A DNA stretch of 64,000 nt, taken from the NCBI RefSeq assembly GCF_013340845.1, contig NZ_AP020335.1:186001-250000 (forward strand). The letters run 5' to 3'. A program made the translations under genes and the position numbers. The notes beneath the pieces were generated by a model. It had not been told where the DNA came from, made no database searches, and saw nothing but the letters and a program-made list of their open reading frames with translations. This document shows, piece by piece, positions 1 through 64,000 of this stretch; the stretch's first letter is position 1, and every line of letters starts with the position of its first letter. Source of the DNA: Hydrogenovibrio marinus (GTDB lineage: Bacteria > Pseudomonadota > Gammaproteobacteria > Thiomicrospirales > Thiomicrospiraceae).

Positions 1-477
1 AGTACGACGACCGAAAGCTTTGACTGGGTATTTGACAGTCGTGGTCTAGGTGCCAAAACGGATGTGAAGGATTTGCGCGGCGTGCGAGGCGAAGTTTTCT
101 GGCTAGATGCCCCGGGCGTGAACATCTCGCGTCCGGTGCGTTTGATGCATCCGCGTTATCGCATTTATATCGTGCCTAGACCTGACAACCGTTATGTTGT
201 CGGGGCGACGGAAATTGAAAGTGAAGACAAAAGTCCAATGTCGGTGCGTTCCAGTTTGGAGCTGTTGTCCGCAGTTTATAGCGTGAACAGCGCGTTTGGC
301 GAGGCGCGTATCGTCAAGCAACTCACCAATTGTCGCCCGGCTTTGAAAGACAACTTGCCTCGCGTTGAGGTTGAGAAAGGGCTGACGAGGGTGAATGGTC
401 TGTATCGACACGGTTATCTGTTATCGCCAGCGATGGCGGAGCAGGCAATCAACCAAAGTTTCGGGGAATCTTTTTAA
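1..477 (+). CDS. thiO: Glycine oxidase ThiO, C-terminal part (5' truncated)
   Basis: The frame is open from base 1, so only the last ~158 codons are in the window; the FAD-binding N-terminus lies upstream. ThiO is a flavoprotein that oxidises glycine to the imine needed for the thiazole ring of thiamine. The visible part has the family's C-terminal signature: IYIVPRPDNRYVVGATEIES, then NCRPALKDNLPR and GLYRHGYLLSPAMAE. The stop shares one base with the thiS start (TAATG), which implies translational coupling. D-amino-acid oxidases share this fold, but thiS and thiG directly downstream make ThiO by far the best reading. Confidence 0.93.
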   Translation, partial: STTTESFDWVFDSRGLGAKTDVKDLRGVRGEVFWLDAPGVNISRPVRLMHPRYRIYIVPRPDNRYVVGATEIESEDKSPMSVRSSLELLSAVYSVNSAFGEARIVKQLTNCRPALKDNLPRVEVEKGLTRVNGLYRHGYLLSPAMAEQAINQSFGESF

Positions 478-692
478 TGGAAAAACAGCGCATAGAAGTG
501 GTTTTTAACGGGGATGCCATAGCATGCACCAACGGTGAAAGCCTATCTGGACTTCTACAGCAATTAGGTTATCAGCAAGGCGGCTTTGCGACGGCAATCA
601 ACAGCACGTTCGTGCCGCGTAGCGATTATGACAACACACAGTTACAACAGGGCGATACGATTGAAGTCGTCGCCCCCATGCAGGGAGGGTAA
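477..692 (+). CDS. thiS: Sulfur carrier protein ThiS
   Basis: This 71-residue ubiquitin-like protein ends in the diagnostic Gly-Gly, which is adenylated and thiocarboxylated to carry sulfur to ThiG. The length is normal for ThiS, and the end VVAPMQGG matches the family's VxxxxGG tail. It overlaps thiO by one base and is directly followed by thiG, as in many thiOSG operons. No thiF adenylyltransferase lies in the window, so activation must come from elsewhere. Confidence 0.95.
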   Translation: MEKQRIEVVFNGDAIACTNGESLSGLLQQLGYQQGGFATAINSTFVPRSDYDNTQLQQGDTIEVVAPMQGG

Positions 693-1493
693 GTGATGGA
701 GATGACACCTTGGCACATCGGCGGCAAAACGCTGAACAGCCGTTTATTGATCGGTTCGGCACTTTACCCTTCACCGCAGGTCATGCAAGAGTCCATTCGT
801 GCGTCGGGGGCGGGAATTGTGACCGTCTCTTTGCGTCGTCAGGCAGCGGGGGATGCCGCAGGGCAAACCTTCTGGCAACTGATTCGCGAATTGGATTTGG
901 CGATTTTGCCGAATACGGCAGGCTGTCACTCAGCGAAAGAGGCGATAACGACCGCGCAAATGGCACGGGAGGTTTTTCAGACCAACTGGATAAAACTGGA
1001 GGTGATTGGGGATGAATACAATCTACAACCTGATCCTTTTGAGTTGGTTAAAGCGGCGGAAGCACTTATCCAAGACGGTTTTGAGGTCTTTCCCTACACC
1101 ACTGACGACTTGGTGTTGGCCAAGCGTTTGGTGGAAGCGGGTTGTCGTATTCTGATGCCTTGGGGTTCACCTATCGGCTCAGGAAAAGGTCTGATGAACC
1201 CTTACAACCTGAAAGCGATTCGCGAGCGTTTTCCAGACTTGCAGTTGATTGTCGATGCCGGCATCGGCAAACCATCGGATGCGGTACAGGCAATGGAGTT
1301 GGGTTATGACGGTGTGTTACTGAACTCGGCAGTTGCCTTGGCGCAACAACCAGTGAAAATGGCATCGGCATTCCGCTCAGCGGTCGAAGCTGGACGTGCG
1401 GGTTATGAGGCGGGTGCGATGCCTGAGCGGGATTTTGCCTCGCCTTCTACGCCTGTGCTAGGAACACCGTTTTGGCATCAAGCTGAGAAGTAG
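693..1493 (+). CDS. thiG: Thiazole synthase ThiG
   Basis: ThiG condenses deoxyxylulose phosphate, dehydroglycine and ThiS-thiocarboxylate to the thiazole moiety of thiamine. The protein (about 265 aa) is a TIM barrel with family signatures: [12 protein letters not shown] near the N-terminus, [22 protein letters not shown] containing the Schiff-base lysine region, [15 protein letters not shown], and [18 protein letters not shown] followed by [13 protein letters not shown] at 693 or ATG at 696 can serve as start; the GGAGGG at 684-689, at the end of thiS, is the ribosome site. A strong inverted-repeat terminator follows directly. Confidence 0.96.
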
Positions 1494-1508
1494 TTGGGAA
1501 TGGGGATT

Positions 1509-1558
1509 AAAATCTGCCAGGTTGGGGCAGTGATAAACACCCAACCTGGCAGTTTTTT
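1509..1558. terminator. Terminator hairpin made of two inverted copies of the dispersed 19-nt repeat
   Basis: A plus-oriented copy of AAAATCTGCCAGGTTGGGG (1509-1527) and a minus-oriented copy (about 1540-1557) form a long stem, CTGCCAGGTTGGG paired with CCCAACCTGGCAG. The second arm is followed by seven T. This has the form of an intrinsic terminator after thiG and would separate thiOSG from thiED. It is one of nine loci with this repeat in the window. Confidence 0.8.
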
Positions 1559-1571
1559 TGGATTTTGATTG

Positions 1572-2252
1572 ATGACTTTAAAAGCTTTTCCAAGTTGCGG
1601 TGTGATGCCGCTGGGTATTTATCCTTTGGTGGATAGAGCGGCAAAATTGCGCCCATTGTTTGAAAACGGTATTACCACGGCGCAACTGCGCATCAAGGAT
1701 TTGGTGGGCACAGCTTTGAGTGATGAAGTCCGCCAAGCGGTAACCCTTGCTCGCATATACCATGCTCGATTGTTCATCAACGATGCTTGGCGGGAAGCGA
1801 TTGTCTGTAAAGCGTATGGTGTACACTTGGGGCAGGAAGACTGTGAAGCGCTTGATGACACAGATTGGCGCACATTACGAGCGTCAGGTTTGCGGTTGGG
1901 TATCAGCACTCACACCCAAAACGAAATGACGTTTGCGTTGTCGGTCAAACCTTCTTATATGGCAATCGGTCCGGTGTTTGAAACTCGCAGTAAACAGCTG
2001 GACTATGAAACAACCGGCTTGCCGCGCTTATCAGAATGGGTAGCGGGTCTCGCCAATCAAGGAGAGAGGATTCCTGTGGTTGCAATCGGCGGCATTGATG
2101 CTACCAATTTGACCGAGGTCGTTAAGAGCGGTGTACAGGGCATAGCGATGATTGGCGGCGTGCAGGTTTCTGCAACAGATGCCAGTATTGATGTTGGTAA
2201 AGTGCGACAGTTGAATGAATTGTTTCAAACTGCATGGAAGGAGAATCAGTGA
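1572..2252 (+). CDS. thiE: Thiamine phosphate synthase ThiE
   Basis: ThiE joins hydroxymethylpyrimidine diphosphate and thiazole phosphate to thiamine phosphate. The ~226-residue TIM barrel shows QLRIKD, LFINDAWREA, GVHLGQED, LGISTHTQNE, the phosphate-loop region GPVFETRSKQ, and VVAIGGIDATN. In most ThiE proteins the corresponding loop reads GPIFPTxTK, so this one is slightly divergent. A TTG lies just before ATG 1572, which I prefer as start. The stop overlaps the probable thiD start by four bases. Confidence 0.92.
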   Translation: MTLKAFPSCGVMPLGIYPLVDRAAKLRPLFENGITTAQLRIKDLVGTALSDEVRQAVTLARIYHARLFINDAWREAIVCKAYGVHLGQEDCEALDDTDWRTLRASGLRLGISTHTQNEMTFALSVKPSYMAIGPVFETRSKQLDYETTGLPRLSEWVAGLANQGERIPVVAIGGIDATNLTEVVKSGVQGIAMIGGVQVSATDASIDVGKVRQLNELFQTAWKENQ

Positions 2253-3055
2253 ATAAAACGCCTGTTGTGTTGACGATTGCCGGTTCTGACCCTTATGGCG
2301 GCGCGGGGATTCAGGTCGATGCCAAAACCATCCATGCGCTTGGCGGTTATGCGCTGAGTGTGCCGACAGCGTTGACTTCGCAAAACTCACAAGGGGTGTC
2401 GGATGTGTTTGCGCCCCCCATCGCTGTGCTGGAAAATCAGGTGTCTGCCTTGCTGGACGACATGCAGGTGGATGCCGTCAAAATCGGCATGTTGGCAAGC
2501 GCTGAGATTGTTTCTTGTGTAGCAAGATTGATTGATCGCTATGCCTTGAAAAACGTGGTGTTGGACACGGTATTGGTCAGCTCCAGCGGTAAGGATTTGC
2601 TAGCGCTCGATGCTTTGGATATTTTGAAAGCCGAGCTTTTTCCCCGTGCCGATGTTATTACGCCCAATCTGCCGGAATTGAATCGATTATTGAATACCGA
2701 TTATCAAGGGCTCGCCGAGGAAATGGATGAAATCGGCGAGCAACTCTGGCGCATGAATGTCAAAGCGGCGGTCATCAAAGGTGGGCATTCCGCAACCGAC
2801 AGTTGTACCGACTATGTGCTGCAATCCGATAGCACGCCGGAAGCTTTATTTGCGGCTAGGGTACAAACTTCACATACGCACGGCACCGGTTGTGTGCTGT
2901 CTTCTGCCATTGCTACTGGGTTGGCAAAAGGCCATGCGCTGAGCGACAGCGCCCACATAGCCAAAGCATTCCTCACCGAGAAGCTGAAGGCGTCAGACTC
3001 TCTTAAACTTTCTTATCATCAGCTTAGCGATAATAGACGGGAACCGATTTTATAA
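2249..3055 (+). CDS. thiD: Hydroxymethylpyrimidine/phosphomethylpyrimidine kinase ThiD
   Basis: ThiD phosphorylates HMP twice to give HMP-PP for ThiE. The ribokinase fold is clear: VVLTIAGSDPYGGAGIQVD at the N-terminus, ALTSQNSQGV, AVKIGMLAS, ITPNLPELNRLL, and the anion-hole end HTHGTGCVLSSAIA. The frame opens at ATG 2234 inside thiE, but GTG 2249 sits at the right distance behind GGAAGGAGA (2236-2244) and starts where family members start. It overlaps the thiE stop (GTGA). Confidence 0.94.
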   Translation: MNKTPVVLTIAGSDPYGGAGIQVDAKTIHALGGYALSVPTALTSQNSQGVSDVFAPPIAVLENQVSALLDDMQVDAVKIGMLASAEIVSCVARLIDRYALKNVVLDTVLVSSSGKDLLALDALDILKAELFPRADVITPNLPELNRLLNTDYQGLAEEMDEIGEQLWRMNVKAAVIKGGHSATDSCTDYVLQSDSTPEALFAARVQTSHTHGTGCVLSSAIATGLAKGHALSDSAHIAKAFLTEKLKASDSLKLSYHQLSDNRREPIL

Positions 3056-3078
3056 AACACATAAAACTGGGAAAGAGA

Positions 3079-3414
3079 ATGAAAACACCTGCAATGAAAT
3101 TCGTATTGTCGTTTATTGTTTTGTTGATGCTGGGCTCTTTAACCGCCTGTTCTTCCACCGAGAGTGATCCGGGGCCATTGAAAGGCAAGTGGCAAGTTAG
3201 CGGGATTGTCGACACGGTGATGGTTTTCCGCAAGGGTGAAACTGAAACCAATAAGATTGTTGAGAAATGCAGCTATAAGGTCGAAGGTAGTAAGGTCATG
3301 GTCACCTACCAGAGCGGTATGGCGAAAGGGCTGACCCAAACCTATCTTTTCCTTGATAAGAACACCGTCGAATCGCCATTGGGCAAAATGACACGCATCA
3401 AAGACTCAGACTAA
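3079..3414 (+). CDS. Small lipoprotein of unknown function
   Basis: A 111-residue protein with a type II signal peptide: a hydrophobic segment at residues 8-22 and the lipobox LTAC, so the mature protein starts at a cysteine near residue 24. The rest is hydrophilic, with short predicted beta strands (GKWQVSGI, CSYKVEGSKVMVTY, QTYLFLDKNTVES), like the small lipocalin-type repeats of exported lipoproteins. GGGAAAGAG precedes the ATG. It lies between thiD and the TPP riboswitch on the same strand, but nothing in the sequence ties it to thiamine. I do not recognise a named family. Confidence 0.8.
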   Translation: MKTPAMKFVLSFIVLLMLGSLTACSSTESDPGPLKGKWQVSGIVDTVMVFRKGETETNKIVEKCSYKVEGSKVMVTYQSGMAKGLTQTYLFLDKNTVESPLGKMTRIKDSD

Positions 3415-3428
3415 GCTTCTGCGCTTTC

Positions 3429-3447
3429 CCCCAACTTGGTAGATTTT
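3429..3447 (-). repeat. Single copy of the dispersed 19-nt repeat
   Basis: CCCCAACTTGGTAGATTTT differs from the minus-oriented unit CCCCAACCTGGTAGATTTT (seen at 9349 and 53387) by one C-to-T change apart from the last bases. It lies 14 nt after the lipoprotein stop. I see no inverted partner, so it should not form the long hairpin seen at other intergenic loci. Confidence 0.6.
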
Positions 3448-3457
3448 GTCAGGTTCT

Positions 3458-3486
3458 TTGCATTTAGGGGAAAAGCGCTCTATAAT
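3458..3486 (+). promoter_or_regulatory. Sigma-70 promoter for the thiamine uptake transcript
   Basis: TTGCAT (3458-3463), a 17-nt spacer and a perfect TATAAT (3481-3486). Transcription would begin near 3493, about 45 nt before the TPP riboswitch, so the aptamer would be fully contained in the leader RNA. Confidence 0.7.
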
Positions 3487-3535
3487 GCGCCAACTTATTG
3501 ATATTTCAATCAATCCAATAAATACACAAATTTGA

Positions 3536-3637
3536 ATGCCGAGGGGCGGTCTTCCCGAATAATGAATGGGATGTACCTGAGATCCGAAAGGAGACCCTTG
3601 AACCTGATCCAGGTAATACTGGCGTAGGAACGGGCAG
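3536..3637 (+). ncRNA. TPP riboswitch (THI element)
   Basis: The conserved THI-box blocks occur in order: CTGAGA (3577-3582), ACCCTTGAACCTGATC (ending 3609) and GGTAATACTGGCGTAGGAA (3612-3630), closed by TGCC (3537-3540) pairing with GGCA (3633-3636). This is the thiamine diphosphate aptamer. It precedes a TonB-dependent receptor, a small thiamine-binding-type protein and a PnuC-family permease, so it should shut down thiamine uptake when TPP is abundant. Confidence 0.95.
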
Positions 3638-3673
3638 CACATCCAAAAACACGCGTGAATGCGTGTCTTTGCC

Positions 3674-3701
3674 GCTTCCTGTTCATAAAAACTAAGGAAG
3701 C
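3674..3701 (+). promoter_or_regulatory. Shine-Dalgarno sequestering hairpin of the TPP riboswitch
   Basis: GCTTCCT (3674-3680) is fully complementary to AGGAAGC (3695-3701), which holds the ribosome binding site of the receptor gene starting at GTG 3706. The 14-nt loop is A-rich. There is no T-tract, so control is more likely translational than by termination. GGAA at 3627-3630 in the last aptamer block could pair with TTCC at 3676-3679 as an anti-sequestor; that switch is inferred. A separate small hairpin, ACACGC/GCGTGT, lies at 3649-3666. Confidence 0.6.
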
Positions 3702-3705
3702 TTTG

Positions 3706-5811
3706 GTGAAATTCCGCAACACAAAATCGTTTATCAAACATCTAGTCCCGTTATTGTCTTTGACCGTTCTGGCGAATACCGCTCAGGCTGAAGATAAAGC
3801 TCATTCATCCGAAACCAAGTTGGCACCTGTTACCGTACAAGCCGATTTACGTGGTGCGGAAGAAAGCAAACTGCCGGTGAGTACCACGGTGATGGATGCG
3901 GCGAACTTGCAGGATAGAGGTGCGAACCAGTTGGAAGATGTCTTGTTGCAAACGCCAAATGTCAACTTTGCCGGGCAGGATGCGCGTGCCAAGCACATCC
4001 AGATTCGCGGTATGGGTGAGCGTGACGATTACACTGGTGCGCCGAACCCAAGCGTAGGCTTGGCGATTGATGGTATCGATTTCAGTGGTATTGGCATGAT
4101 CTCCAATCTGTTTGATGTCAAGCAAGTGGAAGTGTTGCGCGGCCCGCAAAGCACGCGTTACGGCGATACCGCCATTGCCGGTTTAATCAATATTCAAACC
4201 AATGATCCTACGCCTTACCAAGAGAACATGATCGAAACCTCTATTGGTAACGGCAGCCTGACCGAAGTCGGTTTGATGACCAGTGGCCCTTTTTCGGATA
4301 AAAAAGACAGCCCGCAGTATCGTGTCGCCATCCAAAAACACTATGACAATGGTTTCCGAGACAATGTTTATTTGCATCGTGATGATACTAATAAGCATGA
4401 TGAATTGAATGTGCGCGGTAAACTGCGATTCTTTCCAACCGAGAAATCACAGTTGGATTTGACTCTGTTGCATGCTGATTACAACGATGGTTATGACGCT
4501 TGGTCATTGAACAATACACTCACGACGCTGTCGGATCAGCCAGGTAAAGACACTCAAAGAACACACGCCGGCGCGATTAAGTATCAGTATTTTGGACAAG
4601 TGGCGACCTTAACGAGTACCACAACCGCGGCGAACTCCGACATGATTTACAGCTACGATCAGGACTGGACGTACAAAGGCTATTACTCAACGCCGTTTAC
4701 TGGAACTTTTAAAGACGCCAAAAACCGCAGCAGCTTCTCACAAGAACTACGTTGGGTGTCGCAACCGAATGCGAGAATTTTCAATAAATCGACCGATTGG
4801 TTGTTCGGTGTCTTTGCTTCGCGCTTGGAAGAGAAAAACAAAATCGACAGTGATTTCAACGATAACGGAACCCAGTACCCTTGGCATGTGACTTCTAAGT
4901 ACGAAGTGAACAAGTTCGCGGGATTTGGGCAGTTGGACACACATTTTTCATCGAAGACTGTGCTGACGACTGGTGTGCGTTTGGAGCATCACGAGTCCAA
5001 ATTCAACAGTACCGATGGTGACAGCTTCAAGCCGAATGAAAATCTAGTTGGCGCCAACATCAGTTTGACGCAAACCCTCACACAGCATCAGTCGGCGTAC
5101 GTTTCGGTGGCAAGAGGTTACAAGGCAGGAGGGTTCAACCCAGGTCTGCCGACCAACAAAAAATATTTGACCTACTATAAAACCGAAACGGCGATGAATT
5201 ATGAAATAGGTCATCGTATGAATTTGGCAAACAACCGTTTGAAAACTCAATTTGATGTCTTCTATATGGACAGACAAAATCCGCAATTCGATGGTTATAC
5301 CTACATCGGTTCCAACTATGTGTTTTATACCGAAAACTTCGACAAAGCCACCAACTACGGCTTGGAAGGTCAGTTGGATTGGCAGGTTAACGATCAGTGG
5401 AAAACCTTTGCCAACCTAGGCTTATTGAACACCACGGTGAAAGGCAGTTCTTCATCCGGCGCTTTCACCATTGACGGTCGTCAGCAACCGCATGCGCCGA
5501 ATTATCAGTTCCTATTGGGTGGACAATACCGAAGCCATGGCTATGTCGCGCGTTTGGAATACACGGGAATGGATGCGTTTTATTTCAGTAACTCCAACAA
5601 TGCACGTTCCAAGCCGTACCAAATCGTCAATGCTCGTGTCGGTTATGAAACAAAAAGCTGGGACGCGACTCTGTGGGTGAAAAACTTGACGGATGAGCGT
5701 TATGCGACCAGAGGATTCTTCTTCGGAAATGATCCGACTTGGACAAACAAAAAATATATTCGTTTGGGTGATCCAAGAAGTTTTGGTATCACGACGCACG
5801 TTTATTTTTAA
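3706..5811 (+). CDS. TonB-dependent outer membrane receptor, probably for thiamine or a precursor
   Basis: A 701-residue outer membrane receptor. A signal peptide (about residues 1-28, ending LANTAQA) is followed by a TonB-box-like stretch (KLAPVTVQAD), a plug domain with IQIRGMGERDDYTG and VEVLRGPQSTRYGDTAIAGLINIQT, then a beta barrel ending in aromatic HVYF. GTG 3706 is chosen because it follows the sequestered AAGGAAG site and begins at the signal peptide; upstream in-frame codons lie inside the leader RNA. The TPP riboswitch points to thiamine, its phosphates or HMP as substrate. Energy would come from TonB-ExbBD, not seen here. Confidence 0.9.
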   Translation: MKFRNTKSFIKHLVPLLSLTVLANTAQAEDKAHSSETKLAPVTVQADLRGAEESKLPVSTTVMDAANLQDRGANQLEDVLLQTPNVNFAGQDARAKHIQIRGMGERDDYTGAPNPSVGLAIDGIDFSGIGMISNLFDVKQVEVLRGPQSTRYGDTAIAGLINIQTNDPTPYQENMIETSIGNGSLTEVGLMTSGPFSDKKDSPQYRVAIQKHYDNGFRDNVYLHRDDTNKHDELNVRGKLRFFPTEKSQLDLTLLHADYNDGYDAWSLNNTLTTLSDQPGKDTQRTHAGAIKYQYFGQVATLTSTTTAANSDMIYSYDQDWTYKGYYSTPFTGTFKDAKNRSSFSQELRWVSQPNARIFNKSTDWLFGVFASRLEEKNKIDSDFNDNGTQYPWHVTSKYEVNKFAGFGQLDTHFSSKTVLTTGVRLEHHESKFNSTDGDSFKPNENLVGANISLTQTLTQHQSAYVSVARGYKAGGFNPGLPTNKKYLTYYKTETAMNYEIGHRMNLANNRLKTQFDVFYMDRQNPQFDGYTYIGSNYVFYTENFDKATNYGLEGQLDWQVNDQWKTFANLGLLNTTVKGSSSSGAFTIDGRQQPHAPNYQFLLGGQYRSHGYVARLEYTGMDAFYFSNSNNARSKPYQIVNARVGYETKSWDATLWVKNLTDERYATRGFFFGNDPTWTNKKYIRLGDPRSFGITTHVYF

Positions 5812-5824
5812 TTGAGGAAACGTC

Positions 5825-6097
5825 ATGCAAGCATCTATTGAAATTTCTATGTATCCTTTGCAGGAAGACTACTGCCAGCCGATTATCGACTTTATCGATC
5901 GTTTGGAAACGCATAGTGAGATCCGTGTTGCACGTAACGCCATGAGTACGCAGGTGTTTGGGGAGTTTCGTACCCTGATGTCGATGATGACCGAAGAAGT
6001 CGAAGCGGTATTGGCAACACAGCCGAAAACGGTCTTTGTCCTGAAATTAATCGGTACCGACCGCTCCAAGGCGCGTATCGATGCCTGTAGCGAATAA
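5825..6097 (+). CDS. Small thiamine-binding-type protein (YkoF/DUF77-like)
   Basis: A 90-residue protein without a signal peptide, starting 14 nt after the receptor stop with GAGGAAACGTC before the ATG. The pattern ASIEISMYPLQEDY, then a helix, VARNAMSTQVFGEF and VFVLKLIGTDR is like the ferredoxin-like fold of the small thiamine/HMP-binding YkoF and MTH1187 families. Its place in a TPP-controlled operon between receptor and permease supports thiamine or HMP binding in the cytoplasm. The family call rests on pattern and context only. Confidence 0.65.
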   Translation: MQASIEISMYPLQEDYCQPIIDFIDRLETHSEIRVARNAMSTQVFGEFRTLMSMMTEEVEAVLATQPKTVFVLKLIGTDRSKARIDACSE

Positions 6098-6103
6098 CCC
6101 AAG

Positions 6104-6733
6104 ATGTCATTCATAGATCAAGTTATCCAGTCGGCTCAAGCCATGTCCGGTTGGGAAGCTATTGCAACTTTGTTGGGCTTGGCTTATTTGTATCTGGCGA
6201 TTAAAGAATCCATTTGGGCATGGCCTTGTGCTTTTGTCAGCACGTTGATCTATACCGTGATTTTTTGGGAAGGTCAGTTGCCGTTGCAATCGGGATTGAA
6301 CGCTTATTATCTTGCGATGGCTGTGTATGGTTTTTGGCTGTGGCGCCGTCCGAAATCCGAGGAATACAGTGTGGCCATTCACCGTTTGAGTTTCCGTTGG
6401 CACTTGGCCTTAATTGGTTCGGGAGTGGTGATCAGCATACTGCTTGCCGATTATCTGCAGGCGACCCATTTCTCCAAGCTGCCTTATCTGGATGCGGGGG
6501 TGATGGTGTTCTCGGTATTGACGACTATACTGATGGCTCGTAAGGTGTTAGAAAACTGGCTCTATTGGATAGTGGTCGATGGTGTAGCCATCTTTCTTTA
6601 TGCGCAAACCGGTTTCTATTTCACCATGGTGCTGATGGCGGCGTATGTCGTGATGGTGATTATTGGCTTTTTCGAGTGGCGCCAACTCTACCGACAAGCG
6701 CCTACGTCTGAGGCGGATGTCAGTACCCAGTGA
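6104..6733 (+). CDS. pnuT: PnuC-family permease, probably thiamine transporter PnuT
   Basis: A 209-residue integral membrane protein with about seven hydrophobic segments. It carries the PnuC-family pattern: SIWAWPCAFVSTLIY near the start, YYLAMAVYGFWLWRR in the middle, and ENWLYWIVVDGVAIFLY with GFFEWRQLYR at the end. PnuC proteins import nicotinamide riboside, PnuT relatives thiamine; the riboswitch makes thiamine the likely substrate. The transporters are facilitators that rely on trapping by a kinase. The 3' end overlaps the convergent kinase-like gene by 14 bases. Confidence 0.88.
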   Translation: MSFIDQVIQSAQAMSGWEAIATLLGLAYLYLAIKESIWAWPCAFVSTLIYTVIFWEGQLPLQSGLNAYYLAMAVYGFWLWRRPKSEEYSVAIHRLSFRWHLALIGSGVVISILLADYLQATHFSKLPYLDAGVMVFSVLTTILMARKVLENWLYWIVVDGVAIFLYAQTGFYFTMVLMAAYVVMVIIGFFEWRQLYRQAPTSEADVSTQ

Positions 6734-7688
6734 TATTGAACAGCTTGGGTTGTTTCATCCAAGCTTCATAGTCGGTCGAGCCGAGCACATTCATCATATA
6801 GAGTAATGTGCGATAGACGTCACGCACTTCAGTCAGGTCTGGCACGGGTAGAAACTGCGTATATTCCTTCAAGAAAACTTCAGCTTGAACCGGTGTCAGC
6901 AAGTATTCCAACAGCACCCATTCCATCTCTCTTGGGCCATAGACGATGGCGTCCAAATCTGTCAGCGCGAAAAGCCGATCCTTTTTGGTCAGAAATTGAT
7001 CCCAGCGTAAATCCGGCATGATGAGGCAGAATTCGTCGATTTGAAAAGTGTTTTCAATCTGATTCAACAAGCGCTGGCGTGTAAACTCGGGAATCTCCGG
7101 GAACTTATCCATGTATTTCGCTAGGATGCGCTTGAGATGGCTAGGCCAGTCATGCAAACTCGGCGCGATGGGTTCGTCAATAGAGCCGAAATGGTCCGAG
7201 GTGGTCAAGTGCATGCAAGCGGTGTGTTTGGCGAGATCCTGCACCATTTCATGCGTGACTTCTGTAGAGACCTTGCCTTCCAGGAAGTAGACCTGGGTGA
7301 TATAGAGTGCAGGTTGTTTGGGTTTGTCAGGGTCAGCGGGTTCGATAATCTGTTGTTTCAGGGTTGGAATGGTGAGCGGACTGATTTCCTTAATCAAAGG
7401 ATAGATTGCATAGAAACAGGCGGTCTGTGCAATCAACCCGGCATTGAAACAGTCGTTCATCAATTGCCAGAACGCATTGTTCTTCAGTGCATTGGTTCGC
7501 AGCACCTTGACCACGCAAGACGGTGACGTCACTTCTGGTTCTTGGATGACATAAATGTCGTGACTGCTGTCCTCAAAATGATTTTCCAAGTGACGAATGT
7601 CGGCACCTTTCGGCAACTCAAGGAGCTTGGCAAGCTGCTTGTCCGTGAGTCTTGGGTGGGTGTCTTGCTTGTGTTTTTGAGTAGGCAT
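6720..7688 (-). CDS. APH-fold kinase-like protein, possible thiamine kinase
   Basis: A 322-residue protein with an aminoglycoside-phosphotransferase layout: an N-lobe with VVKVLR as the candidate ATP lysine strand, and a C-lobe with LIMPDLRWDQFL then LFALTDLDAIVYGPREMEWVLLEYLL, which align with the catalytic HGDxxxxN and IDxE/DxD regions. The usual catalytic-loop histidine is absent (MPDLRWDQ), so activity is uncertain. APH-fold kinases include choline and thiamine kinases. The gene converges on pnuT with a 14-base overlap; a thiamine-trapping kinase would fit the context but is only inference. Confidence 0.7.
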   Translation of the reverse strand: MPTQKHKQDTHPRLTDKQLAKLLELPKGADIRHLENHFEDSSHDIYVIQEPEVTSPSCVVKVLRTNALKNNAFWQLMNDCFNAGLIAQTACFYAIYPLIKEISPLTIPTLKQQIIEPADPDKPKQPALYITQVYFLEGKVSTEVTHEMVQDLAKHTACMHLTTSDHFGSIDEPIAPSLHDWPSHLKRILAKYMDKFPEIPEFTRQRLLNQIENTFQIDEFCLIMPDLRWDQFLTKKDRLFALTDLDAIVYGPREMEWVLLEYLLTPVQAEVFLKEYTQFLPVPDLTEVRDVYRTLLYMMNVLGSTDYEAWMKQPKLFNITGY

Positions 7689-7801
7689 AGGACTGTAGAA
7701 TCGAGTGGTAGATACCCAATTCTACAGGGATTGCGTGATAGGATTCAACTTATCCTATGAAACGCATAGCAACAAACAGGTGAATTATTTGTTCTGTCTG
7801 G

Positions 7802-9184
7802 TTATTTCAAGATCATCGGGCGCATCGTCACCAGCTCTTCCGACGAGCTTGGGTGAATGGCGATGGTTGCATCTAAGTCAGCCTTGGTCGCATTCATTTG
7901 CACTGCTACCGCAAAGCCTTGCAACATTTCATCTGCACCGTCACCGACAATATGAATACCAACCACGCGCTGTTCTTCACCGACGCAAACCAACTTTAAA
8001 GCCGTTTTGATCTGGTGCTCGGTAAAGGCATAGCGCATTGGCGTGAAGACCGAAGTATAAACCTGAACATTGTCATGGCCATATTGGCTACGCGCATCGT
8101 GTTCCGCCAACCCAATGGTGCCGATTGGCGGGTGAGAGAAGACGACGGTCGGGACTTTGCTCAAATCCATCTTGATGTCAGGTTGGTTGTTATACAAACG
8201 TTCCGCCAAGTAGCGTCCGGCACGGATCGCAACAGGTGTTAACTGCGCTTGTCCGGTAACATCTCCAATGGCATAGATGTTAGGCACTGATGTTTGGTGT
8301 TTGTCATCAACATCAATAAATCCTTTACCATTGACGGCTAAGCCGACATTTTCCAAAGCCAAAGGCTCAGTCAAGGTCTCACGACCCACCGCCCAGATAA
8401 CTTGGTCATAGCCTACTAGGCGCTGTCCGTCTTCAGAGTCGATACTGATGGTGCCGTCGGCTTCACGGCTCAATTTCTTGACTTGGAAGTGGTATTCCTT
8501 GTGAATGCCGCTTTCAATCATGGCATCCGTCAAGGTTTCACGAACCATGTCGTCGAAGCCACGCAATACCAAGTCCTTGCGGCTCAGCAAACTGGTTTCC
8601 GTGCCCAAAGCCTGTAATACGCCAGCGATTTCCACTGCGATATAACCACTACCGATGACCGCGACTTTTTTAGGTTGTTCGGTCAAGGCAAAGAAGCCAT
8701 CCGAGGTAATCCCTAAATCGGCGTTCTCCGTTTCATTTGGGATGAATGGTCTACCGCCCGGTGCGATAACAATGGTTTCTGCCGTGTAGTGCTTGCCGTC
8801 AACCGAAACAGTGTGCTCGTCGACAAAGCTGCCCCAGCCTTCCAATACATCGACGTTTTTGTCTTTCATATAACCGCCGTACCAGGTGGTGATATTGCTG
8901 ATGTATTGTTCACGTCGTTTCACCAACTCCGCCCAGTCAAAGCCTTTCTTCTCGATGTCGAAACCATAGTCTTTCGCATCGCGAACGGCTTCGGCAATGT
9001 GCGCGCCGAACCACATGACTTTTTTCGGAACACAACCGATATTGACGCAGGTACCGCCGAGTTTTTTCGCCTCGACCACAGCACATTTCTTACCGTATTC
9101 CGCTGCACGTTCCACAACGGACAAACCGCCGCTGCCTGCACCGATGGCAATCAAGTCATAATCGTATTGCGTCTTGTTTTGCAT
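7802..9184 (-). CDS. gor: Glutathione-disulfide reductase
   Basis: A 460-residue class I flavin disulfide reductase that uses NADPH to reduce glutathione disulfide. It has the FAD motif [20 protein letters not shown], the redox pair [18 protein letters not shown], the NADPH-binding [17 protein letters not shown], the second FAD motif [10 protein letters not shown] and the C-terminal base region [14 protein letters not shown]. Absence of lipoyl-dehydrogenase or mercury features favours glutathione reductase. AGGAGA precedes the start. The neighbouring peroxiredoxin-glutaredoxin fusion would consume the glutathione it regenerates. Confidence 0.94.
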
Positions 9185-9309
9185 GCGTGTTCTCCTGCAA
9201 AGTAGGTTGTATCGTTAAATCTAAAGAATGAAATTCTATCACGGAGACAAGCTGGTAACCGAACGCCAGCAGCTTTTCTTCGAAATAAAACGTCTGAAAA
9301 TGTAGCGTG

Positions 9310-9367
9310 AAAAACTGCCAGGTTGGGGCTGACTAATTAAAGGGGGTACCCCAACCTGGTAGGTTTT
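9310..9367. terminator. Inverted pair of the dispersed 19-nt repeat, terminator-like
   Basis: Plus unit AAAAACTGCCAGGTTGGGG (9310-9328) and minus unit CCCCAACCTGGTAGGTTTT (9349-9367) form a stem of about 14 bp. It lies 42 nt downstream of the prx-grx stop codon and before the gor promoter region, both on the minus strand. The minus-strand transcript ends the hairpin with the T-run complementary to AAAAA at 9310-9314. Confidence 0.7.
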
Positions 9368-9408
9368 ATGCGGCGATTGCGGGCAATCGCCTGAAGGCTA
9401 TTCGCCGA

Positions 9409-10146
9409 TTACTTGGCTAGGTAAGCTTCAAGATCGTCTGAACCACCGATGTGTTTCCCTTCGATGAACACTTGTGGAACCGTATCGGCATTCGCCACGG
9501 CACGAAGTGTACGAGAAGTAACACCTGCATTAGCAATGGTGATTTCTTCGTAAGTGATCCCGGCATCTTCAAGCGCTGCTTTCGCTTTGGCGCAGAAAGG
9601 ACAGCCTGGCTTGGTGAAGATGGTTGCAACCTGAGATGCTTTTGCATTCGGGTTGATGTAGTTCAACATGGTATCTGCATCAGATACTTCAAATGGGTCG
9701 CCTGGGACTTCAGGTTCAATGAACATTTTGTCCACGACACCGTCCTTAACCAACATAGAGTAACGCCATGAACGTTTACCGAAACCTAGGTCAGCTTTGT
9801 CAACCAACATACCCATACCGGCAGTGAACTCACCGTTTCCGTCAGGGATCAAAGTCACGTTGGTAGACTCTTGATCTTTTGCCCACTCGTTCATAACGAA
9901 AGTGTCGTTAACAGACATACAAACGATCTCGTCGACACCGTTTTCAAAGAAAATAGGCGCTAGTTCATTGAAACGTGGCAAATGCGTTGATGAACAAGTT
10001 GGGGTGAATGCACCAGGCAAAGAGAAAACGATAACCGTACGACCTTTAAAGATGTCGTCACTGTTGACGTTAACCCAGTTTCCGCCTTGGCGTGTAGGCC
10101 ATACAACACTTGGTACTCTTTGTCCTTCGCGATTTTCAAAAGGCAT
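9409..10146 (-). CDS. Peroxiredoxin-glutaredoxin fusion protein
   Basis: A 245-residue hybrid peroxidase. Residues 1-165 are a Prx5-type peroxiredoxin with the peroxidatic cysteine in [16 protein letters not shown]; residues ~170-245 are a glutaredoxin with [11 protein letters not shown] and the glutathione-site pattern [16 protein letters not shown]. Such fusions reduce peroxides with glutathione directly, as in Haemophilus hybrid Prx5. The gene is next to gor on the same strand, separated by the repeat hairpin. AGGAGTTATTT precedes the start. Confidence 0.94.
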
Positions 10147-10918
10147 AAATAACTCCTCGTTAAGTTTTTGAAATTAAGTTTTAGTGGTATTGATGAAAAA
10201 TTCGTTGCTTCGGGACTCATTCTAGGAGGATAAGTTATTTAAGTAAAATTAAATGTTTTTAACATAGTGATAGTTAAAAACTATTAAATTCGGTTTTATC
10301 GTGCATACAAGCTTGTGCCCTGAGCTTGCGTCCCTTTATTTTAAGTACATTAAACAACAATAAATATCTTGTCCCTAATTTGTGGGAATTTTATGGGATA
10401 AAAGTCATTTTTTATTTATCGTTTTTTCTATTTTTGATGACAAAAATATGAAATTTTCCCTAAAACTTGAGATATTGAGCTGTTTTTGTTAGGATGTTTG
10501 CAACTTAAAAACCCAAAAGGTTAAATTATCTATTTTTTGAAAGCACTGCTTGCAGGTGAACGAACATTTGCAGGTAAGAAATTCCAAAATAAAATCCTGT
10601 GGAAGTTTTCTAGGCGCTTTTCTTCTTTAGATCCTCAAGATGTTCATTTACATCCCACAGGGTCGAGTCTAATCCAAAGGACAAGTCCGGAGGAATCAAT
10701 CGTATGGTCAAGCCATAAGCCATCCCCCTGTTCGTTAGATTTTGCTACTTCTGCTGCATTTGCAACGGTTTATGCTGATTTAAGCATGCTAGGTCGTGAG
10801 GTTTATTATCGCTTGATTGCCATAGTCTTTAAGTCAATGGAGACGTTTTTCATTTCATTTCCATTGCTGCGATTGGTTGCTAATCCTATCAGCAACTCAA
10901 CAACAAAGGTCACTCATC
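10147..10918. promoter_or_regulatory. Long intergenic region between prx-grx and ectA
   Basis: This 772-bp gap holds the divergent control regions of prx-grx (minus) and the ectoine operon (plus). Bases 10240-10540 are very AT-rich. ATAG-N7-CTAT at 10270-10284, about 125 bp before the prx start, resembles half of an OxyR site. From about 10540 to 10918 the sequence is more GC-balanced and may be a long ectA leader; TGCAGGT occurs twice (10551 and 10569). An open frame at 10537-10944 is not convincing as a gene. I recognise no riboswitch class. Confidence 0.4.
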
Positions 10919-11476
10919 ATGGAGAGTCATACCGAAACCTTTAATTCTCATAAAACAAAACCCAAACCTGATATTCAGTTCAGAAAACCGACGCTGGCGG
11001 ATGGTGAAGCCATCTATCGCTTGATTGAGCGATGCCCGCCGTTGGATTTGAACTCGAGTTATCTCTATTTCCTGCAGGCATCGCATTTTGCCGATACCTG
11101 TGTGGTTGCAGAAATGGACGGTGAGCTGGTGGGCTTCGTTTCCGCCTATTACTTGCCTGAAGAGCCGCGCTCATTGTTTGTTTGGCAGATTGCCGTAGAC
11201 GAAATCGCGCGAGGCCAAGGCTTAGCGAAGCGATTGATTCGTCAATTACTGGCGAACCAGAGCAAAAGCTATGTCACCGAAATTCTCTGCACCATCAGTC
11301 CATCCAACAAGGCCTCCCAAGCGTTGTTCAACGGCTTTGCCAATGACGAAGGCTTGAAGGTAGTCGTTGAACCCTTTTTAACCGAAGCGCACTTTTCCAG
11401 TCTTGGACACGAGGCTGAAGAACTTTATCGCTTGGCAGCACCAAAGCATCAGAACCTGTTTGCCTACTGGCGATAA
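10919..11476 (+). CDS. ectA: L-2,4-diaminobutyrate acetyltransferase EctA
   Basis: EctA N-acetylates 2,4-diaminobutyrate with acetyl-CoA, the second ectoine-specific step. The GNAT core shows IQFRKPTLADGEAIYRLI, YLYFLQASHFADTCVVAE, FVWQIAVDEIARGQGLAKRL (acetyl-CoA loop) and TEILCTISPSNKASQALF, all characteristic of EctA. An in-frame ATG at 10877 exists, but ATG 10919 gives a normal ~185-residue protein. First gene of ectABC-ask. Confidence 0.94.
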   Translation: MESHTETFNSHKTKPKPDIQFRKPTLADGEAIYRLIERCPPLDLNSSYLYFLQASHFADTCVVAEMDGELVGFVSAYYLPEEPRSLFVWQIAVDEIARGQGLAKRLIRQLLANQSKSYVTEILCTISPSNKASQALFNGFANDEGLKVVVEPFLTEAHFSSLGHEAEELYRLAAPKHQNLFAYWR

Positions 11477-11508
11477 GAAAAACTATTAAAAATCTAAGGA
11501 AAGCTAAC

Positions 11509-12777
11509 ATGACAACAGAAAAATTAAGTGTATTTAATCAATACGAATCGGAAGTGAGAGGCTATATCCGCTCTTTCCCAACCCTATTTTCAAAATCGAA
11601 AATGGCAGAAATCTGGGACGATGACGGTAAACGTTACGTCGATTTCTTTGCCGGCGCGGGCGCGTTGAACTACGGGCACAACAATCCGGTTATCAACGAT
11701 GCGGTCATCAAGTATTTGCAGGAAGACGGTATCGGCCATGCACTGGATATGGCGACAGTAGCGAAACGCGACTTTATTGAGTCGTTCGTCAATAACATCC
11801 TCAAGCCACGAAATCTGGATTACAAAATTCAATTCGTAGGACCAACCGGTACCAATGCCATCGAAACCGCATTGAAAATCGCCAGAAAGGTCAAGGGTCG
11901 TAAACAAGTGATGTCTTTCACTAACGGCTTCCATGGTATGTCGATGGGATCGCTGAGTATCACCGGTAACAGTTACTACCACGACGAAAGCTATGGTGTG
12001 CCGGGTTACACCACTCAGGTGCCTTTCCATAACTACCTGGGCGACAAGGTCGATACCATCGCTTATCTACACAAAATTCTAGAAGATGCTTCCAGTGGGA
12101 CGGAACTGCCTGCCGCCATCGTTTTGGAAACCATTCAGGCGGAAGGGGGCATCAACGTTGCCGGCGCGCCTTGGCTGAAATCGCTGAGAGAGATTTGTGA
12201 CAAATTCGATATCTTGTTGATCGTCGATGACATTCAAGCTGGTAACGGACGCTCAAGTGATTTCTTCAGCTTCGAACGTGCTGGTATCGTCCCTGATATT
12301 GTCACTTTATCGAAATCTGTCGGGGGTGGGCATCCGATGTCGATTGTTTTGATGAAACCAGAGTTGGACAAATGGAGTCCGGGTGAACACTCAGGAACTT
12401 TCCGTGGGTTTAACTTGGCGTTTGTCGCGGCGAAGGCAGCGATTGACAAATATTGGTCAAACAAAGACTTCCAAGCGGAAATCAAACAAAAATCTGAGTG
12501 GGTGCAACAGCGTATGCAGCAACTGGCGTTGAAATTCCCGAAAGCGATTCGTGAAATTCGCGGTCACGGCATGATCTGGGGTGCGGAGTTCAGAGACCCT
12601 GAAGTCGCGTCAAAAGTCTGTGAGGCGTCATTCCATGAAGGCTTGGTGGTGGAAACCGCCGGCGCGGAAGGTGAAGTCATCAAATTCCTCGGGCCTTTGA
12701 TCATCACCAAAGAGTTGATCGACGAAGGTTTCGACATTCTGGAATCAGCGACCACAAAAGTGCTCGCCAAGAAATAA
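11509..12777 (+). CDS. ectB: Diaminobutyrate-2-oxoglutarate transaminase EctB
   Basis: EctB is a PLP enzyme that makes L-2,4-diaminobutyrate from aspartate semialdehyde and glutamate. The 422-residue class III aminotransferase has VGPTGTNAIETALKIAR, FTNGFHGMSMGSLSITGN, LIVDDIQAGNGRSSDFFSFE and the PLP lysine in VTLSKSVGGGHPMSIVL. AAGGAAAGC precedes the ATG. It sits 32 nt after ectA. Confidence 0.96.
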   Translation: MTTEKLSVFNQYESEVRGYIRSFPTLFSKSKMAEIWDDDGKRYVDFFAGAGALNYGHNNPVINDAVIKYLQEDGIGHALDMATVAKRDFIESFVNNILKPRNLDYKIQFVGPTGTNAIETALKIARKVKGRKQVMSFTNGFHGMSMGSLSITGNSYYHDESYGVPGYTTQVPFHNYLGDKVDTIAYLHKILEDASSGTELPAAIVLETIQAEGGINVAGAPWLKSLREICDKFDILLIVDDIQAGNGRSSDFFSFERAGIVPDIVTLSKSVGGGHPMSIVLMKPELDKWSPGEHSGTFRGFNLAFVAAKAAIDKYWSNKDFQAEIKQKSEWVQQRMQQLALKFPKAIREIRGHGMIWGAEFRDPEVASKVCEASFHEGLVVETAGAEGEVIKFLGPLIITKELIDEGFDILESATTKVLAKK

Positions 12778-12811
12778 CCCTTTTAGTAACCAATTTAGAC
12801 AGGAGTAAATC

Positions 12812-13207
12812 ATGATTGTAAGAAATCTATACGACGATATTATCGGAACCGAAGCGGATGTAGATGGTGGGCAATGGGTCAGCCGCCGCTTGTTGCTGGG
12901 GAAAGATGGGATGGGATTCTCTTTCCATGACACCATCATCAAAGAAGGTGAGATTTGCCATTTTTGGTATAAAAACCATCTTGAAGCGGTGTATTGCATT
13001 GCGGGTGAAGGGGAAATCTACGACAAGGCGACCGGTATCACGCACCCGATTCGTGAAGGGACGATCTATGCATTGAACGAGCATGATCGCCATATCCTTA
13101 GCGCCAACAAAGGCACTGAACTGCGTTTGGTGTGTGCCTTCAATCCACCGGTCACGGGGCGCGAAACCCATGATGAAGATGGTTCTTATACTTTGGTGAA
13201 GGAATAA
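12812..13207 (+). CDS. ectC: L-ectoine synthase EctC
   Basis: EctC cyclises N-gamma-acetyl-diaminobutyrate to ectoine. The 131-residue cupin begins MIVRNLYDDIIGTEADVDGG and has SFHDTIIKEGEICHFWYKNH, EAVYCIAGEGEIYD and YALNEHDRHILSA, with conserved metal-site residues of the family. Length is typical. ACAGGAGTAAATC precedes the start. Confidence 0.96.
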   Translation: MIVRNLYDDIIGTEADVDGGQWVSRRLLLGKDGMGFSFHDTIIKEGEICHFWYKNHLEAVYCIAGEGEIYDKATGITHPIREGTIYALNEHDRHILSANKGTELRLVCAFNPPVTGRETHDEDGSYTLVKE

Positions 13208-13216
13208 GTTATCGCC

Positions 13217-14695
13217 ATGCAGCATAAGAATGAGCAGGGAAAACCTGTTGATAGAACATTGAGCGTCGAGAAAATCGGCGGAACCTCCATGAGTGACTAT
13301 CAGGCGGTTAGGGACAATATTGTTTTCTATCCGCAAAACCCGTATCGACGTATTCTGGTGGTGTCCGCTTACGGCGGCATGACCAACGACTTGTTGGAAC
13401 ACAAGAAAACCGGGCAACCGGGTGTCTATGGGTTGTTTGCATACAATGACGAGAGTGATGATGGTACGGAGCATTCCTGGCGCGAAGCTTTGCGAGACCT
13501 CTCGGCAAAGATGCAACAGTTCAACGAAGAGCTGTTTGATGAAGATGACATGAAAGCGGCGGCAAACCGCTTTATCTCCGAGCGCATTGAACACACCGAA
13601 AACTTGTTGATGCATTTGCAGAACCTTTGTCACCATGGACATTTTTCACTGGAAGATCATTTGTTGACGGTGCGTGAACTCTTAGCGAGCATCGGCGAAG
13701 CGCACAGTGCATGGAACCTGACGCAGTTGTTGAAATCAGAAGGCATCAATGCAATTTGGATTGATTTGACCGGCTGGCAGGACGATGAAAAACTGCCGCT
13801 GGATGAAGTGATTCACAACAAATTGTGCCACCTCAATTATGACGAAGTGCTGCCGATTGTAACCGGCTATGCTCACTGCGAAGAGAACCTCATGAACACC
13901 TTTGACCGTGGCTATAGCGAAATGACGTTCAGTCGTATTGCGGTGTTGTGTCAGGCGACGCAAGCGGTCATTCATAAGGAATATCATTTGAGTAGTGCCG
14001 ACCCGCGCTTGGTGGGAGAGGAACAGGCAGTTCCCATTGGTAAGACCAATTATGACATCGCTGACCAGTTGGCGAACCTTGGCATGGAAGCGATTCACCC
14101 CAAAGCGGCAAAAGGGTTGCGACAAGCACAGATCCCTCTGTTGATTAAAAACACCTTTGAGCCCGAGCACCACGGCACCATTATTCGCGAAGACTACGTG
14201 AGCGAGTTCCCGCAAGTCGAGATTATCGCCGGCAGGCAGAATTTGATCGCCGTAGAAGTGTTCGATGCCGAAATGATGGGGCAGCAGACAGACTATGAGC
14301 AAGCCATTTGGGAAATCACCAAACGTCTCAGATGCCAGGTGCTGACTAAAGATTTCAACGCCAATACCATCACCCTGTATCTGCAAGCATCCTTGCGAAA
14401 AGCCAAACGACTTGCCGGACAATTGGAGGTGCGTTTGCCGACCGCCAAGATTTCCACCAGCAAAGTCTCATTGGTTTCGGCGATGGGAAGTGATATGCGT
14501 ATCAAAGGGCTTTTGGCGCAAGCTGTACAGACGCTATTTGAAGCGGGCATCAATATTCAAGCGTTGCATCAAAACCTCAGACAGGTGGAAATGCAGTTTT
14601 TCGTCAAAGAGCAAGATTACGAGCGCGCGGTCAAACGCCTACACGCTAGTTTAATCGAAGTTCATAACCATGGAAAAGCGATATGGGAACACTAA
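13217..14695 (+). CDS. ask: Ectoine-associated aspartate kinase Ask_Ect
   Basis: A 492-residue aspartate kinase that would supply aspartyl phosphate for ectoine synthesis. It has VEKIGGTSMSDYQAVRDNI (kinase N-terminus), LVVSAYGGMTNDLLEHKK, GYSEMTFSRIAVL, and C-terminal ACT-type segments (STSKVSLVSAMGSDM, AGINIQALHQNLRQVEMQFFV). Co-location with ectABC identifies the specialised isoenzyme, generally thought to escape normal feedback. Nine bases separate it from ectC, and its end overlaps the following gene by 13 bases. Confidence 0.93.
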   Translation: MQHKNEQGKPVDRTLSVEKIGGTSMSDYQAVRDNIVFYPQNPYRRILVVSAYGGMTNDLLEHKKTGQPGVYGLFAYNDESDDGTEHSWREALRDLSAKMQQFNEELFDEDDMKAAANRFISERIEHTENLLMHLQNLCHHGHFSLEDHLLTVRELLASIGEAHSAWNLTQLLKSEGINAIWIDLTGWQDDEKLPLDEVIHNKLCHLNYDEVLPIVTGYAHCEENLMNTFDRGYSEMTFSRIAVLCQATQAVIHKEYHLSSADPRLVGEEQAVPIGKTNYDIADQLANLGMEAIHPKAAKGLRQAQIPLLIKNTFEPEHHGTIIREDYVSEFPQVEIIAGRQNLIAVEVFDAEMMGQQTDYEQAIWEITKRLRCQVLTKDFNANTITLYLQASLRKAKRLAGQLEVRLPTAKISTSKVSLVSAMGSDMRIKGLLAQAVQTLFEAGINIQALHQNLRQVEMQFFVKEQDYERAVKRLHASLIEVHNHGKAIWEH

Positions 14696-15594
14696 AGAAA
14701 ATCTGCCAGGTTGGGGGAGTGTTAGCTTTGTTGCTGATGGCTCAACCGGTGTTTGCCGAGGATACAGCCGCCAAGCCAGAGGCGTCTCAAGAAGCCAAGA
14801 TGGAACAAACCGTCGATAAGCTCAAGGCGCCTTTATATACGCCGTTCATCGAACGCTATGTCTTGGACGACCTAAAGCAGTTGCGCATCGACATGAATCA
14901 CTTGCAGGTTAATATGACCAAGCAAGTGACCGATCGGGAGCTGACAGCGACCAATCGGGCTGTGTCCTATGCCACCGATACCGTCACCTATTTCTTTTAC
15001 CTGATTGCCGGAATCAGTTCCGTGCTCTTACTGGTGGGTTGGACCTCTTTGAAAGATGTTAAAGAGCGTGTTCATAATTTTGCCGACACCAAAGTGAATA
15101 AAGTGATTTCCGAATATGAGCAGCGGTTGGCAAAACTTGAAGAAGAATTGAATCATAAATCCGTCGGTATTCAGAGCGCCCAGAAACGTCTCACGCGTTA
15201 TGAAGATATTCATAGCCTATGGTTGAAAGCGGCGCAGGAGCAGGTGCCGACCAGACGTCTGGATTTGTATGATCAGATTCTACGCTTAGATCGCGACAAT
15301 GCCGAAGCATTAACCTATAAAGCCGATGTGGTTCTGGAGATGAACGAACCGCAATGGGCAATCAACCTCTGTCAGCAAGCATTAGAAATTGATCCTGATA
15401 ACTCCCATGCCTTTTATCAATTGGCGGGAGCCTATGCGTTGTTGAATCAACCTCATGACGCCATCGTCAATTTGGAGTTGTCTCTAAAGGACACGGAAGG
15501 CATGGTTGACCAAGTGCTTAAAGATCCTATTTTTGAAGGTCTGTCGGAAAATGCTGAGTTCAAAGAATTGCTGAAACGAAAAGGGGTGGTTTGA
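14683..15594 (+). CDS. Membrane-anchored TPR protein
   Basis: A 303-residue protein. Residues 1-26 look like a signal peptide (LALLLMAQPVFAED), followed by a charged segment, one transmembrane helix near residues 104-124 (YFFYLIAGISSVLLLVGW), a coiled-coil stretch (about 135-170) and TPR-like repeats (about 180-275: RLDLYDQILRLDRDNAEALTYKA, INLCQQALEIDPDNSHAFYQLAGAYALL). The function is unknown; it might be a scaffold linked to osmoadaptation because it overlaps ask by 13 bases. Its codons 6-12 (KICQVGG) are a copy of the dispersed repeat. Confidence 0.82.
   Translation: MGTLKKICQVGGVLALLLMAQPVFAEDTAAKPEASQEAKMEQTVDKLKAPLYTPFIERYVLDDLKQLRIDMNHLQVNMTKQVTDRELTATNRAVSYATDTVTYFFYLIAGISSVLLLVGWTSLKDVKERVHNFADTKVNKVISEYEQRLAKLEEELNHKSVGIQSAQKRLTRYEDIHSLWLKAAQEQVPTRRLDLYDQILRLDRDNAEALTYKADVVLEMNEPQWAINLCQQALEIDPDNSHAFYQLAGAYALLNQPHDAIVNLELSLKDTEGMVDQVLKDPIFEGLSENAEFKELLKRKGVV
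14698..14717 (+). repeat. Dispersed 19-nt repeat inside a signal-peptide coding region
   Basis: AAAATCTGCCAGGTTGGGGG is read as KICQVGG, residues 6-12 of the TPR protein, just before its hydrophobic core. It is a single plus-oriented copy without an inverted partner. Confidence 0.8.
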
Positions 15595-15637
15595 TGAAAT
15601 CTCCACAAGGAAAACACCTTATCGGAAGGTTCATTAA

Positions 15638-17077
15638 ATGATATTGACGACTTTTCTTGGCTTTCTACTGTTGTTTTTCCTGATAGGGGTTTCAAGCTAT
15701 TTTTTCTCCCGAAAAACCACTTCAGATTATTTGGTAGCGGGGAAAAGCGTTTCTCCCGCTTTGGTAGGGCTATCGGCTATCGCTACCAATAATAGCGGCT
15801 TCATGTTCATTGGGATGATCGGCGCAACCTACACCATGGGCTTGTCGTCCATTTGGTTGATGATTGGCTGGATTTTTGGGGATTTCATTGCTCAGAAACT
15901 GGCGGTGAAACAGATTCAGCGCCACGCGCAGGCAGATACAGTGCATTCGTTTGGCGGACTCATTGTCCACTGGTTGGTAAGGGATTCTGAGGGAAAAACT
16001 TCGATGACTCAAGTTTTCCGACTTCGACAATTGATTGGTGTTCTGACGTTGGTGTTTCTGGTGGTTTACGCTGCTGCCCAGTTAAAAGCGGGCACGAAAG
16101 CCACTCAAGTGCTGCTCGGCTGGTCACCTGAAACCGGCATCTATCTCGCGGCGATGATTATTTTCGTTTATAGCCTGATGGGCGGATTGCGGGCATCGAT
16201 ATGGACGGATGTCGCCCAGTCGATTGTGATGTTGTTTGGTATGGCTTCCCTGGCGATATTCGGCATTTTGTCGCTGATGTCATCTGAGCAAAGTGTGTGG
16301 GAACAACTGGCGAATGCCGCTCCCCATTATATGAACTGGCTTCCATCGGATATGACATCAACAGCAGCCATTTTGTTTGTCATCGGCTGGATTTTCGGCG
16401 GTATGGGGGTGATAGGGCAGCCGCAAATCGTCATAAGGTTTATGACGCTGCACCCGGAACGCACGCCCGGTGAGATGCAAGCATACTACTATGCGTGGTT
16501 TGTTACCTTTTACAGTTTGACGGTTTTTGTCGGGTTGTTAAGTCGCCTGTTGATTCCTGTGACCGCAGGTTTCGATGCGGAAACTGCATTGCCCACATTA
16601 GCGACCGAGTTGATGCCGAAGATATTTGCCGGGTTGATACTGGCAGCGTTGTTTGCAGCAACCATGTCTACTGTCGATTCATTGGTACTTTCCTGTTCGG
16701 CGGCTTTGACACGCGACTTGACTCGGAAGCCCTCGCAAAGTCTTTATTTCACCAAGTTTGCGACCTTTACCATCCTAGTGGTAGCGGTTTTGATTGCTAT
16801 TTCCAACAATCAAACCGTGTTCAAAATGGTATTGGATGCCTGGGGACTGCTTGGCTCTGCTTTCGGACCATTGATTATCTGGCTTTCAATCGGTAAGCGC
16901 GTAACGCAGAACCAGGCAATATTGATGATTTTGTCCGGCATTGCCGCATTTGTTCTGTTTTCTTATTTTGATTGGATGGCCGAGGTTTACCCGGTTGCAT
17001 TTGGTATGTTGACTGGGTTGATAGTCGCATTTTTGACGTCTGCTGTTCCAAGCCTTCAAAAGCAAGCTAGTAACTAG
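15638..17077 (+). CDS. Sodium:solute symporter (PutP-like SSS family)
   Basis: A 479-residue integral membrane protein with about 12-13 hydrophobic helices and SSS-family signatures: SDYLVAGKSVSPALVGLSAIATNNSGFMFIGMIG, YSLMGGLRASIWTDVAQS, GGMGVIGQPQIVIRFM, and AALFAATMSTVDSLVLSCSAALTRDL. These match the proline/compatible-solute branch. Its position behind the ectoine operon suggests uptake of proline, ectoine or a similar osmolyte with Na+. Substrate is not determined by the sequence. Confidence 0.88.
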   Translation: MILTTFLGFLLLFFLIGVSSYFFSRKTTSDYLVAGKSVSPALVGLSAIATNNSGFMFIGMIGATYTMGLSSIWLMIGWIFGDFIAQKLAVKQIQRHAQADTVHSFGGLIVHWLVRDSEGKTSMTQVFRLRQLIGVLTLVFLVVYAAAQLKAGTKATQVLLGWSPETGIYLAAMIIFVYSLMGGLRASIWTDVAQSIVMLFGMASLAIFGILSLMSSEQSVWEQLANAAPHYMNWLPSDMTSTAAILFVIGWIFGGMGVIGQPQIVIRFMTLHPERTPGEMQAYYYAWFVTFYSLTVFVGLLSRLLIPVTAGFDAETALPTLATELMPKIFAGLILAALFAATMSTVDSLVLSCSAALTRDLTRKPSQSLYFTKFATFTILVVAVLIAISNNQTVFKMVLDAWGLLGSAFGPLIIWLSIGKRVTQNQAILMILSGIAAFVLFSYFDWMAEVYPVAFGMLTGLIVAFLTSAVPSLQKQASN

Positions 17078-17299
17078 AAGGTTTTTAACAGCTTAGTTTG
17101 CCCCTATATCACAGCACAGAATTTTTGGCTCCCAGAGTATGAAAATAACTAACAAGCGTTAGAAAAGAGTTTGAAAAAATGGGGTGTCTCGTTGTAAACT
17201 TGCCATCCAGGTGTTGAATGAAGGGAGTCATTTGATTCACCGATTCGTCCATAAGAACAAGGTTTTATGGAGTTTGCCTGTCTAGGCATATTCCTATAA

Positions 17300-17319
17300 A
17301 ACGTAGCGTAGACTACGTT
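17300..17319. promoter_or_regulatory. Inverted repeat, possible operator
   Basis: AACGTAG (17300-17306) and CTACGTT (17313-17319) form a 7-bp inverted repeat with a 6-bp centre, 31 bp before the thioredoxin-like gene. Its size suits a dimeric regulator; no specific protein can be named. Confidence 0.35.
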
Positions 17320-17350
17320 ACGTTGACACATAATTGACAAAGGTGGAGAT

Positions 17351-17893
17351 ATGACAAAGTGGTTAAAAGTTTCCGTACGTAAGCTGTTTGTACTGAGTGG
17401 TTTATTGTTGGTTTTATCTCCGACTTACGTTCAGGCCGCGGATTTTTTCGACGAGACTTTCGGTAACTTGCAAGAAGAGTTGGATAATGCAAAAGACTCC
17501 GGTAAACAGGGTATCTTTTTGTTTTTCCAAATGAAAGATTGCCCGTTCTGTCACCGCATGGAAAACACCATCCTGAATCAACCAGACGTCATTGCCTACT
17601 ATAAAAAACACTTCCTGAACTTCTCTATTGATATCGAAGGGTCAAATGAAATGACTGATTTCGATGGTACTACGGGTACGGCACAAGAGCTTGCCGAGAA
17701 AAAATACCGTGTTAGAGCTACACCTGTGTTGATGTTCGTTGACCTGACAGGTAAGAGAATTTTGCGCTATACCGGGCCAACACGTACTAAACAAGAATTT
17801 ATGTTGATGGGAAAATTCATTGTCGATGGTGATTACAAAACCACGAAATTCACCCGTTACAAAAGAGAACATCTGAAACCTATTGCACCTTAA
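17351..17893 (+). CDS. Periplasmic thioredoxin-like protein (SoxW/DsbD-gamma type)
   Basis: A 180-residue exported protein with a signal peptide (to about residue 30, ending YVQAA). The thioredoxin fold follows, with the active site KDCPFCHRMENTIL and the cis-proline region VRATPVLMFVD. The CPFC motif and length resemble SoxW-type and DUF255-related thioredoxins. It may reduce disulfides in the periplasm, perhaps of sulfur-metabolism proteins. GGTGGAGAT precedes the ATG. A TolC-type gene follows within 20 nt, so they probably share a transcript. Confidence 0.85.
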   Translation: MTKWLKVSVRKLFVLSGLLLVLSPTYVQAADFFDETFGNLQEELDNAKDSGKQGIFLFFQMKDCPFCHRMENTILNQPDVIAYYKKHFLNFSIDIEGSNEMTDFDGTTGTAQELAEKKYRVRATPVLMFVDLTGKRILRYTGPTRTKQEFMLMGKFIVDGDYKTTKFTRYKREHLKPIAP

Positions 17894-17906
17894 GTCGGGG
17901 ATGATT

Positions 17907-19310
17907 ATGGGTTTCTATCAAAATATTATTGTCGCCGACCATCTAAAGCTAAAGCTTTCTACACTGTGTCTAGCGATGACTGTCTGTATGGCGGCGCCAA
18001 GTGCTATGGCAGAGGATCAAGCGGCGCCACAGCCACAATCTGCCGATGCGTCATCTCAACAGGCGGATGCCAAGCCTGTCTCGCTACAGCCTCAAAATAC
18101 CTTGCCGGAGCCGCTGACACTGGAAAGTGTCGTGGAACTCCCGCACAACGTCAGCCCTCAAGTATTGTTGAGCAAAGCCAAGCAACAGGAAGCCTTTGCC
18201 AAATACCAACAACAAAAAGCGGATGATGGTGTCGAATTGGATTTGATGGGTAGAATCGGCTGGCGTGAGTATGCCGACCATACCGAAGACAACCATCTTT
18301 TGGCATTACATGTGGGTAAACAACTCTATGATTTTGGTAAGACAGAAGCCTCACAGGCTTCTCAACTTAACTTGTCTGACGCCGAATCCGAGTTGCTTCA
18401 AGATCAAAGCATCCAATTCCAGCTGCGTTTAATGCAAAGCTTCTTTAATGTCATTTTGGCGGACTATCAATATCGTGTGGATAACGAAGATATGGCGACA
18501 GTTTATGTCACCATGGATAAAGCACGTGACCGCCATGAGTTGGGGCAAATCTCTGATGTGGAATTCAGCCGTTTGGAAGCGGATTATGAAAAGTCTTATG
18601 TCAAACGCATGAAAGCCGAGTTTGACCAAAGACAAACCCGTACCAGTCTGGCAAACCTTGTTGGGCAACCTCAAAACCTGCCGGATAAATTGACCTTCCC
18701 AAACTTGAAAGGTCTGTTGGCGCGTAATCTGAAGCCGCTTGAGGAATACCAAAAAGAAGCACTGGAAAACAACCTTCAGCTAAAAAGTATGAAGCTTAAA
18801 CTGAAGGCGGCGAATTACCAGTTGGAAAGTCAGGATGCTGATGATAAACCCAGTTTCCGTGTTGATGCATGGGGCGGGAAGTTGTCGACCTATGAATATC
18901 AAAGAGAAGGTCGCTGGCGTTTTGATTTGAGCATGGACTATCCTTTGTATGATAGTGGTAGCCAGTCAGCCAAAATGAGCCAAGCCAGAGCGAAAATTCA
19001 ACAAGCTCAAGCCGAGTTGAAGGCCATGGAGCAGTCTTTACGTGACCAAGTGGCGGAAATCTACTTCAAGCTGCAACTCAACAAAGCACAGCGCAAACAG
19101 AATGCGGCATTTTCGAATTATGCGGATTTGTATTTGGACTATAGCCGAGGGCTTTACGAAAATGAAGCTAAGACCGACTTGGGTGATTCCATGGTGCGTT
19201 TATCGGAAGCCAGTTATCAAAACATTATGACGACTTTCCAATATACGTTGGATTGGGCGAAATTGGATTATCTGACAGGCAAACCTGTAGACCTCGACAA
19301 ATATCGTTAA
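17907..19310 (+). CDS. TolC-like outer membrane channel protein
   Basis: About 467 residues, with a signal peptide (LCLAMTVCMAAPSAMAED), a Q/A-rich linker, then the paired long helices typical of the outer membrane efflux family: KQQEAFAKYQQQKADDGVELDLMGRIG, LQDQSIQFQLRLMQSFFNVILADYQY, DLSMDYPLYDSGSQSAKMSQARAKIQQAQAELKAM. The end resembles TolC (TTFQYTLDWAKLDYLTG). The frame opens at TTG 17883, but ATG 17907 fits the site TCGGGG at 17894-17899 better. Only a tiny adaptor follows and no inner-membrane pump. Confidence 0.85.
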   Translation: MGFYQNIIVADHLKLKLSTLCLAMTVCMAAPSAMAEDQAAPQPQSADASSQQADAKPVSLQPQNTLPEPLTLESVVELPHNVSPQVLLSKAKQQEAFAKYQQQKADDGVELDLMGRIGWREYADHTEDNHLLALHVGKQLYDFGKTEASQASQLNLSDAESELLQDQSIQFQLRLMQSFFNVILADYQYRVDNEDMATVYVTMDKARDRHELGQISDVEFSRLEADYEKSYVKRMKAEFDQRQTRTSLANLVGQPQNLPDKLTFPNLKGLLARNLKPLEEYQKEALENNLQLKSMKLKLKAANYQLESQDADDKPSFRVDAWGGKLSTYEYQREGRWRFDLSMDYPLYDSGSQSAKMSQARAKIQQAQAELKAMEQSLRDQVAEIYFKLQLNKAQRKQNAAFSNYADLYLDYSRGLYENEAKTDLGDSMVRLSEASYQNIMTTFQYTLDWAKLDYLTGKPVDLDKYR

Positions 19311-19353
19311 GAATCAGACAGCTCAAATGGGCAAATGAACAAAGGATCTTTCT

Positions 19354-19872
19354 ATGAAAGTGTTTAACCATCCATTATTGAAAATTTTGACCTGGTCCAC
19401 CTTTATTTGGGTAGGGTTTACGTTTTCGGCACAGGCTCAGACCGTTAAAATCGGTTCTTTGGTCGCCGGGCAGGTGATTGAGGTTCATGTCAAGGAAGGT
19501 CAGCATGTCAAAAAAGGGCAGTTGCTGATGAAGATAGACGACACACGCTATCAAGCAAAATTACGCTCTATGGAAGCGTCTCTGCAAATGGCGAAATTGA
19601 AGCTGGCCGACCAGAAAATCAACTTGGATCAGGCGCTGGATTTATATGACCGTACGGTAACGGCAACACGCGAGCGTGATGCTGCTCAGCTGGCTTATGA
19701 CTTAGCCAATCAAACCTTTGAGAAAGCCAAAGCGGATTTGGCGTATTACCAAGCTTGGGCTAGATACTTTGTTATCAATGCGCCAGTGAGTGGCCGCATC
19801 AAAAAAATCGACGCGCCTAAAGGCACGACTGTTTACAAAGAGAACACCCCTTTAATTCAAATCGAACGTTAA
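19354..19872 (+). CDS. Short HlyD-family periplasmic adaptor
   Basis: A 172-residue exported protein: signal peptide to about residue 29 (FTFSAQAQ), a biotinyl-lipoyl half-motif (VAGQVIEVHVKEGQHVKKGQLLMKIDDTRYQAKL), a short alpha-hairpin (about 65-130), and the second lipoyl half (FVINAPVSGRIKKIDAPKGTTVYKENTPLIQIE). Full adaptors have 350-400 residues with beta-barrel and membrane-proximal domains; here they are missing. There is no sign of a frameshift, so the small size appears native. It pairs with the TolC-like gene 43 nt upstream. Confidence 0.82.
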   Translation: MKVFNHPLLKILTWSTFIWVGFTFSAQAQTVKIGSLVAGQVIEVHVKEGQHVKKGQLLMKIDDTRYQAKLRSMEASLQMAKLKLADQKINLDQALDLYDRTVTATRERDAAQLAYDLANQTFEKAKADLAYYQAWARYFVINAPVSGRIKKIDAPKGTTVYKENTPLIQIER

Positions 19873-20116
19873 CTTCATTCGCATCATTGCCACGCTGTGA
19901 GTTCTATCATGGCGGGCAGTTACCCTGCTCCGACAATCATTCAGTCATTATCTCTTCATTAATTATAATCAACCACTTATGTAGAATCTGTTTGAATGCC
20001 CCTTAGCCGGTATCTTTCAGCACTTCTGACTTTAGAGCCTTTATACTTAACCTCCTGACAGGATGTTAATAAGCTCAAAGAGGAGAGGTGGCAAGGAACG
20101 CAAATATAAAATATAA

Positions 20117-20861
20117 GGGGCTTAGGAAGCAAAAACGATAAAAAGTCGTGTAAGCTTCTGATATGCCTTATAAAAATCGTTATCAAAAGTGCGGTAAAAT
20201 TTCAGAGAGAAAATTTAGAGAAATTCTCCGTTATTTCGCACTCGATTTAACCGCTTCTGACACAGCCCGTTTAACTGGAATTTCTGTCAGAAGCATTAAT
20301 AATATTTACATCAAAATCCGATATCTTTTAGCCAACGAATGTGAAAAACAAACCCCATTCTCTGGCGTGATCGAATTAGATGAATCTTACTTTGGCCCTA
20401 AACGCATTCGTGGAAAACGAGGTCGCGGTGCCAAAGGTAAAACCATTGTGTTTGGCATCTTAAAACGTGACGATAAAGTTTACACCGAAATCGTTTCAGA
20501 TGCCTCAAGTGCCAGTTTATCAAGGGTTGTACGAGGTCACGTATCCATTGATAGCATCATCAATACCGATGGCTGGCGTGGTTACAATGGTTTAGTTGAT
20601 GTTGGTTTTGAAAAACATTATCGCGTTCATCATGGCGAGAATGAGTTTGCAAAAGGTCATCAACATATTAATGGTATAGAGTCATTTTGGAGCTTTGCTA
20701 AAGCAAGGCTGATGAAATTTAAAGGCGTGCCAAAACATACCTTTTATTATCATTTGAAAGAAACGGAATTCCGTTTCAATCACCGTCATAATGACCTATA
20801 CAAAATACTTTTAAAATTACTTAGGAACGACCCAATTTAGTTGTTTTGCTTCCTAAGCCCC
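20117..20861 (+). mobile_element. Complete IS1595-type insertion sequence
   Basis: An approximately 745-bp element with perfect 18-bp terminal inverted repeats, GGGGCTTAGGAAGCAAAA (20117-20134) and its complement (20844-20861). It is flanked by the direct repeat AATATAA (20110-20116 and 20862-20868), which is a target duplication of 7 visible bases (the family usually makes 8). It holds one transposase gene. The element lies directly in front of a chemoreceptor gene and separates it from its original upstream region. Intact ends and gene suggest recent insertion. Confidence 0.93.
20163..20840 (+). CDS. IS1595-family (ISXO2-like) transposase
   Basis: A 225-residue DDE-type transposase. An N-terminal helix-turn-helix-like region (ASDTARLTGISVRSINNIYIKIRY) is followed by the ISXO2-like domain: VIELDESYFGPKRIRGKRGRGAKGK (first Asp), SIINTDGWRGYNGL (second Asp) and INGIESFWSFAKARLMKFKGV (third acidic residue), ending in HLKETEFRFNHRH. 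There is no N-terminal zinc-ribbon of the longer family members, which fits the short IS1016 branch. Coding appears intact. Confidence 0.92.
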   Translation: MPYKNRYQKCGKISERKFREILRYFALDLTASDTARLTGISVRSINNIYIKIRYLLANECEKQTPFSGVIELDESYFGPKRIRGKRGRGAKGKTIVFGILKRDDKVYTEIVSDASSASLSRVVRGHVSIDSIINTDGWRGYNGLVDVGFEKHYRVHHGENEFAKGHQHINGIESFWSFAKARLMKFKGVPKHTFYYHLKETEFRFNHRHNDLYKILLKLLRNDPI

Positions 20862-20886
20862 AATATAAATAAACCGGAGTAACTAG

Positions 20887-23439
20887 ATGCTTAAGACCAT
20901 CAAAGCGAAGCTAATCGCGAGCTTTTCCCTATTAACGATCCTGATCGTTGGCCTTTCCATTTTTAGTGTCAGTGAAATTGATGAATCCGCGGGCGGATTC
21001 AGTGAGTATCGTAAGATTTCAGAACATTCAGTCTTGGCAGCACGCATTCAGGCACATGTGTTGGATATGCGTTTAGCGGTCAAAGATTATCTAGATCAGA
21101 ATAATTCTTCCAAAATAGCAGCCTTTGAGGATGCTTTTCAGAAAGCCTCCAGCCTGCTTACCAATACGCATCAACGCATTCACAACCCTGAGCGCTTAGA
21201 ATCTATTAAGGCGATTGATATCGACTTAGATCAATACAAGCAAGGGTTTGAAAAGGTTAAGGGCGATTCAACTCAGAAAAATACTTTAAACGAGACCATT
21301 GAAAGCCAAGGCGAACAGATGACGCACACAATGAAGTCATTGTTGTTGTCAGTAGAAAAAATGCATCACGACCAAGCCACATTTATTGCGACGTCGGCAA
21401 TGCATCATTTATTGATGATGCGTTTGAATGAAGCAAAGTATTTGAAAAGTCGACAACAAAAAGATGTGGACGCCAGCCTCAGCTATCTAAAAGCGTTTGA
21501 TGGGGATATGGCGAGTCTGAAATCCTATCTCAATGAAACTGATCTACAAGACGCATCGTCTTTGGCGGCGGAATCTGAAAGTTATGCTGATCATATAAAC
21601 CAACTCATCGCCCTGACAAAAGAAATAGATGACTTGAGTCAGAATAAATTGGACAAATTGGGTGAGCACATTGCCGAAATGGCAGAGAAAGTAAAGGTGT
21701 CTATTCGTGATGAACAAGGTCAAATCGGCTCTCATATCACCACGTTGAACCAAGAGATTATTGAGTTTTCCATTGTGGTGTCACTGATCATAGCGTTAAT
21801 CGCGTTGTTGATAGGTATCTTTATTCCCCGTTCGGTTTCGAGAGGGCTACACTCCATTGAATCTCGCTTGGCTGAAATCACTAAAACGGGAGATTTCTCA
21901 ATTCGTGCGGATGACAGCCGTCAAGATGAAATCGGTGAAATGGCACATTCTGTCAATGACATGTTAGCGAACACCCAGACGGCAATCAGCGAAGCCAATC
22001 ATGTGGTGCAGGCGATTGCGAAAGGGAATTTCGCTCAAAGAGTGCAGGCGGACTTCAAAGGCGACTTGGCGGTTCTGAAAGAAGGCGTAAATGCCAGTGC
22101 TGAAAGTGTCGCTTTCACCATGTCTGAGTTGAAGAAGGTGATGGAAGGGCTGTATGACGGAGACTTCTCCGTACGCATGGATAACCGTGTGGAGGCGGCC
22201 TTCCGTGAAATGGTCGATAAGTCGATGAATGCGATGAATGCCGTCATTTCAGATATCAGCCGAGTGATGGCGGCGATGAATGAAGGTCAATTTGACCATC
22301 AAGTGGAAGTGGAAGCCAGAGGGGAGTTGTTGCAGATGAAGCAAGCTATCAACGACTCAATGAAGCGCTTGAAGCAAGCGATGGATATTATCGCTAAAGT
22401 GGTACTTGCCCAGTCGGAAGGTGACTTGACGCAGAATTGTCAGGGCGATTTTAGAGGAGATTTGAAAACCCTATCCAATGCCATGAATCAATCCGTAGCG
22501 AAATTGAGCGGCATTGTCGGGCAGGCTGTACAGGCGGCAGGCATCGTCAGTACGGCGGCGTCTGAAGTGTCTCAAGGGGCGACCGATCTGAGCCAGCGTG
22601 TACAAGAGCAGGCGGCAGCTTTGGAAGAGACTTCAGCCACGATGGATGAGATGAATTCAGCGGTACAAGCGAATACCGAAAACGCACAGGAAGCGGCGAA
22701 GCTGGCGCACGATGTTCAGGAGAAATCGTCTCACGGAACGGAAGTCATGCACCAAACCATTGGTGCCATGCAAATGATTCAGGAATCCAGTCATAAAATC
22801 GCAGATATCGTGACCCTAATTGATGGGATTGCCTTCCAAACTAACCTCTTGGCTCTAAATGCTGCGGTTGAAGCAGCCAGAGCTGGTGAACATGGTCGTG
22901 GATTTGCTGTGGTTGCCGGTGAAGTACGCTCTTTGGCTCAAAAATCGGCGGAAGCGGCAAAAGACATCAAGAAGTTGATTGAAGAGAGTGTTGATCGTAT
23001 TAACCAAGGTACAGATCTGGCTTCTCAATCTGGTGAAGTATTGAGTGTGATTAACGAGTCTATCGATTCGGTGACTAAAATGGTTGAGCAGATAGCCAAG
23101 GCGTCTGAAGAGCAAGCGAATGGTGTTAGTCAGGTGCATCAAGCCATCAGCCAGATCGACCAGGTCACACAGCAAAATGCGGCACTGGTGGAAGAGACCA
23201 CCGCTGCTGCTGAAAGTATGAGTGATCAGGCTGAAGTATTGACGAAAGATATGTCTTACTTCAAAACCGGAAAAGCCATTAAAGCTTCTAGTTCGACAGT
23301 TAAGCAAGTCAGTGCTTCAGTAGCAGAACCTGTAAAACCTGCTAAGACTGCAACACTTGCAGCACCTGCGAAAACTTCCGTTCCAGTTTTGCCTTCCAAA
23401 CCTGCGAAATCAGCGGATGACGAGTGGGATGATTTTTAA
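20887..23439 (+). CDS. Methyl-accepting chemotaxis protein with several HAMP domains
   Basis: An 850-residue chemoreceptor. It has a transmembrane helix near residues 8-28, a helical periplasmic sensor of ~260 residues, a second helix near 295-315, then four HAMP-like segments (about 315-545, for example [23 protein letters not shown] and [23 protein letters not shown]) and the MA signalling domain with the hairpin tip [41 protein letters not shown]. The C-terminus DDEWDDF, after a flexible A/P/K tail, resembles a CheR/CheB tether. The IS ends 25 nt before the ATG. Confidence 0.93.
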
Positions 23440-23463
23440 CCCATAGCAATCACAACACCTTAT

Positions 23464-23499
23464 GGCGAGCCTGTTGCCTTTATGGGCTTGCCGCTTTTT
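23464..23499 (+). terminator. Intrinsic terminator after the chemoreceptor gene
   Basis: GGCGAGCC (23464-23471) pairs with GGCTTGCC (23485-23492, one G-U), followed by GCTTTTT. A second GC-rich hairpin, CCCCGG/CCGGGG, follows at 23504-23520 but has no T-run. Confidence 0.7.
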
Positions 23500-23645
23500 C
23501 TGCCCCGGATTGTGCCGGGGTAATCAAAAGTTCCATTTTCTATTCACTTTTCCCCTTCATTTCCTTACAAGTTTTGCGGTAGTATTAGTCTGACGCGGTT
23601 GGCTAAGCGTATCTGGATGATAGTTTTCAGCAAAGGCGGCATATC

Positions 23646-26285
23646 ATGAAAACGACCAATGACTACGACTCACAAGATTTTGTTCAAACCCTCCAAGAAT
23701 TAGAGACCTCGCTGAAAACAGGCTTGTCTGAAGACGAAGCTGCAAGGCGGTTGCAAACCTACGGCTACAATGCCATTCAAGAAAAAACCGAAAGTGCCTA
23801 TAAACGCTTTTTGAAGCGCTTTTGGGGGCCTATTCCTTGGATGATTGAGGCTGCGGCATTGATGTCCGCCATCGTCCAGAAGTGGGAAGATTTCACCATC
23901 ATCACCATCTTGCTATTCGTCAACGCCATTATCGATTTCTTCCAGGAATATCGGGCGATGAACGCCATCAGTGCGCTTAAGCAGCGTCTTGAGAATAAAA
24001 TCCTTACCCGCCGAGATGGTCAGTTCAAACAGGTATTGTTCAAGGAGCTGGTGCCGGGCGATATCATCAAACTGAAAATCGGTGATGTGGTGCCAGCCGA
24101 CGTGCAGCTAATCGACGGAGATTTCATTTCCGTCGACCAATCGACGCTTACCGGAGAGTCTCTGCCCGTCGCGAAAAAGGCAGGGGAAATCGCCTATTCC
24201 AATACGGTGGTTAAACAAGGTGAAATGCTTGCCGTTGTGGTGAACACAGCGAACCATACCAATTTCTATAATGTGGTTGCTTTGGTTGCCAATGCACAAA
24301 TGCATGAGGTCAGCCACTTCCAGAAAATGGTCATTAAAGTCGGGAACTTCCTCATCGGTATTACCGTTTTGATGATTATCATCATTTTGGTTTCCGCCTT
24401 TTTAAATCATGAAAATATGCTCGAAGTGGTGCGATTTGCGCTGGTGCTCACGGTGGCGGCGATTCCGGTTGCCTTGCCAGCGGTGTTGTCGGTGACATTG
24501 GCAGTTGGGGCGATGAATTTGGCGCGTAAACAAGCCATTGTCAGTCGCTTGGTTGCCATAGAAGAGTTGGCGGGGGTCGATGTTTTCTGTTTGGATAAGA
24601 CTGGCACCCTCACTCAAAACAAAATGTCGGTGGTGCAACCGATCACTTACAAAGAAATTCCCGAAGAATCGTTGTTTTTAACCGCAGCCTTAGCGTCGAA
24701 AAGAGAAAACAATGATGCCATTGAAGTGCCGATATTCGACTATCTCTCGGCGGAGTTCACTCAAGTCGATTTGGCGCAGTTCGAGCAGGTGAATTTCATT
24801 CCATTCGACCCGGTTCGTAAACGTACGGAAGCGATGGTGCGCACGGGAGACGGTTACCAAAAAGTTTCCAAGGGCGCGGCACAGATTCTATTGGAAATGT
24901 GCGGTTTGGGCGATGCCGATCAAGCGAAAATCAACCAGACGATTGACGAGCTGGCAATGAAGGGTTATCGCACACTGGCAGTCGCCAAAACCGCCATTCA
25001 TGCTGAAATGGAGACCTTGAAGCAGGATGAAGGCTGGCAATTCCTTGGGTTGATTCCACTATATGATCCGCCGAGAGATGATTCGGAAGAGGTCTTGCAA
25101 AGTATGCGTGCGCATGGCGTCCACCCCAAAATGGTCACGGGTGATAACCTTGCCATTGCTCGTGAAACCGGTGCGATTCTAGGGTTTCCAAAACAATCTA
25201 TTCGAGCCAAGCAGTTGACGGGTGCGACCGAAGATACGCTGAGAAACTTGCTGACAACTTTGACCGAGGCAATTTACCACCGTTTGACGCCCTTGGCGGA
25301 CAAACAGGCATCCGAAGCGTTTGCCGAGCAGGTCATGGCAGATTTGCAGCAGGAGTTCGATACCTCGCAGCTGGACAAAGAATTACTCCACACGCATGAA
25401 TCCAGCATTCTGGAAATGATTGAACGGGTCGACATCTTTGCCGAAGTCATTCCCGAAGACAAGTACAAAATCGTCGATACCTTGCAGAAGGCCAATCATA
25501 TTGTCGGGATGACCGGAGATGGCGTCAACGATGCGCCCGCTCTGAAAAAAGCCGACTGCGGGATTGCCGTGCCCAATGCTACCGATGCAGCGCGTGCCGC
25601 GGCTGACATCATTCTGACCGCGCCGGGGATTGGTGTTATCAATGATGCGATTATGCAGGCACGTGTCACTTTCGAACGAATGAAGAGCTATACCATCTAC
25701 CGTATTGCGGAGACGATTCGAGTCATCATCTTCATGACGTTGGCAATCGTGGTGTTCCAGTTCTATCCGATTACCGCCTTAATGATTATCATGCTGGCGT
25801 TGCTCAACGATATTCCGATCCTGACCATTGCCTACGACAATACCAAGGTACGGACGCAGCCGGTGCGCTGGGATATGAAAGAGGTGTTGGTACTGTCTTT
25901 CTGGATGGGGATGGCAGGGGTGCTGTCATCTTTCATGCTGTTCTGGATCACCATGACGCAAATGCATCTGACACTGGAGTTCATCCAAACCCTGTTCTTC
26001 CTGAAGTTGGTGGTGGCCGGACATGGTACGATTTTCAATACCCGTCTCGACGACTGGTTCTATAAACAACCTAGACCTTCCAAACAACTCTTCTGGGCGA
26101 GTTTTGCCAGTGCGGTGTTTGGTACGGTGCTCGCCGTTTATGGGTTCGACCTGATGGCACCTATTGGTTGGGAATGGGCGTTGGCGGTTTGGGCTTATGC
26201 TGCAGTTTGGTTCGTATTCAATGACTTCGTCAAAATGTTCGTCATCCGTTATTACCGTAAATACTACGGTGAAGAAGTGCTTTAA
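23646..26285 (+). CDS. P-type H+-ATPase (type IIIA, plasma-membrane kind)
   Basis: An 879-residue P-type ATPase. Domains in order: cation-ATPase N-terminus (TGLSEDEAARRLQTYGYNAI), first membrane helices (FWGPIPWMIEAAALMSAIV), actuator with STLTGESLPV, phosphorylation site FCLDKTGTLTQNKM, nucleotide domain, hinge VGMTGDGVNDAPALKKADCGIAV, then C-terminal helices. FWGPIPWMIE and the loop around MALLNDIPILTIAYDN are those of type IIIA proton pumps. It would export protons at ATP cost, useful for pH control in an acid-producing sulfur oxidiser; that role is inferred. Confidence 0.92.
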   Translation: MKTTNDYDSQDFVQTLQELETSLKTGLSEDEAARRLQTYGYNAIQEKTESAYKRFLKRFWGPIPWMIEAAALMSAIVQKWEDFTIITILLFVNAIIDFFQEYRAMNAISALKQRLENKILTRRDGQFKQVLFKELVPGDIIKLKIGDVVPADVQLIDGDFISVDQSTLTGESLPVAKKAGEIAYSNTVVKQGEMLAVVVNTANHTNFYNVVALVANAQMHEVSHFQKMVIKVGNFLIGITVLMIIIILVSAFLNHENMLEVVRFALVLTVAAIPVALPAVLSVTLAVGAMNLARKQAIVSRLVAIEELAGVDVFCLDKTGTLTQNKMSVVQPITYKEIPEESLFLTAALASKRENNDAIEVPIFDYLSAEFTQVDLAQFEQVNFIPFDPVRKRTEAMVRTGDGYQKVSKGAAQILLEMCGLGDADQAKINQTIDELAMKGYRTLAVAKTAIHAEMETLKQDEGWQFLGLIPLYDPPRDDSEEVLQSMRAHGVHPKMVTGDNLAIARETGAILGFPKQSIRAKQLTGATEDTLRNLLTTLTEAIYHRLTPLADKQASEAFAEQVMADLQQEFDTSQLDKELLHTHESSILEMIERVDIFAEVIPEDKYKIVDTLQKANHIVGMTGDGVNDAPALKKADCGIAVPNATDAARAAADIILTAPGIGVINDAIMQARVTFERMKSYTIYRIAETIRVIIFMTLAIVVFQFYPITALMIIMLALLNDIPILTIAYDNTKVRTQPVRWDMKEVLVLSFWMGMAGVLSSFMLFWITMTQMHLTLEFIQTLFFLKLVVAGHGTIFNTRLDDWFYKQPRPSKQLFWASFASAVFGTVLAVYGFDLMAPIGWEWALAVWAYAAVWFVFNDFVKMFVIRYYRKYYGEEVL

Positions 26286-26308
26286 ACGAGAAGATGCTTT
26301 TGTGGTTC

Positions 26309-26343
26309 AGCTTGGCAGATGGCGAAAATCTGCCAGGTTGGGG
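26309..26343. terminator. Dispersed repeat with a degenerate inverted partner between convergent genes
   Basis: The plus unit AAAATCTGCCAGGTTGGGG (26325-26343) is preceded by TTCAGCTTGGCAGAT (26306-26320), a decayed minus unit; CTTGGCAGAT can pair with ATCTGCCAGG. It lies between the stops of the P-type ATPase (+) and mscS-like (-) genes, where a bidirectional terminator is expected. Confidence 0.6.
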
Positions 26344-26357
26344 TAGGAAAGGAGGTG

Positions 26358-26951
26358 CTAGCGTTCTTTACGCTGATGCAGGCGGTTTTGGATTTTCGCC
26401 ATTGACGTTTTTAAAATGCCTTGTTCCTTGGCGGGTTCGGAAGCGATTTTGCGAATAGGACGTTGCAAAATCAAACTATTCGGATAAGTCAGTAGATTGC
26501 CGTCACTGTCCTTCAACAGAACCTGGAAGATATTGATTTCGATGATTCTGCCTTTCAGGCTGTTGGCGCCATCAATGATTTCCACTTCATCGCCAATGCG
26601 AACCGGTAAGGCGAAAAACAGGATGACCCCTGCGGTGATGTTCGACAAAATCGACCATTGCGCCACCAATGCCACGCCCAATACCGCCAAAATGGATGAG
26701 GCAAAAACCCATAGTCCGCGATAATCTACCCCCCAAATCGTCAGTAGCAACAATACCGCAACGATCGCCGCGATAATGCGGAAATATTTGCGCACATGCG
26801 CCACGCGAAGATTAGGCACCTTTTTGCTTTTACCGAGCGTAAACAGGATTTTACCGATTGTCCAGTTGGTGACCGCCAAGCCAACGAGAACGATGGCACT
26901 CAGCAGCATTTTGGTATAAGGAAGGTCGGAAAGTGTCATTGTCAGTGTCAT
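26358..26951 (-). CDS. Small MscS-family mechanosensitive channel
   Basis: A 197-residue protein with three hydrophobic helices (about residues 12-33, 55-73 and 78-105) and the MscS core: VFASSILAVLGVALVAQWSILSNITAGVILFFALPVRIGDEVEII, then GRIIEINIFQVLLKDSDGNLLTYPNSLILQRPI. The gating helix and beta domain are present while the cytoplasmic alpha-beta cap is missing, as in short MscS relatives. It would release solutes on hypo-osmotic shock, complementing ectoine accumulation. Confidence 0.9.
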   Translation of the reverse strand: MTLTMTLSDLPYTKMLLSAIVLVGLAVTNWTIGKILFTLGKSKKVPNLRVAHVRKYFRIIAAIVAVLLLLTIWGVDYRGLWVFASSILAVLGVALVAQWSILSNITAGVILFFALPVRIGDEVEIIDGANSLKGRIIEINIFQVLLKDSDGNLLTYPNSLILQRPIRKIASEPAKEQGILKTSMAKIQNRLHQRKER

Positions 26952-26985
26952 TTTTCTTGTCCTGTCTTTCTGGAGGTTTTTCGGG

Positions 26986-28035
26986 TTAAATCACCGGAAA
27001 ATCGTCAGCATAAGGTTGGTCGTCGGAGATTTCTTCGGTAAATTCATCAACGACTTCGGCGGCGATATCACTACGTGCGAACTTAGCAATATGGTACAAG
27101 GCTTCCCCTTCGTTCACCAGTGGTAGGCGCATTTGGCCGATAACGATGCCGTTGTTCGGTGCATAGATTTCGATTTCGGATTCACCGAATGGGTCTGAAA
27201 TTACGCCCATTAGCGTTTGGTTGGCGATGACGCGTTTGCCATCCGCTACTACCGAGCGGAAAATACCGCTGTGAGGTGCGCGCATCCAGAAGCTGGAACG
27301 CGCTACCACTGCGCTACGTGTCGAGGGCACTTTTCTGGATTTGGCGATCATGTTGAGTTCGCGCATTACATTGATGATACCGCGTACACCAGCACGAATC
27401 GAGACCTCGTCGAATCGCAAAGCTTCCCCCGCTTCATAAAGTAGCAGAGGGATATTGTTTTTCACGGCAGCGGCACGCAATGACCCTTTGCGCAAATCGC
27501 TGTTGATCATCAACGGCGCAGCGAATGCCTGTGCCAGAGCAAAGGTTTCCGGGTCATCCAGCGTGGCACGAATTTGTGGTAGGTTGGTGCGGTTGATTGC
27601 GCCAGTATGTATGTCGATGCCATGAGTCGACTGTGCAACCACTTCCTTCAAAAACAAATGTGCCATGCGGGAGGCGACCGAGCCTTTTTCGGAGCCGGGG
27701 AAGCTGCGATTCAAATCACGTCTGTCCGGCAGGTAGCGGCTATGGTGGATAAACCCGTGTAAATTGACAATCGGTACGGCAATCAAAGTGCCTTTCAATC
27801 GATTGAGCGATTTGACCTTGAGCAGGCGGCGGATGATCTCCACCCCATTCAATTCATCGCCATGAATCGCAGCACTGACGAACAACACCGGGCCGGATTG
27901 GCGTCCACAGAGAACTTGTACTGGCATGGTCAGCTCACTGTGGGTATAAAGTTTGCCGACCACCAAGTCGATGGTTTTGCGTTCGCCTGGTTGGACGGTG
28001 ACGCCGCCCAGCGTAATCGGGTTGTTCTTTTGCAT
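26986..28035 (-). CDS. Succinylglutamate desuccinylase/aspartoacylase (AstE/AspA) family zinc hydrolase
   Basis: A ~349-residue M14-type amidohydrolase. Zinc-binding signatures: FVSAAIHGDELNGVEIIRRLL (HxxE), PIVNLHGF, RDLNRSFPGSEKGS (substrate arginines) and HGIDIHTGAINRTNLPQI (third ligand). The C-terminal segment resembles a hammerhead/biotinyl-like domain (PNNGIVIGQMRLPLVNEGEALYHIA). The frame extends upstream to 28149 but would then overlap rimK; ATG 28035 starts the conserved part. It follows rimK by 37 nt on the same strand, which suggests hydrolysis of glutamate-type amide bonds that the ligase makes. Confidence 0.88.
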   Translation of the reverse strand: MQKNNPITLGGVTVQPGERKTIDLVVGKLYTHSELTMPVQVLCGRQSGPVLFVSAAIHGDELNGVEIIRRLLKVKSLNRLKGTLIAVPIVNLHGFIHHSRYLPDRRDLNRSFPGSEKGSVASRMAHLFLKEVVAQSTHGIDIHTGAINRTNLPQIRATLDDPETFALAQAFAAPLMINSDLRKGSLRAAAVKNNIPLLLYEAGEALRFDEVSIRAGVRGIINVMRELNMIAKSRKVPSTRSAVVARSSFWMRAPHSGIFRSVVADGKRVIANQTLMGVISDPFGESEIEIYAPNNGIVIGQMRLPLVNEGEALYHIAKFARSDIAAEVVDEFTEEISDDQPYADDFPVI

Positions 28036-28072
28036 GACGGTCGTTAAACCTCTTACGATGCTATCGTTACGG

Positions 28073-28978
28073 TTAACCCTTGCCTTTGGTACGTGTGTTG
28101 TGAGGCTTGGCGTTCTTTTCAATAAATTGAATGATAATACTGGCGACATCTTTTCCGGAAGAGGTTTCTATGCCTTCCAATCCGGGAGAAGAGTTGACTT
28201 CCATTACCAGAGGGCCATGATTGGAGCGAAGCAAGTCAACACCGCAGACATTCAAGCCCATGACTTTTGCGGCGCGAATGGCAGTGGCTCTTTCTTCCGG
28301 CGTGATGCGAACCAGCGTCGCAGAACCGCCTTGGTGAAGATTTGAGCGGAATTCGCCTTCTTTTCCTTGGCGCTTCATGGCGGCAATCACTTTGCCACCC
28401 ACCACGAAACAGCGGATATCCGCGCCTTTGGCTTCAGAGATGAATTCCTGTACCAGAATGTTCGCTTTTAAACCATGGAATGCCTGAATAACACTTTGCG
28501 CCGCAGAATGGGTTTCTGCCAGTACCACGCCAACGCCTTGCGTACCTTCCAATAGTTTTATCACTACCGGCGCACCGCCAACTTCCTGCAACAGGTCGTC
28601 GACATCATCCGGCGAGTGTGCAAATCCTGTGACCGGCAAGCCGATGCCTTTTCTGGAAAGTAATTGCAGACTACGAAGTTTGTCGCGGGAACGCGCGATG
28701 GCAACGGATTCGTTCAAGGGATAAACCCCCATCATTTCAAACTGACGCAATATCGCCGTGCCATAAAAAGTGATGGAAGCGCCGATACGCGGAATCACCG
28801 CGTCGAAATCGTCCAACACGCGACCTTGGTAGTGGATGTGCGGGTTGTTAGACGTGATGTTCATATAACAACGTAGCGCATCGATAACCTCGACTTCATG
28901 TCCACGTTCTTCAGCGGCTTTTACCAAGCGCTGCGTGGAGTAAAGTTCCGGTTCACGGGATAAAATGGCAATTTTCAT
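28073..28978 (-). CDS. rimK: RimK family alpha-L-glutamate ligase
   Basis: A 301-residue ATP-grasp ligase that adds glutamate to the C-terminus of ribosomal protein S6 in E. coli, or makes poly-glutamate. Visible: [57 protein letters not shown]-grasp [51 protein letters not shown] and the metal site [29 protein letters not shown] 28978 follows GAAGGATC and matches family N-termini; a 5' extension to 29020 is unlikely. Partner hydrolase downstream. Confidence 0.94.
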
Positions 28979-29259
28979 GGGCGATCCTTCAAAAACGAGT
29001 GTCGTCGATGTAGAGAACATACGACAGACGGGCAGTCAAAGTCAATTGTATCTGGTAGGGAATGCGGAAGAACCAAGGTATCTTCAGACTCCAACAAAAG
29101 GCGACGAATTATACAGCTAAAAATAAAGAGAATATAAGAGGTCACGATAAGAAATTTCTTATATTGAGAGCGCCTCCTCAAATCCCCTATGCTAGAATGT
29201 GAAAACTTAAATTTCTACGTATCTGTGATTACTTAACATCATAAAACAAAGTGGCCACT

Positions 29260-30387
29260 ATGAAACGACTACTCAAGAACTTCGCAGTTCATCACGCACT
29301 CAGCGCATCCGTGGCGATTGTCGCCTTTTCTTTTTTATTTTCGAACACCGTTTATGCCAGTAGTACCGAGCATGTTCAAGCCGTTGCCGCGGTTAAGGTG
29401 GCGCCTGCATCTCCGCAGAGTTGGCAGCTGACCGGTCAAGTCGAGAGTCGCTACGCCATTCCCTTGAGTTTCCGTGTGGGCGGACAGGTAGAGTCGAAAA
29501 CGGTTGAAGTCGGTGAAAAGGTGGCTAAGGATCAAGTACTTGCCAGTTTGGATAAGGCGGATTTGAAACTGACTTTTCAACAGGCACAAGCCAACCTAAG
29601 CAAGTCGAAAGCAGACTATGATAACGCCCAACGCGAGCGTAAGCGTTTGACCAAGATGTATGCGAATAAGCTGGTGAGTGAGCAGGATTTGCAACGCGCC
29701 GAGACAACGGAAATAGCAGCCAAACAATCCGTGTTGGCGATGCAGGCGGCACTTGAGCTGGCACAACGTCAGCTGAATTACAGTCAGCTTAAAGCCCCGG
29801 ATGACGGTGTGCTGACAAATGTGAATGTCGAAGCAGGTCAGGTGGTCTCTGCCGGGCAAGCACTGTTTACTTTGGCAACGGGCGCGCATGAAGCGGTGGT
29901 TTACCTACCTGCGAACCGTTTGCATGCCGACTTGTCTTCTGTGGAAGTGGAAGGGGTCGATCAAGCCGGAACCTGTAAGGCGGTGTTGAGAGCGAAAACC
30001 CCTGTAAACGATAACGACACTTTGCAGTACAAAGCCTATTTCACTTTGAAAGACTGTACTCAGACCTTGCCTTTGGGCGCGGTGGTTGAGTTGAACGTAA
30101 AACAGCAGTTGAACGATTTGATGCAAGTGCCGGTGAGCGCGCTGATTGATAGTGGTAACCAACCGAGAGTTTGGTTGATCAAAGACAACAAGGTATATGG
30201 TGTTGCGGTCAAAGTGGTCTCCATGGGCGCAGAGTTTGCCGTGATTCAAGCATTGCAGCCGCAGGATTTGCCTTTGGGTTCTCAGGTCGTGGCGGATGGC
30301 GTTCATCTTCTGACGGAAGGTTCTGCCGTTAAGATTGTTGCAGACAATGTCGAAAATGCCGACTCCGGGTTGGTTGAGGCAATGTAA
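29260..30387 (+). CDS. RND efflux periplasmic adaptor (membrane fusion protein)
   Basis: About 375 residues with an N-terminal signal segment (to ~residue 34, SNTVYAS), lipoyl halves (PLSFRVGGQVESKTVEVGEKVAKDQVLASLDKADL and LKAPDDGVLTNVNVEAGQVVSAGQALFTL), an alpha-hairpin (about 95-155), and beta-barrel/MPD regions. It is the HlyD/AcrA type that links an RND pump to a TolC channel. ATG 29260 is preferred over GTG 29251. It overlaps the pump start by one base (TAATG). Confidence 0.92.
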   Translation: MKRLLKNFAVHHALSASVAIVAFSFLFSNTVYASSTEHVQAVAAVKVAPASPQSWQLTGQVESRYAIPLSFRVGGQVESKTVEVGEKVAKDQVLASLDKADLKLTFQQAQANLSKSKADYDNAQRERKRLTKMYANKLVSEQDLQRAETTEIAAKQSVLAMQAALELAQRQLNYSQLKAPDDGVLTNVNVEAGQVVSAGQALFTLATGAHEAVVYLPANRLHADLSSVEVEGVDQAGTCKAVLRAKTPVNDNDTLQYKAYFTLKDCTQTLPLGAVVELNVKQQLNDLMQVPVSALIDSGNQPRVWLIKDNKVYGVAVKVVSMGAEFAVIQALQPQDLPLGSQVVADGVHLLTEGSAVKIVADNVENADSGLVEAM

Positions 30388-33300
30388 TGATGCAGAAATG
30401 GAATCTATCGGAGTTAGCCGTTAGGCACAAAACGCTGACGCTGTATTTCATTATCGTTTCTCTGATTATCGGTACCTTGGCCTTTTTCAAATTGGGTCGT
30501 GCAGAAGACCCGAGTTTTACGCTGAAAATGGCGGTGGTGTCTGCCAAATGGCCGGGTGCGACGCCTGAACAGATGCAGAATCAGGTCGCGGACTTGATTG
30601 AACGTAAACTCCAGCAGATAGATTATTTCGACAAGGTGGAAACCACGGCAAGACCCGGTGAGGTCAATATGCTGGTGATGTTTAAGGACTATACGCCGCC
30701 TTCAAAGGTCGATGACCTTTTCTATCAGGTGCGAAAGCGCATGCTTGACCTGAATGGTCAATTTCCTAAAGGAGTGCAAGGTCCTTTCGTTAATGATGAT
30801 TTCGCTGATGTCTATTTCACGCTCTATGCCCTGACGCAAGGCAATCTTTCTTATTCCGACTGGGTGAAAACCGCTGAATCAACACGCAACGCGCTACTGA
30901 AAGTGCCGGGTGTCGAGAAAGTACGACTGCTCGGTGAGCAACAACAACAGATTTCGATTGAGTTCGATACCAAAAAACTCGCCAAGCTAGGCTTGACGCA
31001 ATCACAAATTTTATCGGTATTGCCGCAGTACCAAACAGTGGTGGCATCCGGGTTTATTGAAACCCAAGGCCCAAGAGTCTATGTCCGTAGTGGCGCTATG
31101 GCTCAATCTGTTGATCAGCTTAAAAAGCTACCAATTGCCGTACAGGGACAAGTCATTCACCTAGGCGACCTAGCCAAGATCACCAAAGGGTTTGTTTCGC
31201 CAAGCCCCTATATTATCCGCAACGAAGGCAAGCAAACATTGATGCTCGGCGTGGTGATGAAACCCGGCGGAAATGGATTGGCGTTGTCGGATAATCTGAG
31301 TAGCTTTTCACAGCAATGGGAACAAAACCTACCTAAAGGTGTGAAACTGGAAAAAGTGACCAACCAAGGCGATGCTATTTCACTCGCGGTCAATACCTTC
31401 CAGTTGAAGTTCCTGATTGCCGTACTGGTTGTCATGGCGGTGAGCTTCCTGACCTTGGGGATGAGAGCAGGTGTAGTGGTTGCCTTGGCGATTCCACTAA
31501 CCTTGGCACTGACCTTTTTCCTGATGCAATTGACCGGTAAGAACCTTGACCGCATCACCTTGGGTGCTTTGATTTTGGCGCTGGGACTGTTGGTGGATGA
31601 TGCCATTATCTCCATTGAAATGATGTTGGTGAAGATGGAAGAGGGCATGGCCCGTATCAAAGCGGCGGCTTTTGCCTGGACAGTGACGGCATCGCCTATG
31701 TTGTTCGGTACCTTGGTGACGATTATGGGGTTTGTGCCGATTGGGTTTGCGCAATCCAATGTTGGGGAATACACCGAGAATATTTTCTGGATACTCGCGT
31801 TTTCTTTGCTGCTGTCTTGGCTGGTGGCGGTGACGTTCACGCCTTACCTCGGCTATAAGCTATTGCCAGAACCGAAAAAACTGCATACCGAAAACTCGCT
31901 GCCACACAATGTGTTCAGTCGCCGTTTATCGTCGATGGTTGTCTGGTGCGTGGGGAACCGCAAAAAGGTGGTGTTGATTACCGTCGCACTTTTCATTCTG
32001 TCTGTGGTCGGTATGGCGACTAAGGTGGAAAAACAGTTCTTCCCGACCTCAGACCGCCCTGAGCTTTTGATAGACATCAACCTGCCGGAAGGCACCAGTC
32101 AACAAGTGACCAATGCCATGGCATTGAAGGTTGAAGACTATGTTAAGCAACAGCCGGAAGTCAAAACGCTTTCAAGTTACATCGGGCAGGGCGCACCGCG
32201 TTTCTTTATGGCATTGAATCCTGAACTGCCGGATCCGGCTTTTGCCAAGATTATTGTGGTCACGAAAAATGCCGAAGAACGCAAAAAGCTAAGACACAGA
32301 CTGGAAGCCTACGTGGAGCAAGGTCATTTCAGTGCCGCACGTGTTAGGGTGCATGCATTGCTTTATGGGCCACCGGTTATTTGGCCAGTCACCTTCAGAG
32401 TGATGGGGGACAATGTTGATGAGTTGCGCAAACTGGGTGAGCAGGTGCGTCAAATCATGGCGAAGAACCCGAACATCCGTACCGCGAATCTGGAGTGGGG
32501 CAATAAAACGCCAGTGGTTGATTTGCAATACAACCTGGATCGTATGGCGAAGTTAGGGCTGACACCGATCAGCTTGTCACAACAGCTACAAGGGGCTTTG
32601 CAAGGCGAGATTCAAGCCGATGCATTTGAAGGGACTCGTCGTATCGACTTGACGAGTTATTCCACGCAAGAGCGCCAGGCATTGCTGTCTCGTTTGAAGA
32701 GTATCACGGTGGAAACCGCTCAAGGCAAGAAACTGCCTTTGGAGCAAGTCGCTACCGTCAAAATCGGCTTTGAAGACCCAGTATTGAAGCGCCGTACCCG
32801 TACGCAGTTTATCAACGTCAATGCCGAAGTGGAAGGTGCACAACCGCCGGATGTCACCATGGCGATTTGGAAAGAGTTGCAGCCGATGATTAAGACCCTG
32901 CCAGCGGACTATCATATAGAAATCGGTGGATCGGTCGAGGAGTCTGGTAAGGCTCAAGCCTCTATCCAAAAAATGATGCCGGTGATGGTCTTCTTGATGG
33001 TGACTTTGATTATGCTCAATATGCAAAGCTTCCTGGGAACCTTCATGGTGCTGATTACCGCACCACTTGGCTTGATTGGCGCAGTCGCCGCCATGCTGGT
33101 TTTCTCTCAACCATTTGGCTTTGTTGCCAACTTGGGGATGATTGGTCTTGCTGGGATTCTGATGCGCAATACCCTGATTTTGGTCGGGCAAATCAATGAA
33201 AACCAGAAACAAGGGATGGAGCCAAAAGAAGCCTTGATTGATGCCACGTTACGACGTGCTCGCCCCGTGTTGTTGACCGCCTTGGCAGCGATATTGGCGT

Positions 33301-33434
33301 TTATTCCACTCACCACCAATACCTTCTGGGGGCCATTGGCATTCGTGTTGATTGGCGGGATTGGTGTTGGGACATTATTGACGCTGTTGTTTATCCCTGC
33401 ACTTTACGCACTGTGGTATCGCGTTAAGGTCTAG
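30387..33434 (+). CDS. RND family efflux pump inner membrane protein
   Basis: A 1015-residue AcrB-type proton antiporter. It starts LSELAVRHKTLTLYFIIVSLIIGTLAFFKLGRAEDPSF and has two sets of about six helices separated by large periplasmic loops. The proton relay is visible in ILALGLLVDDAIISIEMMLVKMEEG (Asp-Asp in TM4), and the end has GMIGLAGILMRNTLILVGQINE and RARPVLLTALAAILAFIPLTTN. The AEDPSF opening is typical of the non-AcrB proteobacterial branch often called YegN/MdtB-like or VmeB. No TolC gene is adjacent. The inverted repeat terminator follows. Confidence 0.93.
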   Translation: MMQKWNLSELAVRHKTLTLYFIIVSLIIGTLAFFKLGRAEDPSFTLKMAVVSAKWPGATPEQMQNQVADLIERKLQQIDYFDKVETTARPGEVNMLVMFKDYTPPSKVDDLFYQVRKRMLDLNGQFPKGVQGPFVNDDFADVYFTLYALTQGNLSYSDWVKTAESTRNALLKVPGVEKVRLLGEQQQQISIEFDTKKLAKLGLTQSQILSVLPQYQTVVASGFIETQGPRVYVRSGAMAQSVDQLKKLPIAVQGQVIHLGDLAKITKGFVSPSPYIIRNEGKQTLMLGVVMKPGGNGLALSDNLSSFSQQWEQNLPKGVKLEKVTNQGDAISLAVNTFQLKFLIAVLVVMAVSFLTLGMRAGVVVALAIPLTLALTFFLMQLTGKNLDRITLGALILALGLLVDDAIISIEMMLVKMEEGMARIKAAAFAWTVTASPMLFGTLVTIMGFVPIGFAQSNVGEYTENIFWILAFSLLLSWLVAVTFTPYLGYKLLPEPKKLHTENSLPHNVFSRRLSSMVVWCVGNRKKVVLITVALFILSVVGMATKVEKQFFPTSDRPELLIDINLPEGTSQQVTNAMALKVEDYVKQQPEVKTLSSYIGQGAPRFFMALNPELPDPAFAKIIVVTKNAEERKKLRHRLEAYVEQGHFSAARVRVHALLYGPPVIWPVTFRVMGDNVDELRKLGEQVRQIMAKNPNIRTANLEWGNKTPVVDLQYNLDRMAKLGLTPISLSQQLQGALQGEIQADAFEGTRRIDLTSYSTQERQALLSRLKSITVETAQGKKLPLEQVATVKIGFEDPVLKRRTRTQFINVNAEVEGAQPPDVTMAIWKELQPMIKTLPADYHIEIGGSVEESGKAQASIQKMMPVMVFLMVTLIMLNMQSFLGTFMVLITAPLGLIGAVAAMLVFSQPFGFVANLGMIGLAGILMRNTLILVGQINENQKQGMEPKEALIDATLRRARPVLLTALAAILAFIPLTTNTFWGPLAFVLIGGIGVGTLLTLLFIPALYALWYRVKV

Positions 33435-33445
33435 ATTAATGCTTA

Positions 33446-33489
33446 CCCCAACCTGGCAGATTTTAGACAAAAAACTACCAGGTTGGGGG
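33446..33489. terminator. Bidirectional terminator from an inverted pair of the dispersed repeat
   Basis: Minus unit CCCCAACCTGGCAGATTTT (33446-33464) and plus unit AAAACTACCAGGTTGGGGG (33471-33489) are only six bases apart. The stem is about 14-19 bp with one or two mismatches. It sits between the stops of the RND pump (+) and the RLAN ligase (-). Confidence 0.75.
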
Positions 33490-33502
33490 CGTTTGAGCGA
33501 GG

Positions 33503-34969
33503 TTACTTGCCTTGCTCTTCCAAACGTCGAAGGATTTCTTTCATGATTTCCAAATAGAGCTGTTCGCCGAGAAACAGGTCTTCCACGCCTGAGTCGATAC
33601 TTGGGTTGTCATTGACTTCAATCACCACCACTTTGTCGCCGCTCTGCTTCAAGTCCACGCCGTAGAAGCCATCACCAATCAATTTGGTGGCTTTCAGTGC
33701 GACATCAATCACTTTTTTCGGCGCTTCATAGGTTGGCAGGGTGTCGAAGTTACCCGACTCGGTTTCGCCTTCGCCATGATTGTAAATCTGCCAATGTCCT
33801 TGAACCATATAGTAGCGGCTGGCGTACAACGGCTTGTTGTTGAATACGCCGATGCGCCAATCGTATTCGGTGTACATATATTCTTGGGCAAGCAGCAATG
33901 AAGACTCTGCCAGCAAGCGTTTGGCTTCAACGTCTAGCTCCTGCTCGTCCTTGACCTTGATTACGCCACGGGAGAAAGACCCGTCTGGAATTTTCAATAC
34001 CATCGGAAAGCCGATTTCCGTTGCCAGCTCTTTCAAGTTGCTTTCGGTTGCATGGCTGAGAATCAGCGTTTTTGGTGTCGGCACCTTGTGATTGTTCAAT
34101 AAATCCGCCAGATAAACCTTGTTGGTACACCGCAAAATAGAGGTTGGGTCGTCGATTACGACAAGTCCTTCCGCCTCTGCTTTCTTGGCGAACTTATAAG
34201 TGTGGTGGTCGACCGAGGTGGTTTCACGGATAAACAAGGCGTCGAATTCAGCAAGGCGGACATAGTCCTTCTTGGTGATAAACTCGGTGCTGATGCCCAA
34301 ACTTTTGGCGGCCTTCACAAACTGCGCAAGCGCTTGCGGGTCGCTTGGCGGTAAAGGGTCGTCCGGATTGGTCAAAATCGCCATGTCGTAACGGTATTGT
34401 TTACGCGCTTTCGGCTTACGCCAAAGTTGCAAGCTGAACTGTTCGAACGCTTGTGCAAAAGCTTCCTGCTCCGCAGGATCGGTCAGGGCTTTCAAAGCCA
34501 AGGGTTTGATCTGTTTGATTTGCCATTGGTGTTTGAATGTCAGCGTGATTTCCAGCAAAGGCGAAGGCAGTTTTTCGAAGATGAGTTGCGCCAATTTCAC
34601 CGTGCTTTTCTCGCTGGTTTTGCCAAACCAGCAACGGAAGGTTTTGGTTTCGCCTTCCTCTCCTTTTGGCAAAGACGACATCGCCTTCTGCGTGTTGTCG
34701 AGTAGCAGTTTGGAAAGCGATTTGTTGCCAAGGTTGTTGATGGTCGTTACCGACGGCAATACATGGTGGTTGCGGGCTTCGGCCAGCAACGAGCAATAGT
34801 ACCCGGTTTTCAGGTAACGGTAATCACGACACAGGTTGATGACACGAATGCGCTTTTTGGAGGATTCCTTGACGCGCTGCAAGTAGTCGTCAAACGTAAT
34901 GACGTCGGGTGTCGGATAGTAGGGCTGCCAGTCTTTAAGGTTTTCGACGACAACGTAAAAATGACTCAT
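33503..34969 (-). CDS. RimK-like ATP-grasp ligase with N-terminal RLAN domain
   Basis: A 488-residue protein. Residues 1-~170 fit the RLAN domain found before some RimK-like enzymes (FYVVVENLKDWQPYYP, VINLCRDYRYLKTGYYCSLLAEARNHHVLPS). The ATP-grasp part follows: FDALFIRETTSVDHHTYKFAKKAEAEGLVVIDDP, FPMVLKIPDGSFSRGVIKVKDE, LLAQEYMYTEYDWRIGVFNNKPLYASRYYM and the metal site FYGVDLKQSGDKVVVIEVNDNPSIDSGVED. It should form an amide bond between a carboxylate and an amino compound, possibly a peptide. It diverges from an M14-like peptidase and a GNAT-C39 fusion. Confidence 0.9.
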   Translation of the reverse strand: MSHFYVVVENLKDWQPYYPTPDVITFDDYLQRVKESSKKRIRVINLCRDYRYLKTGYYCSLLAEARNHHVLPSVTTINNLGNKSLSKLLLDNTQKAMSSLPKGEEGETKTFRCWFGKTSEKSTVKLAQLIFEKLPSPLLEITLTFKHQWQIKQIKPLALKALTDPAEQEAFAQAFEQFSLQLWRKPKARKQYRYDMAILTNPDDPLPPSDPQALAQFVKAAKSLGISTEFITKKDYVRLAEFDALFIRETTSVDHHTYKFAKKAEAEGLVVIDDPTSILRCTNKVYLADLLNNHKVPTPKTLILSHATESNLKELATEIGFPMVLKIPDGSFSRGVIKVKDEQELDVEAKRLLAESSLLLAQEYMYTEYDWRIGVFNNKPLYASRYYMVQGHWQIYNHGEGETESGNFDTLPTYEAPKKVIDVALKATKLIGDGFYGVDLKQSGDKVVVIEVNDNPSIDSGVEDLFLGEQLYLEIMKEILRRLEEQGK

Positions 34970-35201
34970 GGGCTAATCTTCTCCTGAAGAAAAACGCGTA
35001 AATGGATTGGCTTGTTTAGGGTTGGTTGTAGCGAAGAAAATCGCACTAAAAAAGAGTTGCTAGATGTGCAAAATTTTACGCGCTTTTTTTCAAAATAAAA
35101 TAGATAATTGCATCTGAAACGAAAGATTTTTTCTTTCGATTACTAGGTCTCGTTCCCGTCGATTTTTTTAAGCCATTTCTCGGTTTTTTGTTGAGGTTTT
35201 C

Positions 35202-36329
35202 ATGTCTCATCCGTTACTCGATTTACAAGCGCCGATGGTGTTGTCGGTTTTCAAAAACAGTTATTTGGACGCTCGCGAATGCTTTCAGCAAACACTGGCT
35301 GATATTCCGCAATCACTCATCAAGCAGTCGGAGCGTTTCGTGCATCCATTGACTGGGCCGGCAGGCGAAGAGCTGGCATGCGAAACCGTGCTGCTCAGCC
35401 AGAGCGAGCAACCGGAAACGATTTTGGTTGTGATTTCCGGAACCCATGGTGTAGAAGGGGTAACCGGCTCGGCGATACAAGCGGACATCTTGCCTTTGTT
35501 GGTGGATGTGTTGCAAAAATCTGCCAGGTTGGGGGTGATGCTGATTCATGCGATGAACCCGTGGGGATTCGCTTGGGTGCGCCGTGGTGATCACCAAGGG
35601 ATAGATTTAAACCGAAATTTCATTGATTTTGACCAGCCGGTACCGATGAATGAAGACTACGCCCAATATCAAAGTCAGCTGCACGAAGCACGTTGGTTGG
35701 AAGTGTCTGATTTCAGTGGTTTGTGGCAAGGGGTATCGTTTGCTGACTTCATCGAGCAGATTACACGCGGGCAGTATCAAGACCCAACCGGGTTGTTTTA
35801 TGGCGGAAATGCGCCTAGCTGGTCACGGCAAGTGCTGGAAACCATCACCCGACATGCGGTTTTTGAGTCGGCGCACAACATTAATGTTATTGACTGTCAC
35901 ACAGGGCTAGGGCCATATGGTTATGGTGAAGTGATTAATGATCATTTTCCAAATACGGCAGGGTTCGATTGGGTCAACCGTCTGTATGGCGCGAATGCCT
36001 GCGCGGCATTGTTGGGAGAATCCTGTTCGGCACCAAAATCCGGGTTGATTGACTACCATTGGCAAAAAGTGATTGGCGGTCGAGGGTGCTTTGTCACCTT
36101 GGAGTTCGGTACCTATTCGGTGGATAAATTGATTAGTGAACTATTAAGAGAACAAATTTACCAAAACACGCTTCCCCAAGGAGTGGAGAGAAATATCAAG
36201 GCAGAGCCTGTGAGGCTGATGCAGGCGTTCTTTTACCCACGAGAAAGTAGTTGGCAGCAACAGGTATTGTTCCGTGGCAGACAAGTAGTGAATATGGCGT
36301 TGCAAGGCGTGTTGGGGAGTGAGCAATAA
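35202..36329 (+). CDS. M14-like zinc carboxypeptidase, DUF2817 family
   Basis: A 375-residue protein without signal peptide. Metal and substrate motifs of the DUF2817/M14 group: VVISGTHGVEGVTGSAIQ (His82 and Glu85), AWVRRGDHQGIDLNRNFIDF (arginine near 138) and NVIDCHTGLGPYGYGEVIND (third zinc ligand), then FVTLEFGTY, a candidate catalytic glutamate. Residues 106-111 (KSARLG) are encoded by an insertion-like copy of the dispersed repeat, between ligands and after a helix. It overlaps the GNAT-C39 gene by one base (TAATG), so they are co-translated. Confidence 0.85.
   Translation: MSHPLLDLQAPMVLSVFKNSYLDARECFQQTLADIPQSLIKQSERFVHPLTGPAGEELACETVLLSQSEQPETILVVISGTHGVEGVTGSAIQADILPLLVDVLQKSARLGVMLIHAMNPWGFAWVRRGDHQGIDLNRNFIDFDQPVPMNEDYAQYQSQLHEARWLEVSDFSGLWQGVSFADFIEQITRGQYQDPTGLFYGGNAPSWSRQVLETITRHAVFESAHNINVIDCHTGLGPYGYGEVINDHFPNTAGFDWVNRLYGANACAALLGESCSAPKSGLIDYHWQKVIGGRGCFVTLEFGTYSVDKLISELLREQIYQNTLPQGVERNIKAEPVRLMQAFFYPRESSWQQQVLFRGRQVVNMALQGVLGSEQ
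35516..35535 (+). repeat. Dispersed 19-nt repeat inside the DUF2817 gene
   Basis: AAAATCTGCCAGGTTGGGGG is identical to the copy at 14698 but read in another frame, giving (Q)KSARLGV at residues 105-112. It is a single plus copy, with the gene intact on both sides. Confidence 0.8.
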
Positions 36330-37444
36330 TGTCTGACAATCGACCGACAATCCGCGCTGCGATTCCGAAGGACTTAGACGCGTTGCTGAGGTTAGAGCAG
36401 GTTTGTTTTACCGAAGATCGTTTATCGCGGCGTAGTTTTGTCAACTTGCTCAAGCCCGGGCCACATAGTTGTTTGGTGTTAGAGCAGGACGGGGAACTAT
36501 TGGGGTATGTGTTGATGCTTTATCGCACCGGTACCCAGTTGGCGAGGCTTTATTCAATTGCCGTGCATCCGCAACAGCAAGGGAAAGGCTTGGCCAAAAT
36601 GTTATTGGAAAGTGCGGAAAACGAGGCCGAAGAACGTCAATGTGTTTATCTGAGATTGGAGGTCAAAGTTACCAACCAGGCAGCGTTGAAACTCTATGAA
36701 CAGCGTGGTTACAAACACCTGAATCGCATTCCTCAATATTACGAAGATGGTGAAGATGCATTCCGTATGGAAAAACGTTTGGTGGCAAAGGCGTTGAAAA
36801 CCATGCCGCCGAAACCCTATTACGAGCAAACGACGGACTTCACTTGTGGCCCGTCGTCTTTGATGATGGCGCTCAAAACCTTAAAGCCTGACTATGAAAT
36901 GTCTCGCGCCGAAGAGTTGCAGATATGGCGTGAAGCCACCACCATCTTCATGACTTCGGGTCATGGCGGTTGCTCACCCCATGGTTTGGCGCTGAGTGCT
37001 TGGCGACGAGGTTTGAAAGTGCATCTTTATACCAACATAGAAGGCGTGCCTTTTGTCGATGGTGTGCGTGATGAACATAAAAAAGCGGTCATTGAGCTGG
37101 TGCACAACGATTTCATCCGTCAGATTTCGGAAACCGATATCGACTTGACCGTCAAACAGCTTGAAGCGCATGACTTGATGGATATTCTTGGACAAGGTTT
37201 ACCGGTATTGGCGTTGATCAGTACTTGGCGGTTGAATCGTAACAAGGCACCGCACTGGGTTTACGTTACTGCCGCAGATGAGGGGTTTGTCTATATCAAT
37301 GATCCAGATCACAATGACCAGCCGCACCTTAGCCAGACGGACTTTCAGCAGATTCCCATCACGCGGAAAATGTTTATGGAAATGGCTCGCTTCGGTCAGC
37401 AAAAGCTTCGGGCAATCTTGGTTTTGTCATCAGACGAAGTATGA
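36329..37444 (+). CDS. GNAT acetyltransferase fused to a C39-like peptidase
   Basis: A 371-residue fusion. Residues 1-~150 are a RimI-like N-acetyltransferase (IRAAIPKDLDALLRLEQVCF, LARLYSIAVHPQQQGKGLAKMLL with the acetyl-CoA loop, LRLEVKVTNQAALKLYEQRGY). Residues ~165-371 are a papain-like C39 domain: QTTDFTCGPSSLMMALKTL (Cys173), PHWVYVTAADEG (His309) and YINDPDHND (Asp/Asn). C39 enzymes cleave double-glycine leader peptides, but this one has no transporter domain. Co-location with an RLAN ligase and M14-like peptidase is a recurrent arrangement for peptide modification; the substrate is unknown. Confidence 0.88.
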   Translation: MSDNRPTIRAAIPKDLDALLRLEQVCFTEDRLSRRSFVNLLKPGPHSCLVLEQDGELLGYVLMLYRTGTQLARLYSIAVHPQQQGKGLAKMLLESAENEAEERQCVYLRLEVKVTNQAALKLYEQRGYKHLNRIPQYYEDGEDAFRMEKRLVAKALKTMPPKPYYEQTTDFTCGPSSLMMALKTLKPDYEMSRAEELQIWREATTIFMTSGHGGCSPHGLALSAWRRGLKVHLYTNIEGVPFVDGVRDEHKKAVIELVHNDFIRQISETDIDLTVKQLEAHDLMDILGQGLPVLALISTWRLNRNKAPHWVYVTAADEGFVYINDPDHNDQPHLSQTDFQQIPITRKMFMEMARFGQQKLRAILVLSSDEV

Positions 37445-37888
37445 TCCATAGTGTTTTTTAATGCATGGAACGCCTGTTACTGAGATTTTCTATTTGTTTT
37501 TATTCGCCATTTGATAAAGAATTTTCTTAAAGTGATGTGATTACGAACTGTGTAATTTGATGTTTTTCAGGCAGATTTTTGCACCGTTTAGTTGTGAAAT
37601 TGTCATGCAAGCGGCAACTAAAATTGTCGTCGGTCGAGACTTTTTTTCAAAAAAAATTTAAAAACCGCAAAAAAAATTACCAAAAATCACGCATTTTTGA
37701 CTCAATTATCCTTTTGAATCTATGGATTGATTCTCTTTCCAAATCAATAGGTTATCTTTATTCGACTTCGTTTATATATAGAGGTCGCTCAATCTTTTCT
37801 ATCGTTTCTTTCAATTAGTCAATAGGTTGGCTTGTTCATAACATTGCACTTGAATTTATTTCAACTCCAAAAACAAGGAGAGCATTTT
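37445..37888 (+). promoter_or_regulatory. Control region of the carboxysome operon
   Basis: A 444-bp gap with no convincing gene (an open frame at 37579-37818 is low-complexity). It contains strong A-tracts (37645-37690), which should bend DNA, and TTGACT at 37697 and TTGATT at 37727 as possible -35 elements without clear -10 partners. A LysR-type operator (T-N11-A) is plausible but I cannot assign one. AAGGAG at 37875-37880 is the cbbL ribosome site. Confidence 0.5.
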
Positions 37889-39304
37889 ATGGCAAGTAAA
37901 ACGTTTGACGCTGGTGTACAAGATTACCAGCTGACTTATTGGACACCAGACTACACTCCTCTAGATACAGATCTATTGGCGTGTTTCAAAGTTGTCCCAC
38001 AAGAAGGTGTACCGCGTGAAGAAGCAGCAGCGGCTGTAGCGGCAGAATCATCAACTGGTACTTGGACGACAGTTTGGACTGACTTGTTGACAGACATGGA
38101 GTTCTACAAAGGTCGTGCGTACAGAATCGAAGACGTACCTGGTGATAAGAACGCATTCTATGCATTCATCGCTTACCCACTAGACCTATTTGAAGAAGGT
38201 TCTGTGGTTAACGTATTGACTTCATTGGTTGGTAACGTATTCGGATTTAAAGCGGTTCGCTCTCTTCGTCTTGAAGATTTGCGTTTCCCAATCGCGTTTA
38301 TCAAAACTTGCGGTGGACCACCATCAGGGATCCAAGTTGAGCGTGATAAGTTGAACAAATACGGTCGTCCTATGTTGGGTTGTACTATCAAGCCAAAACT
38401 AGGTCTTTCAGCTAAGAACTATGGTCGTGCGGTTTATGAGTGTCTTCGTGGCGGTCTAGATTTGACCAAAGATGATGAAAACATCAACTCTCAACCATTC
38501 CAACGTTGGAGAGATCGTTTTGAATTCGTAGCAGAAGCAGTAGACAAAGCAACAGCGGAAACGGGTGAGCGTAAAGGTCACTATTTGAACGTTACTGCAG
38601 GTACTGTTGAAGAAATGATGAAACGTGCTGAGTTCGCTAAGGAACTAGGTCAACCAATCATCATGCATGACTTCTTGACTGCTGGTTTCACAGCTAACAC
38701 GACTTTGGCTAACTGGTGTCGTGAGAACGGTATGTTGCTTCACATTCACCGTGCAATGCACGCCGTAATCGACCGTAACCCTCTTCACGGTATTCACTTC
38801 CGTGTATTGGCTAAGTGTCTACGTTTGTCAGGTGGTGACCACCTACATACAGGTACGGTTGTTGGTAAGTTGGAAGGTGACCGCGCTTCTACGCTAGGTT
38901 TCGTTGACCAACTTCGTGAATCTTTCGTTCCAGAAGATCGCTCACGTGGTGTTTTCTTCGACCAAGATTGGGGTTCAATGCCAGGTGTTATGGCGGTTGC
39001 TTCAGGTGGTATCCACGTATGGCACATGCCAGCATTGGTTAACATCTTTGGTGATGACTCAGTTCTTCAGTTTGGTGGTGGTACACAAGGTCACCCAGGC
39101 GGTAACGCTGCTGGTGCGGCTGCTAACCGTGTTGCGTTGGAAGCTTGTGTTAAGGCACGTAACGAAGGTCGTGATCTAGAAAGAGAAGGTGGAGACATCT
39201 TGAGAGAAGCTGCTCGTACGAGTAAAGAACTGGCAGTAGCTCTAGAAACTTGGAAAGAGATCAAGTTCGAGTTCGATACCGTTGACAAATTGGACGTTCA
39301 ATAA
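37889..39304 (+). CDS. cbbL: Form IA RuBisCO large subunit (carboxysomal)
   Basis: The 471-residue large subunit fixes CO2 onto ribulose bisphosphate. It starts [23 protein letters not shown] and has the active-site [17 protein letters not shown] with the carbamylated lysine, [30 protein letters not shown], loop 6 region and [34 protein letters not shown]. An upstream ATG at 37832 is rejected because AAGGAG fits ATG 37889. Sequence style ([38 protein letters not shown]) is form IA. First gene of the cso operon; codon use favours high expression. Confidence 0.98.
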
Positions 39305-39350
39305 GAGCGTTCAGAGCTAGATTGATCCTAAAAAATACAAGGAGATTAAG

Positions 39351-39692
39351 ATGTCAATTCAAACAGATGATTACCGTACAAAGTACACACTGGAAACGTT
39401 CTCGTTCCTTCCAGAGTTCACGGCTGATGAAATCTACGACCAAATCGTTTACATCATCAACCAAGGTTGGACACCTGCTCTTGAGCATGAAGCGCCTGAA
39501 GCTGCTTCTTCTCACTACTGGGGTATGTGGAAACTTCCAATGTTTGGTACACGTGATCCAAACGCGGTACTAGCTGAAATCGACCAATGTCGTGCAGCTT
39601 ACCCAAATCACATGATTCGTTTGATCGGTTATGACAACTACACTCAGTGCCAAGGGCATAACTTTGTAGTTTACCGTCCTCGCGGAATGTAA
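39351..39692 (+). CDS. cbbS: RuBisCO small subunit
   Basis: A 113-residue form I small subunit: [79 protein letters not shown] and FVVYRP. It starts 46 nt after cbbL with AAGGAG. Carboxysomal small subunits bind the N-terminal repeats of CsoS2 (encoded next), which recruits the enzyme to the shell. Confidence 0.97.
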
Positions 39693-39754
39693 TTCGCACG
39701 GAACGAATAACGAGTGATTAAACGAGTCATAAAGACGAAATAGGAGGCTTTAGC

Positions 39755-41725
39755 ATGAGTAACAATGCTCAAAGCGGTCGAGCTGCAGCCATTGCGCGCC
39801 GCAAAGCACAGGTAAAAGGAAAGGGTGTTCAAGCATCAGCTACTCCGGTAGCGACGCGTCAACCAGCACCTGCGCCAGAACCGATTGTGACTGCGGCAGC
39901 TCCTGCACCTTCGCAGCCATCTCGTCCTCGTCGTGAAGTGTCTTCAGCTGCATCTGCTCCGGCATCTGCAGCGGGACGCGACGCGGCGAAGCAGAAGAGG
40001 CAGCAGCAGAAGAGCGGGAAAAGCGCAACACAAGCAGCAAAGCCGACGCCTCACCCTAAGACTAGAGCAAAGCAACAGTCTGAAGAGCCGATTGTCGAAC
40101 CTCGTCAGACTAGATCGGAACAACCAGCCAAGCGACAAGAGCGTCGTACGGCAGTAAAACCGGAAGCTACAGTGCAATCCAGCGGTCGTCTTCAATCGAA
40201 GGCATACCGTCAGGCACAAGTGAAAGGTAAGGTTGGCCAAACTGCGTTCAAATCTAAGGGCGGTAGTCAGTCAGGAGCCAAAGCGAAGTTAGCTAATCCG
40301 GACGCTTCTTCACGCGAAATTGCGAAGCAAATTCGTGCTGAGAAATGTTCACGAGGCAAAGTCTGTTCAACAGGCGCTTCGAGACCAACTCGTCCACCAA
40401 GAAACACAGAGTTGCCACAAAAAGTTGGTGAGTCTGAAACCCTAAGTGGTCAAACCGTTTCTGGTACGCAAGTGGGTCAAGGCAAGAAAAAAATGACAGG
40501 TGCAGAAACAGGTGCATGTCAATTGGTAAGCGGTACAGAGTACTTGGGTGCGGAAGAGTTCAACACTAACTGTAGTTCTCAACCAGCAGCCAAACCTGCA
40601 AAAGTGACGCAAACACAAACCACTCGTGGGCAGATTGTTAGCGGTTCAACAGGCGTAGGTCGTGCTGAAAAAATGACGGGCAATGAGCCTGGAACTTGTT
40701 CAGCGGTAACCGGTACAGAGTACTTACCAGCGGATCAAGGCCAAACGTTTTGTGGCACAGCCTCTGTAAAAGCTAAGGCAGCCGGCTTCTCGGTAATGTC
40801 TCAGCCAGCACAGAAAAGCGGTGAAAAAATCACTGGTGGCGGTAGTCGTAAGTCTCAATCGATAACGATTAAACCGAAAGCACCAGCGAAAGCACCACAA
40901 AAGGTAATGTCTTCGCAAACTGCAAAAGGCAATACCACGACTGGAACGCAAGTTGGTCGATTGGAAACAGTAACTGGGGGCGATAAAGGTGCCTGTAAAT
41001 CAGTAACTGGGACTGGTTACCAAAGTGTGGAAGAGGCAGAAACGCTATGCAAGATGCCTGCAGTCGATACGGCAACAAAGGTAACGGCTTCTGGAACCCG
41101 CGGTGGACAGAAAGTAACTGGTGATCGCAGCGGTGCATACTACGGTATGACTGGTGCGGAAGCAGGTGACTGTCAAGCGATTACAGGAACGCCATATACC
41201 GGTTCGGAACAATCTCAATTTTGCTCGGTAGATCAGCAAAATGAGATGAAAGTACGCCAACCAAGAGGGATGAATCCTTCTATCTCAGGTGTACAGCCAG
41301 GACCAGTAGGTCTAACCGGTGCGCAGAAGGGTGCATGTGAATTGGTAACAGGAACCTATTACCAAGGAACTGATCAGACAGCTATGTTGTGTGGTCCTTC
41401 AAGCGCAGCTCAGCCAGGGGAGTCGGATTTTCCGATGACAATGGCACAAGCGGCAGCAGAACCAATGGTTGAAGCTCCAGCTGAACAAGGTACGAAAATT
41501 ACCGGTGACGGCTGGGACAGAGGCTCAAAAGTGACAGGAACAGACGGCCCTTGGGCGGCGCAGCGTAACGCGTCAATCAAAGGTTCAGTGAGACAGTCAC
41601 CGATGGGTGCAGCACAGTTCAACGCTGGCGTGATGAGTGAAGTACCTATGAGTCCGATTACCGGTTCATCTGGTAACACGGAAACGGGTGCAAAAGTTAC
41701 CTTGTCCGGTGGTGCAAGAGCATAA
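39755..41725 (+). CDS. csoS2: Carboxysome scaffold protein CsoS2
   Basis: A 656-residue disordered scaffold that links RuBisCO to the shell. The N-terminal ~220 residues are K/R/A/Q-rich with repeated SGRxxxxxRRKAQ- and ALQSKAYRQAQVKGK-type RuBisCO-binding elements. The middle holds repeats of the form SGTQVG...TG...G.C..V.GTEYL.....C (about residues 230-490). The C-terminus has PSISGVQPGPVGLTGAQKGACELVTGTYY, ITGDGWDRGSKVTGTDGPWA and further anchor repeats. Shorter than the 800-900 residues of many CsoS2 proteins. An A7 run at 40487-40493 starts exactly on a codon. Confidence 0.95.
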   Translation: MSNNAQSGRAAAIARRKAQVKGKGVQASATPVATRQPAPAPEPIVTAAAPAPSQPSRPRREVSSAASAPASAAGRDAAKQKRQQQKSGKSATQAAKPTPHPKTRAKQQSEEPIVEPRQTRSEQPAKRQERRTAVKPEATVQSSGRLQSKAYRQAQVKGKVGQTAFKSKGGSQSGAKAKLANPDASSREIAKQIRAEKCSRGKVCSTGASRPTRPPRNTELPQKVGESETLSGQTVSGTQVGQGKKKMTGAETGACQLVSGTEYLGAEEFNTNCSSQPAAKPAKVTQTQTTRGQIVSGSTGVGRAEKMTGNEPGTCSAVTGTEYLPADQGQTFCGTASVKAKAAGFSVMSQPAQKSGEKITGGGSRKSQSITIKPKAPAKAPQKVMSSQTAKGNTTTGTQVGRLETVTGGDKGACKSVTGTGYQSVEEAETLCKMPAVDTATKVTASGTRGGQKVTGDRSGAYYGMTGAEAGDCQAITGTPYTGSEQSQFCSVDQQNEMKVRQPRGMNPSISGVQPGPVGLTGAQKGACELVTGTYYQGTDQTAMLCGPSSAAQPGESDFPMTMAQAAAEPMVEAPAEQGTKITGDGWDRGSKVTGTDGPWAAQRNASIKGSVRQSPMGAAQFNAGVMSEVPMSPITGSSGNTETGAKVTLSGGARA

Positions 41726-41744
41726 CTAGAAATTGGGTGTATTG

Positions 41745-43319
41745 ATGAACAAGTTGAAACAAACACATCGTCAAAGGTCATTGTTTTGGAAGCCGATTGC
41801 TCCAAACCCTCAATGGCTACAAAAGCAGGCGCAACCACAAACTGCTCATGGTGCGACTGAGATTGTAGCTGAGGATAGAGTTCAAGCTTCGATGACATTG
41901 GCAGGCACCCATGCTTTGGTTAATGAAGCACAAAACGAATTGTTGCGTCGCTACGAAGTTGAAATCAAAGCACGTTTCGATGATATCGAAGGTGTTCTGA
42001 AAGAGATTTTGGCGCAGCAAGGCAAAACGGATTTTGCTGGTTGGGCTAACCAACAATTATTTGCAAAGTTGGGTGTAAAGCTTACAGAAGAAGAATGGTT
42101 GTCTGGATTGAATATGCAATCCCAGAAAGCGTTTCAGACGCTGTATGCCAAAACCCTCTTTGCACAATTTTTAAGAATGTCGGAAGACTTCTATATCAAT
42201 GATCCTCTTGCGGGTCAGAGAACTCAAGAAGCCGAACGCATTTTTAAACAAGCGGGATTTCACGCAGTAGGTGTTGCACCTTGTGCGGATGGACGTCTTG
42301 CGCATTTGATTAGTTATGTACTCAGACTGCCTTACGATGCGGTCAGAAGAAAGGCCCATGCGGGTGCTTTGTTCGACATCAGCGAAAGTGTTAGAAACTG
42401 GGTGTTTATAGAACACACGCGGTTCAGAGAAGGTAAGCCAAATTCGGCTGAAGAACCGACGCGTTACTTAAAGATTGCGGTGTATCACTTTTCGAAAGCC
42501 GACCCAACACATCAGGGTTGTGCAGCACACGGGAGTGATGACCAAAAAGCAGCGGAGGCTGCATTAACAAAACTCAAAGATTTTAGACAGGCAATTGAAA
42601 ACCGTTTCGGTTGTGGGTCAACAGTTCAAACCTTGTTGATTGGTATGAATACCGATGACGACAGTTTGAAGATCCATATTCCAAACGAACAAGGCAAGGT
42701 GTGTTTGAACCGCTTTGTTGAAACCGACAAGTTATATCAGCAAACGGCTGGTTTGTCGGCAGAACAGGCAAAGCAAGCGATTGAGAAAGTAATCGATGAT
42801 TGTAATCTCAACCAAAGTTCAACCACACCACAGCCTGGCGTGAACGCGCTGATTGCTTGGTTGATTGCGAATAACTTTTCGCAGATTGCATACGTCAATC
42901 GCTTTGAAAACGGTTGTTACAGCGATATTGGCCATGCAGAAAGGTTTATTGGGGTGGGTAATGGCTTTGATGAAGTACAACTTCGCAATCTGAGCTATTA
43001 CAGCTTCCTTGATACGGTTGAAGAAGGTGTGAATGACGTGGATGTCGGTATCAAGATCTTTAAAGGTCTGAATGTCAAAAAAGGCTTACCGATTCCAATC
43101 ATTGTTCGCTGTGATTATGACGGACGTGTTCCAGGCTCTAAAGATAGAGCGGAAGCAAAAGCCATACGCATAGAGAAAGCTTTACATAATCGTTATCAGG
43201 AGTTGTCGGTATCAGGCTTGTTACAAACCATGCCGACCCTAAGAGATTTTACCGGTTGTAAGCCGGCTGAAAAACTACCCAACCTGGCAGATTCTTCTGC
43301 CTCGCAAAGAACCGCTTAG
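41745..43319 (+). CDS. csoSCA: Carboxysomal carbonic anhydrase CsoSCA
   Basis: A ~524-residue epsilon/beta-type carbonic anhydrase that converts bicarbonate to CO2 inside the carboxysome. The zinc ligands can be placed: Cys180 in VAPCADGRLAHL, His248 in KIAVYHFSKA and Cys259 in HQGCAAHGSDD; the 11-residue His-Cys spacing agrees with the Halothiobacillus enzyme. The Asp-Arg pair is in CADGR. The frame opens at TTG 41733; ATG 41745 is preferred. The last ~14 residues include KLPNLADS, coded by a copy of the dispersed repeat. Confidence 0.95.
   Translation: MNKLKQTHRQRSLFWKPIAPNPQWLQKQAQPQTAHGATEIVAEDRVQASMTLAGTHALVNEAQNELLRRYEVEIKARFDDIEGVLKEILAQQGKTDFAGWANQQLFAKLGVKLTEEEWLSGLNMQSQKAFQTLYAKTLFAQFLRMSEDFYINDPLAGQRTQEAERIFKQAGFHAVGVAPCADGRLAHLISYVLRLPYDAVRRKAHAGALFDISESVRNWVFIEHTRFREGKPNSAEEPTRYLKIAVYHFSKADPTHQGCAAHGSDDQKAAEAALTKLKDFRQAIENRFGCGSTVQTLLIGMNTDDDSLKIHIPNEQGKVCLNRFVETDKLYQQTAGLSAEQAKQAIEKVIDDCNLNQSSTTPQPGVNALIAWLIANNFSQIAYVNRFENGCYSDIGHAERFIGVGNGFDEVQLRNLSYYSFLDTVEEGVNDVDVGIKIFKGLNVKKGLPIPIIVRCDYDGRVPGSKDRAEAKAIRIEKALHNRYQELSVSGLLQTMPTLRDFTGCKPAEKLPNLADSSASQRTA
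43278..43296 (-). repeat. Degenerate dispersed repeat in the csoSCA C-terminal codons
   Basis: ACCCAACCTGGCAGATTCT is the reverse complement of AGAATCTGCCAGGTTGGGT, two to three changes from the consensus. It is read as PNLADS in the tail of CsoSCA, 20 nt before the stop, and is a minus-oriented single copy. Confidence 0.65.
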
Positions 43320-43333
43320 AAAGGAGGTTAAGG

Positions 43334-43606
43334 GTGAAAATTTTTAAAGTCGATAAGACATTGGTTTCCACCAGCCGCATCTCGATGATGGAGCACAAAC
43401 CTCTACTGGTGGTCCGTGAGAAAGATGGTGGCACACCTCAGGTTGCAGTCGATCCGATCGGTTGCAAACCTGGAGACTGGGTCTTATGTGTCGGGAGTTC
43501 CGCCGCACGTGACGCAGTAGGGATTAAAGGTTATCCCAGTGATCTGACGATTGTCGGGATTATTGATAAGTGGGAGATGCCTGAAGATGGAAATTCATCA
43601 AGTTAA
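43334..43606 (+). CDS. csoS4A: Carboxysome vertex protein CsoS4A
   Basis: A 90-residue pentameric shell protein of the BMC-P (EutN/CcmL) family that caps carboxysome vertices. Signatures: KIFKVDKTLVSTSRISMMEHKPLLVVREKDGG, QVAVDPIGCKPGDWVLCVGSSAARDAVG and DLTIVGIIDKWE. GTG start behind the strong AAGGAGG at 43320-43326. It overlaps csoS4B by 20 bases. Confidence 0.95.
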   Translation: MKIFKVDKTLVSTSRISMMEHKPLLVVREKDGGTPQVAVDPIGCKPGDWVLCVGSSAARDAVGIKGYPSDLTIVGIIDKWEMPEDGNSSS

Positions 43607-43838
43607 GCAAGCATTGGTACTGACCAGTCGTTTGGAAGACTTAGGGCATTTACCAATTAAGGTTTTAAAAAGTCTATCTACCGGCGCCACCTTAGTGGCA
43701 ATGGACCCGATAGACGTTAAGCCAGGTGATTGGGTTTTTACCATCGCCAACTCCGCGGCAAGAGATGCAGCGGGAGACAAACGATTATTAACGGATTTAA
43801 CGGTTGGCGGCATCATCGATGACTGGCAGCCAGAATAG
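43587..43838 (+). CDS. csoS4B: Carboxysome vertex protein CsoS4B
   Basis: An 83-residue BMC-P pentamer paralogous to CsoS4A: MEIHQVKQALVLTSRLEDLGHLPIKVL, LVAMDPIDVKPGDWVFTIANSAARDAAG and DLTVGGIIDDWQPE. The frame begins at 43551, but ATG 43587 starts the conserved domain and lies inside the csoS4A 3' end, suggesting translational coupling. Confidence 0.94.
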   Translation: MEIHQVKQALVLTSRLEDLGHLPIKVLKSLSTGATLVAMDPIDVKPGDWVFTIANSAARDAAGDKRLLTDLTVGGIIDDWQPE

Positions 43839-43879
43839 AAGTAAGTTTTAAAAAAGTCAGCAACTCAAAGGAGAAAGTT

Positions 43880-44167
43880 ATGAGTGATTACGGTATTGCG
43901 TTAGGCATGATCGAAACCCGCGGTTTGGTGCCTGCAATTGAAGCAGCGGATGCAATGACTAAAGCAGCAGAAGTTCGCTTGGTAAGCCGTGAGTTCGTTG
44001 GTGGTGGTTACGTAACAGTAATGGTACGTGGTGAAACCGGTGCGGTAAACGCAGCAGTACGTGCAGGAGCAGATGCTTGTGAACGTGTTGGAGACGGTTT
44101 GGTAGCGGCGCACATCATCGCTCGCCCACACAAAGAAGTTGAACCAGTTTTAATGATTGAGAAATAA
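43880..44167 (+). CDS. csoS1: Carboxysome hexameric shell protein CsoS1 (copy 1)
   Basis: A 95-residue BMC-H protein that tiles the carboxysome facets: GIALGMIETRGLVPAIEAAD, AAEVRLVSREFVGGGYVTVM, RGETGAVNAAVRAGADACER and VAAHIIARPHKEVEPVL. AAAGGAGAAAG precedes the ATG. From residue 4 to EVEPVL it is identical to copies 2 and 3; only the termini differ (MSDYG... ; ...MIEK). By position it corresponds to csoS1C of other cso operons. Confidence 0.97.
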   Translation: MSDYGIALGMIETRGLVPAIEAADAMTKAAEVRLVSREFVGGGYVTVMVRGETGAVNAAVRAGADACERVGDGLVAAHIIARPHKEVEPVLMIEK

Positions 44168-44197
44168 GTTAGTTCTTTATTTAAAAGGAGAAAGGCT

Positions 44198-44491
44198 ATG
44201 AGTACGGAATATGGTATTGCTTTAGGCATGATCGAAACCCGTGGTTTGGTACCTGCGATTGAAGCGGCTGATGCGATGACAAAGGCAGCGGAAGTACGTT
44301 TGGTAAGTCGTGAGTTCGTTGGCGGTGGTTACGTAACAGTAATGGTACGTGGCGAAACCGGTGCGGTAAACGCAGCAGTACGTGCAGGAGCAGATGCTTG
44401 TGAACGTGTTGGTGATGGTTTAGTAGCAGCGCACATCATCGCTCGCCCACACAAAGAAGTTGAACCAGTTTTAACAATTGAAAGCAAATAA
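44198..44491 (+). CDS. csoS1: Carboxysome hexameric shell protein CsoS1 (copy 2)
   Basis: A 97-residue BMC-H paralogue with the same core as copy 1 and ends MSTEYG and TIESK. It lies 30 nt after copy 1 with AAAAGGAGAAAGG as ribosome site. The nucleotide sequence of the second half is nearly identical to copies 1 and 3, with silent changes mainly in the first third. By order it corresponds to csoS1A. Confidence 0.97.
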   Translation: MSTEYGIALGMIETRGLVPAIEAADAMTKAAEVRLVSREFVGGGYVTVMVRGETGAVNAAVRAGADACERVGDGLVAAHIIARPHKEVEPVLTIESK

Positions 44492-44509
44492 TTCGAACGC
44501 TCTGAACCA

Positions 44510-44545
44510 CTGAAAATGCAACGCCCCGAAACGTTGTGTTTTCAG
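44510..44545 (+). other. Intercistronic stem-loop between csoS1 copies 2 and 3
   Basis: CTGAAAATGCAACG (44510-44523) can pair with CGTTGTGTTTTCAG (44532-44545), with one or two imperfect pairs and a short loop rich in C. No T-run follows. It sits in a 99-bp gap that is long for this operon, so it may stabilise upstream mRNA or reduce read-through to tune shell protein ratios. Confidence 0.55.
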
Positions 44546-44590
44546 AACTAAGAGCGATCAAAAACTTATACCTTATTAAGGAGAAATGTT

Positions 44591-44893
44591 ATGAGTGAAT
44601 ACGGTATTGCATTGGGTATGATCGAAACCCGTGGTTTGGTTCCAGCGATTGAAGCAGCAGATGCGATGACAAAAGCAGCGGAAGTACGTTTGGTAAGTCG
44701 TGAATTCGTTGGTGGTGGTTACGTAACAGTAATGGTGCGTGGCGAAACCGGTGCGGTAAACGCAGCAGTACGTGCAGGAGCAGATGCTTGTGAACGTGTT
44801 GGTGACGGTTTAGTAGCAGCGCACATCATCGCTCGCCCACACAAAGAAGTTGAACCAGTTTTGACAATTGGTAACGGTGCAACCCGTAGCTAA
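44591..44893 (+). CDS. csoS1: Carboxysome hexameric shell protein CsoS1 (copy 3)
   Basis: A 100-residue BMC-H paralogue, identical to the other two from YGIALGMIETRG to EVEPVL, with a slightly longer tail (TIGNGATRS). In other cso operons the third gene, csoS1B, also has an extended C-terminus, so this may be csoS1B. AAGGAGAAATGTT precedes the ATG. Confidence 0.96.
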   Translation: MSEYGIALGMIETRGLVPAIEAADAMTKAAEVRLVSREFVGGGYVTVMVRGETGAVNAAVRAGADACERVGDGLVAAHIIARPHKEVEPVLTIGNGATRS

Positions 44894-44902
44894 TTGGAAT
44901 GA

Positions 44903-44924
44903 GAGGGTTAATTCGTTAACCCTC
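44903..44924 (+). other. Perfect 9-bp hairpin with a UUCG loop after csoS1 copy 3
   Basis: GAGGGTTAA, TTCG, TTAACCCTC. UUCG tetraloops are unusually stable. No T-run follows, so it is more likely an mRNA-stability or processing element than a terminator. It separates the shell genes from the accessory genes of the operon. Confidence 0.6.
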
Positions 44925-44947
44925 GATGTTGAAGTTAGGAGGGAAAC

Positions 44948-45496
44948 ATGCGTTATTCACCTAGAATGCCCGGTTCGGTGATGCCAGGAGCAGGCGCATA
45001 CCCACAAGTTCCTCAAGCTCAGACGGTTGCTGCAAACAGCCAGATTCTTGGGTACTTGGGTAGAGCACTGAGCTTGGAGTTTTCGGCCGGTCAGCATTAC
45101 CTCGCACAGGCTTCTCTGGCGAAATTTCGTCAAGAAATTGCATATGCCGAAAATTTTGTAATTTTGGCAAATGAAGAATTTCAACACGCTAATTTGATTA
45201 CCGATCGTATGGTGGCACAAGGCGCTCTTCCTGCGGGAAGCATCCTTCGTCCAGCTGGACCGGCAACCAATATGGTTGAAGCGCTTAGAAGTTGTGAAGA
45301 AAGAGAAGTTGCTTTGATTCAGCTTTACTCTGAAGCTTCACAATATTGCGCTAATTTTGGTGCGCATGAAGATTTGATGTTATTCAATCGACTACTTGAG
45401 GAAGAGCAATCTCAGTTGATGAGAGTGCAAACCTGGTTGGATGAGTATTATCGATCTTTAACCATGCAGCAACAGCCACATAGGAGCTTTGTATGA
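44948..45496 (+). CDS. Bacterioferritin-like protein of the cso operon
   Basis: A 182-residue ferritin-like four-helix protein after a ~35-residue P/Q-rich N-terminus. Helices with acidic and histidine residues are visible: ALSLEFSAGQHYLAQASLAKF, ENFVILANEEFQHANLITDRM, VEALRSCEEREVALIQLYSEAS and HEDLMLFNRLLEEEQSQLMRVQTWLDEYY. Similar genes occur in many cso operons, with unclear function. Not all ferroxidase residues can be assigned. The stop overlaps the next start by four bases (ATGA). Confidence 0.88.
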   Translation: MRYSPRMPGSVMPGAGAYPQVPQAQTVAANSQILGYLGRALSLEFSAGQHYLAQASLAKFRQEIAYAENFVILANEEFQHANLITDRMVAQGALPAGSILRPAGPATNMVEALRSCEEREVALIQLYSEASQYCANFGAHEDLMLFNRLLEEEQSQLMRVQTWLDEYYRSLTMQQQPHRSFV

Positions 45497-45753
45497 ATGA
45501 ACGCTGGAAAGTGAAAAGCAAACCAGCCAGCCTAGAAGCTCGGTTTGAGTTTGATAATTTTAATAACTTGAGAAGTTTCTTAGATGATTTGGCCGAACAA
45601 GCCGATCAGCTGGAGCATCATCCAAACATCAGTTTCGGAAGAGAGCACGTCTCAGTGATTATCTATTCGCAAGCTGATGAACTCCAAGAAGTAGATTACT
45701 CCTTGGCGAAAGGTATGGATGAAGCTTACCAGCGTTTTTCAAACAATTCTTAA
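45493..45753 (+). CDS. Pterin-4a-carbinolamine dehydratase-like RuBisCO assembly factor (acRAF-type)
   Basis: An 86-residue protein of the PCD fold: WKVKSKPASLEARFEFDNFNNLRSFLDDLAEQADQLEHHPNISFGREHVSVIIYS. The motif HHPN...V is that of PCD, but the second catalytic histidine region typical of true dehydratases (THDxxG) is replaced, which fits the non-catalytic carboxysomal chaperone acRAF that helps fold form IA RuBisCO. Position after the bacterioferritin-like gene is conserved in cso operons. Confidence 0.88.
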   Translation: MNERWKVKSKPASLEARFEFDNFNNLRSFLDDLAEQADQLEHHPNISFGREHVSVIIYSQADELQEVDYSLAKGMDEAYQRFSNNS

Positions 45754-45764
45754 GGAGGTTGTAT

Positions 45765-46049
45765 ATGACCGCACAGAATACGAATAAGCCAGCTGCTGCA
45801 AAACGTCCTGCAGCACAAAGCAAGTCCACAGCGAGCACCGCCAAAAGCAGTGCGGCTAAACCAGAAGCCAAGTCTAGCGTTCAAGCAAACGCCCGGACAG
45901 CTAAGGTTGAAACTGCAACGTCCGCTACCGAAACCGCGACAGTAGAAAAAAAGGTATCTTCTCCTGCACCAAAAGCGGAACAGTCGGCATCGGCACATAT
46001 TGCAGACCAAATTAAAGGCTTTTCTCGTAGACGAGTTTGGCCAGATTAA
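45765..46049 (+). CDS. Disordered small protein, candidate alpha-McdB carboxysome positioning factor
   Basis: A 94-residue low-complexity protein rich in Ala, Lys, Ser and Thr, ending DQIKGFSRRRVWPD. AAGGAGG at 45752-45758 directs ATG 45765. Alpha-McdB proteins are small, disordered, lie at the end of cso operons and share an invariant tryptophan near the C-terminus; the RRRVWPD end fits. The partner ParA-type ATPase McdA is not in the window. The low-complexity sequence would hinder a homology search, so the call is inference. Confidence 0.6.
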   Translation: MTAQNTNKPAAAKRPAAQSKSTASTAKSSAAKPEAKSSVQANARTAKVETATSATETATVEKKVSSPAPKAEQSASAHIADQIKGFSRRRVWPD

Positions 46050-46084
46050 TTCACCTCTTATGGCATTAGGTCTTTGTCATAGTT

Positions 46085-46110
46085 AGGCAGACGGTGGTCT
46101 GCCTTTTTTT
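46085..46110 (+). terminator. Terminator at the end of the main cso operon
   Basis: AGGCAGAC (46085-46092), loop GGTG, GTCTGCCT (46097-46104), followed by a run of T. A textbook intrinsic terminator 36 nt after the McdB-like gene. Confidence 0.88.
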
Positions 46111-46265
46111 TACCTCTTTTTGAGAGGGTGAAACATCGAAGGGTGGGGATTCAAGTGCTAAATCATAGACAAATGTCTATGATAGGTATTTGTAATTCGA
46201 TTTGTTCTAAATGGTTGGTTTGCCTATCATTTAAACAAGCATAAATTCTTGGAAGGTCGGTTGAA

Positions 46266-46667
46266 GTGATTGGTTGGATTGAAAAAGAAGATGGCCGCGA
46301 AGAAAAGTGGCACTTCAAGACTGAAAAACAGAAGGTAGAACCAAATGAAGCTGATCAATCGGTGTCATCGCTTGATGGTGATGAAAAGATGATCCAGATT
46401 TTGGCTACAAATGACCTACAGGAAAAGATTATTTCCGTGTTGCAGAGTAATGGCTTAGAAAACTACGTCATTCACGATGAAGAAGTTTCTATTGCCAATA
46501 TTCAACTGCAGGACGAAGAATTTGAAAATAGATTGGTTTTCATGATTGCGGTAAAGGCTGAAGCCTACCCGAAGCTAAAGACAGATCTGAACCAGTCTTT
46601 GACTAAAGAAGAACAGGAAAATATTTCATGCTCGGAAGCCTTGTTCCAAATTCGTTTGGAGGATTGA
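46266..46667 (+). CDS. Hypothetical protein in the carboxysome locus
   Basis: A 133-residue acidic, soluble protein that starts at GTG 46266 behind GGAAGGTCGG. There is no signal peptide or membrane segment. The first ~45 residues are charged and probably flexible (EEKWHFKTEKQKVEPNEADQ); the rest alternates helices and strands (MIQILATNDLQEKIISVLQSNGLENYVIHDEEVSIANIQLQ). I do not recognise a family. It opens a second transcript with the Ham1 gene and csoS1D, so a carboxysome role is possible. Confidence 0.75.
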   Translation: MIGWIEKEDGREEKWHFKTEKQKVEPNEADQSVSSLDGDEKMIQILATNDLQEKIISVLQSNGLENYVIHDEEVSIANIQLQDEEFENRLVFMIAVKAEAYPKLKTDLNQSLTKEEQENISCSEALFQIRLED

Positions 46668-46672
46668 CCCAA

Positions 46673-47281
46673 ATGATGGTTTTGGCGACAAACAATCCGC
46701 ACAAGGTTGCTGAAATTTCTCCGATGATTTTTTCGGAAGGGTTTGATTGCCGACCACAGCAGTCTTTTTTCCATGGCAGTGTCGAAGAAGACGGCATGAG
46801 CTTTATGGAAAATGCCTTGAAGAAGGCGAGATATGCGAGTGCACAAACTGGATTGCCGGCAATCGCCGATGATTCCGGTTTGGAAGTTGAAGCCCTTAGA
46901 GGCCAACCTGGCATTTTTTCCGCGCGTTATGCCGCGGGCACGGCCGGTGAAGCTTCAGACGAAGAGAATGTCGAGAAATTATTGGCGCAAATGGCAGGAC
47001 TGCCTTATGCACAGCGAAAAGCACGTTATAGCTGTGCGGTGGTTTATGTTGAGCATGCAGAAGATGCGATGCCGTTAGTCGGTATCGGGCATTGGTATGG
47101 AGAGATTTTAATGCAGCGAAGAAGTGGCCAGGGTATTGGTTACGATGATGTGATGTGGATACCGAATTTGGTAAAGGCTGTGTCGGAGGTTCCTTTGGAA
47201 ATCAAAAACCGAATCAGTCATAGAGCGCAAGCTGTCCAGTCGGTATTGAATCAATTGAAACAAAAGGGGCAGCCAGCATGA
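46673..47281 (+). CDS. Ham1/RdgB-like NTP pyrophosphatase of the cso locus
   Basis: A ~202-residue ITPase-fold protein. Conserved: [14 protein letters not shown] (nucleotide lysine), [42 protein letters not shown] (metal/catalytic Asp) and [10 protein letters not shown]. The usual GFGYDPxF substrate loop is GIGYDDVM, which may change specificity. Housekeeping RdgB removes dITP/XTP; this copy lies between an unknown gene and csoS1D, with csoS1D overlapping its stop by four bases. ATG 46673 follows TTGGAGG; an upstream in-frame start at 46628 would overlap the previous gene. Confidence 0.88.
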
Positions 47282-47901
47282 TCGAGTTGCGTACTTATGT
47301 GTTTTTGGATTCACTTCAGCCACAGTTGGCATCATACATGGCAACAGCCTCTTTGGGCTTCTTGCCGGTACCGGGCGATTCTTCGCTGTGGATAGAGGTT
47401 GCACCGGGGATGGCGGTTCACCGCATGTCGGATATTGCTTTGAAAGCATCCAATGTCCGCCTGGGTCAGCAGATTGTCGAGCGTGCTTATGGATCGATGG
47501 TTGTCCATCACCGTGATCAAAGCGACGTATTGGAAGCGGGTCAAAAGATTTTGAACCACCTCAACACGCGTGAGTTCGACCGTCAGAAGTGTGTGATCAT
47601 GTGGAATGAGATTATTCGCGGCGTCACGGCTGACCATGCAACCCTTATCAATAGGGATAACCGCAAGGGATCGATGATTTTGCCGGGTCAAAGCATGTTT
47701 ATCATGGAGACTGAGCCGGCAGGTTACATCATTCTGGCAGCGAACGAAGCCGAAAAGGCAGCCAACGTCACGCTAGTAGAAGCAAGAGCGGTTGGTGCTT
47801 ATGGTCGTTTGTTGATGTGTGGAAAAGAATCTGACATTAACGAAGCTGCAAGAGCGGCAACAGAAGCCTTAGAGCGTCTGACTTGTCGTGGCGAAGCGTA
47901 A
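47278..47901 (+). CDS. csoS1D: Carboxysome tandem-domain shell protein CsoS1D
   Basis: A 207-residue BMC-T protein with two fused BMC domains that form pseudohexameric trimers with a gated pore. Signatures: [48 protein letters not shown] and [42 protein letters not shown]. It probably controls passage of larger substrates such as ribulose bisphosphate. It is coupled to the Ham1-like gene (ATGA overlap). Confidence 0.95.
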
Positions 47902-47953
47902 CAAATTTTTTAAAGGTACCTCCAGGTTATCGGAGTCAAAATAGGGTGATGTT

Positions 47954-48904
47954 ATGAGTGATGTTTTACCACCACAAAATAACTTTTTAATCAGGCATGC
48001 GACGTTAAGGCAAATCCAAGTATTTGAGTCTGTTGCACGCAACTTGAGCTTTACCCGAGCGGCAGAAGAGCTATACCTGACGCAACCAACTGTATCGGCA
48101 CAGGTGAAAAGCCTGGTCGAGGCGATTGGTATGCCTTTGTATGAGCAAATCGGTCGAAACATTTACTTAACCGAAGTCGGTAACCAAGTGGCTTGTAGCT
48201 GTAGAGAGGTTTTGAATCACTTCTCGAATCTAGAAATCATGTTGGATGATTTTCGCGGTATGAAAAGAGGTCGCTTGAGTGTGTCAGTTATGACCACGGC
48301 GAAGTACTTCATGCCGATCGCATTAGGAAAATTCTGTAAGAAGTATCCTGATATCGATTTGAAAATGACCATTGCCAATAGAGAGACGCTGATTAAGCGA
48401 ATCAACCAAAATCTGGATGACTTATATATCTTAGGGCAGATTCCGCCAAGCAACATGGATTTGGAAGTGCACCCGTTTGCACCGAATCCGTTGATTATCA
48501 TTGCGAATAAGAATCACCCTTTGGTAGGGAAAAAAGTCAGCTTGAAGCGCTTGTCCAAAGAGCCTTTTATTATGCGTGAAGAAGGTTCCGGTATCAGAAT
48601 GACTATCGAGAACATGTTCGCGGAAAGAGGGCTGAAGATCAACGAACGCTTGACGATGAACAGCAATGAAGACATCAAGCATTGCGTTGTGGGCGAGCTT
48701 GGAGTGGCATGTGTTTCCAAACATGCGCTTTATCTTGAAAAGCGCGAAGGGCCTATCGTGGAACTTGATGTAGAAGGGTTTCCGATAGAAAAGCAGTGGA
48801 ATATTGTTTACCCGGCAGGTAAAGAGCGTTCATTGCTGGCTGCAGCTTTCCTCGACTTTCTGAAACAAGAAGGAACCAACTACATCCAACTTGAAGGGTT
48901 GTAA
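47954..48904 (+). CDS. cbbR: LysR-type regulator, CbbR-like
   Basis: A 316-residue LysR protein. The N-terminal helix-turn-helix is LRQIQVFESVARNLSFTRAAEELYLTQPTVSAQVKSLVEAIGMPLYEQIGRNIYLTEVG; the effector domain follows (RGRLSVSVMTTAKYFMP, LDDLYILGQIPPSNMDLEVHPFAPNPLIIIANKNHPL, REEGSGIRMTIENMFAERG). The QIQVFESVARNLSFTRAAEELYLTQPTVS pattern is that of CbbR. It lies between csoS1D and dabB and may control both; related regulators in Thiomicrospira-type bacteria respond to inorganic carbon. Confidence 0.9.
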   Translation: MSDVLPPQNNFLIRHATLRQIQVFESVARNLSFTRAAEELYLTQPTVSAQVKSLVEAIGMPLYEQIGRNIYLTEVGNQVACSCREVLNHFSNLEIMLDDFRGMKRGRLSVSVMTTAKYFMPIALGKFCKKYPDIDLKMTIANRETLIKRINQNLDDLYILGQIPPSNMDLEVHPFAPNPLIIIANKNHPLVGKKVSLKRLSKEPFIMREEGSGIRMTIENMFAERGLKINERLTMNSNEDIKHCVVGELGVACVSKHALYLEKREGPIVELDVEGFPIEKQWNIVYPAGKERSLLAAAFLDFLKQEGTNYIQLEGL

Positions 48905-49223
48905 CCCTAGCCAACAGCGTTCAAACGCATCGGACTTGCTTCGATTCAGTGTTTGAACGCTCTTATTTTATTTGCTTTTTCCTTGTTTCATTTACCTGTT
49001 ATTTGGCTGGTAAAGGCTACCTCCTGTCTGATGTTTTTTCTGACGACAATCCGCTTCTGGCAACCATTTCAAATAGTCTATGGGTAGCATACGATTTCCC
49101 AATTTTTCATTCATAGCAACTTCCCATAATATTTAAATTGAATTTTTAAGTCAGTTTTTTCTGACCATCAAATGGTTTTGTGACGAGTCGTCAAAAACCA
49201 CGTTTTAGATGAAAGGAGTTTTT
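48905..49223 (+). promoter_or_regulatory. Terminator of cbbR and control region of dabBA
   Basis: A perfect inverted repeat, AGCGTTCAAAC (48916-48926) and GTTTGAACGCT (48951-48961), followed by CTTATTTTA, is a terminator or attenuator. The next 240 bp carry no gene and are AT-rich around 49110-49150 (CCATAATATTTAAATTGAAT), the likely promoter. GTGACGAGTCGTCA near 49180 contains the short inverted repeat TGACGAGTCGTCA, a possible operator. AAAGGAG at 49212-49218 serves dabB. Confidence 0.55.
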
Positions 49224-50780
49224 ATGAGCTTGCAATGGATCGGAACCTTGTTGACCTGGTTTATACCATTAAGCTTATTCGCGGTTGCCATGATGAACGA
49301 AAGAAAAGCGCGTTGGCAGTTGGCACGCGGTGTCAGCCTAATGGGTTTGGTTGTGGCAGTTTTCTTAGGTGTCTCGCTGTTTTTCGGATGGGTTTCACTG
49401 GATGGTAGCGAACGCTGGACCATTACGTCACCGGCCAGTCTGCTTATTTTGGGGCTGGTTAGTTTTATTGGCTTTATCAACGTTGGTTATTCGCGTGTTT
49501 ATATGTCGGGAAATACCGAAGAGGAAACACGCTATTTGAGATGGCTGCTGGTGACACTTGGCAGTGTATTGACCGTAGTTATCACCAACCACATGTTGGT
49601 TTTGGTAGCAGCGTGGATCGCCATCAGCTTCAGTCTGCATAGATTGTTGGTGTTTTTCCCAAACCGCCAAAGAGCGGCGTTGGCAGCGCACAAGAAATTT
49701 ATCTTTGCCAGAGTGGCAGAAGCCTTTTTGTTGGCAGCCATTTTGATTCTTTACTATCAGCATGGCAGCTGGTTTATCAGTGATATTCGCCAGCAATGGC
49801 TGGATAACCCTGTGTTGAGCCAAGCCGATAAGGTGGCAGCATTCATGTTAGCTGCGGCCGCACTGGTCAAGTGTGCGCAATTGCCGTTGCACGGCTGGCT
49901 GATTCAAGTGGTTGAAGCACCAACACCGGTTTCTGCGTTGTTGCATGCCGGCATTATCAACTTGGGGGGGTATCTGTTGATTATCTTCGCGCCGTTGATT
50001 ATGGCTTCGGATGCCGCACAGTGGCTGCTGCTGATTGTCGGTGGGGTTACAACGGTGTTGGCCGCTCTGATTATGATGACGCGTGCTTCAGTCAAGGTGA
50101 GGTTGGCTTGGTCAACCATGTCGCAAATGGGGCTGATGCTCGTTGAGTGTGGTCTAGGCTTGTTCGAGTTGGCGCTACTACATTTGATTGCTCACTCATG
50201 CTACAAGGCCTACGCCTTCTTGAACTCTGGTTCGGAAGTGGACTCAAGCCTTAAACGCAGACTGTCTTTGTCTGAAACGCCAAGCCTCAAAGAGTGGATT
50301 GGTGCAGCGTTAGCATCTTTTGTATTGGTCTATGGTTTTGTCGCTTTGCTTGGTTTGTCAGGCCCTTACAGCCCATGGTTGTTGTTAGGTGTCGCGTTAA
50401 CTTTGCTGATTGCCGAGCGTAATGGGAAACAAAAAATCGTTTCTTTTCTGGATATGTTCTCGCTGGCGGCGGCACTGCTATTTGTTTACTTTATTCAGAA
50501 ATCTGGGGTCGGATTCATTTTACCGCCGATGGAAGCCAGTCTTGGTTGGATAGGAGACCTGTGGATCAGTCTGCTGATTGTCCTATTCGTATCAGGTTAT
50601 CTGCTGGTCCACTATCAAGCCGATAGCCCTTCGGTCATTAAGTTTAGACGTGCGCTTTATGCAGGGTTCTATCTTGACGAGTGGGTGACTCGAATGAACT
50701 TAAGACTTTACCCGACTCGTCTACCGATGAGAGTCCAGCCTAAGAAGCTGCAAATTCCGAAAGAGGAGTTATATCAATGA
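49224..50780 (+). CDS. dabB: DAB inorganic-carbon pump membrane subunit DabB
   Basis: A ~518-residue membrane protein of the proton-pumping NADH dehydrogenase subunit 5/MrpA family with about 13-14 helices. Key stretches: SRVYMSGNTEEETRYLRWLLVTL, LVKCAQLPLHGWLIQVVEAPTPVSALLHAGIINLGGYLL (lysine and histidine of the proton path) and RLAWSTMSQMGLML. DabB uses the proton gradient to drive bicarbonate formation by DabA. ATG 49224 is chosen after AAAGGAG. It overlaps dabA by four bases. Confidence 0.94.
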   Translation: MSLQWIGTLLTWFIPLSLFAVAMMNERKARWQLARGVSLMGLVVAVFLGVSLFFGWVSLDGSERWTITSPASLLILGLVSFIGFINVGYSRVYMSGNTEEETRYLRWLLVTLGSVLTVVITNHMLVLVAAWIAISFSLHRLLVFFPNRQRAALAAHKKFIFARVAEAFLLAAILILYYQHGSWFISDIRQQWLDNPVLSQADKVAAFMLAAAALVKCAQLPLHGWLIQVVEAPTPVSALLHAGIINLGGYLLIIFAPLIMASDAAQWLLLIVGGVTTVLAALIMMTRASVKVRLAWSTMSQMGLMLVECGLGLFELALLHLIAHSCYKAYAFLNSGSEVDSSLKRRLSLSETPSLKEWIGAALASFVLVYGFVALLGLSGPYSPWLLLGVALTLLIAERNGKQKIVSFLDMFSLAAALLFVYFIQKSGVGFILPPMEASLGWIGDLWISLLIVLFVSGYLLVHYQADSPSVIKFRRALYAGFYLDEWVTRMNLRLYPTRLPMRVQPKKLQIPKEELYQ

Positions 50781-53236
50781 TGCGTTCAATACGAAAATCG
50801 AAATCGGATACGAAGACGATTTTGGCACAAGCCGTTGAATCTCATTTGTCTGATAATCAAAAACAAGCGGTGATGAAGGCTTGCGAACTGATCGCGCCGA
50901 CATGGCCGTTGGATGAGTTGATTGCCGTTAACCCTTGGTGGGAAATGCGCGATATGCCCTTTACCAAGGTGTCGGCAAAAGTCAGTGCCTTGAGAAAAGC
51001 GCAATGCTTGATGTCTAAGTCCTACTTTCAGGAAGTTTGGATGGAGACTTTGTTGCCGGATCATTTGGAGCAGGCGGCACAGGATTTAGGTAAAGACTTT
51101 TCGGTTGAAACCCTGGAGCGCTATTTGATTGAAGATGACGAGCGCTCTCACTGGCACAATATCAGTGATTTGGTCGACAGTGGTCGTGACAGAAAATACA
51201 AAATGGCTTGGCGTGATGAAATTACGCATCAGGTCAGCCAGTTTTGCGCGGACTTCTTCCGTTTCAAAGCGAATGAAGGCAGTTATGGAACAATCTATAG
51301 TGGGCTGTATTCAGAATGGCTAGGCACCACCCGTCAAGACATGGGGATAGAAATCCTTATGGCGGAAGACGGCTTGACCCAGCATTTTCTTGATTTGCCG
51401 GAAGATCCGGAAACGTTATTGGCAACGGCACTGGTCGAGTTGCGTGTGTCTGATGACGTGGTAACGGACTACATGCAAGCTTTGTTAATGGATGTAAACG
51501 GTTGGGCGTCTTGGGTTGCGTATTTGCGTTGGCAAGATCGTCTCAACGGTTATGACAACCAGTTGATGATTGAATTCCTGGCGATTCGCGTTGCTTGGGA
51601 GTTGGTATTGTGGCGTCATCAACGCGACAGAGATCGTAGTGTTTTCAATGAATTGAAAGTCATGTGGTTACATCAAATGAACATTCTTCCTGAGTTGATC
51701 AGAATGCATGAAGCGGCTCAGGAGAAACTGTGGGTTTGGCAACGCGCGAGTGAAATCGCCTATCAGACCAATGTCAGTCAACAGCTGAAACATTCATCGG
51801 ATAGAGCGGAGTTTGAAACGCCATCAGAAGCACAGCCTGTTTTACAGGCGGCGTTCTGTATTGATGTTCGTTCGGAAGTTATCCGTAGAGCGTTGGAGAG
51901 CCAGGATTCACACATTGAAACCATTGGGGTAGCGGGGTTCTTTGGTTTGCCGATCGAGTATCATCCAGTTGGCACCGACGTGTCTCGCTCGCAATTGCCG
52001 GGTTTGTTGAAATCTGGTATTAAGGTTTCGCCGGTACTGCCGGCGCTGACCAAGTTAGATGCCAGCGCCAAGCTTAACAAAAAAGCGCGTTGGATTGAGT
52101 GGGGTAATGCTGCGCCGGCAACCTTCAGTATGGTTGAGGCAACCGGGTTGTTATATGCTTTTAAACTGTTGCGTAACAGTTTGTTCCCGCATGACTATGA
52201 GCATCCGGTGAACCATTTACCGACATCCGATAGTTTTGAACTGACTCAAGGTGAATCTGAGCTTTCAAATGAGCAAAAAGCAGATTTGGCAGCAGGGATT
52301 CTTACCGCAATGGGCTTGGATCGAAACTTCGCGGAAACGGTGTTGTTGGTAGGACATGGAAGCAGCAGCTGCAACAACCCTCATGCCGCAGGTCTTGATT
52401 GTGGGGCTTGTGGTGGTCAAACGGGCGAAATCAATGTTCGTGTATTGGCTTTCCTGCTCAATGACAGCGCTGTGCGTGAGACCTTGAAGAAAAAAGGGAT
52501 TGAGATTCCAGCCAACACCCGTTTTATTGCAGCGATGCACAACACCACGACGGATGAATTCACGTCATTCGGTCCGGAGAAAGTGAGCGAAACCGTTAAG
52601 GAATGGTTGTCTCAAGCGACGGTACTGGCAAGACAGGAGCGTGCGATTCGTTTGGGTCTGTCTCATCTTGAGCAAAACGAAGTTCATGAGCGCATCAAAC
52701 GACGTGCAAAAGACTGGTCTCAAGTAAGACCTGAGTGGGGGCTTTCCAATAACGCCGCCTTTATCGTTGCGCCAAGACACCGTACACGACATGTGAACTT
52801 CGAAGGGCGAAGCTTCCTGCATGATTATGACTGGCAGCAGGATAAGGATTTGTCTTTGCTGACACAAATCATGACCGCGCCTATGGTTGTTGCGAACTGG
52901 ATCAATCTTCAGTACTACGCGTCGGTTTGCGACAACTTGGTTTACGGTAGCGGTAACAAGGTACTGCATAACGTTGTTGATGGTTGTATCGGTGTTTTCG
53001 AAGGAAATGGTGGTGATTTGAGAATCGGTCTACCGCTTCAATCCTTGCACAACGGAAATACTTGGATGCACGAACCTCTGCGTTTGAGCGTCTATATTGA
53101 TGCACCGCTGGAAGCGATTGCTGAAGTTGCAGCAAATAATGAGGTTGTCCGTCAGTTGATTGATAATGAGTGGCTTTATTGCTTCCGTTGGGATCATGAC
53201 GGTTCTGTCGAAAGGTTCTTAAGCTCGAAAGCTTAA
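50777..53236 (+). CDS. dabA: DAB inorganic-carbon pump zinc subunit DabA (DUF2309)
   Basis: An 819-residue soluble subunit resembling a beta-carbonic anhydrase. The zinc site is visible: Cys361 and Asp363 in AAFCIDVRSEVIRRALES, His527 in VGHGSSSCNNPHAAG and Cys542 in GLDCGACGGQTGE; spacing agrees with the Halothiobacillus protein. DabA hydrates CO2 to bicarbonate vectorially when coupled to DabB, filling the cytoplasmic bicarbonate pool. The pair lies directly after the carboxysome locus and CbbR-like gene. Confidence 0.95.
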   Translation: MMRSIRKSKSDTKTILAQAVESHLSDNQKQAVMKACELIAPTWPLDELIAVNPWWEMRDMPFTKVSAKVSALRKAQCLMSKSYFQEVWMETLLPDHLEQAAQDLGKDFSVETLERYLIEDDERSHWHNISDLVDSGRDRKYKMAWRDEITHQVSQFCADFFRFKANEGSYGTIYSGLYSEWLGTTRQDMGIEILMAEDGLTQHFLDLPEDPETLLATALVELRVSDDVVTDYMQALLMDVNGWASWVAYLRWQDRLNGYDNQLMIEFLAIRVAWELVLWRHQRDRDRSVFNELKVMWLHQMNILPELIRMHEAAQEKLWVWQRASEIAYQTNVSQQLKHSSDRAEFETPSEAQPVLQAAFCIDVRSEVIRRALESQDSHIETIGVAGFFGLPIEYHPVGTDVSRSQLPGLLKSGIKVSPVLPALTKLDASAKLNKKARWIEWGNAAPATFSMVEATGLLYAFKLLRNSLFPHDYEHPVNHLPTSDSFELTQGESELSNEQKADLAAGILTAMGLDRNFAETVLLVGHGSSSCNNPHAAGLDCGACGGQTGEINVRVLAFLLNDSAVRETLKKKGIEIPANTRFIAAMHNTTTDEFTSFGPEKVSETVKEWLSQATVLARQERAIRLGLSHLEQNEVHERIKRRAKDWSQVRPEWGLSNNAAFIVAPRHRTRHVNFEGRSFLHDYDWQQDKDLSLLTQIMTAPMVVANWINLQYYASVCDNLVYGSGNKVLHNVVDGCIGVFEGNGGDLRIGLPLQSLHNGNTWMHEPLRLSVYIDAPLEAIAEVAANNEVVRQLIDNEWLYCFRWDHDGSVERFLSSKA

Positions 53237-53386
53237 GGCTTATCTATGGCTAGAAGGGCGCCCGCTCTTCTGGTCTTTTCCATTCTTAAGACTCTCTATC
53301 TGCTATCAGTGTTTCGCGCTGCACGCCATTTTTTTAATTAATTCGTTGTGAGGATGCTGTGGTGCCAAGATAACTAAGGTAAGTAA

Positions 53387-53436
53387 CCCAACCTGGTAGA
53401 TTTTTAATTCACTGTCAAAATCTGCCAGGTTGGGGG
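53387..53436. terminator. Inverted pair of the dispersed repeat between dabA and cheW
   Basis: Minus unit CCCAACCTGGTAGATTTTT (53387-53405) and plus unit AAAATCTGCCAGGTTGGGGG (53417-53436) can form a ~17-bp stem with one mismatch. It lies between convergent genes and ends one base before the cheW stop codon. Confidence 0.75.
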
Positions 53437-53437
53437 T

Positions 53438-54010
53438 TTATGCCTGCGCAAGCTGTGGCGCTTCTTGAGCGGCGGTTTCCAAATAATTGAAAATCCCTTG
53501 CCCTAAAAGCGCATTGACATTCAAGACGATGACCATCAGATCTTCGTGGTCCTGCTTGCGAAGGTTGGCGACGCCTTGTATATATTGATCGCTGATACCC
53601 TCATTGCCCTGAAACGCTGGTACGCCCTGAAGGGTTGTTATATTGATGTTTTCCACATCGCTGACGCCATCCACCACCAAACCAACGGTTTTATAGTTTC
53701 CGGCTTCATCCTGCTCCATCGACATTCTGGTGATAATCACCACTGTACTGTCGTCATAAGTGGCTTTGCCTATCTGGAAACGGTTTCGCAGATCGATTAT
53801 CGGTACGATGGCGCCACGGATATTGATGACGCCCTTGATGAAATTAGGCATTTCCGGCAATTGCGTGGTTTTCTCCCAGCCCCGGATTTCCTGCACCCTA
53901 AGAATATCCAACCCATAAAGTTCATTGCCGAGAATGAACGTCAGGAACTGGGTGTGGGAGGGTGAGTTTTCCTCAGCGATTTGGTTGTCCAGGTTATTCA
54001 TCGTGTCCAT
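53438..54010 (-). CDS. cheW: Chemotaxis coupling protein CheW
   Basis: A ~190-residue CheW: QFLTFILGNELYGLDILRVQEIRGWEKTTQLPEMPNFIKGVINIRGAIVPIIDLRNRF, then VGLVVDGVSDVENI. It couples chemoreceptors to CheA. The start ATG 54010 shares one base with the stop of the upstream receptor gene, so the two are co-translated. A 5-codon upstream extension is possible. Confidence 0.94.
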   Translation of the reverse strand: MDTMNNLDNQIAEENSPSHTQFLTFILGNELYGLDILRVQEIRGWEKTTQLPEMPNFIKGVINIRGAIVPIIDLRNRFQIGKATYDDSTVVIITRMSMEQDEAGNYKTVGLVVDGVSDVENINITTLQGVPAFQGNEGISDQYIQGVANLRKQDHEDLMVIVLNVNALLGQGIFNYLETAAQEAPQLAQA

Positions 54011-55854
54011 TAGAATTCCCCCCATTCATCGCTGTCAGCTTTGTTCGCTGAAGGCTCTTGTTTAGCAACCGCTTTGACTGGCGCAGCAATAGGTTTTACT
54101 TCAGGTTTTTTTGGCAAATGAGGTGTGTGCTTGATTTCGCGGCCGGTTTTGAAAAATGCCATGTCGTGACTCAATTGGTTAGCCTGGTCACTCATACTTT
54201 CTGCTGCGGCCGAAGTCTCTTCCACCAAAGCGGCATTTTGTTGAGTCACTTCGTCTATTTGAGAAATCGCCTGGTGTACTTGGCTGATGCCGGTCGCCTG
54301 CTCGGAAGATGCCTGTGCGATTTGCCCAATCATTTGCGTGATAGACTCAATCGAAGAATTAATGTTGCCTAACATCTCACCCGATTCACTTGCTAGGTTC
54401 GAGCCTTGTTTCACTCTATCCGAGGTTTCATCAATCAGTTTTTTGATGTCTTTAGCGGCCTCGGCAGATTTTTGTGCCAGTGAACGGACTTCCCCTGCCA
54501 CTACTGCAAACCCGCGACCATGATCGCCAGCTCTAGCGGCTTCAACCGCAGCGTTCAGTGCCAACAAGTTGGTCTGGAAAGCGATACCGTCAATCAAGGT
54601 GACGATTTCAGCGATTTTATGGCTGGATTCCTCAATGGCATTCATGGCTTCAATGGTCTGATTCATGACCTCTGTGCCTTCGTTCGCTTTTTTCTGAGCG
54701 TCAGTAGACACTTTAGAGGCATTTTGGGCATTTTCGGTATTTGCTTGTACGGCAGAGTTCATTTGATCCATAGTCGCGCTGGTTTCTTCAAGCGCAGCGG
54801 CTTGTTGTTGAACACGTTCGCTCAAATCAAGCGCACCTTGCTTAACTTCATTCGACGCATTAGAAACAAACTGAGAAGAGCTGATTGCACTGACAATTAC
54901 GCCCTGAAGTTTTTCGGACATATCCTGAATGTTAAAAGTCAGTGATTCGATTAGTGGTCTAAACATGCTAACTTGTCTGTCATTAAGGTGTTGCTTCATA
55001 CGAGCGGTTAAATCGCCTTCTGCAAAGTGTTCAAGAACACTTCCGGCATCATCGATAACGTTTTGAAGCAGTAAGGTGTTTTCGTTTTTGCTGACATCCA
55101 CAGCATACTTGATGACCTTAATGGCGTTGCCCTTTTCATCAAGAATAGGGTTGTAGCTTGCTTCAAGCCAAATGTCCTGCCCGTGTCGAGTAACGCGTTG
55201 GAAAGTGCCTGATTTATATTGACCTGCTTTCAGATCCTGCCAGAAGGTTCTATATTCTTCACTTTCGGCATAGTCCGGTTTAACGAACAGTCTATGGTGC
55301 TTCCCTTGAATTTCGCTAAGTTGGTAGCCCATTGCTGCCATAAAGTTATCGTTGGCATTGAGGATGTGACCATCCAAATCAAACTCAATCACAGCCATTA
55401 CTCGATTGATGGCATCAATTTGACCTTGATTGATGATTTCCTGTTGTACTTCGGCGGTTATATCCGAAGCAACTTTCACCACTTTATAGGCTTTGCCGTG
55501 CTTATCAAATAAAGGAGTGTAAGAGGCCTCCAACCAAACTTCATTGCCGTTTTTATCGATACGTTTATATCTTCCGGAAACAAATCGCCCTTCTTTCAGG
55601 GAACGCCAGAATTTTTGGTAATCCGGATGGCTATTTTCTTCTGCGCTGACAAACATACGATGATGTTGACCAACCAAATCAGCGGCTTGGTAGCCCATTG
55701 TTTTCAAGAAATTTTCATTGGCAGTTAAGATGTTGCCATCTACATCAAACTCAATCATTGCTTGAGATCGACTAATGGCATCGATTAATGCGTTTTGTTC
55801 AAAAATGGTATTTTGAGCGTCATTTAATTGGTCTTTGTATTTTTGGCAGAACAT
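54010..55854 (-). CDS. Cytoplasmic chemoreceptor with two PAS domains (Aer-like)
   Basis: A 614-residue receptor without transmembrane helices. PAS1 (about 20-135: [37 protein letters not shown]) and PAS2 (about 145-260: [37 protein letters not shown]) are similar to each other, each ending in a PAC-type strand; the pattern is that of heme/flavin or small-ligand PAS. A short HAMP-like link and the MA domain follow ([41 protein letters not shown]). The C-terminus DSDEWGEF resembles a CheR tether. Likely senses oxygen or redox; inferred. Confidence 0.93.
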
Positions 55855-56171
55855 GGTTTGTCCCTCCTTATTAAGTTGGGAGATTATCCATAAATGGGCG
55901 TAAAAACCCGAATTTAAGTTTTTTATATCTTAGTTGGGTATATTTTAGCATTCAAAAAAATCAATTTAAACCTTTTTGTGCGATTTATTCGTTTTTTGTT
56001 TGTTTGAGACTTTGAGTGATCGCAGGAAAGAGGGGGGAGTGGATTTGATATAGAAGACAGAATGGGTATGAAAAACCACCAGATTTGGTTTCGAAAAGAT
56101 ATTTTGAATAAATTTGAAATTGTATTTGACAGCCTTTGAACCCATCTCTATAATACGCAAATTCAAAAAAC
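55855..56171. promoter_or_regulatory. Gap between the PAS receptor gene and tRNA-Phe
   Basis: Minus-strand leader of the receptor gene (AAGGAGGGACAAACC before its ATG) and, toward the right end, the tRNA promoter described separately. The remainder is AT-rich with no gene I can support. Confidence 0.5.
56126..56154 (+). promoter_or_regulatory. Consensus sigma-70 promoter of the tRNA pair
   Basis: TTGACA (56126-56131), a 17-nt spacer and TATAAT (56149-56154), both perfect matches, 18 bp before the tRNA-Phe 5' end. The GC-rich start ACGC after the -10 suits stringent control. Confidence 0.88.
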
Positions 56172-56247
56172 GGCCACATAGCTCAGTTGGTAGAGCAAAG
56201 GATTGAAAATCCTTGTGTCCCTGGTTCGATTCCAGGTGTGGCCACCA
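56172..56247 (+). tRNA. tRNA-Phe (anticodon GAA)
   Basis: A 76-nt gene: acceptor GGCCACA/TGTGGCC, D-arm GCTCAGTTGGTAGAGC, anticodon arm AGGATTGAAAATCCT with GAA, T-arm CTGGTTCGATTCCAG, and encoded ACCA. Tandem with tRNA-Leu four bases downstream. Confidence 0.97.
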
Positions 56248-56251
56248 CATT

Positions 56252-56335
<84 letters not shown>

Positions 56336-56341
56336 CATTCG

Positions 56342-56373
56342 AAGCCCGAGTAGTTTCTACTTGGGCTTTTTTA
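56342..56373 (+). terminator. Terminator of the tRNA operon
   Basis: AAGCCCGAGTAG (56342-56353) pairs with CTACTTGGGCTT (56357-56368, one G-U) and is followed by TTTTTA. Confidence 0.85.
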
Positions 56374-56383
56374 TGCCCGTCTT

Positions 56384-56992
56384 TCAGGAATTGTTCGATT
56401 TTAGATTGTATTCGTAGTTGATGAAACTGCGAATAATATCGGCTTGAATTGGCTTGTGAATGACCACGATATCTTTGGGTAGACGTTCTCTATCTACTTG
56501 CTCTTGCGGTACTGCTGTAACAACAATAATGGTAGTGTTTGCGGTTTCTTCATTATTGCGTAGCGCCTTTAGCATGTCGTACCCGTTCATGTTTGGCATC
56601 ATAAGATCTGCAAAGATGATTTGTGGCTGTATTTTACCGATCATCATCAAACCTTCGTAGCCATCATTGGCAACATGGACAAGGATGTCTAGATTTAATC
56701 TCTGTACGATGCTGCTAATGAGTTGTTGGGTAAGAGGATCATCATCGACAATCACTACTTTAAAGGGGCTGTAGCTTCCAGTCTGTTCTATGGACTCGGT
56801 CTGGTCTGGTGAGGCTTTATTATTAAACTTCTGGATGTACTCGTTAACGGAAGAGCGAAGCAACCTGCGGTGCCCACCTGGTGTTTTCCATGTTTTTAAA
56901 ATGCCTTCATCAGCAAGGCGCTTGACGACGGTTTTTGAAACCCCGATGATCTCACAGGCTTCGGTGGTGGTTGTGTATTCGTTAGGCTGCAT
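56384..56992 (-). CDS. Response regulator with an N-terminal excisionase/MerR-type helix-turn-helix
   Basis: About 202 residues. Residues ~5-55 are a DNA-binding domain (TTTTEACEIIGVSKTVVKRLADEGILKTWKTPGGHRRLLRSSVNEYI), followed by a short linker and a receiver domain: VVIVDDDPLTQQLI (acidic pocket), IIFADLMMPNMNGYDMLKAL (phospho-Asp), TTIIVVTAVP (Thr/Ser switch) and VVIHKPIQ (Lys). The order HTH then REC is reversed relative to OmpR or NarL regulators. ATG 56992 starts the conserved part; an upstream ATG at 57058 lacks a ribosome site. No kinase is adjacent. Confidence 0.85.
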   Translation of the reverse strand: MQPNEYTTTTEACEIIGVSKTVVKRLADEGILKTWKTPGGHRRLLRSSVNEYIQKFNNKASPDQTESIEQTGSYSPFKVVIVDDDPLTQQLISSIVQRLNLDILVHVANDGYEGLMMIGKIQPQIIFADLMMPNMNGYDMLKALRNNEETANTTIIVVTAVPQEQVDRERLPKDIVVIHKPIQADIIRSFINYEYNLKSNNS

Positions 56993-57275
56993 ATTTACTG
57001 TCTTATTTCTTAATTTAGTGTGTAGAGATATATTATTCTTTTTGTTCGTATTGTGCAAATAATTTAAATATTACTTTTTATAAGGGAATGGCTGTGCAGG
57101 GTATATGTGCGCAAATACCTTTTTGAGTCAGTTTCTTCTAGTTTGGTGCAAATTTAATAAATTTTGGTTAGTAATTTTTCTTATTATGATTTAACTGATT
57201 GTTAAATTAAGTTTTCTATTGGTTAGCCTGAAAATTGCTTTACTTTAATGGGTTGTTCAATGAGGAGTAAAGGCA

Positions 57276-58727
57276 ATGCGTACGGCACTCAAAGAGTACA
57301 AAGTCGGTACTGGATATGATGAAGTTCTTGGTAATTCCGGTCAGCCGACGTCAGCAGCATCAGAGCTGGTGAATCATCTTAATACCCTATCACTGTCAGA
57401 TGTAAAGGAATTACAGAAGAATGCCGAAGCAACGATTGCTCAGTTGGGGATTTCATTTACGGTTTACAGTGATGAAGGTAATATCGATCGCCTATGGCCA
57501 TTTGATCTATTGCCAAGGGTAATCGATGCAGAAGAATGGAAGCAGGTCTCCGAGGGGTTGAAGCAAAGGCTGAAGGCGCTCAACCTGTTTATCGAAGATA
57601 TTTACAATGATCAAAAGATTTTAAAAGCCGGTATAGTCCCCGCTGAAATTATTTTGTCCTCCAAGGATTATCGCCCTGAATGCGCCGGGATGAAACTCAT
57701 GCACCACTCCTGGGCATGCATTTGCGGTACGGATTTGGTACGTGACGATTCCGGTAGTTTCTATGTGTTGGAAGATAATCTTCGCGTTCCTTCAGGTGTT
57801 TCCTACATGCTGGAAAACCGCGCGGTCATGAAGAGTGTGATGCCAGATGCGTTTAGAGACATCTCCATCCTGCCAATGAATCAATATCCCTATGAACTTT
57901 TGTCGATGCTACGTTCTATCTGTCCAACAGATACCCCTCACCCCGAAGTGGTGGTGCTAACGCCGGGTATTTTCAATTCTGCTTACTATGAGCATGCGTT
58001 TTTAGCACATGAAATGGGGGTGGAATTGGTTGAGGGCAGTGATTTGGTGGTCGGTGATGATGACTGTGTTTACATGAGAAACATAGATGGTCTGCAGAAA
58101 GTGGATGTCATTTATCGACGCATTGATGATGCTTTCATTGACCCCGAAGCGTTTAATCCTGATTCTGTGCTGGGAATTCCGGGATTGATTCGCGCATGGA
58201 AAGCTGGCAATGTCGGCATCGCCAATGCGCCTGGCTGTGGTGTTGCGGATGATAAGGTGCTTTATGCCTATGTTCCTGAAATCATCCGTTTTTATCTGAA
58301 TGAAGAGCCGATTTTGCCAAATGTACCGACCTATCTGTGTAGCCGAGAAGAAGACCGAAAGTATGTTTTGGAGCATCTAGAAGAACTGGTTGTCAAGCCT
58401 GCGAATGAGTCCGGCGGCTATGGACTTTTGATTGGTCCTAAAGCCTCTCAAGAAGAAATCGAGCAGTTTCGCCAACTGATTGAAGATAACCCGAGAAATT
58501 ATGTCGCCCAGCCGACGCTGTGTTTATCGACCGTGCCGACCTTGTGCGACGAAGGGGTTGAGCCAAGACATGTCGATTTGCGCCCCTTTATCCTGCAAGG
58601 GAGTAAGTCTTATGTGACGGCAGGTGGTTTGACACGTGTCGCCTTGGTGAGAGGATCTCTCGTAGTGAACTCTTCACAAGGTGGCGGCAGTAAAGATACC
58701 TGGATTGTCAAAAAGGAGGGCGCATAA
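57276..58727 (+). CDS. Circularly permuted ATP-grasp protein (DUF404/DUF407)
   Basis: A 483-residue protein of the CP-ATP-grasp family: IAQLGISFTVYSDEGNIDRLWPFDLLPRVIDAEEWKQVSEGLKQRLKALNLFIEDIYNDQKIL, LMHHSWACICGTDLVRDDSGSFYVLEDNLRVPSGVSYMLENR, DVIYRRIDDAFIDPEAFNPDSVLGIPGLI and LVVKPANESGGYGLLIGPKAS. Such enzymes are thought to form peptide-like bonds, but the substrate is unknown. It is followed without gap by the alpha-E gene, its standard partner. GAGGAGTAAAGGC precedes the ATG. Confidence 0.93.
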   Translation: MRTALKEYKVGTGYDEVLGNSGQPTSAASELVNHLNTLSLSDVKELQKNAEATIAQLGISFTVYSDEGNIDRLWPFDLLPRVIDAEEWKQVSEGLKQRLKALNLFIEDIYNDQKILKAGIVPAEIILSSKDYRPECAGMKLMHHSWACICGTDLVRDDSGSFYVLEDNLRVPSGVSYMLENRAVMKSVMPDAFRDISILPMNQYPYELLSMLRSICPTDTPHPEVVVLTPGIFNSAYYEHAFLAHEMGVELVEGSDLVVGDDDCVYMRNIDGLQKVDVIYRRIDDAFIDPEAFNPDSVLGIPGLIRAWKAGNVGIANAPGCGVADDKVLYAYVPEIIRFYLNEEPILPNVPTYLCSREEDRKYVLEHLEELVVKPANESGGYGLLIGPKASQEEIEQFRQLIEDNPRNYVAQPTLCLSTVPTLCDEGVEPRHVDLRPFILQGSKSYVTAGGLTRVALVRGSLVVNSSQGGGSKDTWIVKKEGA

Positions 58728-59690
58728 ATGTTGTTGTCTAGAGTTGCAGAGCGCCTTTATTGGTTGGCAAGATATATTGAGCGTGTCGAAAATACAGCAA
58801 GGCTGTCAAAAATTCACTCGCAGTTGATGTTCGACTTGCCGAAATCGGTCAAATTGAATTGGTATACCCTAGTGGAAATTACCAGTAATGAAGATTATTT
58901 CGACGAGCACTATGATGCACGTACCGAAAAAAATTGCATGTGGATGTTGCTGGGAGACAGGAACAACTCGGCATCTTTGATTTCCTCATTATGGTGGGCA
59001 CGCGAAAACATTCGTACCACACGCGATTCTTTGCCGAGGGAAGCATGGGTTTATATCAATGAAATCTACCTTTATGTGAAAGATAATATTGATGATCTTC
59101 AAGTGAGAAGTCGACGTAATGCATTGTTGGAAAAAGTCATTCGTACATGCCAGGCAATATCCGGCATGTTGATGGGAACCATGAGTGATAATGCGGCATT
59201 TCGATTTCTGATGATGGGGCAGTTGATTGAACGAGCCGATATGACGTCTCGTATTTTGGATGTGGGTGGTTACTTCGCAGCACAAGAATATAATCCGGAA
59301 GAAGTCGAACAATATGGCAGTATTTTGTGGGCGAATATTTTGAAATCCATCGGTATCTATTTTATGTACCGTCAGGCGGTGCAGATAGAGATTAACGGGA
59401 ATTCGGTTATAGAGTTTTTGGTGTATGATGACAGGCAATTCCGTTCCATCAAGTATTGTGCAAACAAAATGCATGAGTTGGCGAATATTTTGCCTAACTC
59501 AAGAGAAGTTCTGAAAGTCATCAAGCAACTACAGGATTTGATTGATCAGCCGCCGGAAATGGAAGCCGGGTCTACCACGCTTCATGATTATCTTGACGTG
59601 CTACAGTTGAAAATTTCTGCTATTCACAATGCTTGTTACCGCACATGGTTCTACCCGGAAGTGGAAGCGGTTTCAGGAAGCGTTCAATAA
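58728..59690 (+). CDS. Alpha-E domain protein
   Basis: A 320-residue mainly helical protein of the alpha-E (DUF403) family: LLSRVAERLYWLARYIERVENTARLSKIHSQLM, WWARENIRTTRDSLPREAWVYINEIY, FRFLMMGQLIERADMTSRILDVG and VIEFLVYDDRQFRSIKYCANKM. The family is nearly always beside a CP-ATP-grasp gene, here starting the base after its stop, and is likely a helper or partner in the same reaction. No enzyme activity is proven. Confidence 0.93.
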   Translation: MLLSRVAERLYWLARYIERVENTARLSKIHSQLMFDLPKSVKLNWYTLVEITSNEDYFDEHYDARTEKNCMWMLLGDRNNSASLISSLWWARENIRTTRDSLPREAWVYINEIYLYVKDNIDDLQVRSRRNALLEKVIRTCQAISGMLMGTMSDNAAFRFLMMGQLIERADMTSRILDVGGYFAAQEYNPEEVEQYGSILWANILKSIGIYFMYRQAVQIEINGNSVIEFLVYDDRQFRSIKYCANKMHELANILPNSREVLKVIKQLQDLIDQPPEMEAGSTTLHDYLDVLQLKISAIHNACYRTWFYPEVEAVSGSVQ

Positions 59691-59704
59691 GGAGTGTTAT
59701 CGCG

Positions 59705-60745
59705 GTGAAGCGTTTTTTTTGCCAATGTGGGCAAGAGGTTTTTTTAAACAATCTGTTTTGCGAAAGCTGTGGTCGTGATTTGGCCTATGATCCGTCGATT
59801 CAATCCATGTGGAGCGGTGAGTTGACGGATAATGGGTTTGTGCCTCATTCTCAAGATGGTGATGATGCTCACGCCCCCATGAAGACTTGTGAGAATCGAA
59901 GTTACCCGGTCAATTGTAATTGGTTGGTGACCGATGAAAATGCATGTCAGTGCGTATCCTGTCAGACGACAAGAACTATTCCTGATTTGTCAGCACCAAA
60001 GAACCCGCAAAGATGGCGTATTCTTGAACGCTCCAAAAGGCATCTTTTTACAACATTGTTATTGCTGAACTTGCCAATACGGAATTATCGACAAATTGAG
60101 AATGGGCTGGTTTTCGACTTTTTGGAAGATAAGCGAACCAATCCGAATGTTGATTTGGAGCATGTCCTGACGGGGCACTCTCATGGGCAGATTACGCTAA
60201 ATGCTGCTGAAGCTGATGAGGGCTTCCTGCACACGATGAAAGAAGAAATGGGGGAACCTTACCGTACGGTACTAGGGCATTTTCGACATGAAATCGGTCA
60301 TTATTACTGGGATAAACTCATTAATTCGCCAGAACGATTGGAAGCCTTCCGAGAGCTATTTGGCGATGAGCGCAAGGATTATGACAAGGCACTTCAACGT
60401 TATTATGAAAACGGTGCGCCTGAGTTCAGAAGTCATCAATATATTTCCATGTACGCCAGCAGCCATCCATTTGAAGACTGGGCGGAAACCTGGGCGCACT
60501 ATATGCATATAGTCGATACTCTGGAAACCGCGGTGAGTTACGGTCTAAGTGTTTACAAGCCGAAAGTAAACGATTTCAACAGTTGGTATTCTGAGTGGGC
60601 GAGAGTTGCACAGGTGATGAATGCTTTAAATCGTAGTATGGGGCACGTGGATGCTTATCCTTTTGTATTGACGGACATTGTTAAAAGTAAATTGAAGTTT
60701 ATAGACAAGGTTGTAGACAGTTTTTCCGAAAAGAAAAATACTTGA
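59705..60745 (+). CDS. Zinc-ribbon metallopeptidase-like protein of the alpha-E operon
   Basis: A ~346-residue cytoplasmic protein. The N-terminus has two zinc-ribbon cysteine pairs (CQCGQEVFLNNLFCESCGRDL) and further cysteines (ENACQCVSCQ). The peptidase region has LGHFRHEIGHYYWDKLI, a gluzincin-type HExxH-like HEIGH motif, plus HPFEDWAETWAHYMHIVDTL with a possible third ligand. It fits the DUF2248-type putative zinc-binding peptidase. GTG 59705 is 11 nt after AAGGAG, which overlaps the alpha-E stop; upstream in-frame codons lie inside the alpha-E gene. Confidence 0.85.
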   Translation: MKRFFCQCGQEVFLNNLFCESCGRDLAYDPSIQSMWSGELTDNGFVPHSQDGDDAHAPMKTCENRSYPVNCNWLVTDENACQCVSCQTTRTIPDLSAPKNPQRWRILERSKRHLFTTLLLLNLPIRNYRQIENGLVFDFLEDKRTNPNVDLEHVLTGHSHGQITLNAAEADEGFLHTMKEEMGEPYRTVLGHFRHEIGHYYWDKLINSPERLEAFRELFGDERKDYDKALQRYYENGAPEFRSHQYISMYASSHPFEDWAETWAHYMHIVDTLETAVSYGLSVYKPKVNDFNSWYSEWARVAQVMNALNRSMGHVDAYPFVLTDIVKSKLKFIDKVVDSFSEKKNT

Positions 60746-60828
60746 ATTAAGATTGAGTTATCGAATTTTTTGCCGATAAATTAGTGTGAATTCTGTACAC
60801 TTAAAAAGTGAACTTTCGGAAAATGACT

Positions 60829-61185
60829 ATGGCTAAAAAACGCTTCGATACGGATTTGGATAGAGAGTGGATTGGTATTCTAGCTAAAATGCCACTGGAG
60901 CGCCGTCGTATGGAAGTGAAACACTGCGACTTACATTCTCTGGCAAAAGCCCTTTCAGATTATCCAAGCTGGAAAGCAGAACGAATTGCTGAAGCTTTGC
61001 AGCCACCTGTATCTCAAGAATTCATCAAGGCAGTCAAAATCTATAAAGGGGAGTTGCCTTTCCCTAAAAAGCTTAGAAAGCGTGTTCCCGTCTTAAACAA
61101 GATGCGTATGACGATGTCTATTTTGGCAGTTGTTGTCCTAGTTGCGTTGATCTTTGTTCTGAATGTTTACTTTCCATCCAATTAA
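60829..61185 (+). CDS. Small tail-anchored membrane protein of unknown function
   Basis: A 118-residue basic protein with one C-terminal transmembrane helix (MTMSILAVVVLVALIFVLNVYF) and a cytoplasmic helical domain of ~95 residues (WIGILAKMPLERRRMEVKHCDLHSLAKALSDYPSWKAERIAEAL). The frame could start at GTG 60808, but ATG 60829 follows GGAAAATG. It lies between the zinc peptidase and the cytochrome, separated from each by 60-80 bp. I recognise no family. Confidence 0.72.
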   Translation: MAKKRFDTDLDREWIGILAKMPLERRRMEVKHCDLHSLAKALSDYPSWKAERIAEALQPPVSQEFIKAVKIYKGELPFPKKLRKRVPVLNKMRMTMSILAVVVLVALIFVLNVYFPSN

Positions 61186-61246
61186 CACAATGCCTCAGTA
61201 ATAACCTTTCTTTGCTCTGTGGTGTTTCCGCTCAAAGGGGAAGTCT

Positions 61247-62260
61247 ATGAAGTCGCTGTATCTTTTGTTTGCTCTTTTAGGGGTGGCTACCGCTGCCAAT
61301 GCAATGGATGTATCACCTTATCATGTTGGACAGAAGCTTGACGCAAAACAGGCGAAGGCTTTAGTCGAGAAAGCGAAAAGTCGTTCCAAGAAAGACTGGG
61401 TGTTGCCTAACGGAGGTTATGAACATGAACCTAACGCGGATGAGATTCGCTATGGTATAGCCTTGTTGTCTAATACGGTGAAGCTGGTTGGGCCCAAGGT
61501 CGCTGATGTCAAAATGCGTTATTCCGGAAATTCATTGAATTGTACGAGTTGCCACTTGGCGAACAATGCCGGTTTGCCGGGAACAGTTCCCTATGGTATT
61601 CCATTGGTGAATGTTATGAATGACTACCCGAGTTTTCGTTCAAGAAGTATGTCGATTGGTTCACCGGAGGATAGGGTCAATGGCTGTATGACAAGAAGCC
61701 AAGGTGCGGGACATCCTTTCCCGAACGACTCGAAACAGATGAAATCGATCATTGCCTATTTTACTTGGTTGGCGAAAGATACTAAATCGGGTCAAGCCAT
61801 GAAAGGTACGGGACTGATTAACGTTAAGTTTCCGGATAGAAAAGCCGATCCGAAAGTGGGGCAGACGCTTTATGGGCAATTTTGTATGAGCTGCCATGCT
61901 GCAGGTGGGGCAGGGTTGAAGTCTCCGACTTATGCTCAAGACGGCACATACACTTTTCCACCACTGGCAGGAAAGGACTCCTTTAATGATGGTGCGGGTA
62001 TGAGTCGCCTAAAGACGGCAACGCGCTTTATTTATGGCAATATGCCGTTGGGGACTCATGCCGACCAACCTGTGTTGACGGTCAGTCAGGCTTATGACAT
62101 TGCGGCCTATGTTGAGTCGTTGCCAAGACCAAAAAAGGCTGGCAGAGAGCATGACTTCCCGAATCCGAAGTTCCGTCCAGACGACTATCCGGTTCCTGCT
62201 TATTTCAAAGGGAATAAAGCGGCGCTCGAAAAAGCGAAATATGGTCCTTACGACAAATAA
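61247..62260 (+). CDS. tsdA: TsdA-like diheme cytochrome c (thiosulfate dehydrogenase)
   Basis: A 337-residue periplasmic diheme cytochrome with a signal peptide (LLFALLGVATAANA). Two heme-attachment sites, CTSCH (LNCTSCHLANNAG) and CMSCH (FCMSCHAAGGAG), and RVNGCMTRSQGAG, whose cysteine corresponds to the unusual Cys axial ligand of heme 1 in TsdA. The C-terminal DFPNPKFRPDDYP is also TsdA-like. TsdA oxidises thiosulfate to tetrathionate (or the reverse). A GC-rich terminator follows. Confidence 0.88.
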   Translation: MKSLYLLFALLGVATAANAMDVSPYHVGQKLDAKQAKALVEKAKSRSKKDWVLPNGGYEHEPNADEIRYGIALLSNTVKLVGPKVADVKMRYSGNSLNCTSCHLANNAGLPGTVPYGIPLVNVMNDYPSFRSRSMSIGSPEDRVNGCMTRSQGAGHPFPNDSKQMKSIIAYFTWLAKDTKSGQAMKGTGLINVKFPDRKADPKVGQTLYGQFCMSCHAAGGAGLKSPTYAQDGTYTFPPLAGKDSFNDGAGMSRLKTATRFIYGNMPLGTHADQPVLTVSQAYDIAAYVESLPRPKKAGREHDFPNPKFRPDDYPVPAYFKGNKAALEKAKYGPYDK

Positions 62261-62278
62261 GGGAAGTCCAGAAACAAA

Positions 62279-62303
62279 AAAGCCCGCTTTATGCGGGCTT
62301 TTT
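62279..62303. terminator. Bidirectional terminator between the tsdA-like gene and typA
   Basis: AAAGCCCGC (62279-62287), loop TTTAT, GCGGGCTTTTT. It has A-run and T-run on either side, so it can end both convergent transcripts. Confidence 0.9.
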
Positions 62304-62318
62304 ATTGAGCAGGTAGTT

Positions 62319-64000
62319 TTATTCTTTAGAACGACCTGCTTTTTTACGTTCGTTTTCGGTCAATAGCTTTTTACGAATACGAATGCTTTCTGGAGTGACT
62401 TCAACCAACTCATCATCATCGATAAACTCAAGCGCTTGTTCAAGAGAAAAGCGAATTGGCGGTGTTAGAACTTGTGCTTCGTCTGTACCTGATGCACGCA
62501 TGTTGGTCAGCTGCTTCCCTTTTAGAGGGTTTACCGTTAGGTCGTTTGCGCGACTGTGCAGACCAATGATCATACCTTCATAAACCTCTTCACCATGACC
62601 GATATACAGACGACCACGATCCTGTAGGTTGAATAGGGCAAAGGTTAATGCTTTACCTTGACCGATAGAGATCAACACACCATTGGTACGTTCACCCAAA
62701 GTGCCTGCAAACTTAGGACCGTAATGAGAGAAGCTTGAGAAGATCAAACCGTTCCCTTGGGTTGCCGTCATAAACTCAGTACGGAAACCAATCAAACCAC
62801 GTGAAGGGATGATGAAGTCGATACGCACGCGACCATGTCCATCTGGCACCATGTCTTGCATTTCAGCTTTACGTTGCCCTAGTTTTTCCATGATGGTGCC
62901 TTGCGCGTCTTCAGGGACATCAACGGTTAGGTTCTCATAAGGTTCTTGTATTTCACCGTTAACTTCTTTGAAGATAACTTCAGGGCGTGAAATCCCCATC
63001 TCAAATCCTTCACGACGCATGGTTTCGATCAGTACGGACAAGTGAAGTTCACCACGACCAGAAACACGGAATTTATTCGCGTCTTCAGTATCTTCAACGC
63101 GCAACGCAACGTTGGTTAGCAGTTCTTTGTCTAGACGCTCGCGGATTTGGCGAGAAGTCAGTAACTTACCTTCTTGTCCTACGAACGGAGAATTGTTGAC
63201 TTGGAAAGTCATGCTAACAGTCGGTTCGTCAACCGTTAATGGCGGTAATGCTTCAACGGCATTAGGATCACAAAGTGTGTCTGAAATGTTCAGAGGATCC
63301 AAACCAGAGAATGCGATGATGTCACCAGCGTGAGCCTCATCTACATTGATACGCTCAAGGCCTAGGTAACCAAAGATTTCGCCCACTTTTCCATTACGTT
63401 TAGCACCGTTTTTATCGATAATCGAGAGGCTCATACCTGCTTTGACTGAGCCACGTTTGATACGTCCGGTTCCAATAATACCCTTATAGGTGTCGTAGTC
63501 CAGGGAAATACATTGCATTTGGAAAGGGCCTTCGAAATCGACATCAGGCGGGCTTACTTTTTCAACAATCGTTTCAAAAATAGGCGTCATATCCCCTTCG
63601 CGAACAGATTCATCATGTCCTGCAAAACCGTTCAATCCAGAAGCATAGATAACATCGAAATCCATCTGTTCATCTGTTGCACCTAGGCGGTCAAATAAAT
63701 CGAAAGTTTGATCCAGTACCCAGTCAGGGCGCGCACCTGGACGGTCAATTTTGTTGATGACTACAATCGGGTTAAGTCCTTGTTGTAGTGCTTTTTCGGT
63801 TACGAAACGCGTTTGAGGCATAGGCCCTTCAACCGCATCAACCAGCAGCAGTACAGAGTCAACCATCGACAAGATACGCTCAACTTCACCACCGAAGTCG
63901 GCATGGCCCGGGGTGTCTACGATGTTGATACGGTAGTCGTTCCAGTTGATCGCAGTGTTCTTTGAAAGAATGGTGATACCACGTTCTTTTTCCAGATCGT
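62319..64000 (-). CDS. typA: Ribosome-associated GTPase TypA/BipA (N-terminus cut by window end)
   Basis: The frame is open to base 64000, so the N-terminal G1 loop lies outside the window. The visible protein (about 560 residues) contains [13 protein letters not shown] (G2), [18 protein letters not shown] (G3) and [12 protein letters not shown] (G4), an EF-Tu-like beta-barrel domain, an EF-G-like domain and the BipA-specific C-terminus ([51 protein letters not shown]). BipA supports ribosome assembly and stress growth. Confidence 0.96.

Follow-up and report, generated by a model that had tools for sequence, protein, structure and literature searches.

The window, a 64,000-nucleotide stretch of Hydrogenovibrio marinus DNA, carries at 33503-37444 a gene for an ATP-grasp ligase and, divergent from it, two overlapping genes for a putative zinc peptidase and for an acetyltransferase fused to a cysteine hydrolase. 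All three ORFs are intact and keep their catalytic residues. The features are as follows.

33446..33488, no strand: perfect 11-bp inverted repeat (33446-33456/33478-33488) with a 21-base loop, seen in the sequence
33503..34969, minus strand: RLAN ligase gene (ORF list), encoding an RLAN domain and a complete LysX/RimK-type ATP-grasp enzyme
34970..35201, no strand: 232-bp intergenic gap separating the ligase gene from the divergent two-gene unit
35202..36329, plus strand: DUF2817 gene (PF10994), M14-like zinc carboxypeptidase/amidohydrolase of a module-specific clade
36327..36331, plus strand: TAATG, a 1-base overlap of the DUF2817 stop and the GNAT-C39 start, seen in the sequence
36329..37444, plus strand: GNAT-C39 fusion gene (GNAT + DUF3335), 371-aa product
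36329..36814, plus strand: RimI-like GNAT domain, residues 1-162 (TIGR01575)
36815..37426, plus strand: C39-like papain-type cysteine hydrolase domain, residues 163-366 (PF11814)

The first-pass annotation had described a ligase gene diverging from two TAATG-coupled genes, and we recovered the ORFs at exactly these positions; the overlap likely couples translation of DUF2817 and GNAT-C39. No sigma-70-like site was found in the divergent gap, and neither promoter-like sites (2 vs 5.5 expected from shuffled sequence) nor terminator-like sites (7 vs 6.6) were enriched. Rfam gave no match over 33000-38500 at the gathering threshold. A role in anti-phage defence was rejected, as PADLOC returned 0 families for the three proteins at E 0.001. 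The earlier remark that no exporter is visible nearby is not literally so: an HlyD/RND pair (29251-33434) ends 68 bp from the ligase gene. This pair is probably unrelated to the module, because it is convergent with the ligase gene, the inverted repeat, a probable transcription-unit boundary, lies between them, and only four other loci (L099, L130, L133 and L162, of which L130 is a near-identical relative) have a related RND gene grouped close to RLAN.

The ligase is a whole LysX/RimK-type enzyme (residues ~194-485) with an extra N-terminal domain. Residues 27-173 match PF14401 (RLAN) at 161.2 bits (Pfam cut-off 25) and a RimK-type ATP-grasp domain scores 44.6 bits (Pfam cut-off 21), which places the protein in the family that fuses RLAN to ATP-grasp. 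In its structure model (pLDDT 88.4), residues 194-485 match ArgX, LysX and RimK with VIA Z ~28 (27-28 to RimK); the fold-match lists are filled by the ATP-grasp part, not the RLAN domain, and include structures that, by their titles, have LysW or RpsF bound as protein acceptor. K284, K326, D439, E451 and N453 are invariant among 46 sequences. By score the ligase falls short of both the RimK S6--glutamate ligase equivalog NF007764 (27.9 bits vs the required 331) and the RimK family TIGR00768 (97.5 vs 143.4), and where the window's RimK carries KR...FRSNLH, the RLAN proteins have an invariant H-W-Q-I region. The idea that RLAN is a duplicated pre-ATP-grasp domain was rejected, with hhalign probabilities of 1% (RLAN vs the rest of the protein) and 0.5% (RLAN-N vs the pre-ATP-grasp part).

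The GNAT domain scores 94.7 bits against the rimI equivalog TIGR01575, above its cut-off of 86.4, and its residues 5-155 align with RimI (2cnm) at a structural Z of 23.1. Its closest structures are RimI- and ARD1/Naa10-type N-terminal acetyltransferases; the fold-match lists for the fusion protein cover the GNAT part, not the C39 part. Among 44 sequences E111 is invariant and Y123 is conserved in at least 90%. Because a second, stand-alone RimI-like gene at C1:827667 scores 96.7 bits against TIGR01575, the module GNAT is probably, as far as sequence can tell, not the enzyme acetylating ribosomal protein S18. The protease part matches PF11814 (DUF3335, "Peptidase_C39 like") at 286.1 bits (cut-off 25), and its Q167, C173, H309 and D325, the papain-type catalytic residues, are invariant in 44 sequences. 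PF03412, the exporter-linked C39 family to which cutting after GG belongs, and transporter domains gave no match in the 371-aa protein at E 0.001; an ABC-exporter peptidase C39 would carry PF03412 and an ABC transporter in one chain. The fusion of an acetyltransferase with a C39-type protease, as first described, is therefore real, but its protease belongs to PF11814. DUF3335 has been classified in PMC10318531.

The suggestion that the protease processes a double-glycine leader peptide fits poorly with these family assignments and with our search for a precursor. From 147 loci we clustered 11,625 ORFs of 22-130 aa situated no more than 4.5 kb from RLAN, and the 25 largest clusters inspected contained no module-linked small ORF. 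The largest cluster comprised low-complexity frames from GC-rich loci; most of the others consisted of Marinobacter frames lying within neighbouring genes or antisense to them, and one resembled ribosome modulation factor. Neither a substrate protein nor a precursor turned up close to the module; the search covered the surroundings of RLAN, and a precursor may be encoded at a distance from it or be small and confined to one lineage. We therefore regard it as very improbable that the module matures a secreted ribosomal peptide, with C39 cutting a GG leader, the ATP-grasp enzyme cross-linking in the manner of graspetides and an exporter secreting the product. The name of the C39-like domain, the RND exporter beside the module in the window and an HlyD-type gene after the module in L131 speak for such a pathway, as does the stand-alone C39 protease of a variant locus, L090, which passes PF03412 (27.8 bits, cut-off 22) although PF13529 matches it better (49.7 bits). 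Besides the protease family and the lack of a small ORF, the scarcity of RND genes near RLAN elsewhere argues against it, and so does the ligase, which resembles LysX/RimK first, the graspetide ligase PsnB ranking 41st among its fold matches.

The DUF2817 protein matches PF10994 at 268.4 bits (cut-off 23). Among 21 sequences H82, E85, D135, N137, R138 and H233 are invariant and E301 is nearly so (at least 90%); apart from D135, these correspond to the HxxE...H zinc ligands, the substrate-binding NR pair and the catalytic Glu of M14 enzymes. The protein thus has the residues of an M14 metallocarboxypeptidase, and carboxypeptidase activity is predicted. A profile search links it weakly to 4oko, 5hxd (MpaA) and 2nsm (carboxypeptidase N); a single-sequence PDB search gave no match at E 0.01. 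In the literature searched we saw no publication on the function of RLAN or DUF2817; PMC10781861 mentions DUF2817 only in a table, as the entry for a trypanosome protein.

To what extent the three genes travel together was examined in 321 genomes of the host's class, Gammaproteobacteria, 48 of which have a strong DUF3335 match. RLAN is present in 47 of these 48 (Fisher p ~1e-37), and in 44 of the 47 the two lie on the same contig, at most 2.7 kb apart. The first-pass annotation had named random distribution among related genomes as evidence against a module, and RLAN and GNAT-C39 are not randomly distributed. Its proposal of a conserved three-gene neighbourhood stands for this pair; for DUF2817 the genome-level co-occurrence is not significant (5/13 with RLAN, p = 0.13). 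All 5 co-occurring copies nevertheless sit within the module, between the other two genes in Gammaproteobacteria loci having all three, and the module copies, 28 from two or more classes, form one clade that excludes the 8 non-module copies (97/93). Most RLAN modules lack DUF2817. It is optional for the module yet dedicated to it.

The pairing extends beyond the class. A wider sample of the phylum contained 58 genomes with RLAN, from which 20 loci were chosen, 16 of them from other classes; all 20 (L239 included) have a RimI-like GNAT beside RLAN, 15 as a GNAT-C39 fusion and 5 as GNAT alone. L247 joins GNAT and RLAN-ATP-grasp in one 659-residue protein, adjoining a separate GNAT-C39 gene. GNAT stands without C39 in 7/70 class-sample loci (one of which, L109, has a broken RLAN frame), in 5/20 of the second set and in four Pseudomonas loci. 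Since these loci lack C39 and most loci lack DUF2817, neither eraser is obligatory. That unrelated genes merely sit together in this genome is hardly credible: the rarity and non-significant genome-level association of DUF2817 would agree with chance, but the neighbourhood recurs in many families and other classes, the TAATG overlap and the dedicated DUF2817 clade oppose it, and for RLAN and GNAT-C39 the counts above refute it. A neighbourhood of RLAN-type ATP-grasp and GNAT-papain-like (C39-like) genes was reportedly predicted by Iyer, Abhiman, Burroughs and Aravind in 2009 (Mol Biosyst 5:1636), so the pairing was probably already noted then; the dedicated DUF2817, the GCS2/FGase variant and the DUF155 link described below may extend it. 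Operon neighbours were rejected as further members: of 121 tightly spaced same-strand genes, 98 were kept and 69 aligned and scanned (excluding DUF155- and MATCAP-labelled genes, ORFs <100 aa and five near-duplicate Pseudomonas loci), and no Pfam family occurred in more than 3/69, CorA reaching 3/69.

One RLAN clade (14 rows, SH-aLRT 100), hereafter type 2, has the order C39-RLAN-GCS2-FGase, with GNAT and DUF2817 replaced; L090 belongs here. DUF2817 and FGase are equivalent in position only, because no profile similarity is detectable (hhalign probability 1.9%) and homology was rejected. Chemically, GCS2 is no obvious substitute for GNAT, and the products of the two architectures may therefore differ. 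DUF155 (the RMND1 family) is associated with RLAN, which occurs in 25 of 45 DUF155 genomes (p 7e-8; 8 within 4 kb) and, counted by family, in 19/30 (p 9e-5). MATCAP carboxypeptidase genes adjoin the module in 4/80 named loci; within five genes of RLAN they were found in 0/70 class-sample loci.

Since an amide ligase, an acetyltransferase and peptidases form a conserved module, they are best understood as acting together on a peptide-like substrate, and this much of the original proposal of synthesis, acetylation and trimming survives without the GG-leader role. We consider it probable (about 0.6) that the genes encode a self-contained writer-eraser module acting on the two ends of one such substrate. 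The RLAN ligase would, at the expense of ATP, couple an amino acid or amine to a carboxyl group on the substrate, the RimI-like GNAT would cap its amino end with acetyl, and the C39-like hydrolase and M14-like DUF2817 would cut amide bonds on the same substrate, either for maturation or for reversal and recycling. We infer that one substrate is common to all the enzymes, that this substrate is the end of a peptide or protein, and which way each reaction runs.

Two narrower readings are special cases of this one, and their odds overlap with it. In the first, which we consider somewhat less likely than not, the ligase would assemble a small di- or tripeptide, GNAT would acetylate it, and C39 and DUF2817 would recycle the resulting metabolite, which might be a compatible solute such as N-acetylglutaminylglutamine amide (NAGGN). 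NAGGN synthesis employs a GNAT-ATP-grasp synthetase, an amidotransferase and a peptidase, so that acetyltransferase, ATP-grasp ligase and peptidase are combined there as they are here. The L247 fusion has a similar build, type 2 pairs an ATP-grasp enzyme with GCS2, of the glutamate-cysteine-ligase family (such enzyme kinds also serve glutathione synthesis), and many holders carry marine genus names. The N-acetylglutaminylglutamine synthetase model TIGR03103 does match the window's GNAT-C39 weakly, but at 20.6 bits against a cut-off of 569, and is absent for the ligase among the matches listed (25 of 32 families); the window's domains also lie on separate proteins, and its GNAT is nearest to peptide/protein N-terminal acetyltransferases. 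Methylobacter and Pseudomonas hold the module too, so salt seems no requirement.

The second special case, a rather unlikely one in our view, is a dedicated protein modification by a second "Rim" set: N-acetylation and C-terminal extension of one protein, perhaps translational, with C39, DUF2817 and MATCAP as erasers and DUF155 as partner. It is favoured by a GNAT above the rimI cut-off despite another RimI-like gene, by the protein acceptors of LysX/ArgX/RimK, by the DUF155 co-occurrence and by human MATCAP/TMCP1, which trims the alpha-tubulin C-terminus (PMC10499314). The region unlike that of RimK (H-W-Q-I vs FRSNLH) and the absence of GNAT from type 2 count against it; in the window's own genome neither DUF155 nor MATCAP is linked to the module, and the DUF155 link alone does not imply the ribosome. 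Its most specific form, in which a RimI paralogue caps, and a RimK/LysX-like RLAN enzyme extends, a translation-machinery protein, with C39/M14/MATCAP erasers and DUF155 as membrane or ribosome partner, is improbable; if true, what the human disease protein RMND1 does biochemically could be approached through bacteria.

Known systems offer partial parallels. In the RimK/RimB system of RpsF polyglutamylation, the ligase is paired with a peptidase that removes its additions (PMC11957791). The module likewise sets a RimK-fold ligase alongside a peptidase, but its ligase has the RLAN domain and a different conserved region, GNAT is added, its peptidases are cysteine and M14-like whereas RimB is aspartic, and a separate, canonical-looking RimK is encoded in the genome (window 28073-29020). 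LysX/ArgX ligases, among the closest folds (Z ~28), join an amino acid to the carrier protein LysW, whereas no conserved small protein was found beside the module in the ORF clusters inspected. In the tubulin tail cycle TTL ligases act with MATCAP and M14-type CCP peptidases, again an ATP-grasp writer with metallopeptidase erasers; the module has no tubulin-like target, and the analogy is one of enzyme types only.

The module brings several poorly understood families, RLAN, DUF3335, DUF2817 and DUF155, together in one conserved set, in which GCS2 can stand in place of GNAT and FGase in place of DUF2817. This narrows the chemistry down to the formation and cleavage of amide bonds, probably with a single substrate. 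Through the DUF155 link the RMND1 family also becomes accessible in bacteria. The module holders include Pseudomonas simiae and Methylomonas methanica, which can be cultured and mutated, so deletion mutants combined with mass spectrometry offer a way to look for the substrate. ArgE-like M20 genes lie divergent from or near GNAT-C39 in 8/70 class-sample loci, and L075, the one such locus examined for it, has an argA-like gene; this is possibly inherited gene order and was therefore not used as evidence.

The first-pass annotation had the coordinates of the three genes exactly right, and all three reading frames are intact:

33503-34969, minus strand: RLAN ligase (488 residues) with an N-terminal RLAN domain and then a RimK-type ATP-grasp (PF14401, 161 bits; PF08443, 45 bits)
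35202-36329, plus strand: DUF2817 protein of 375 residues (268 bits)
36329-37444, plus strand: GNAT-C39 fusion of 371 residues, a GNAT domain and a C39-like cysteine hydrolase (PF11814, 286 bits)

The two plus-strand genes are indeed coupled, the DUF2817 stop overlapping the start of the fusion gene in a TAATG. The ligase is the only RLAN copy in the 2.49-Mb genome and shares 98% identity with that of the nearest named locus, which points to a probable Hydrogenovibrio. Judging by ORF translations, we take the genes after the module (37832-43319, plus strand) to have the look of a RuBisCO and carboxysome operon.

The catalytic residues of the three proteins are conserved. K284, K326, D439, E451 and N453 of the ligase are invariant in an alignment of 46 sequences. 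Among 44 aligned GNAT-C39 sequences, Q167, C173, H309 and D325, which make up a papain-type site, do not vary, E111 of the GNAT domain is invariant and Y123 is at least 90% conserved. E111 and Y123 fall within a motif common to this GNAT and the other RimI-like protein of the genome, and are presumably the counterparts of the RimI catalytic pair. In DUF2817 (n = 21), H82, E85, D135, N137, R138 and H233 never vary and E301 hardly does, which we take to be the pattern of M14 zinc carboxypeptidases. The single DUF2817 sequence gave no match to solved structures at E 0.01; its profile weakly matches 4oko (E 3e-4), 5hxd/MpaA and 2nsm/carboxypeptidase N (E 0.008).

The predicted folds point to the closest relatives of two of the proteins. 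The ligase model (pLDDT 88.4) aligns with ArgX, LysX and RimK at Z scores of 27-28 across residues 194-485 (Foldseek E 6e-17). This segment alone thus makes up a complete enzyme of the LysX/RimK type, to which the RLAN domain is an addition. The GNAT-C39 model (pLDDT 91.7) matches RimI (Z 23.1) across residues 5-155 and ARD1 (Z 22.9). Sequence searches concur, as the top matches of the GNAT domain are RimI/ARD1/Naa10-type and other N-terminal acetyltransferases, and the domain exceeds the RimI cut-off (TIGR01575, 94.7 bits against 86.4).

Conservation was assessed in 321 gammaproteobacterial genomes, covered with consistent handles by each of three profile searches (RLAN, DUF2817 and DUF3335, the C39-like family PF11814). 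RLAN is found in 70 genomes, DUF3335 in 48 and DUF2817 in 13, where presence of the latter two means more than 200 bits and weaker matches (5 more DUF3335 and 18 more DUF2817 genomes) count as absent. A random distribution of the three families, which would have refuted the proposed module, is contradicted for two of them, since 47 of the 48 DUF3335 genomes also carry RLAN (Fisher p 1e-37); for DUF2817, co-occurrence with RLAN at the genome level is not significant (5/13, p = 0.13). RLAN and DUF3335 lie on one contig no more than 2.7 kb apart in 44 of the 47 genomes; of the other three, G199 and G208 have them split between contigs, RLAN being at a contig end or close to one, and G060 has them apart inside contigs. 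In all five genomes with both DUF2817 and RLAN (the window's, G033, G094, G160 and G249), DUF2817 sits inside the module.

The 70 RLAN loci show several architectures. The fused GNAT-C39 is present in the genome for 47 and adjoins RLAN in 44, a count that includes one locus (L214) from profile-match positions, as its fusion is absent from the gene calls. In 15 loci RLAN is accompanied by a separate C39-like protease, a GCS2-family ligase, or both; the full order of this type 2 is C39–RLAN–GCS2–FGase, with FGase recognised in 12 of the 15, L099 among them. Seven loci pair RLAN with a short GNAT lacking C39; in L109, which is among these, the RLAN frame is broken up. One genome (G116) has no recognised partner. 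A search of the window's own genome returned no GCS2. In an approximate RLAN tree built by a quick method (126 proteins, left from 147 after removal of 21 near-duplicates), the 14 C39/GCS2-type rows form a single clade with SH-aLRT support of 100; approximate counts of changes over the tree are 16 for the type label, 10 for DUF2817 and 7 for DUF155. The ligase is 44% identical to the window's in a type-2 locus (L090) and 46-48% in two short-GNAT loci (L094 and L102), which suggests that the types have their core chemistry in common.

Four Pseudomonas loci (L196, L200, L202 and L209) retain a RimI-like GNAT beside RLAN with no C39 half by tblastn, an apparent loss of the C39 domain; another, L206 from P. 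simiae, has the full fusion. In the RLAN tree, L197 is placed with an uncultured gammaproteobacterium although its record bears the title Klebsiella pneumoniae MAG, a label that may be wrong.

In a second sample, taken from the whole phylum, RLAN was found in 58 of 319 genomes, and loci were fetched from 20 of these, 16 of them from other classes. A RimI-like GNAT adjoins RLAN in all 20, as a GNAT-C39 fusion in 15 and alone in 5 (one, in L239, established by translation). In L247 a single 659-residue protein carries GNAT (50-141), RLAN (203-347) and ATP-grasp (457-649), with a separate GNAT-C39 gene alongside. This fusion, the only one among the RLAN proteins of 167 loci checked, ties GNAT and ligase together directly. 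DUF2817 neighbours the module in 6 of the 20 loci and DUF155 in 5 (one and two verified, respectively); a single family (f197) supplied five of the six DUF2817 loci, which are therefore not independent.

The DUF2817 of the module, of which Methylomonas methanica is one holder, is a dedicated form. A tree built from 36 proteins separates the 28 copies found in modules (the window's and 21 others from Gammaproteobacteria, 6 from other classes) from 8 non-module copies with support of 97/93, some non-module rows having long branches; a smaller tree gave the same split (23 against 8, support 95/95). The window's ligase and DUF2817 both group with those of L079, which belongs to a different family, and of the unclassified gammaproteobacterial MAG L131; an RLAN profile search found none in G053, G192 and G297, which represent three further genera of the family to which the window belongs. 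The module thus seems to move as a unit, by inheritance or transfer, with DUF2817 repeatedly lost or gained; the counts are compatible with either.

Across the architectures, sequence similarity predicts one amide-forming ligase with a second amide-forming enzyme, GNAT or GCS2, and in most loci one or two amide-breaking enzymes as well. We propose a writer–eraser set that works on both termini of a peptide-like substrate, in which the RLAN ligase would extend the carboxyl end, the RimI-like GNAT would acetylate the amino end, and the C39-like and M14-like hydrolases would trim or reverse these additions. Gene linkage and, for GNAT and ligase, the one fusion suggest that the enzymes share a substrate, and the nearest relatives of these two suggest that it is the terminus of a peptide or protein; the direction that we give to each reaction is inferred. 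A free acetylated peptide and a modified protein are both live readings of the product. RimK with RimB offers a precedent for such a pair (PMC11957791). Maturation of a leader peptide, with the C39 domain cutting after double glycine as first suggested, is a poor reading, because the window's protease falls outside the exporter-linked family (PF03412), the surroundings of the module yielded no precursor, and the RND pump close by converges on the ligase gene and is seldom near the module elsewhere. The stand-alone protease of L090, which does pass the PF03412 cut-off, speaks for it; this match and the L247 fusion pull in opposite directions, bear on different readings and leave the relative likelihoods as they were.

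Iyer et al. reportedly predicted many ligase–peptidase neighbourhoods in 2009 and named RLAN there. The fusion of DUF3335 to GNAT is attributed to that work in PMC10318531, and DUF2817 is mentioned as a table entry in PMC10781861; our literature search found no description of the function of RLAN or DUF2817. Possible additions to the 2009 predictions are the dedicated DUF2817, the variant with GCS2 and FGase, and the association with DUF155.

DUF155 (RMND1 family) exceeds its cut-off in 45 of the 321 class genomes, and RLAN is present in 25 of these against 45 of the 276 others (p 7e-8). Counted by family, 19 of 30 DUF155 families have RLAN (p 9e-5, assuming 173 families in the sample). Eight genomes have the two within 4 kb of each other, and a further two have them at 7 kb; in the window's genome DUF155 is unlinked to the module (contig C1, 34231), with a CorA gene two genes away (L256). 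A CorA gene also follows RLAN in G060 (L127). In nine Pseudomonas loci the gene immediately after RLAN belongs to a single sequence cluster, of which the one member checked (L183) is CorA-like (L183, L185, L193, L195, L198, L204, L206, L207 and L209).

A human MATCAP-family carboxypeptidase trims the tubulin C-terminus (PMC10499314). Of 80 named loci, four (L131, L132, L133 and L156) have MATCAP next to the module, and in none of the 70 class-sample loci does it lie within five genes of RLAN. The window's genome encodes an FGase–MATCAP fusion beside a glutathione-synthetase-like ATP-grasp (L255, 4423-7510; C1, about 1938.9-1942.0 kb), unlinked to the module, which makes a third ligase–amidohydrolase pair. 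Another, 4.5 kb from the module (26986-29020, minus strand), consists of a canonical-looking RimK (NF007764, 485.7 bits against a cut-off of 331) whose gene overlaps that of an AstE/AspA-type deacylase, and is followed by a short MscS-like channel gene (26358-26951).

Eight of the 70 class-sample loci (L075, L076, L080, L081, L121, L122, L214 and L225) have an ArgE-like M20 gene that diverges from GNAT-C39 or lies near it, with an argA-like gene also in L075. Twelve Marinobacter loci, L146 and L151 among them, share a conserved small ORF some 3 kb from RLAN that presumably resembles ribosome modulation factor.
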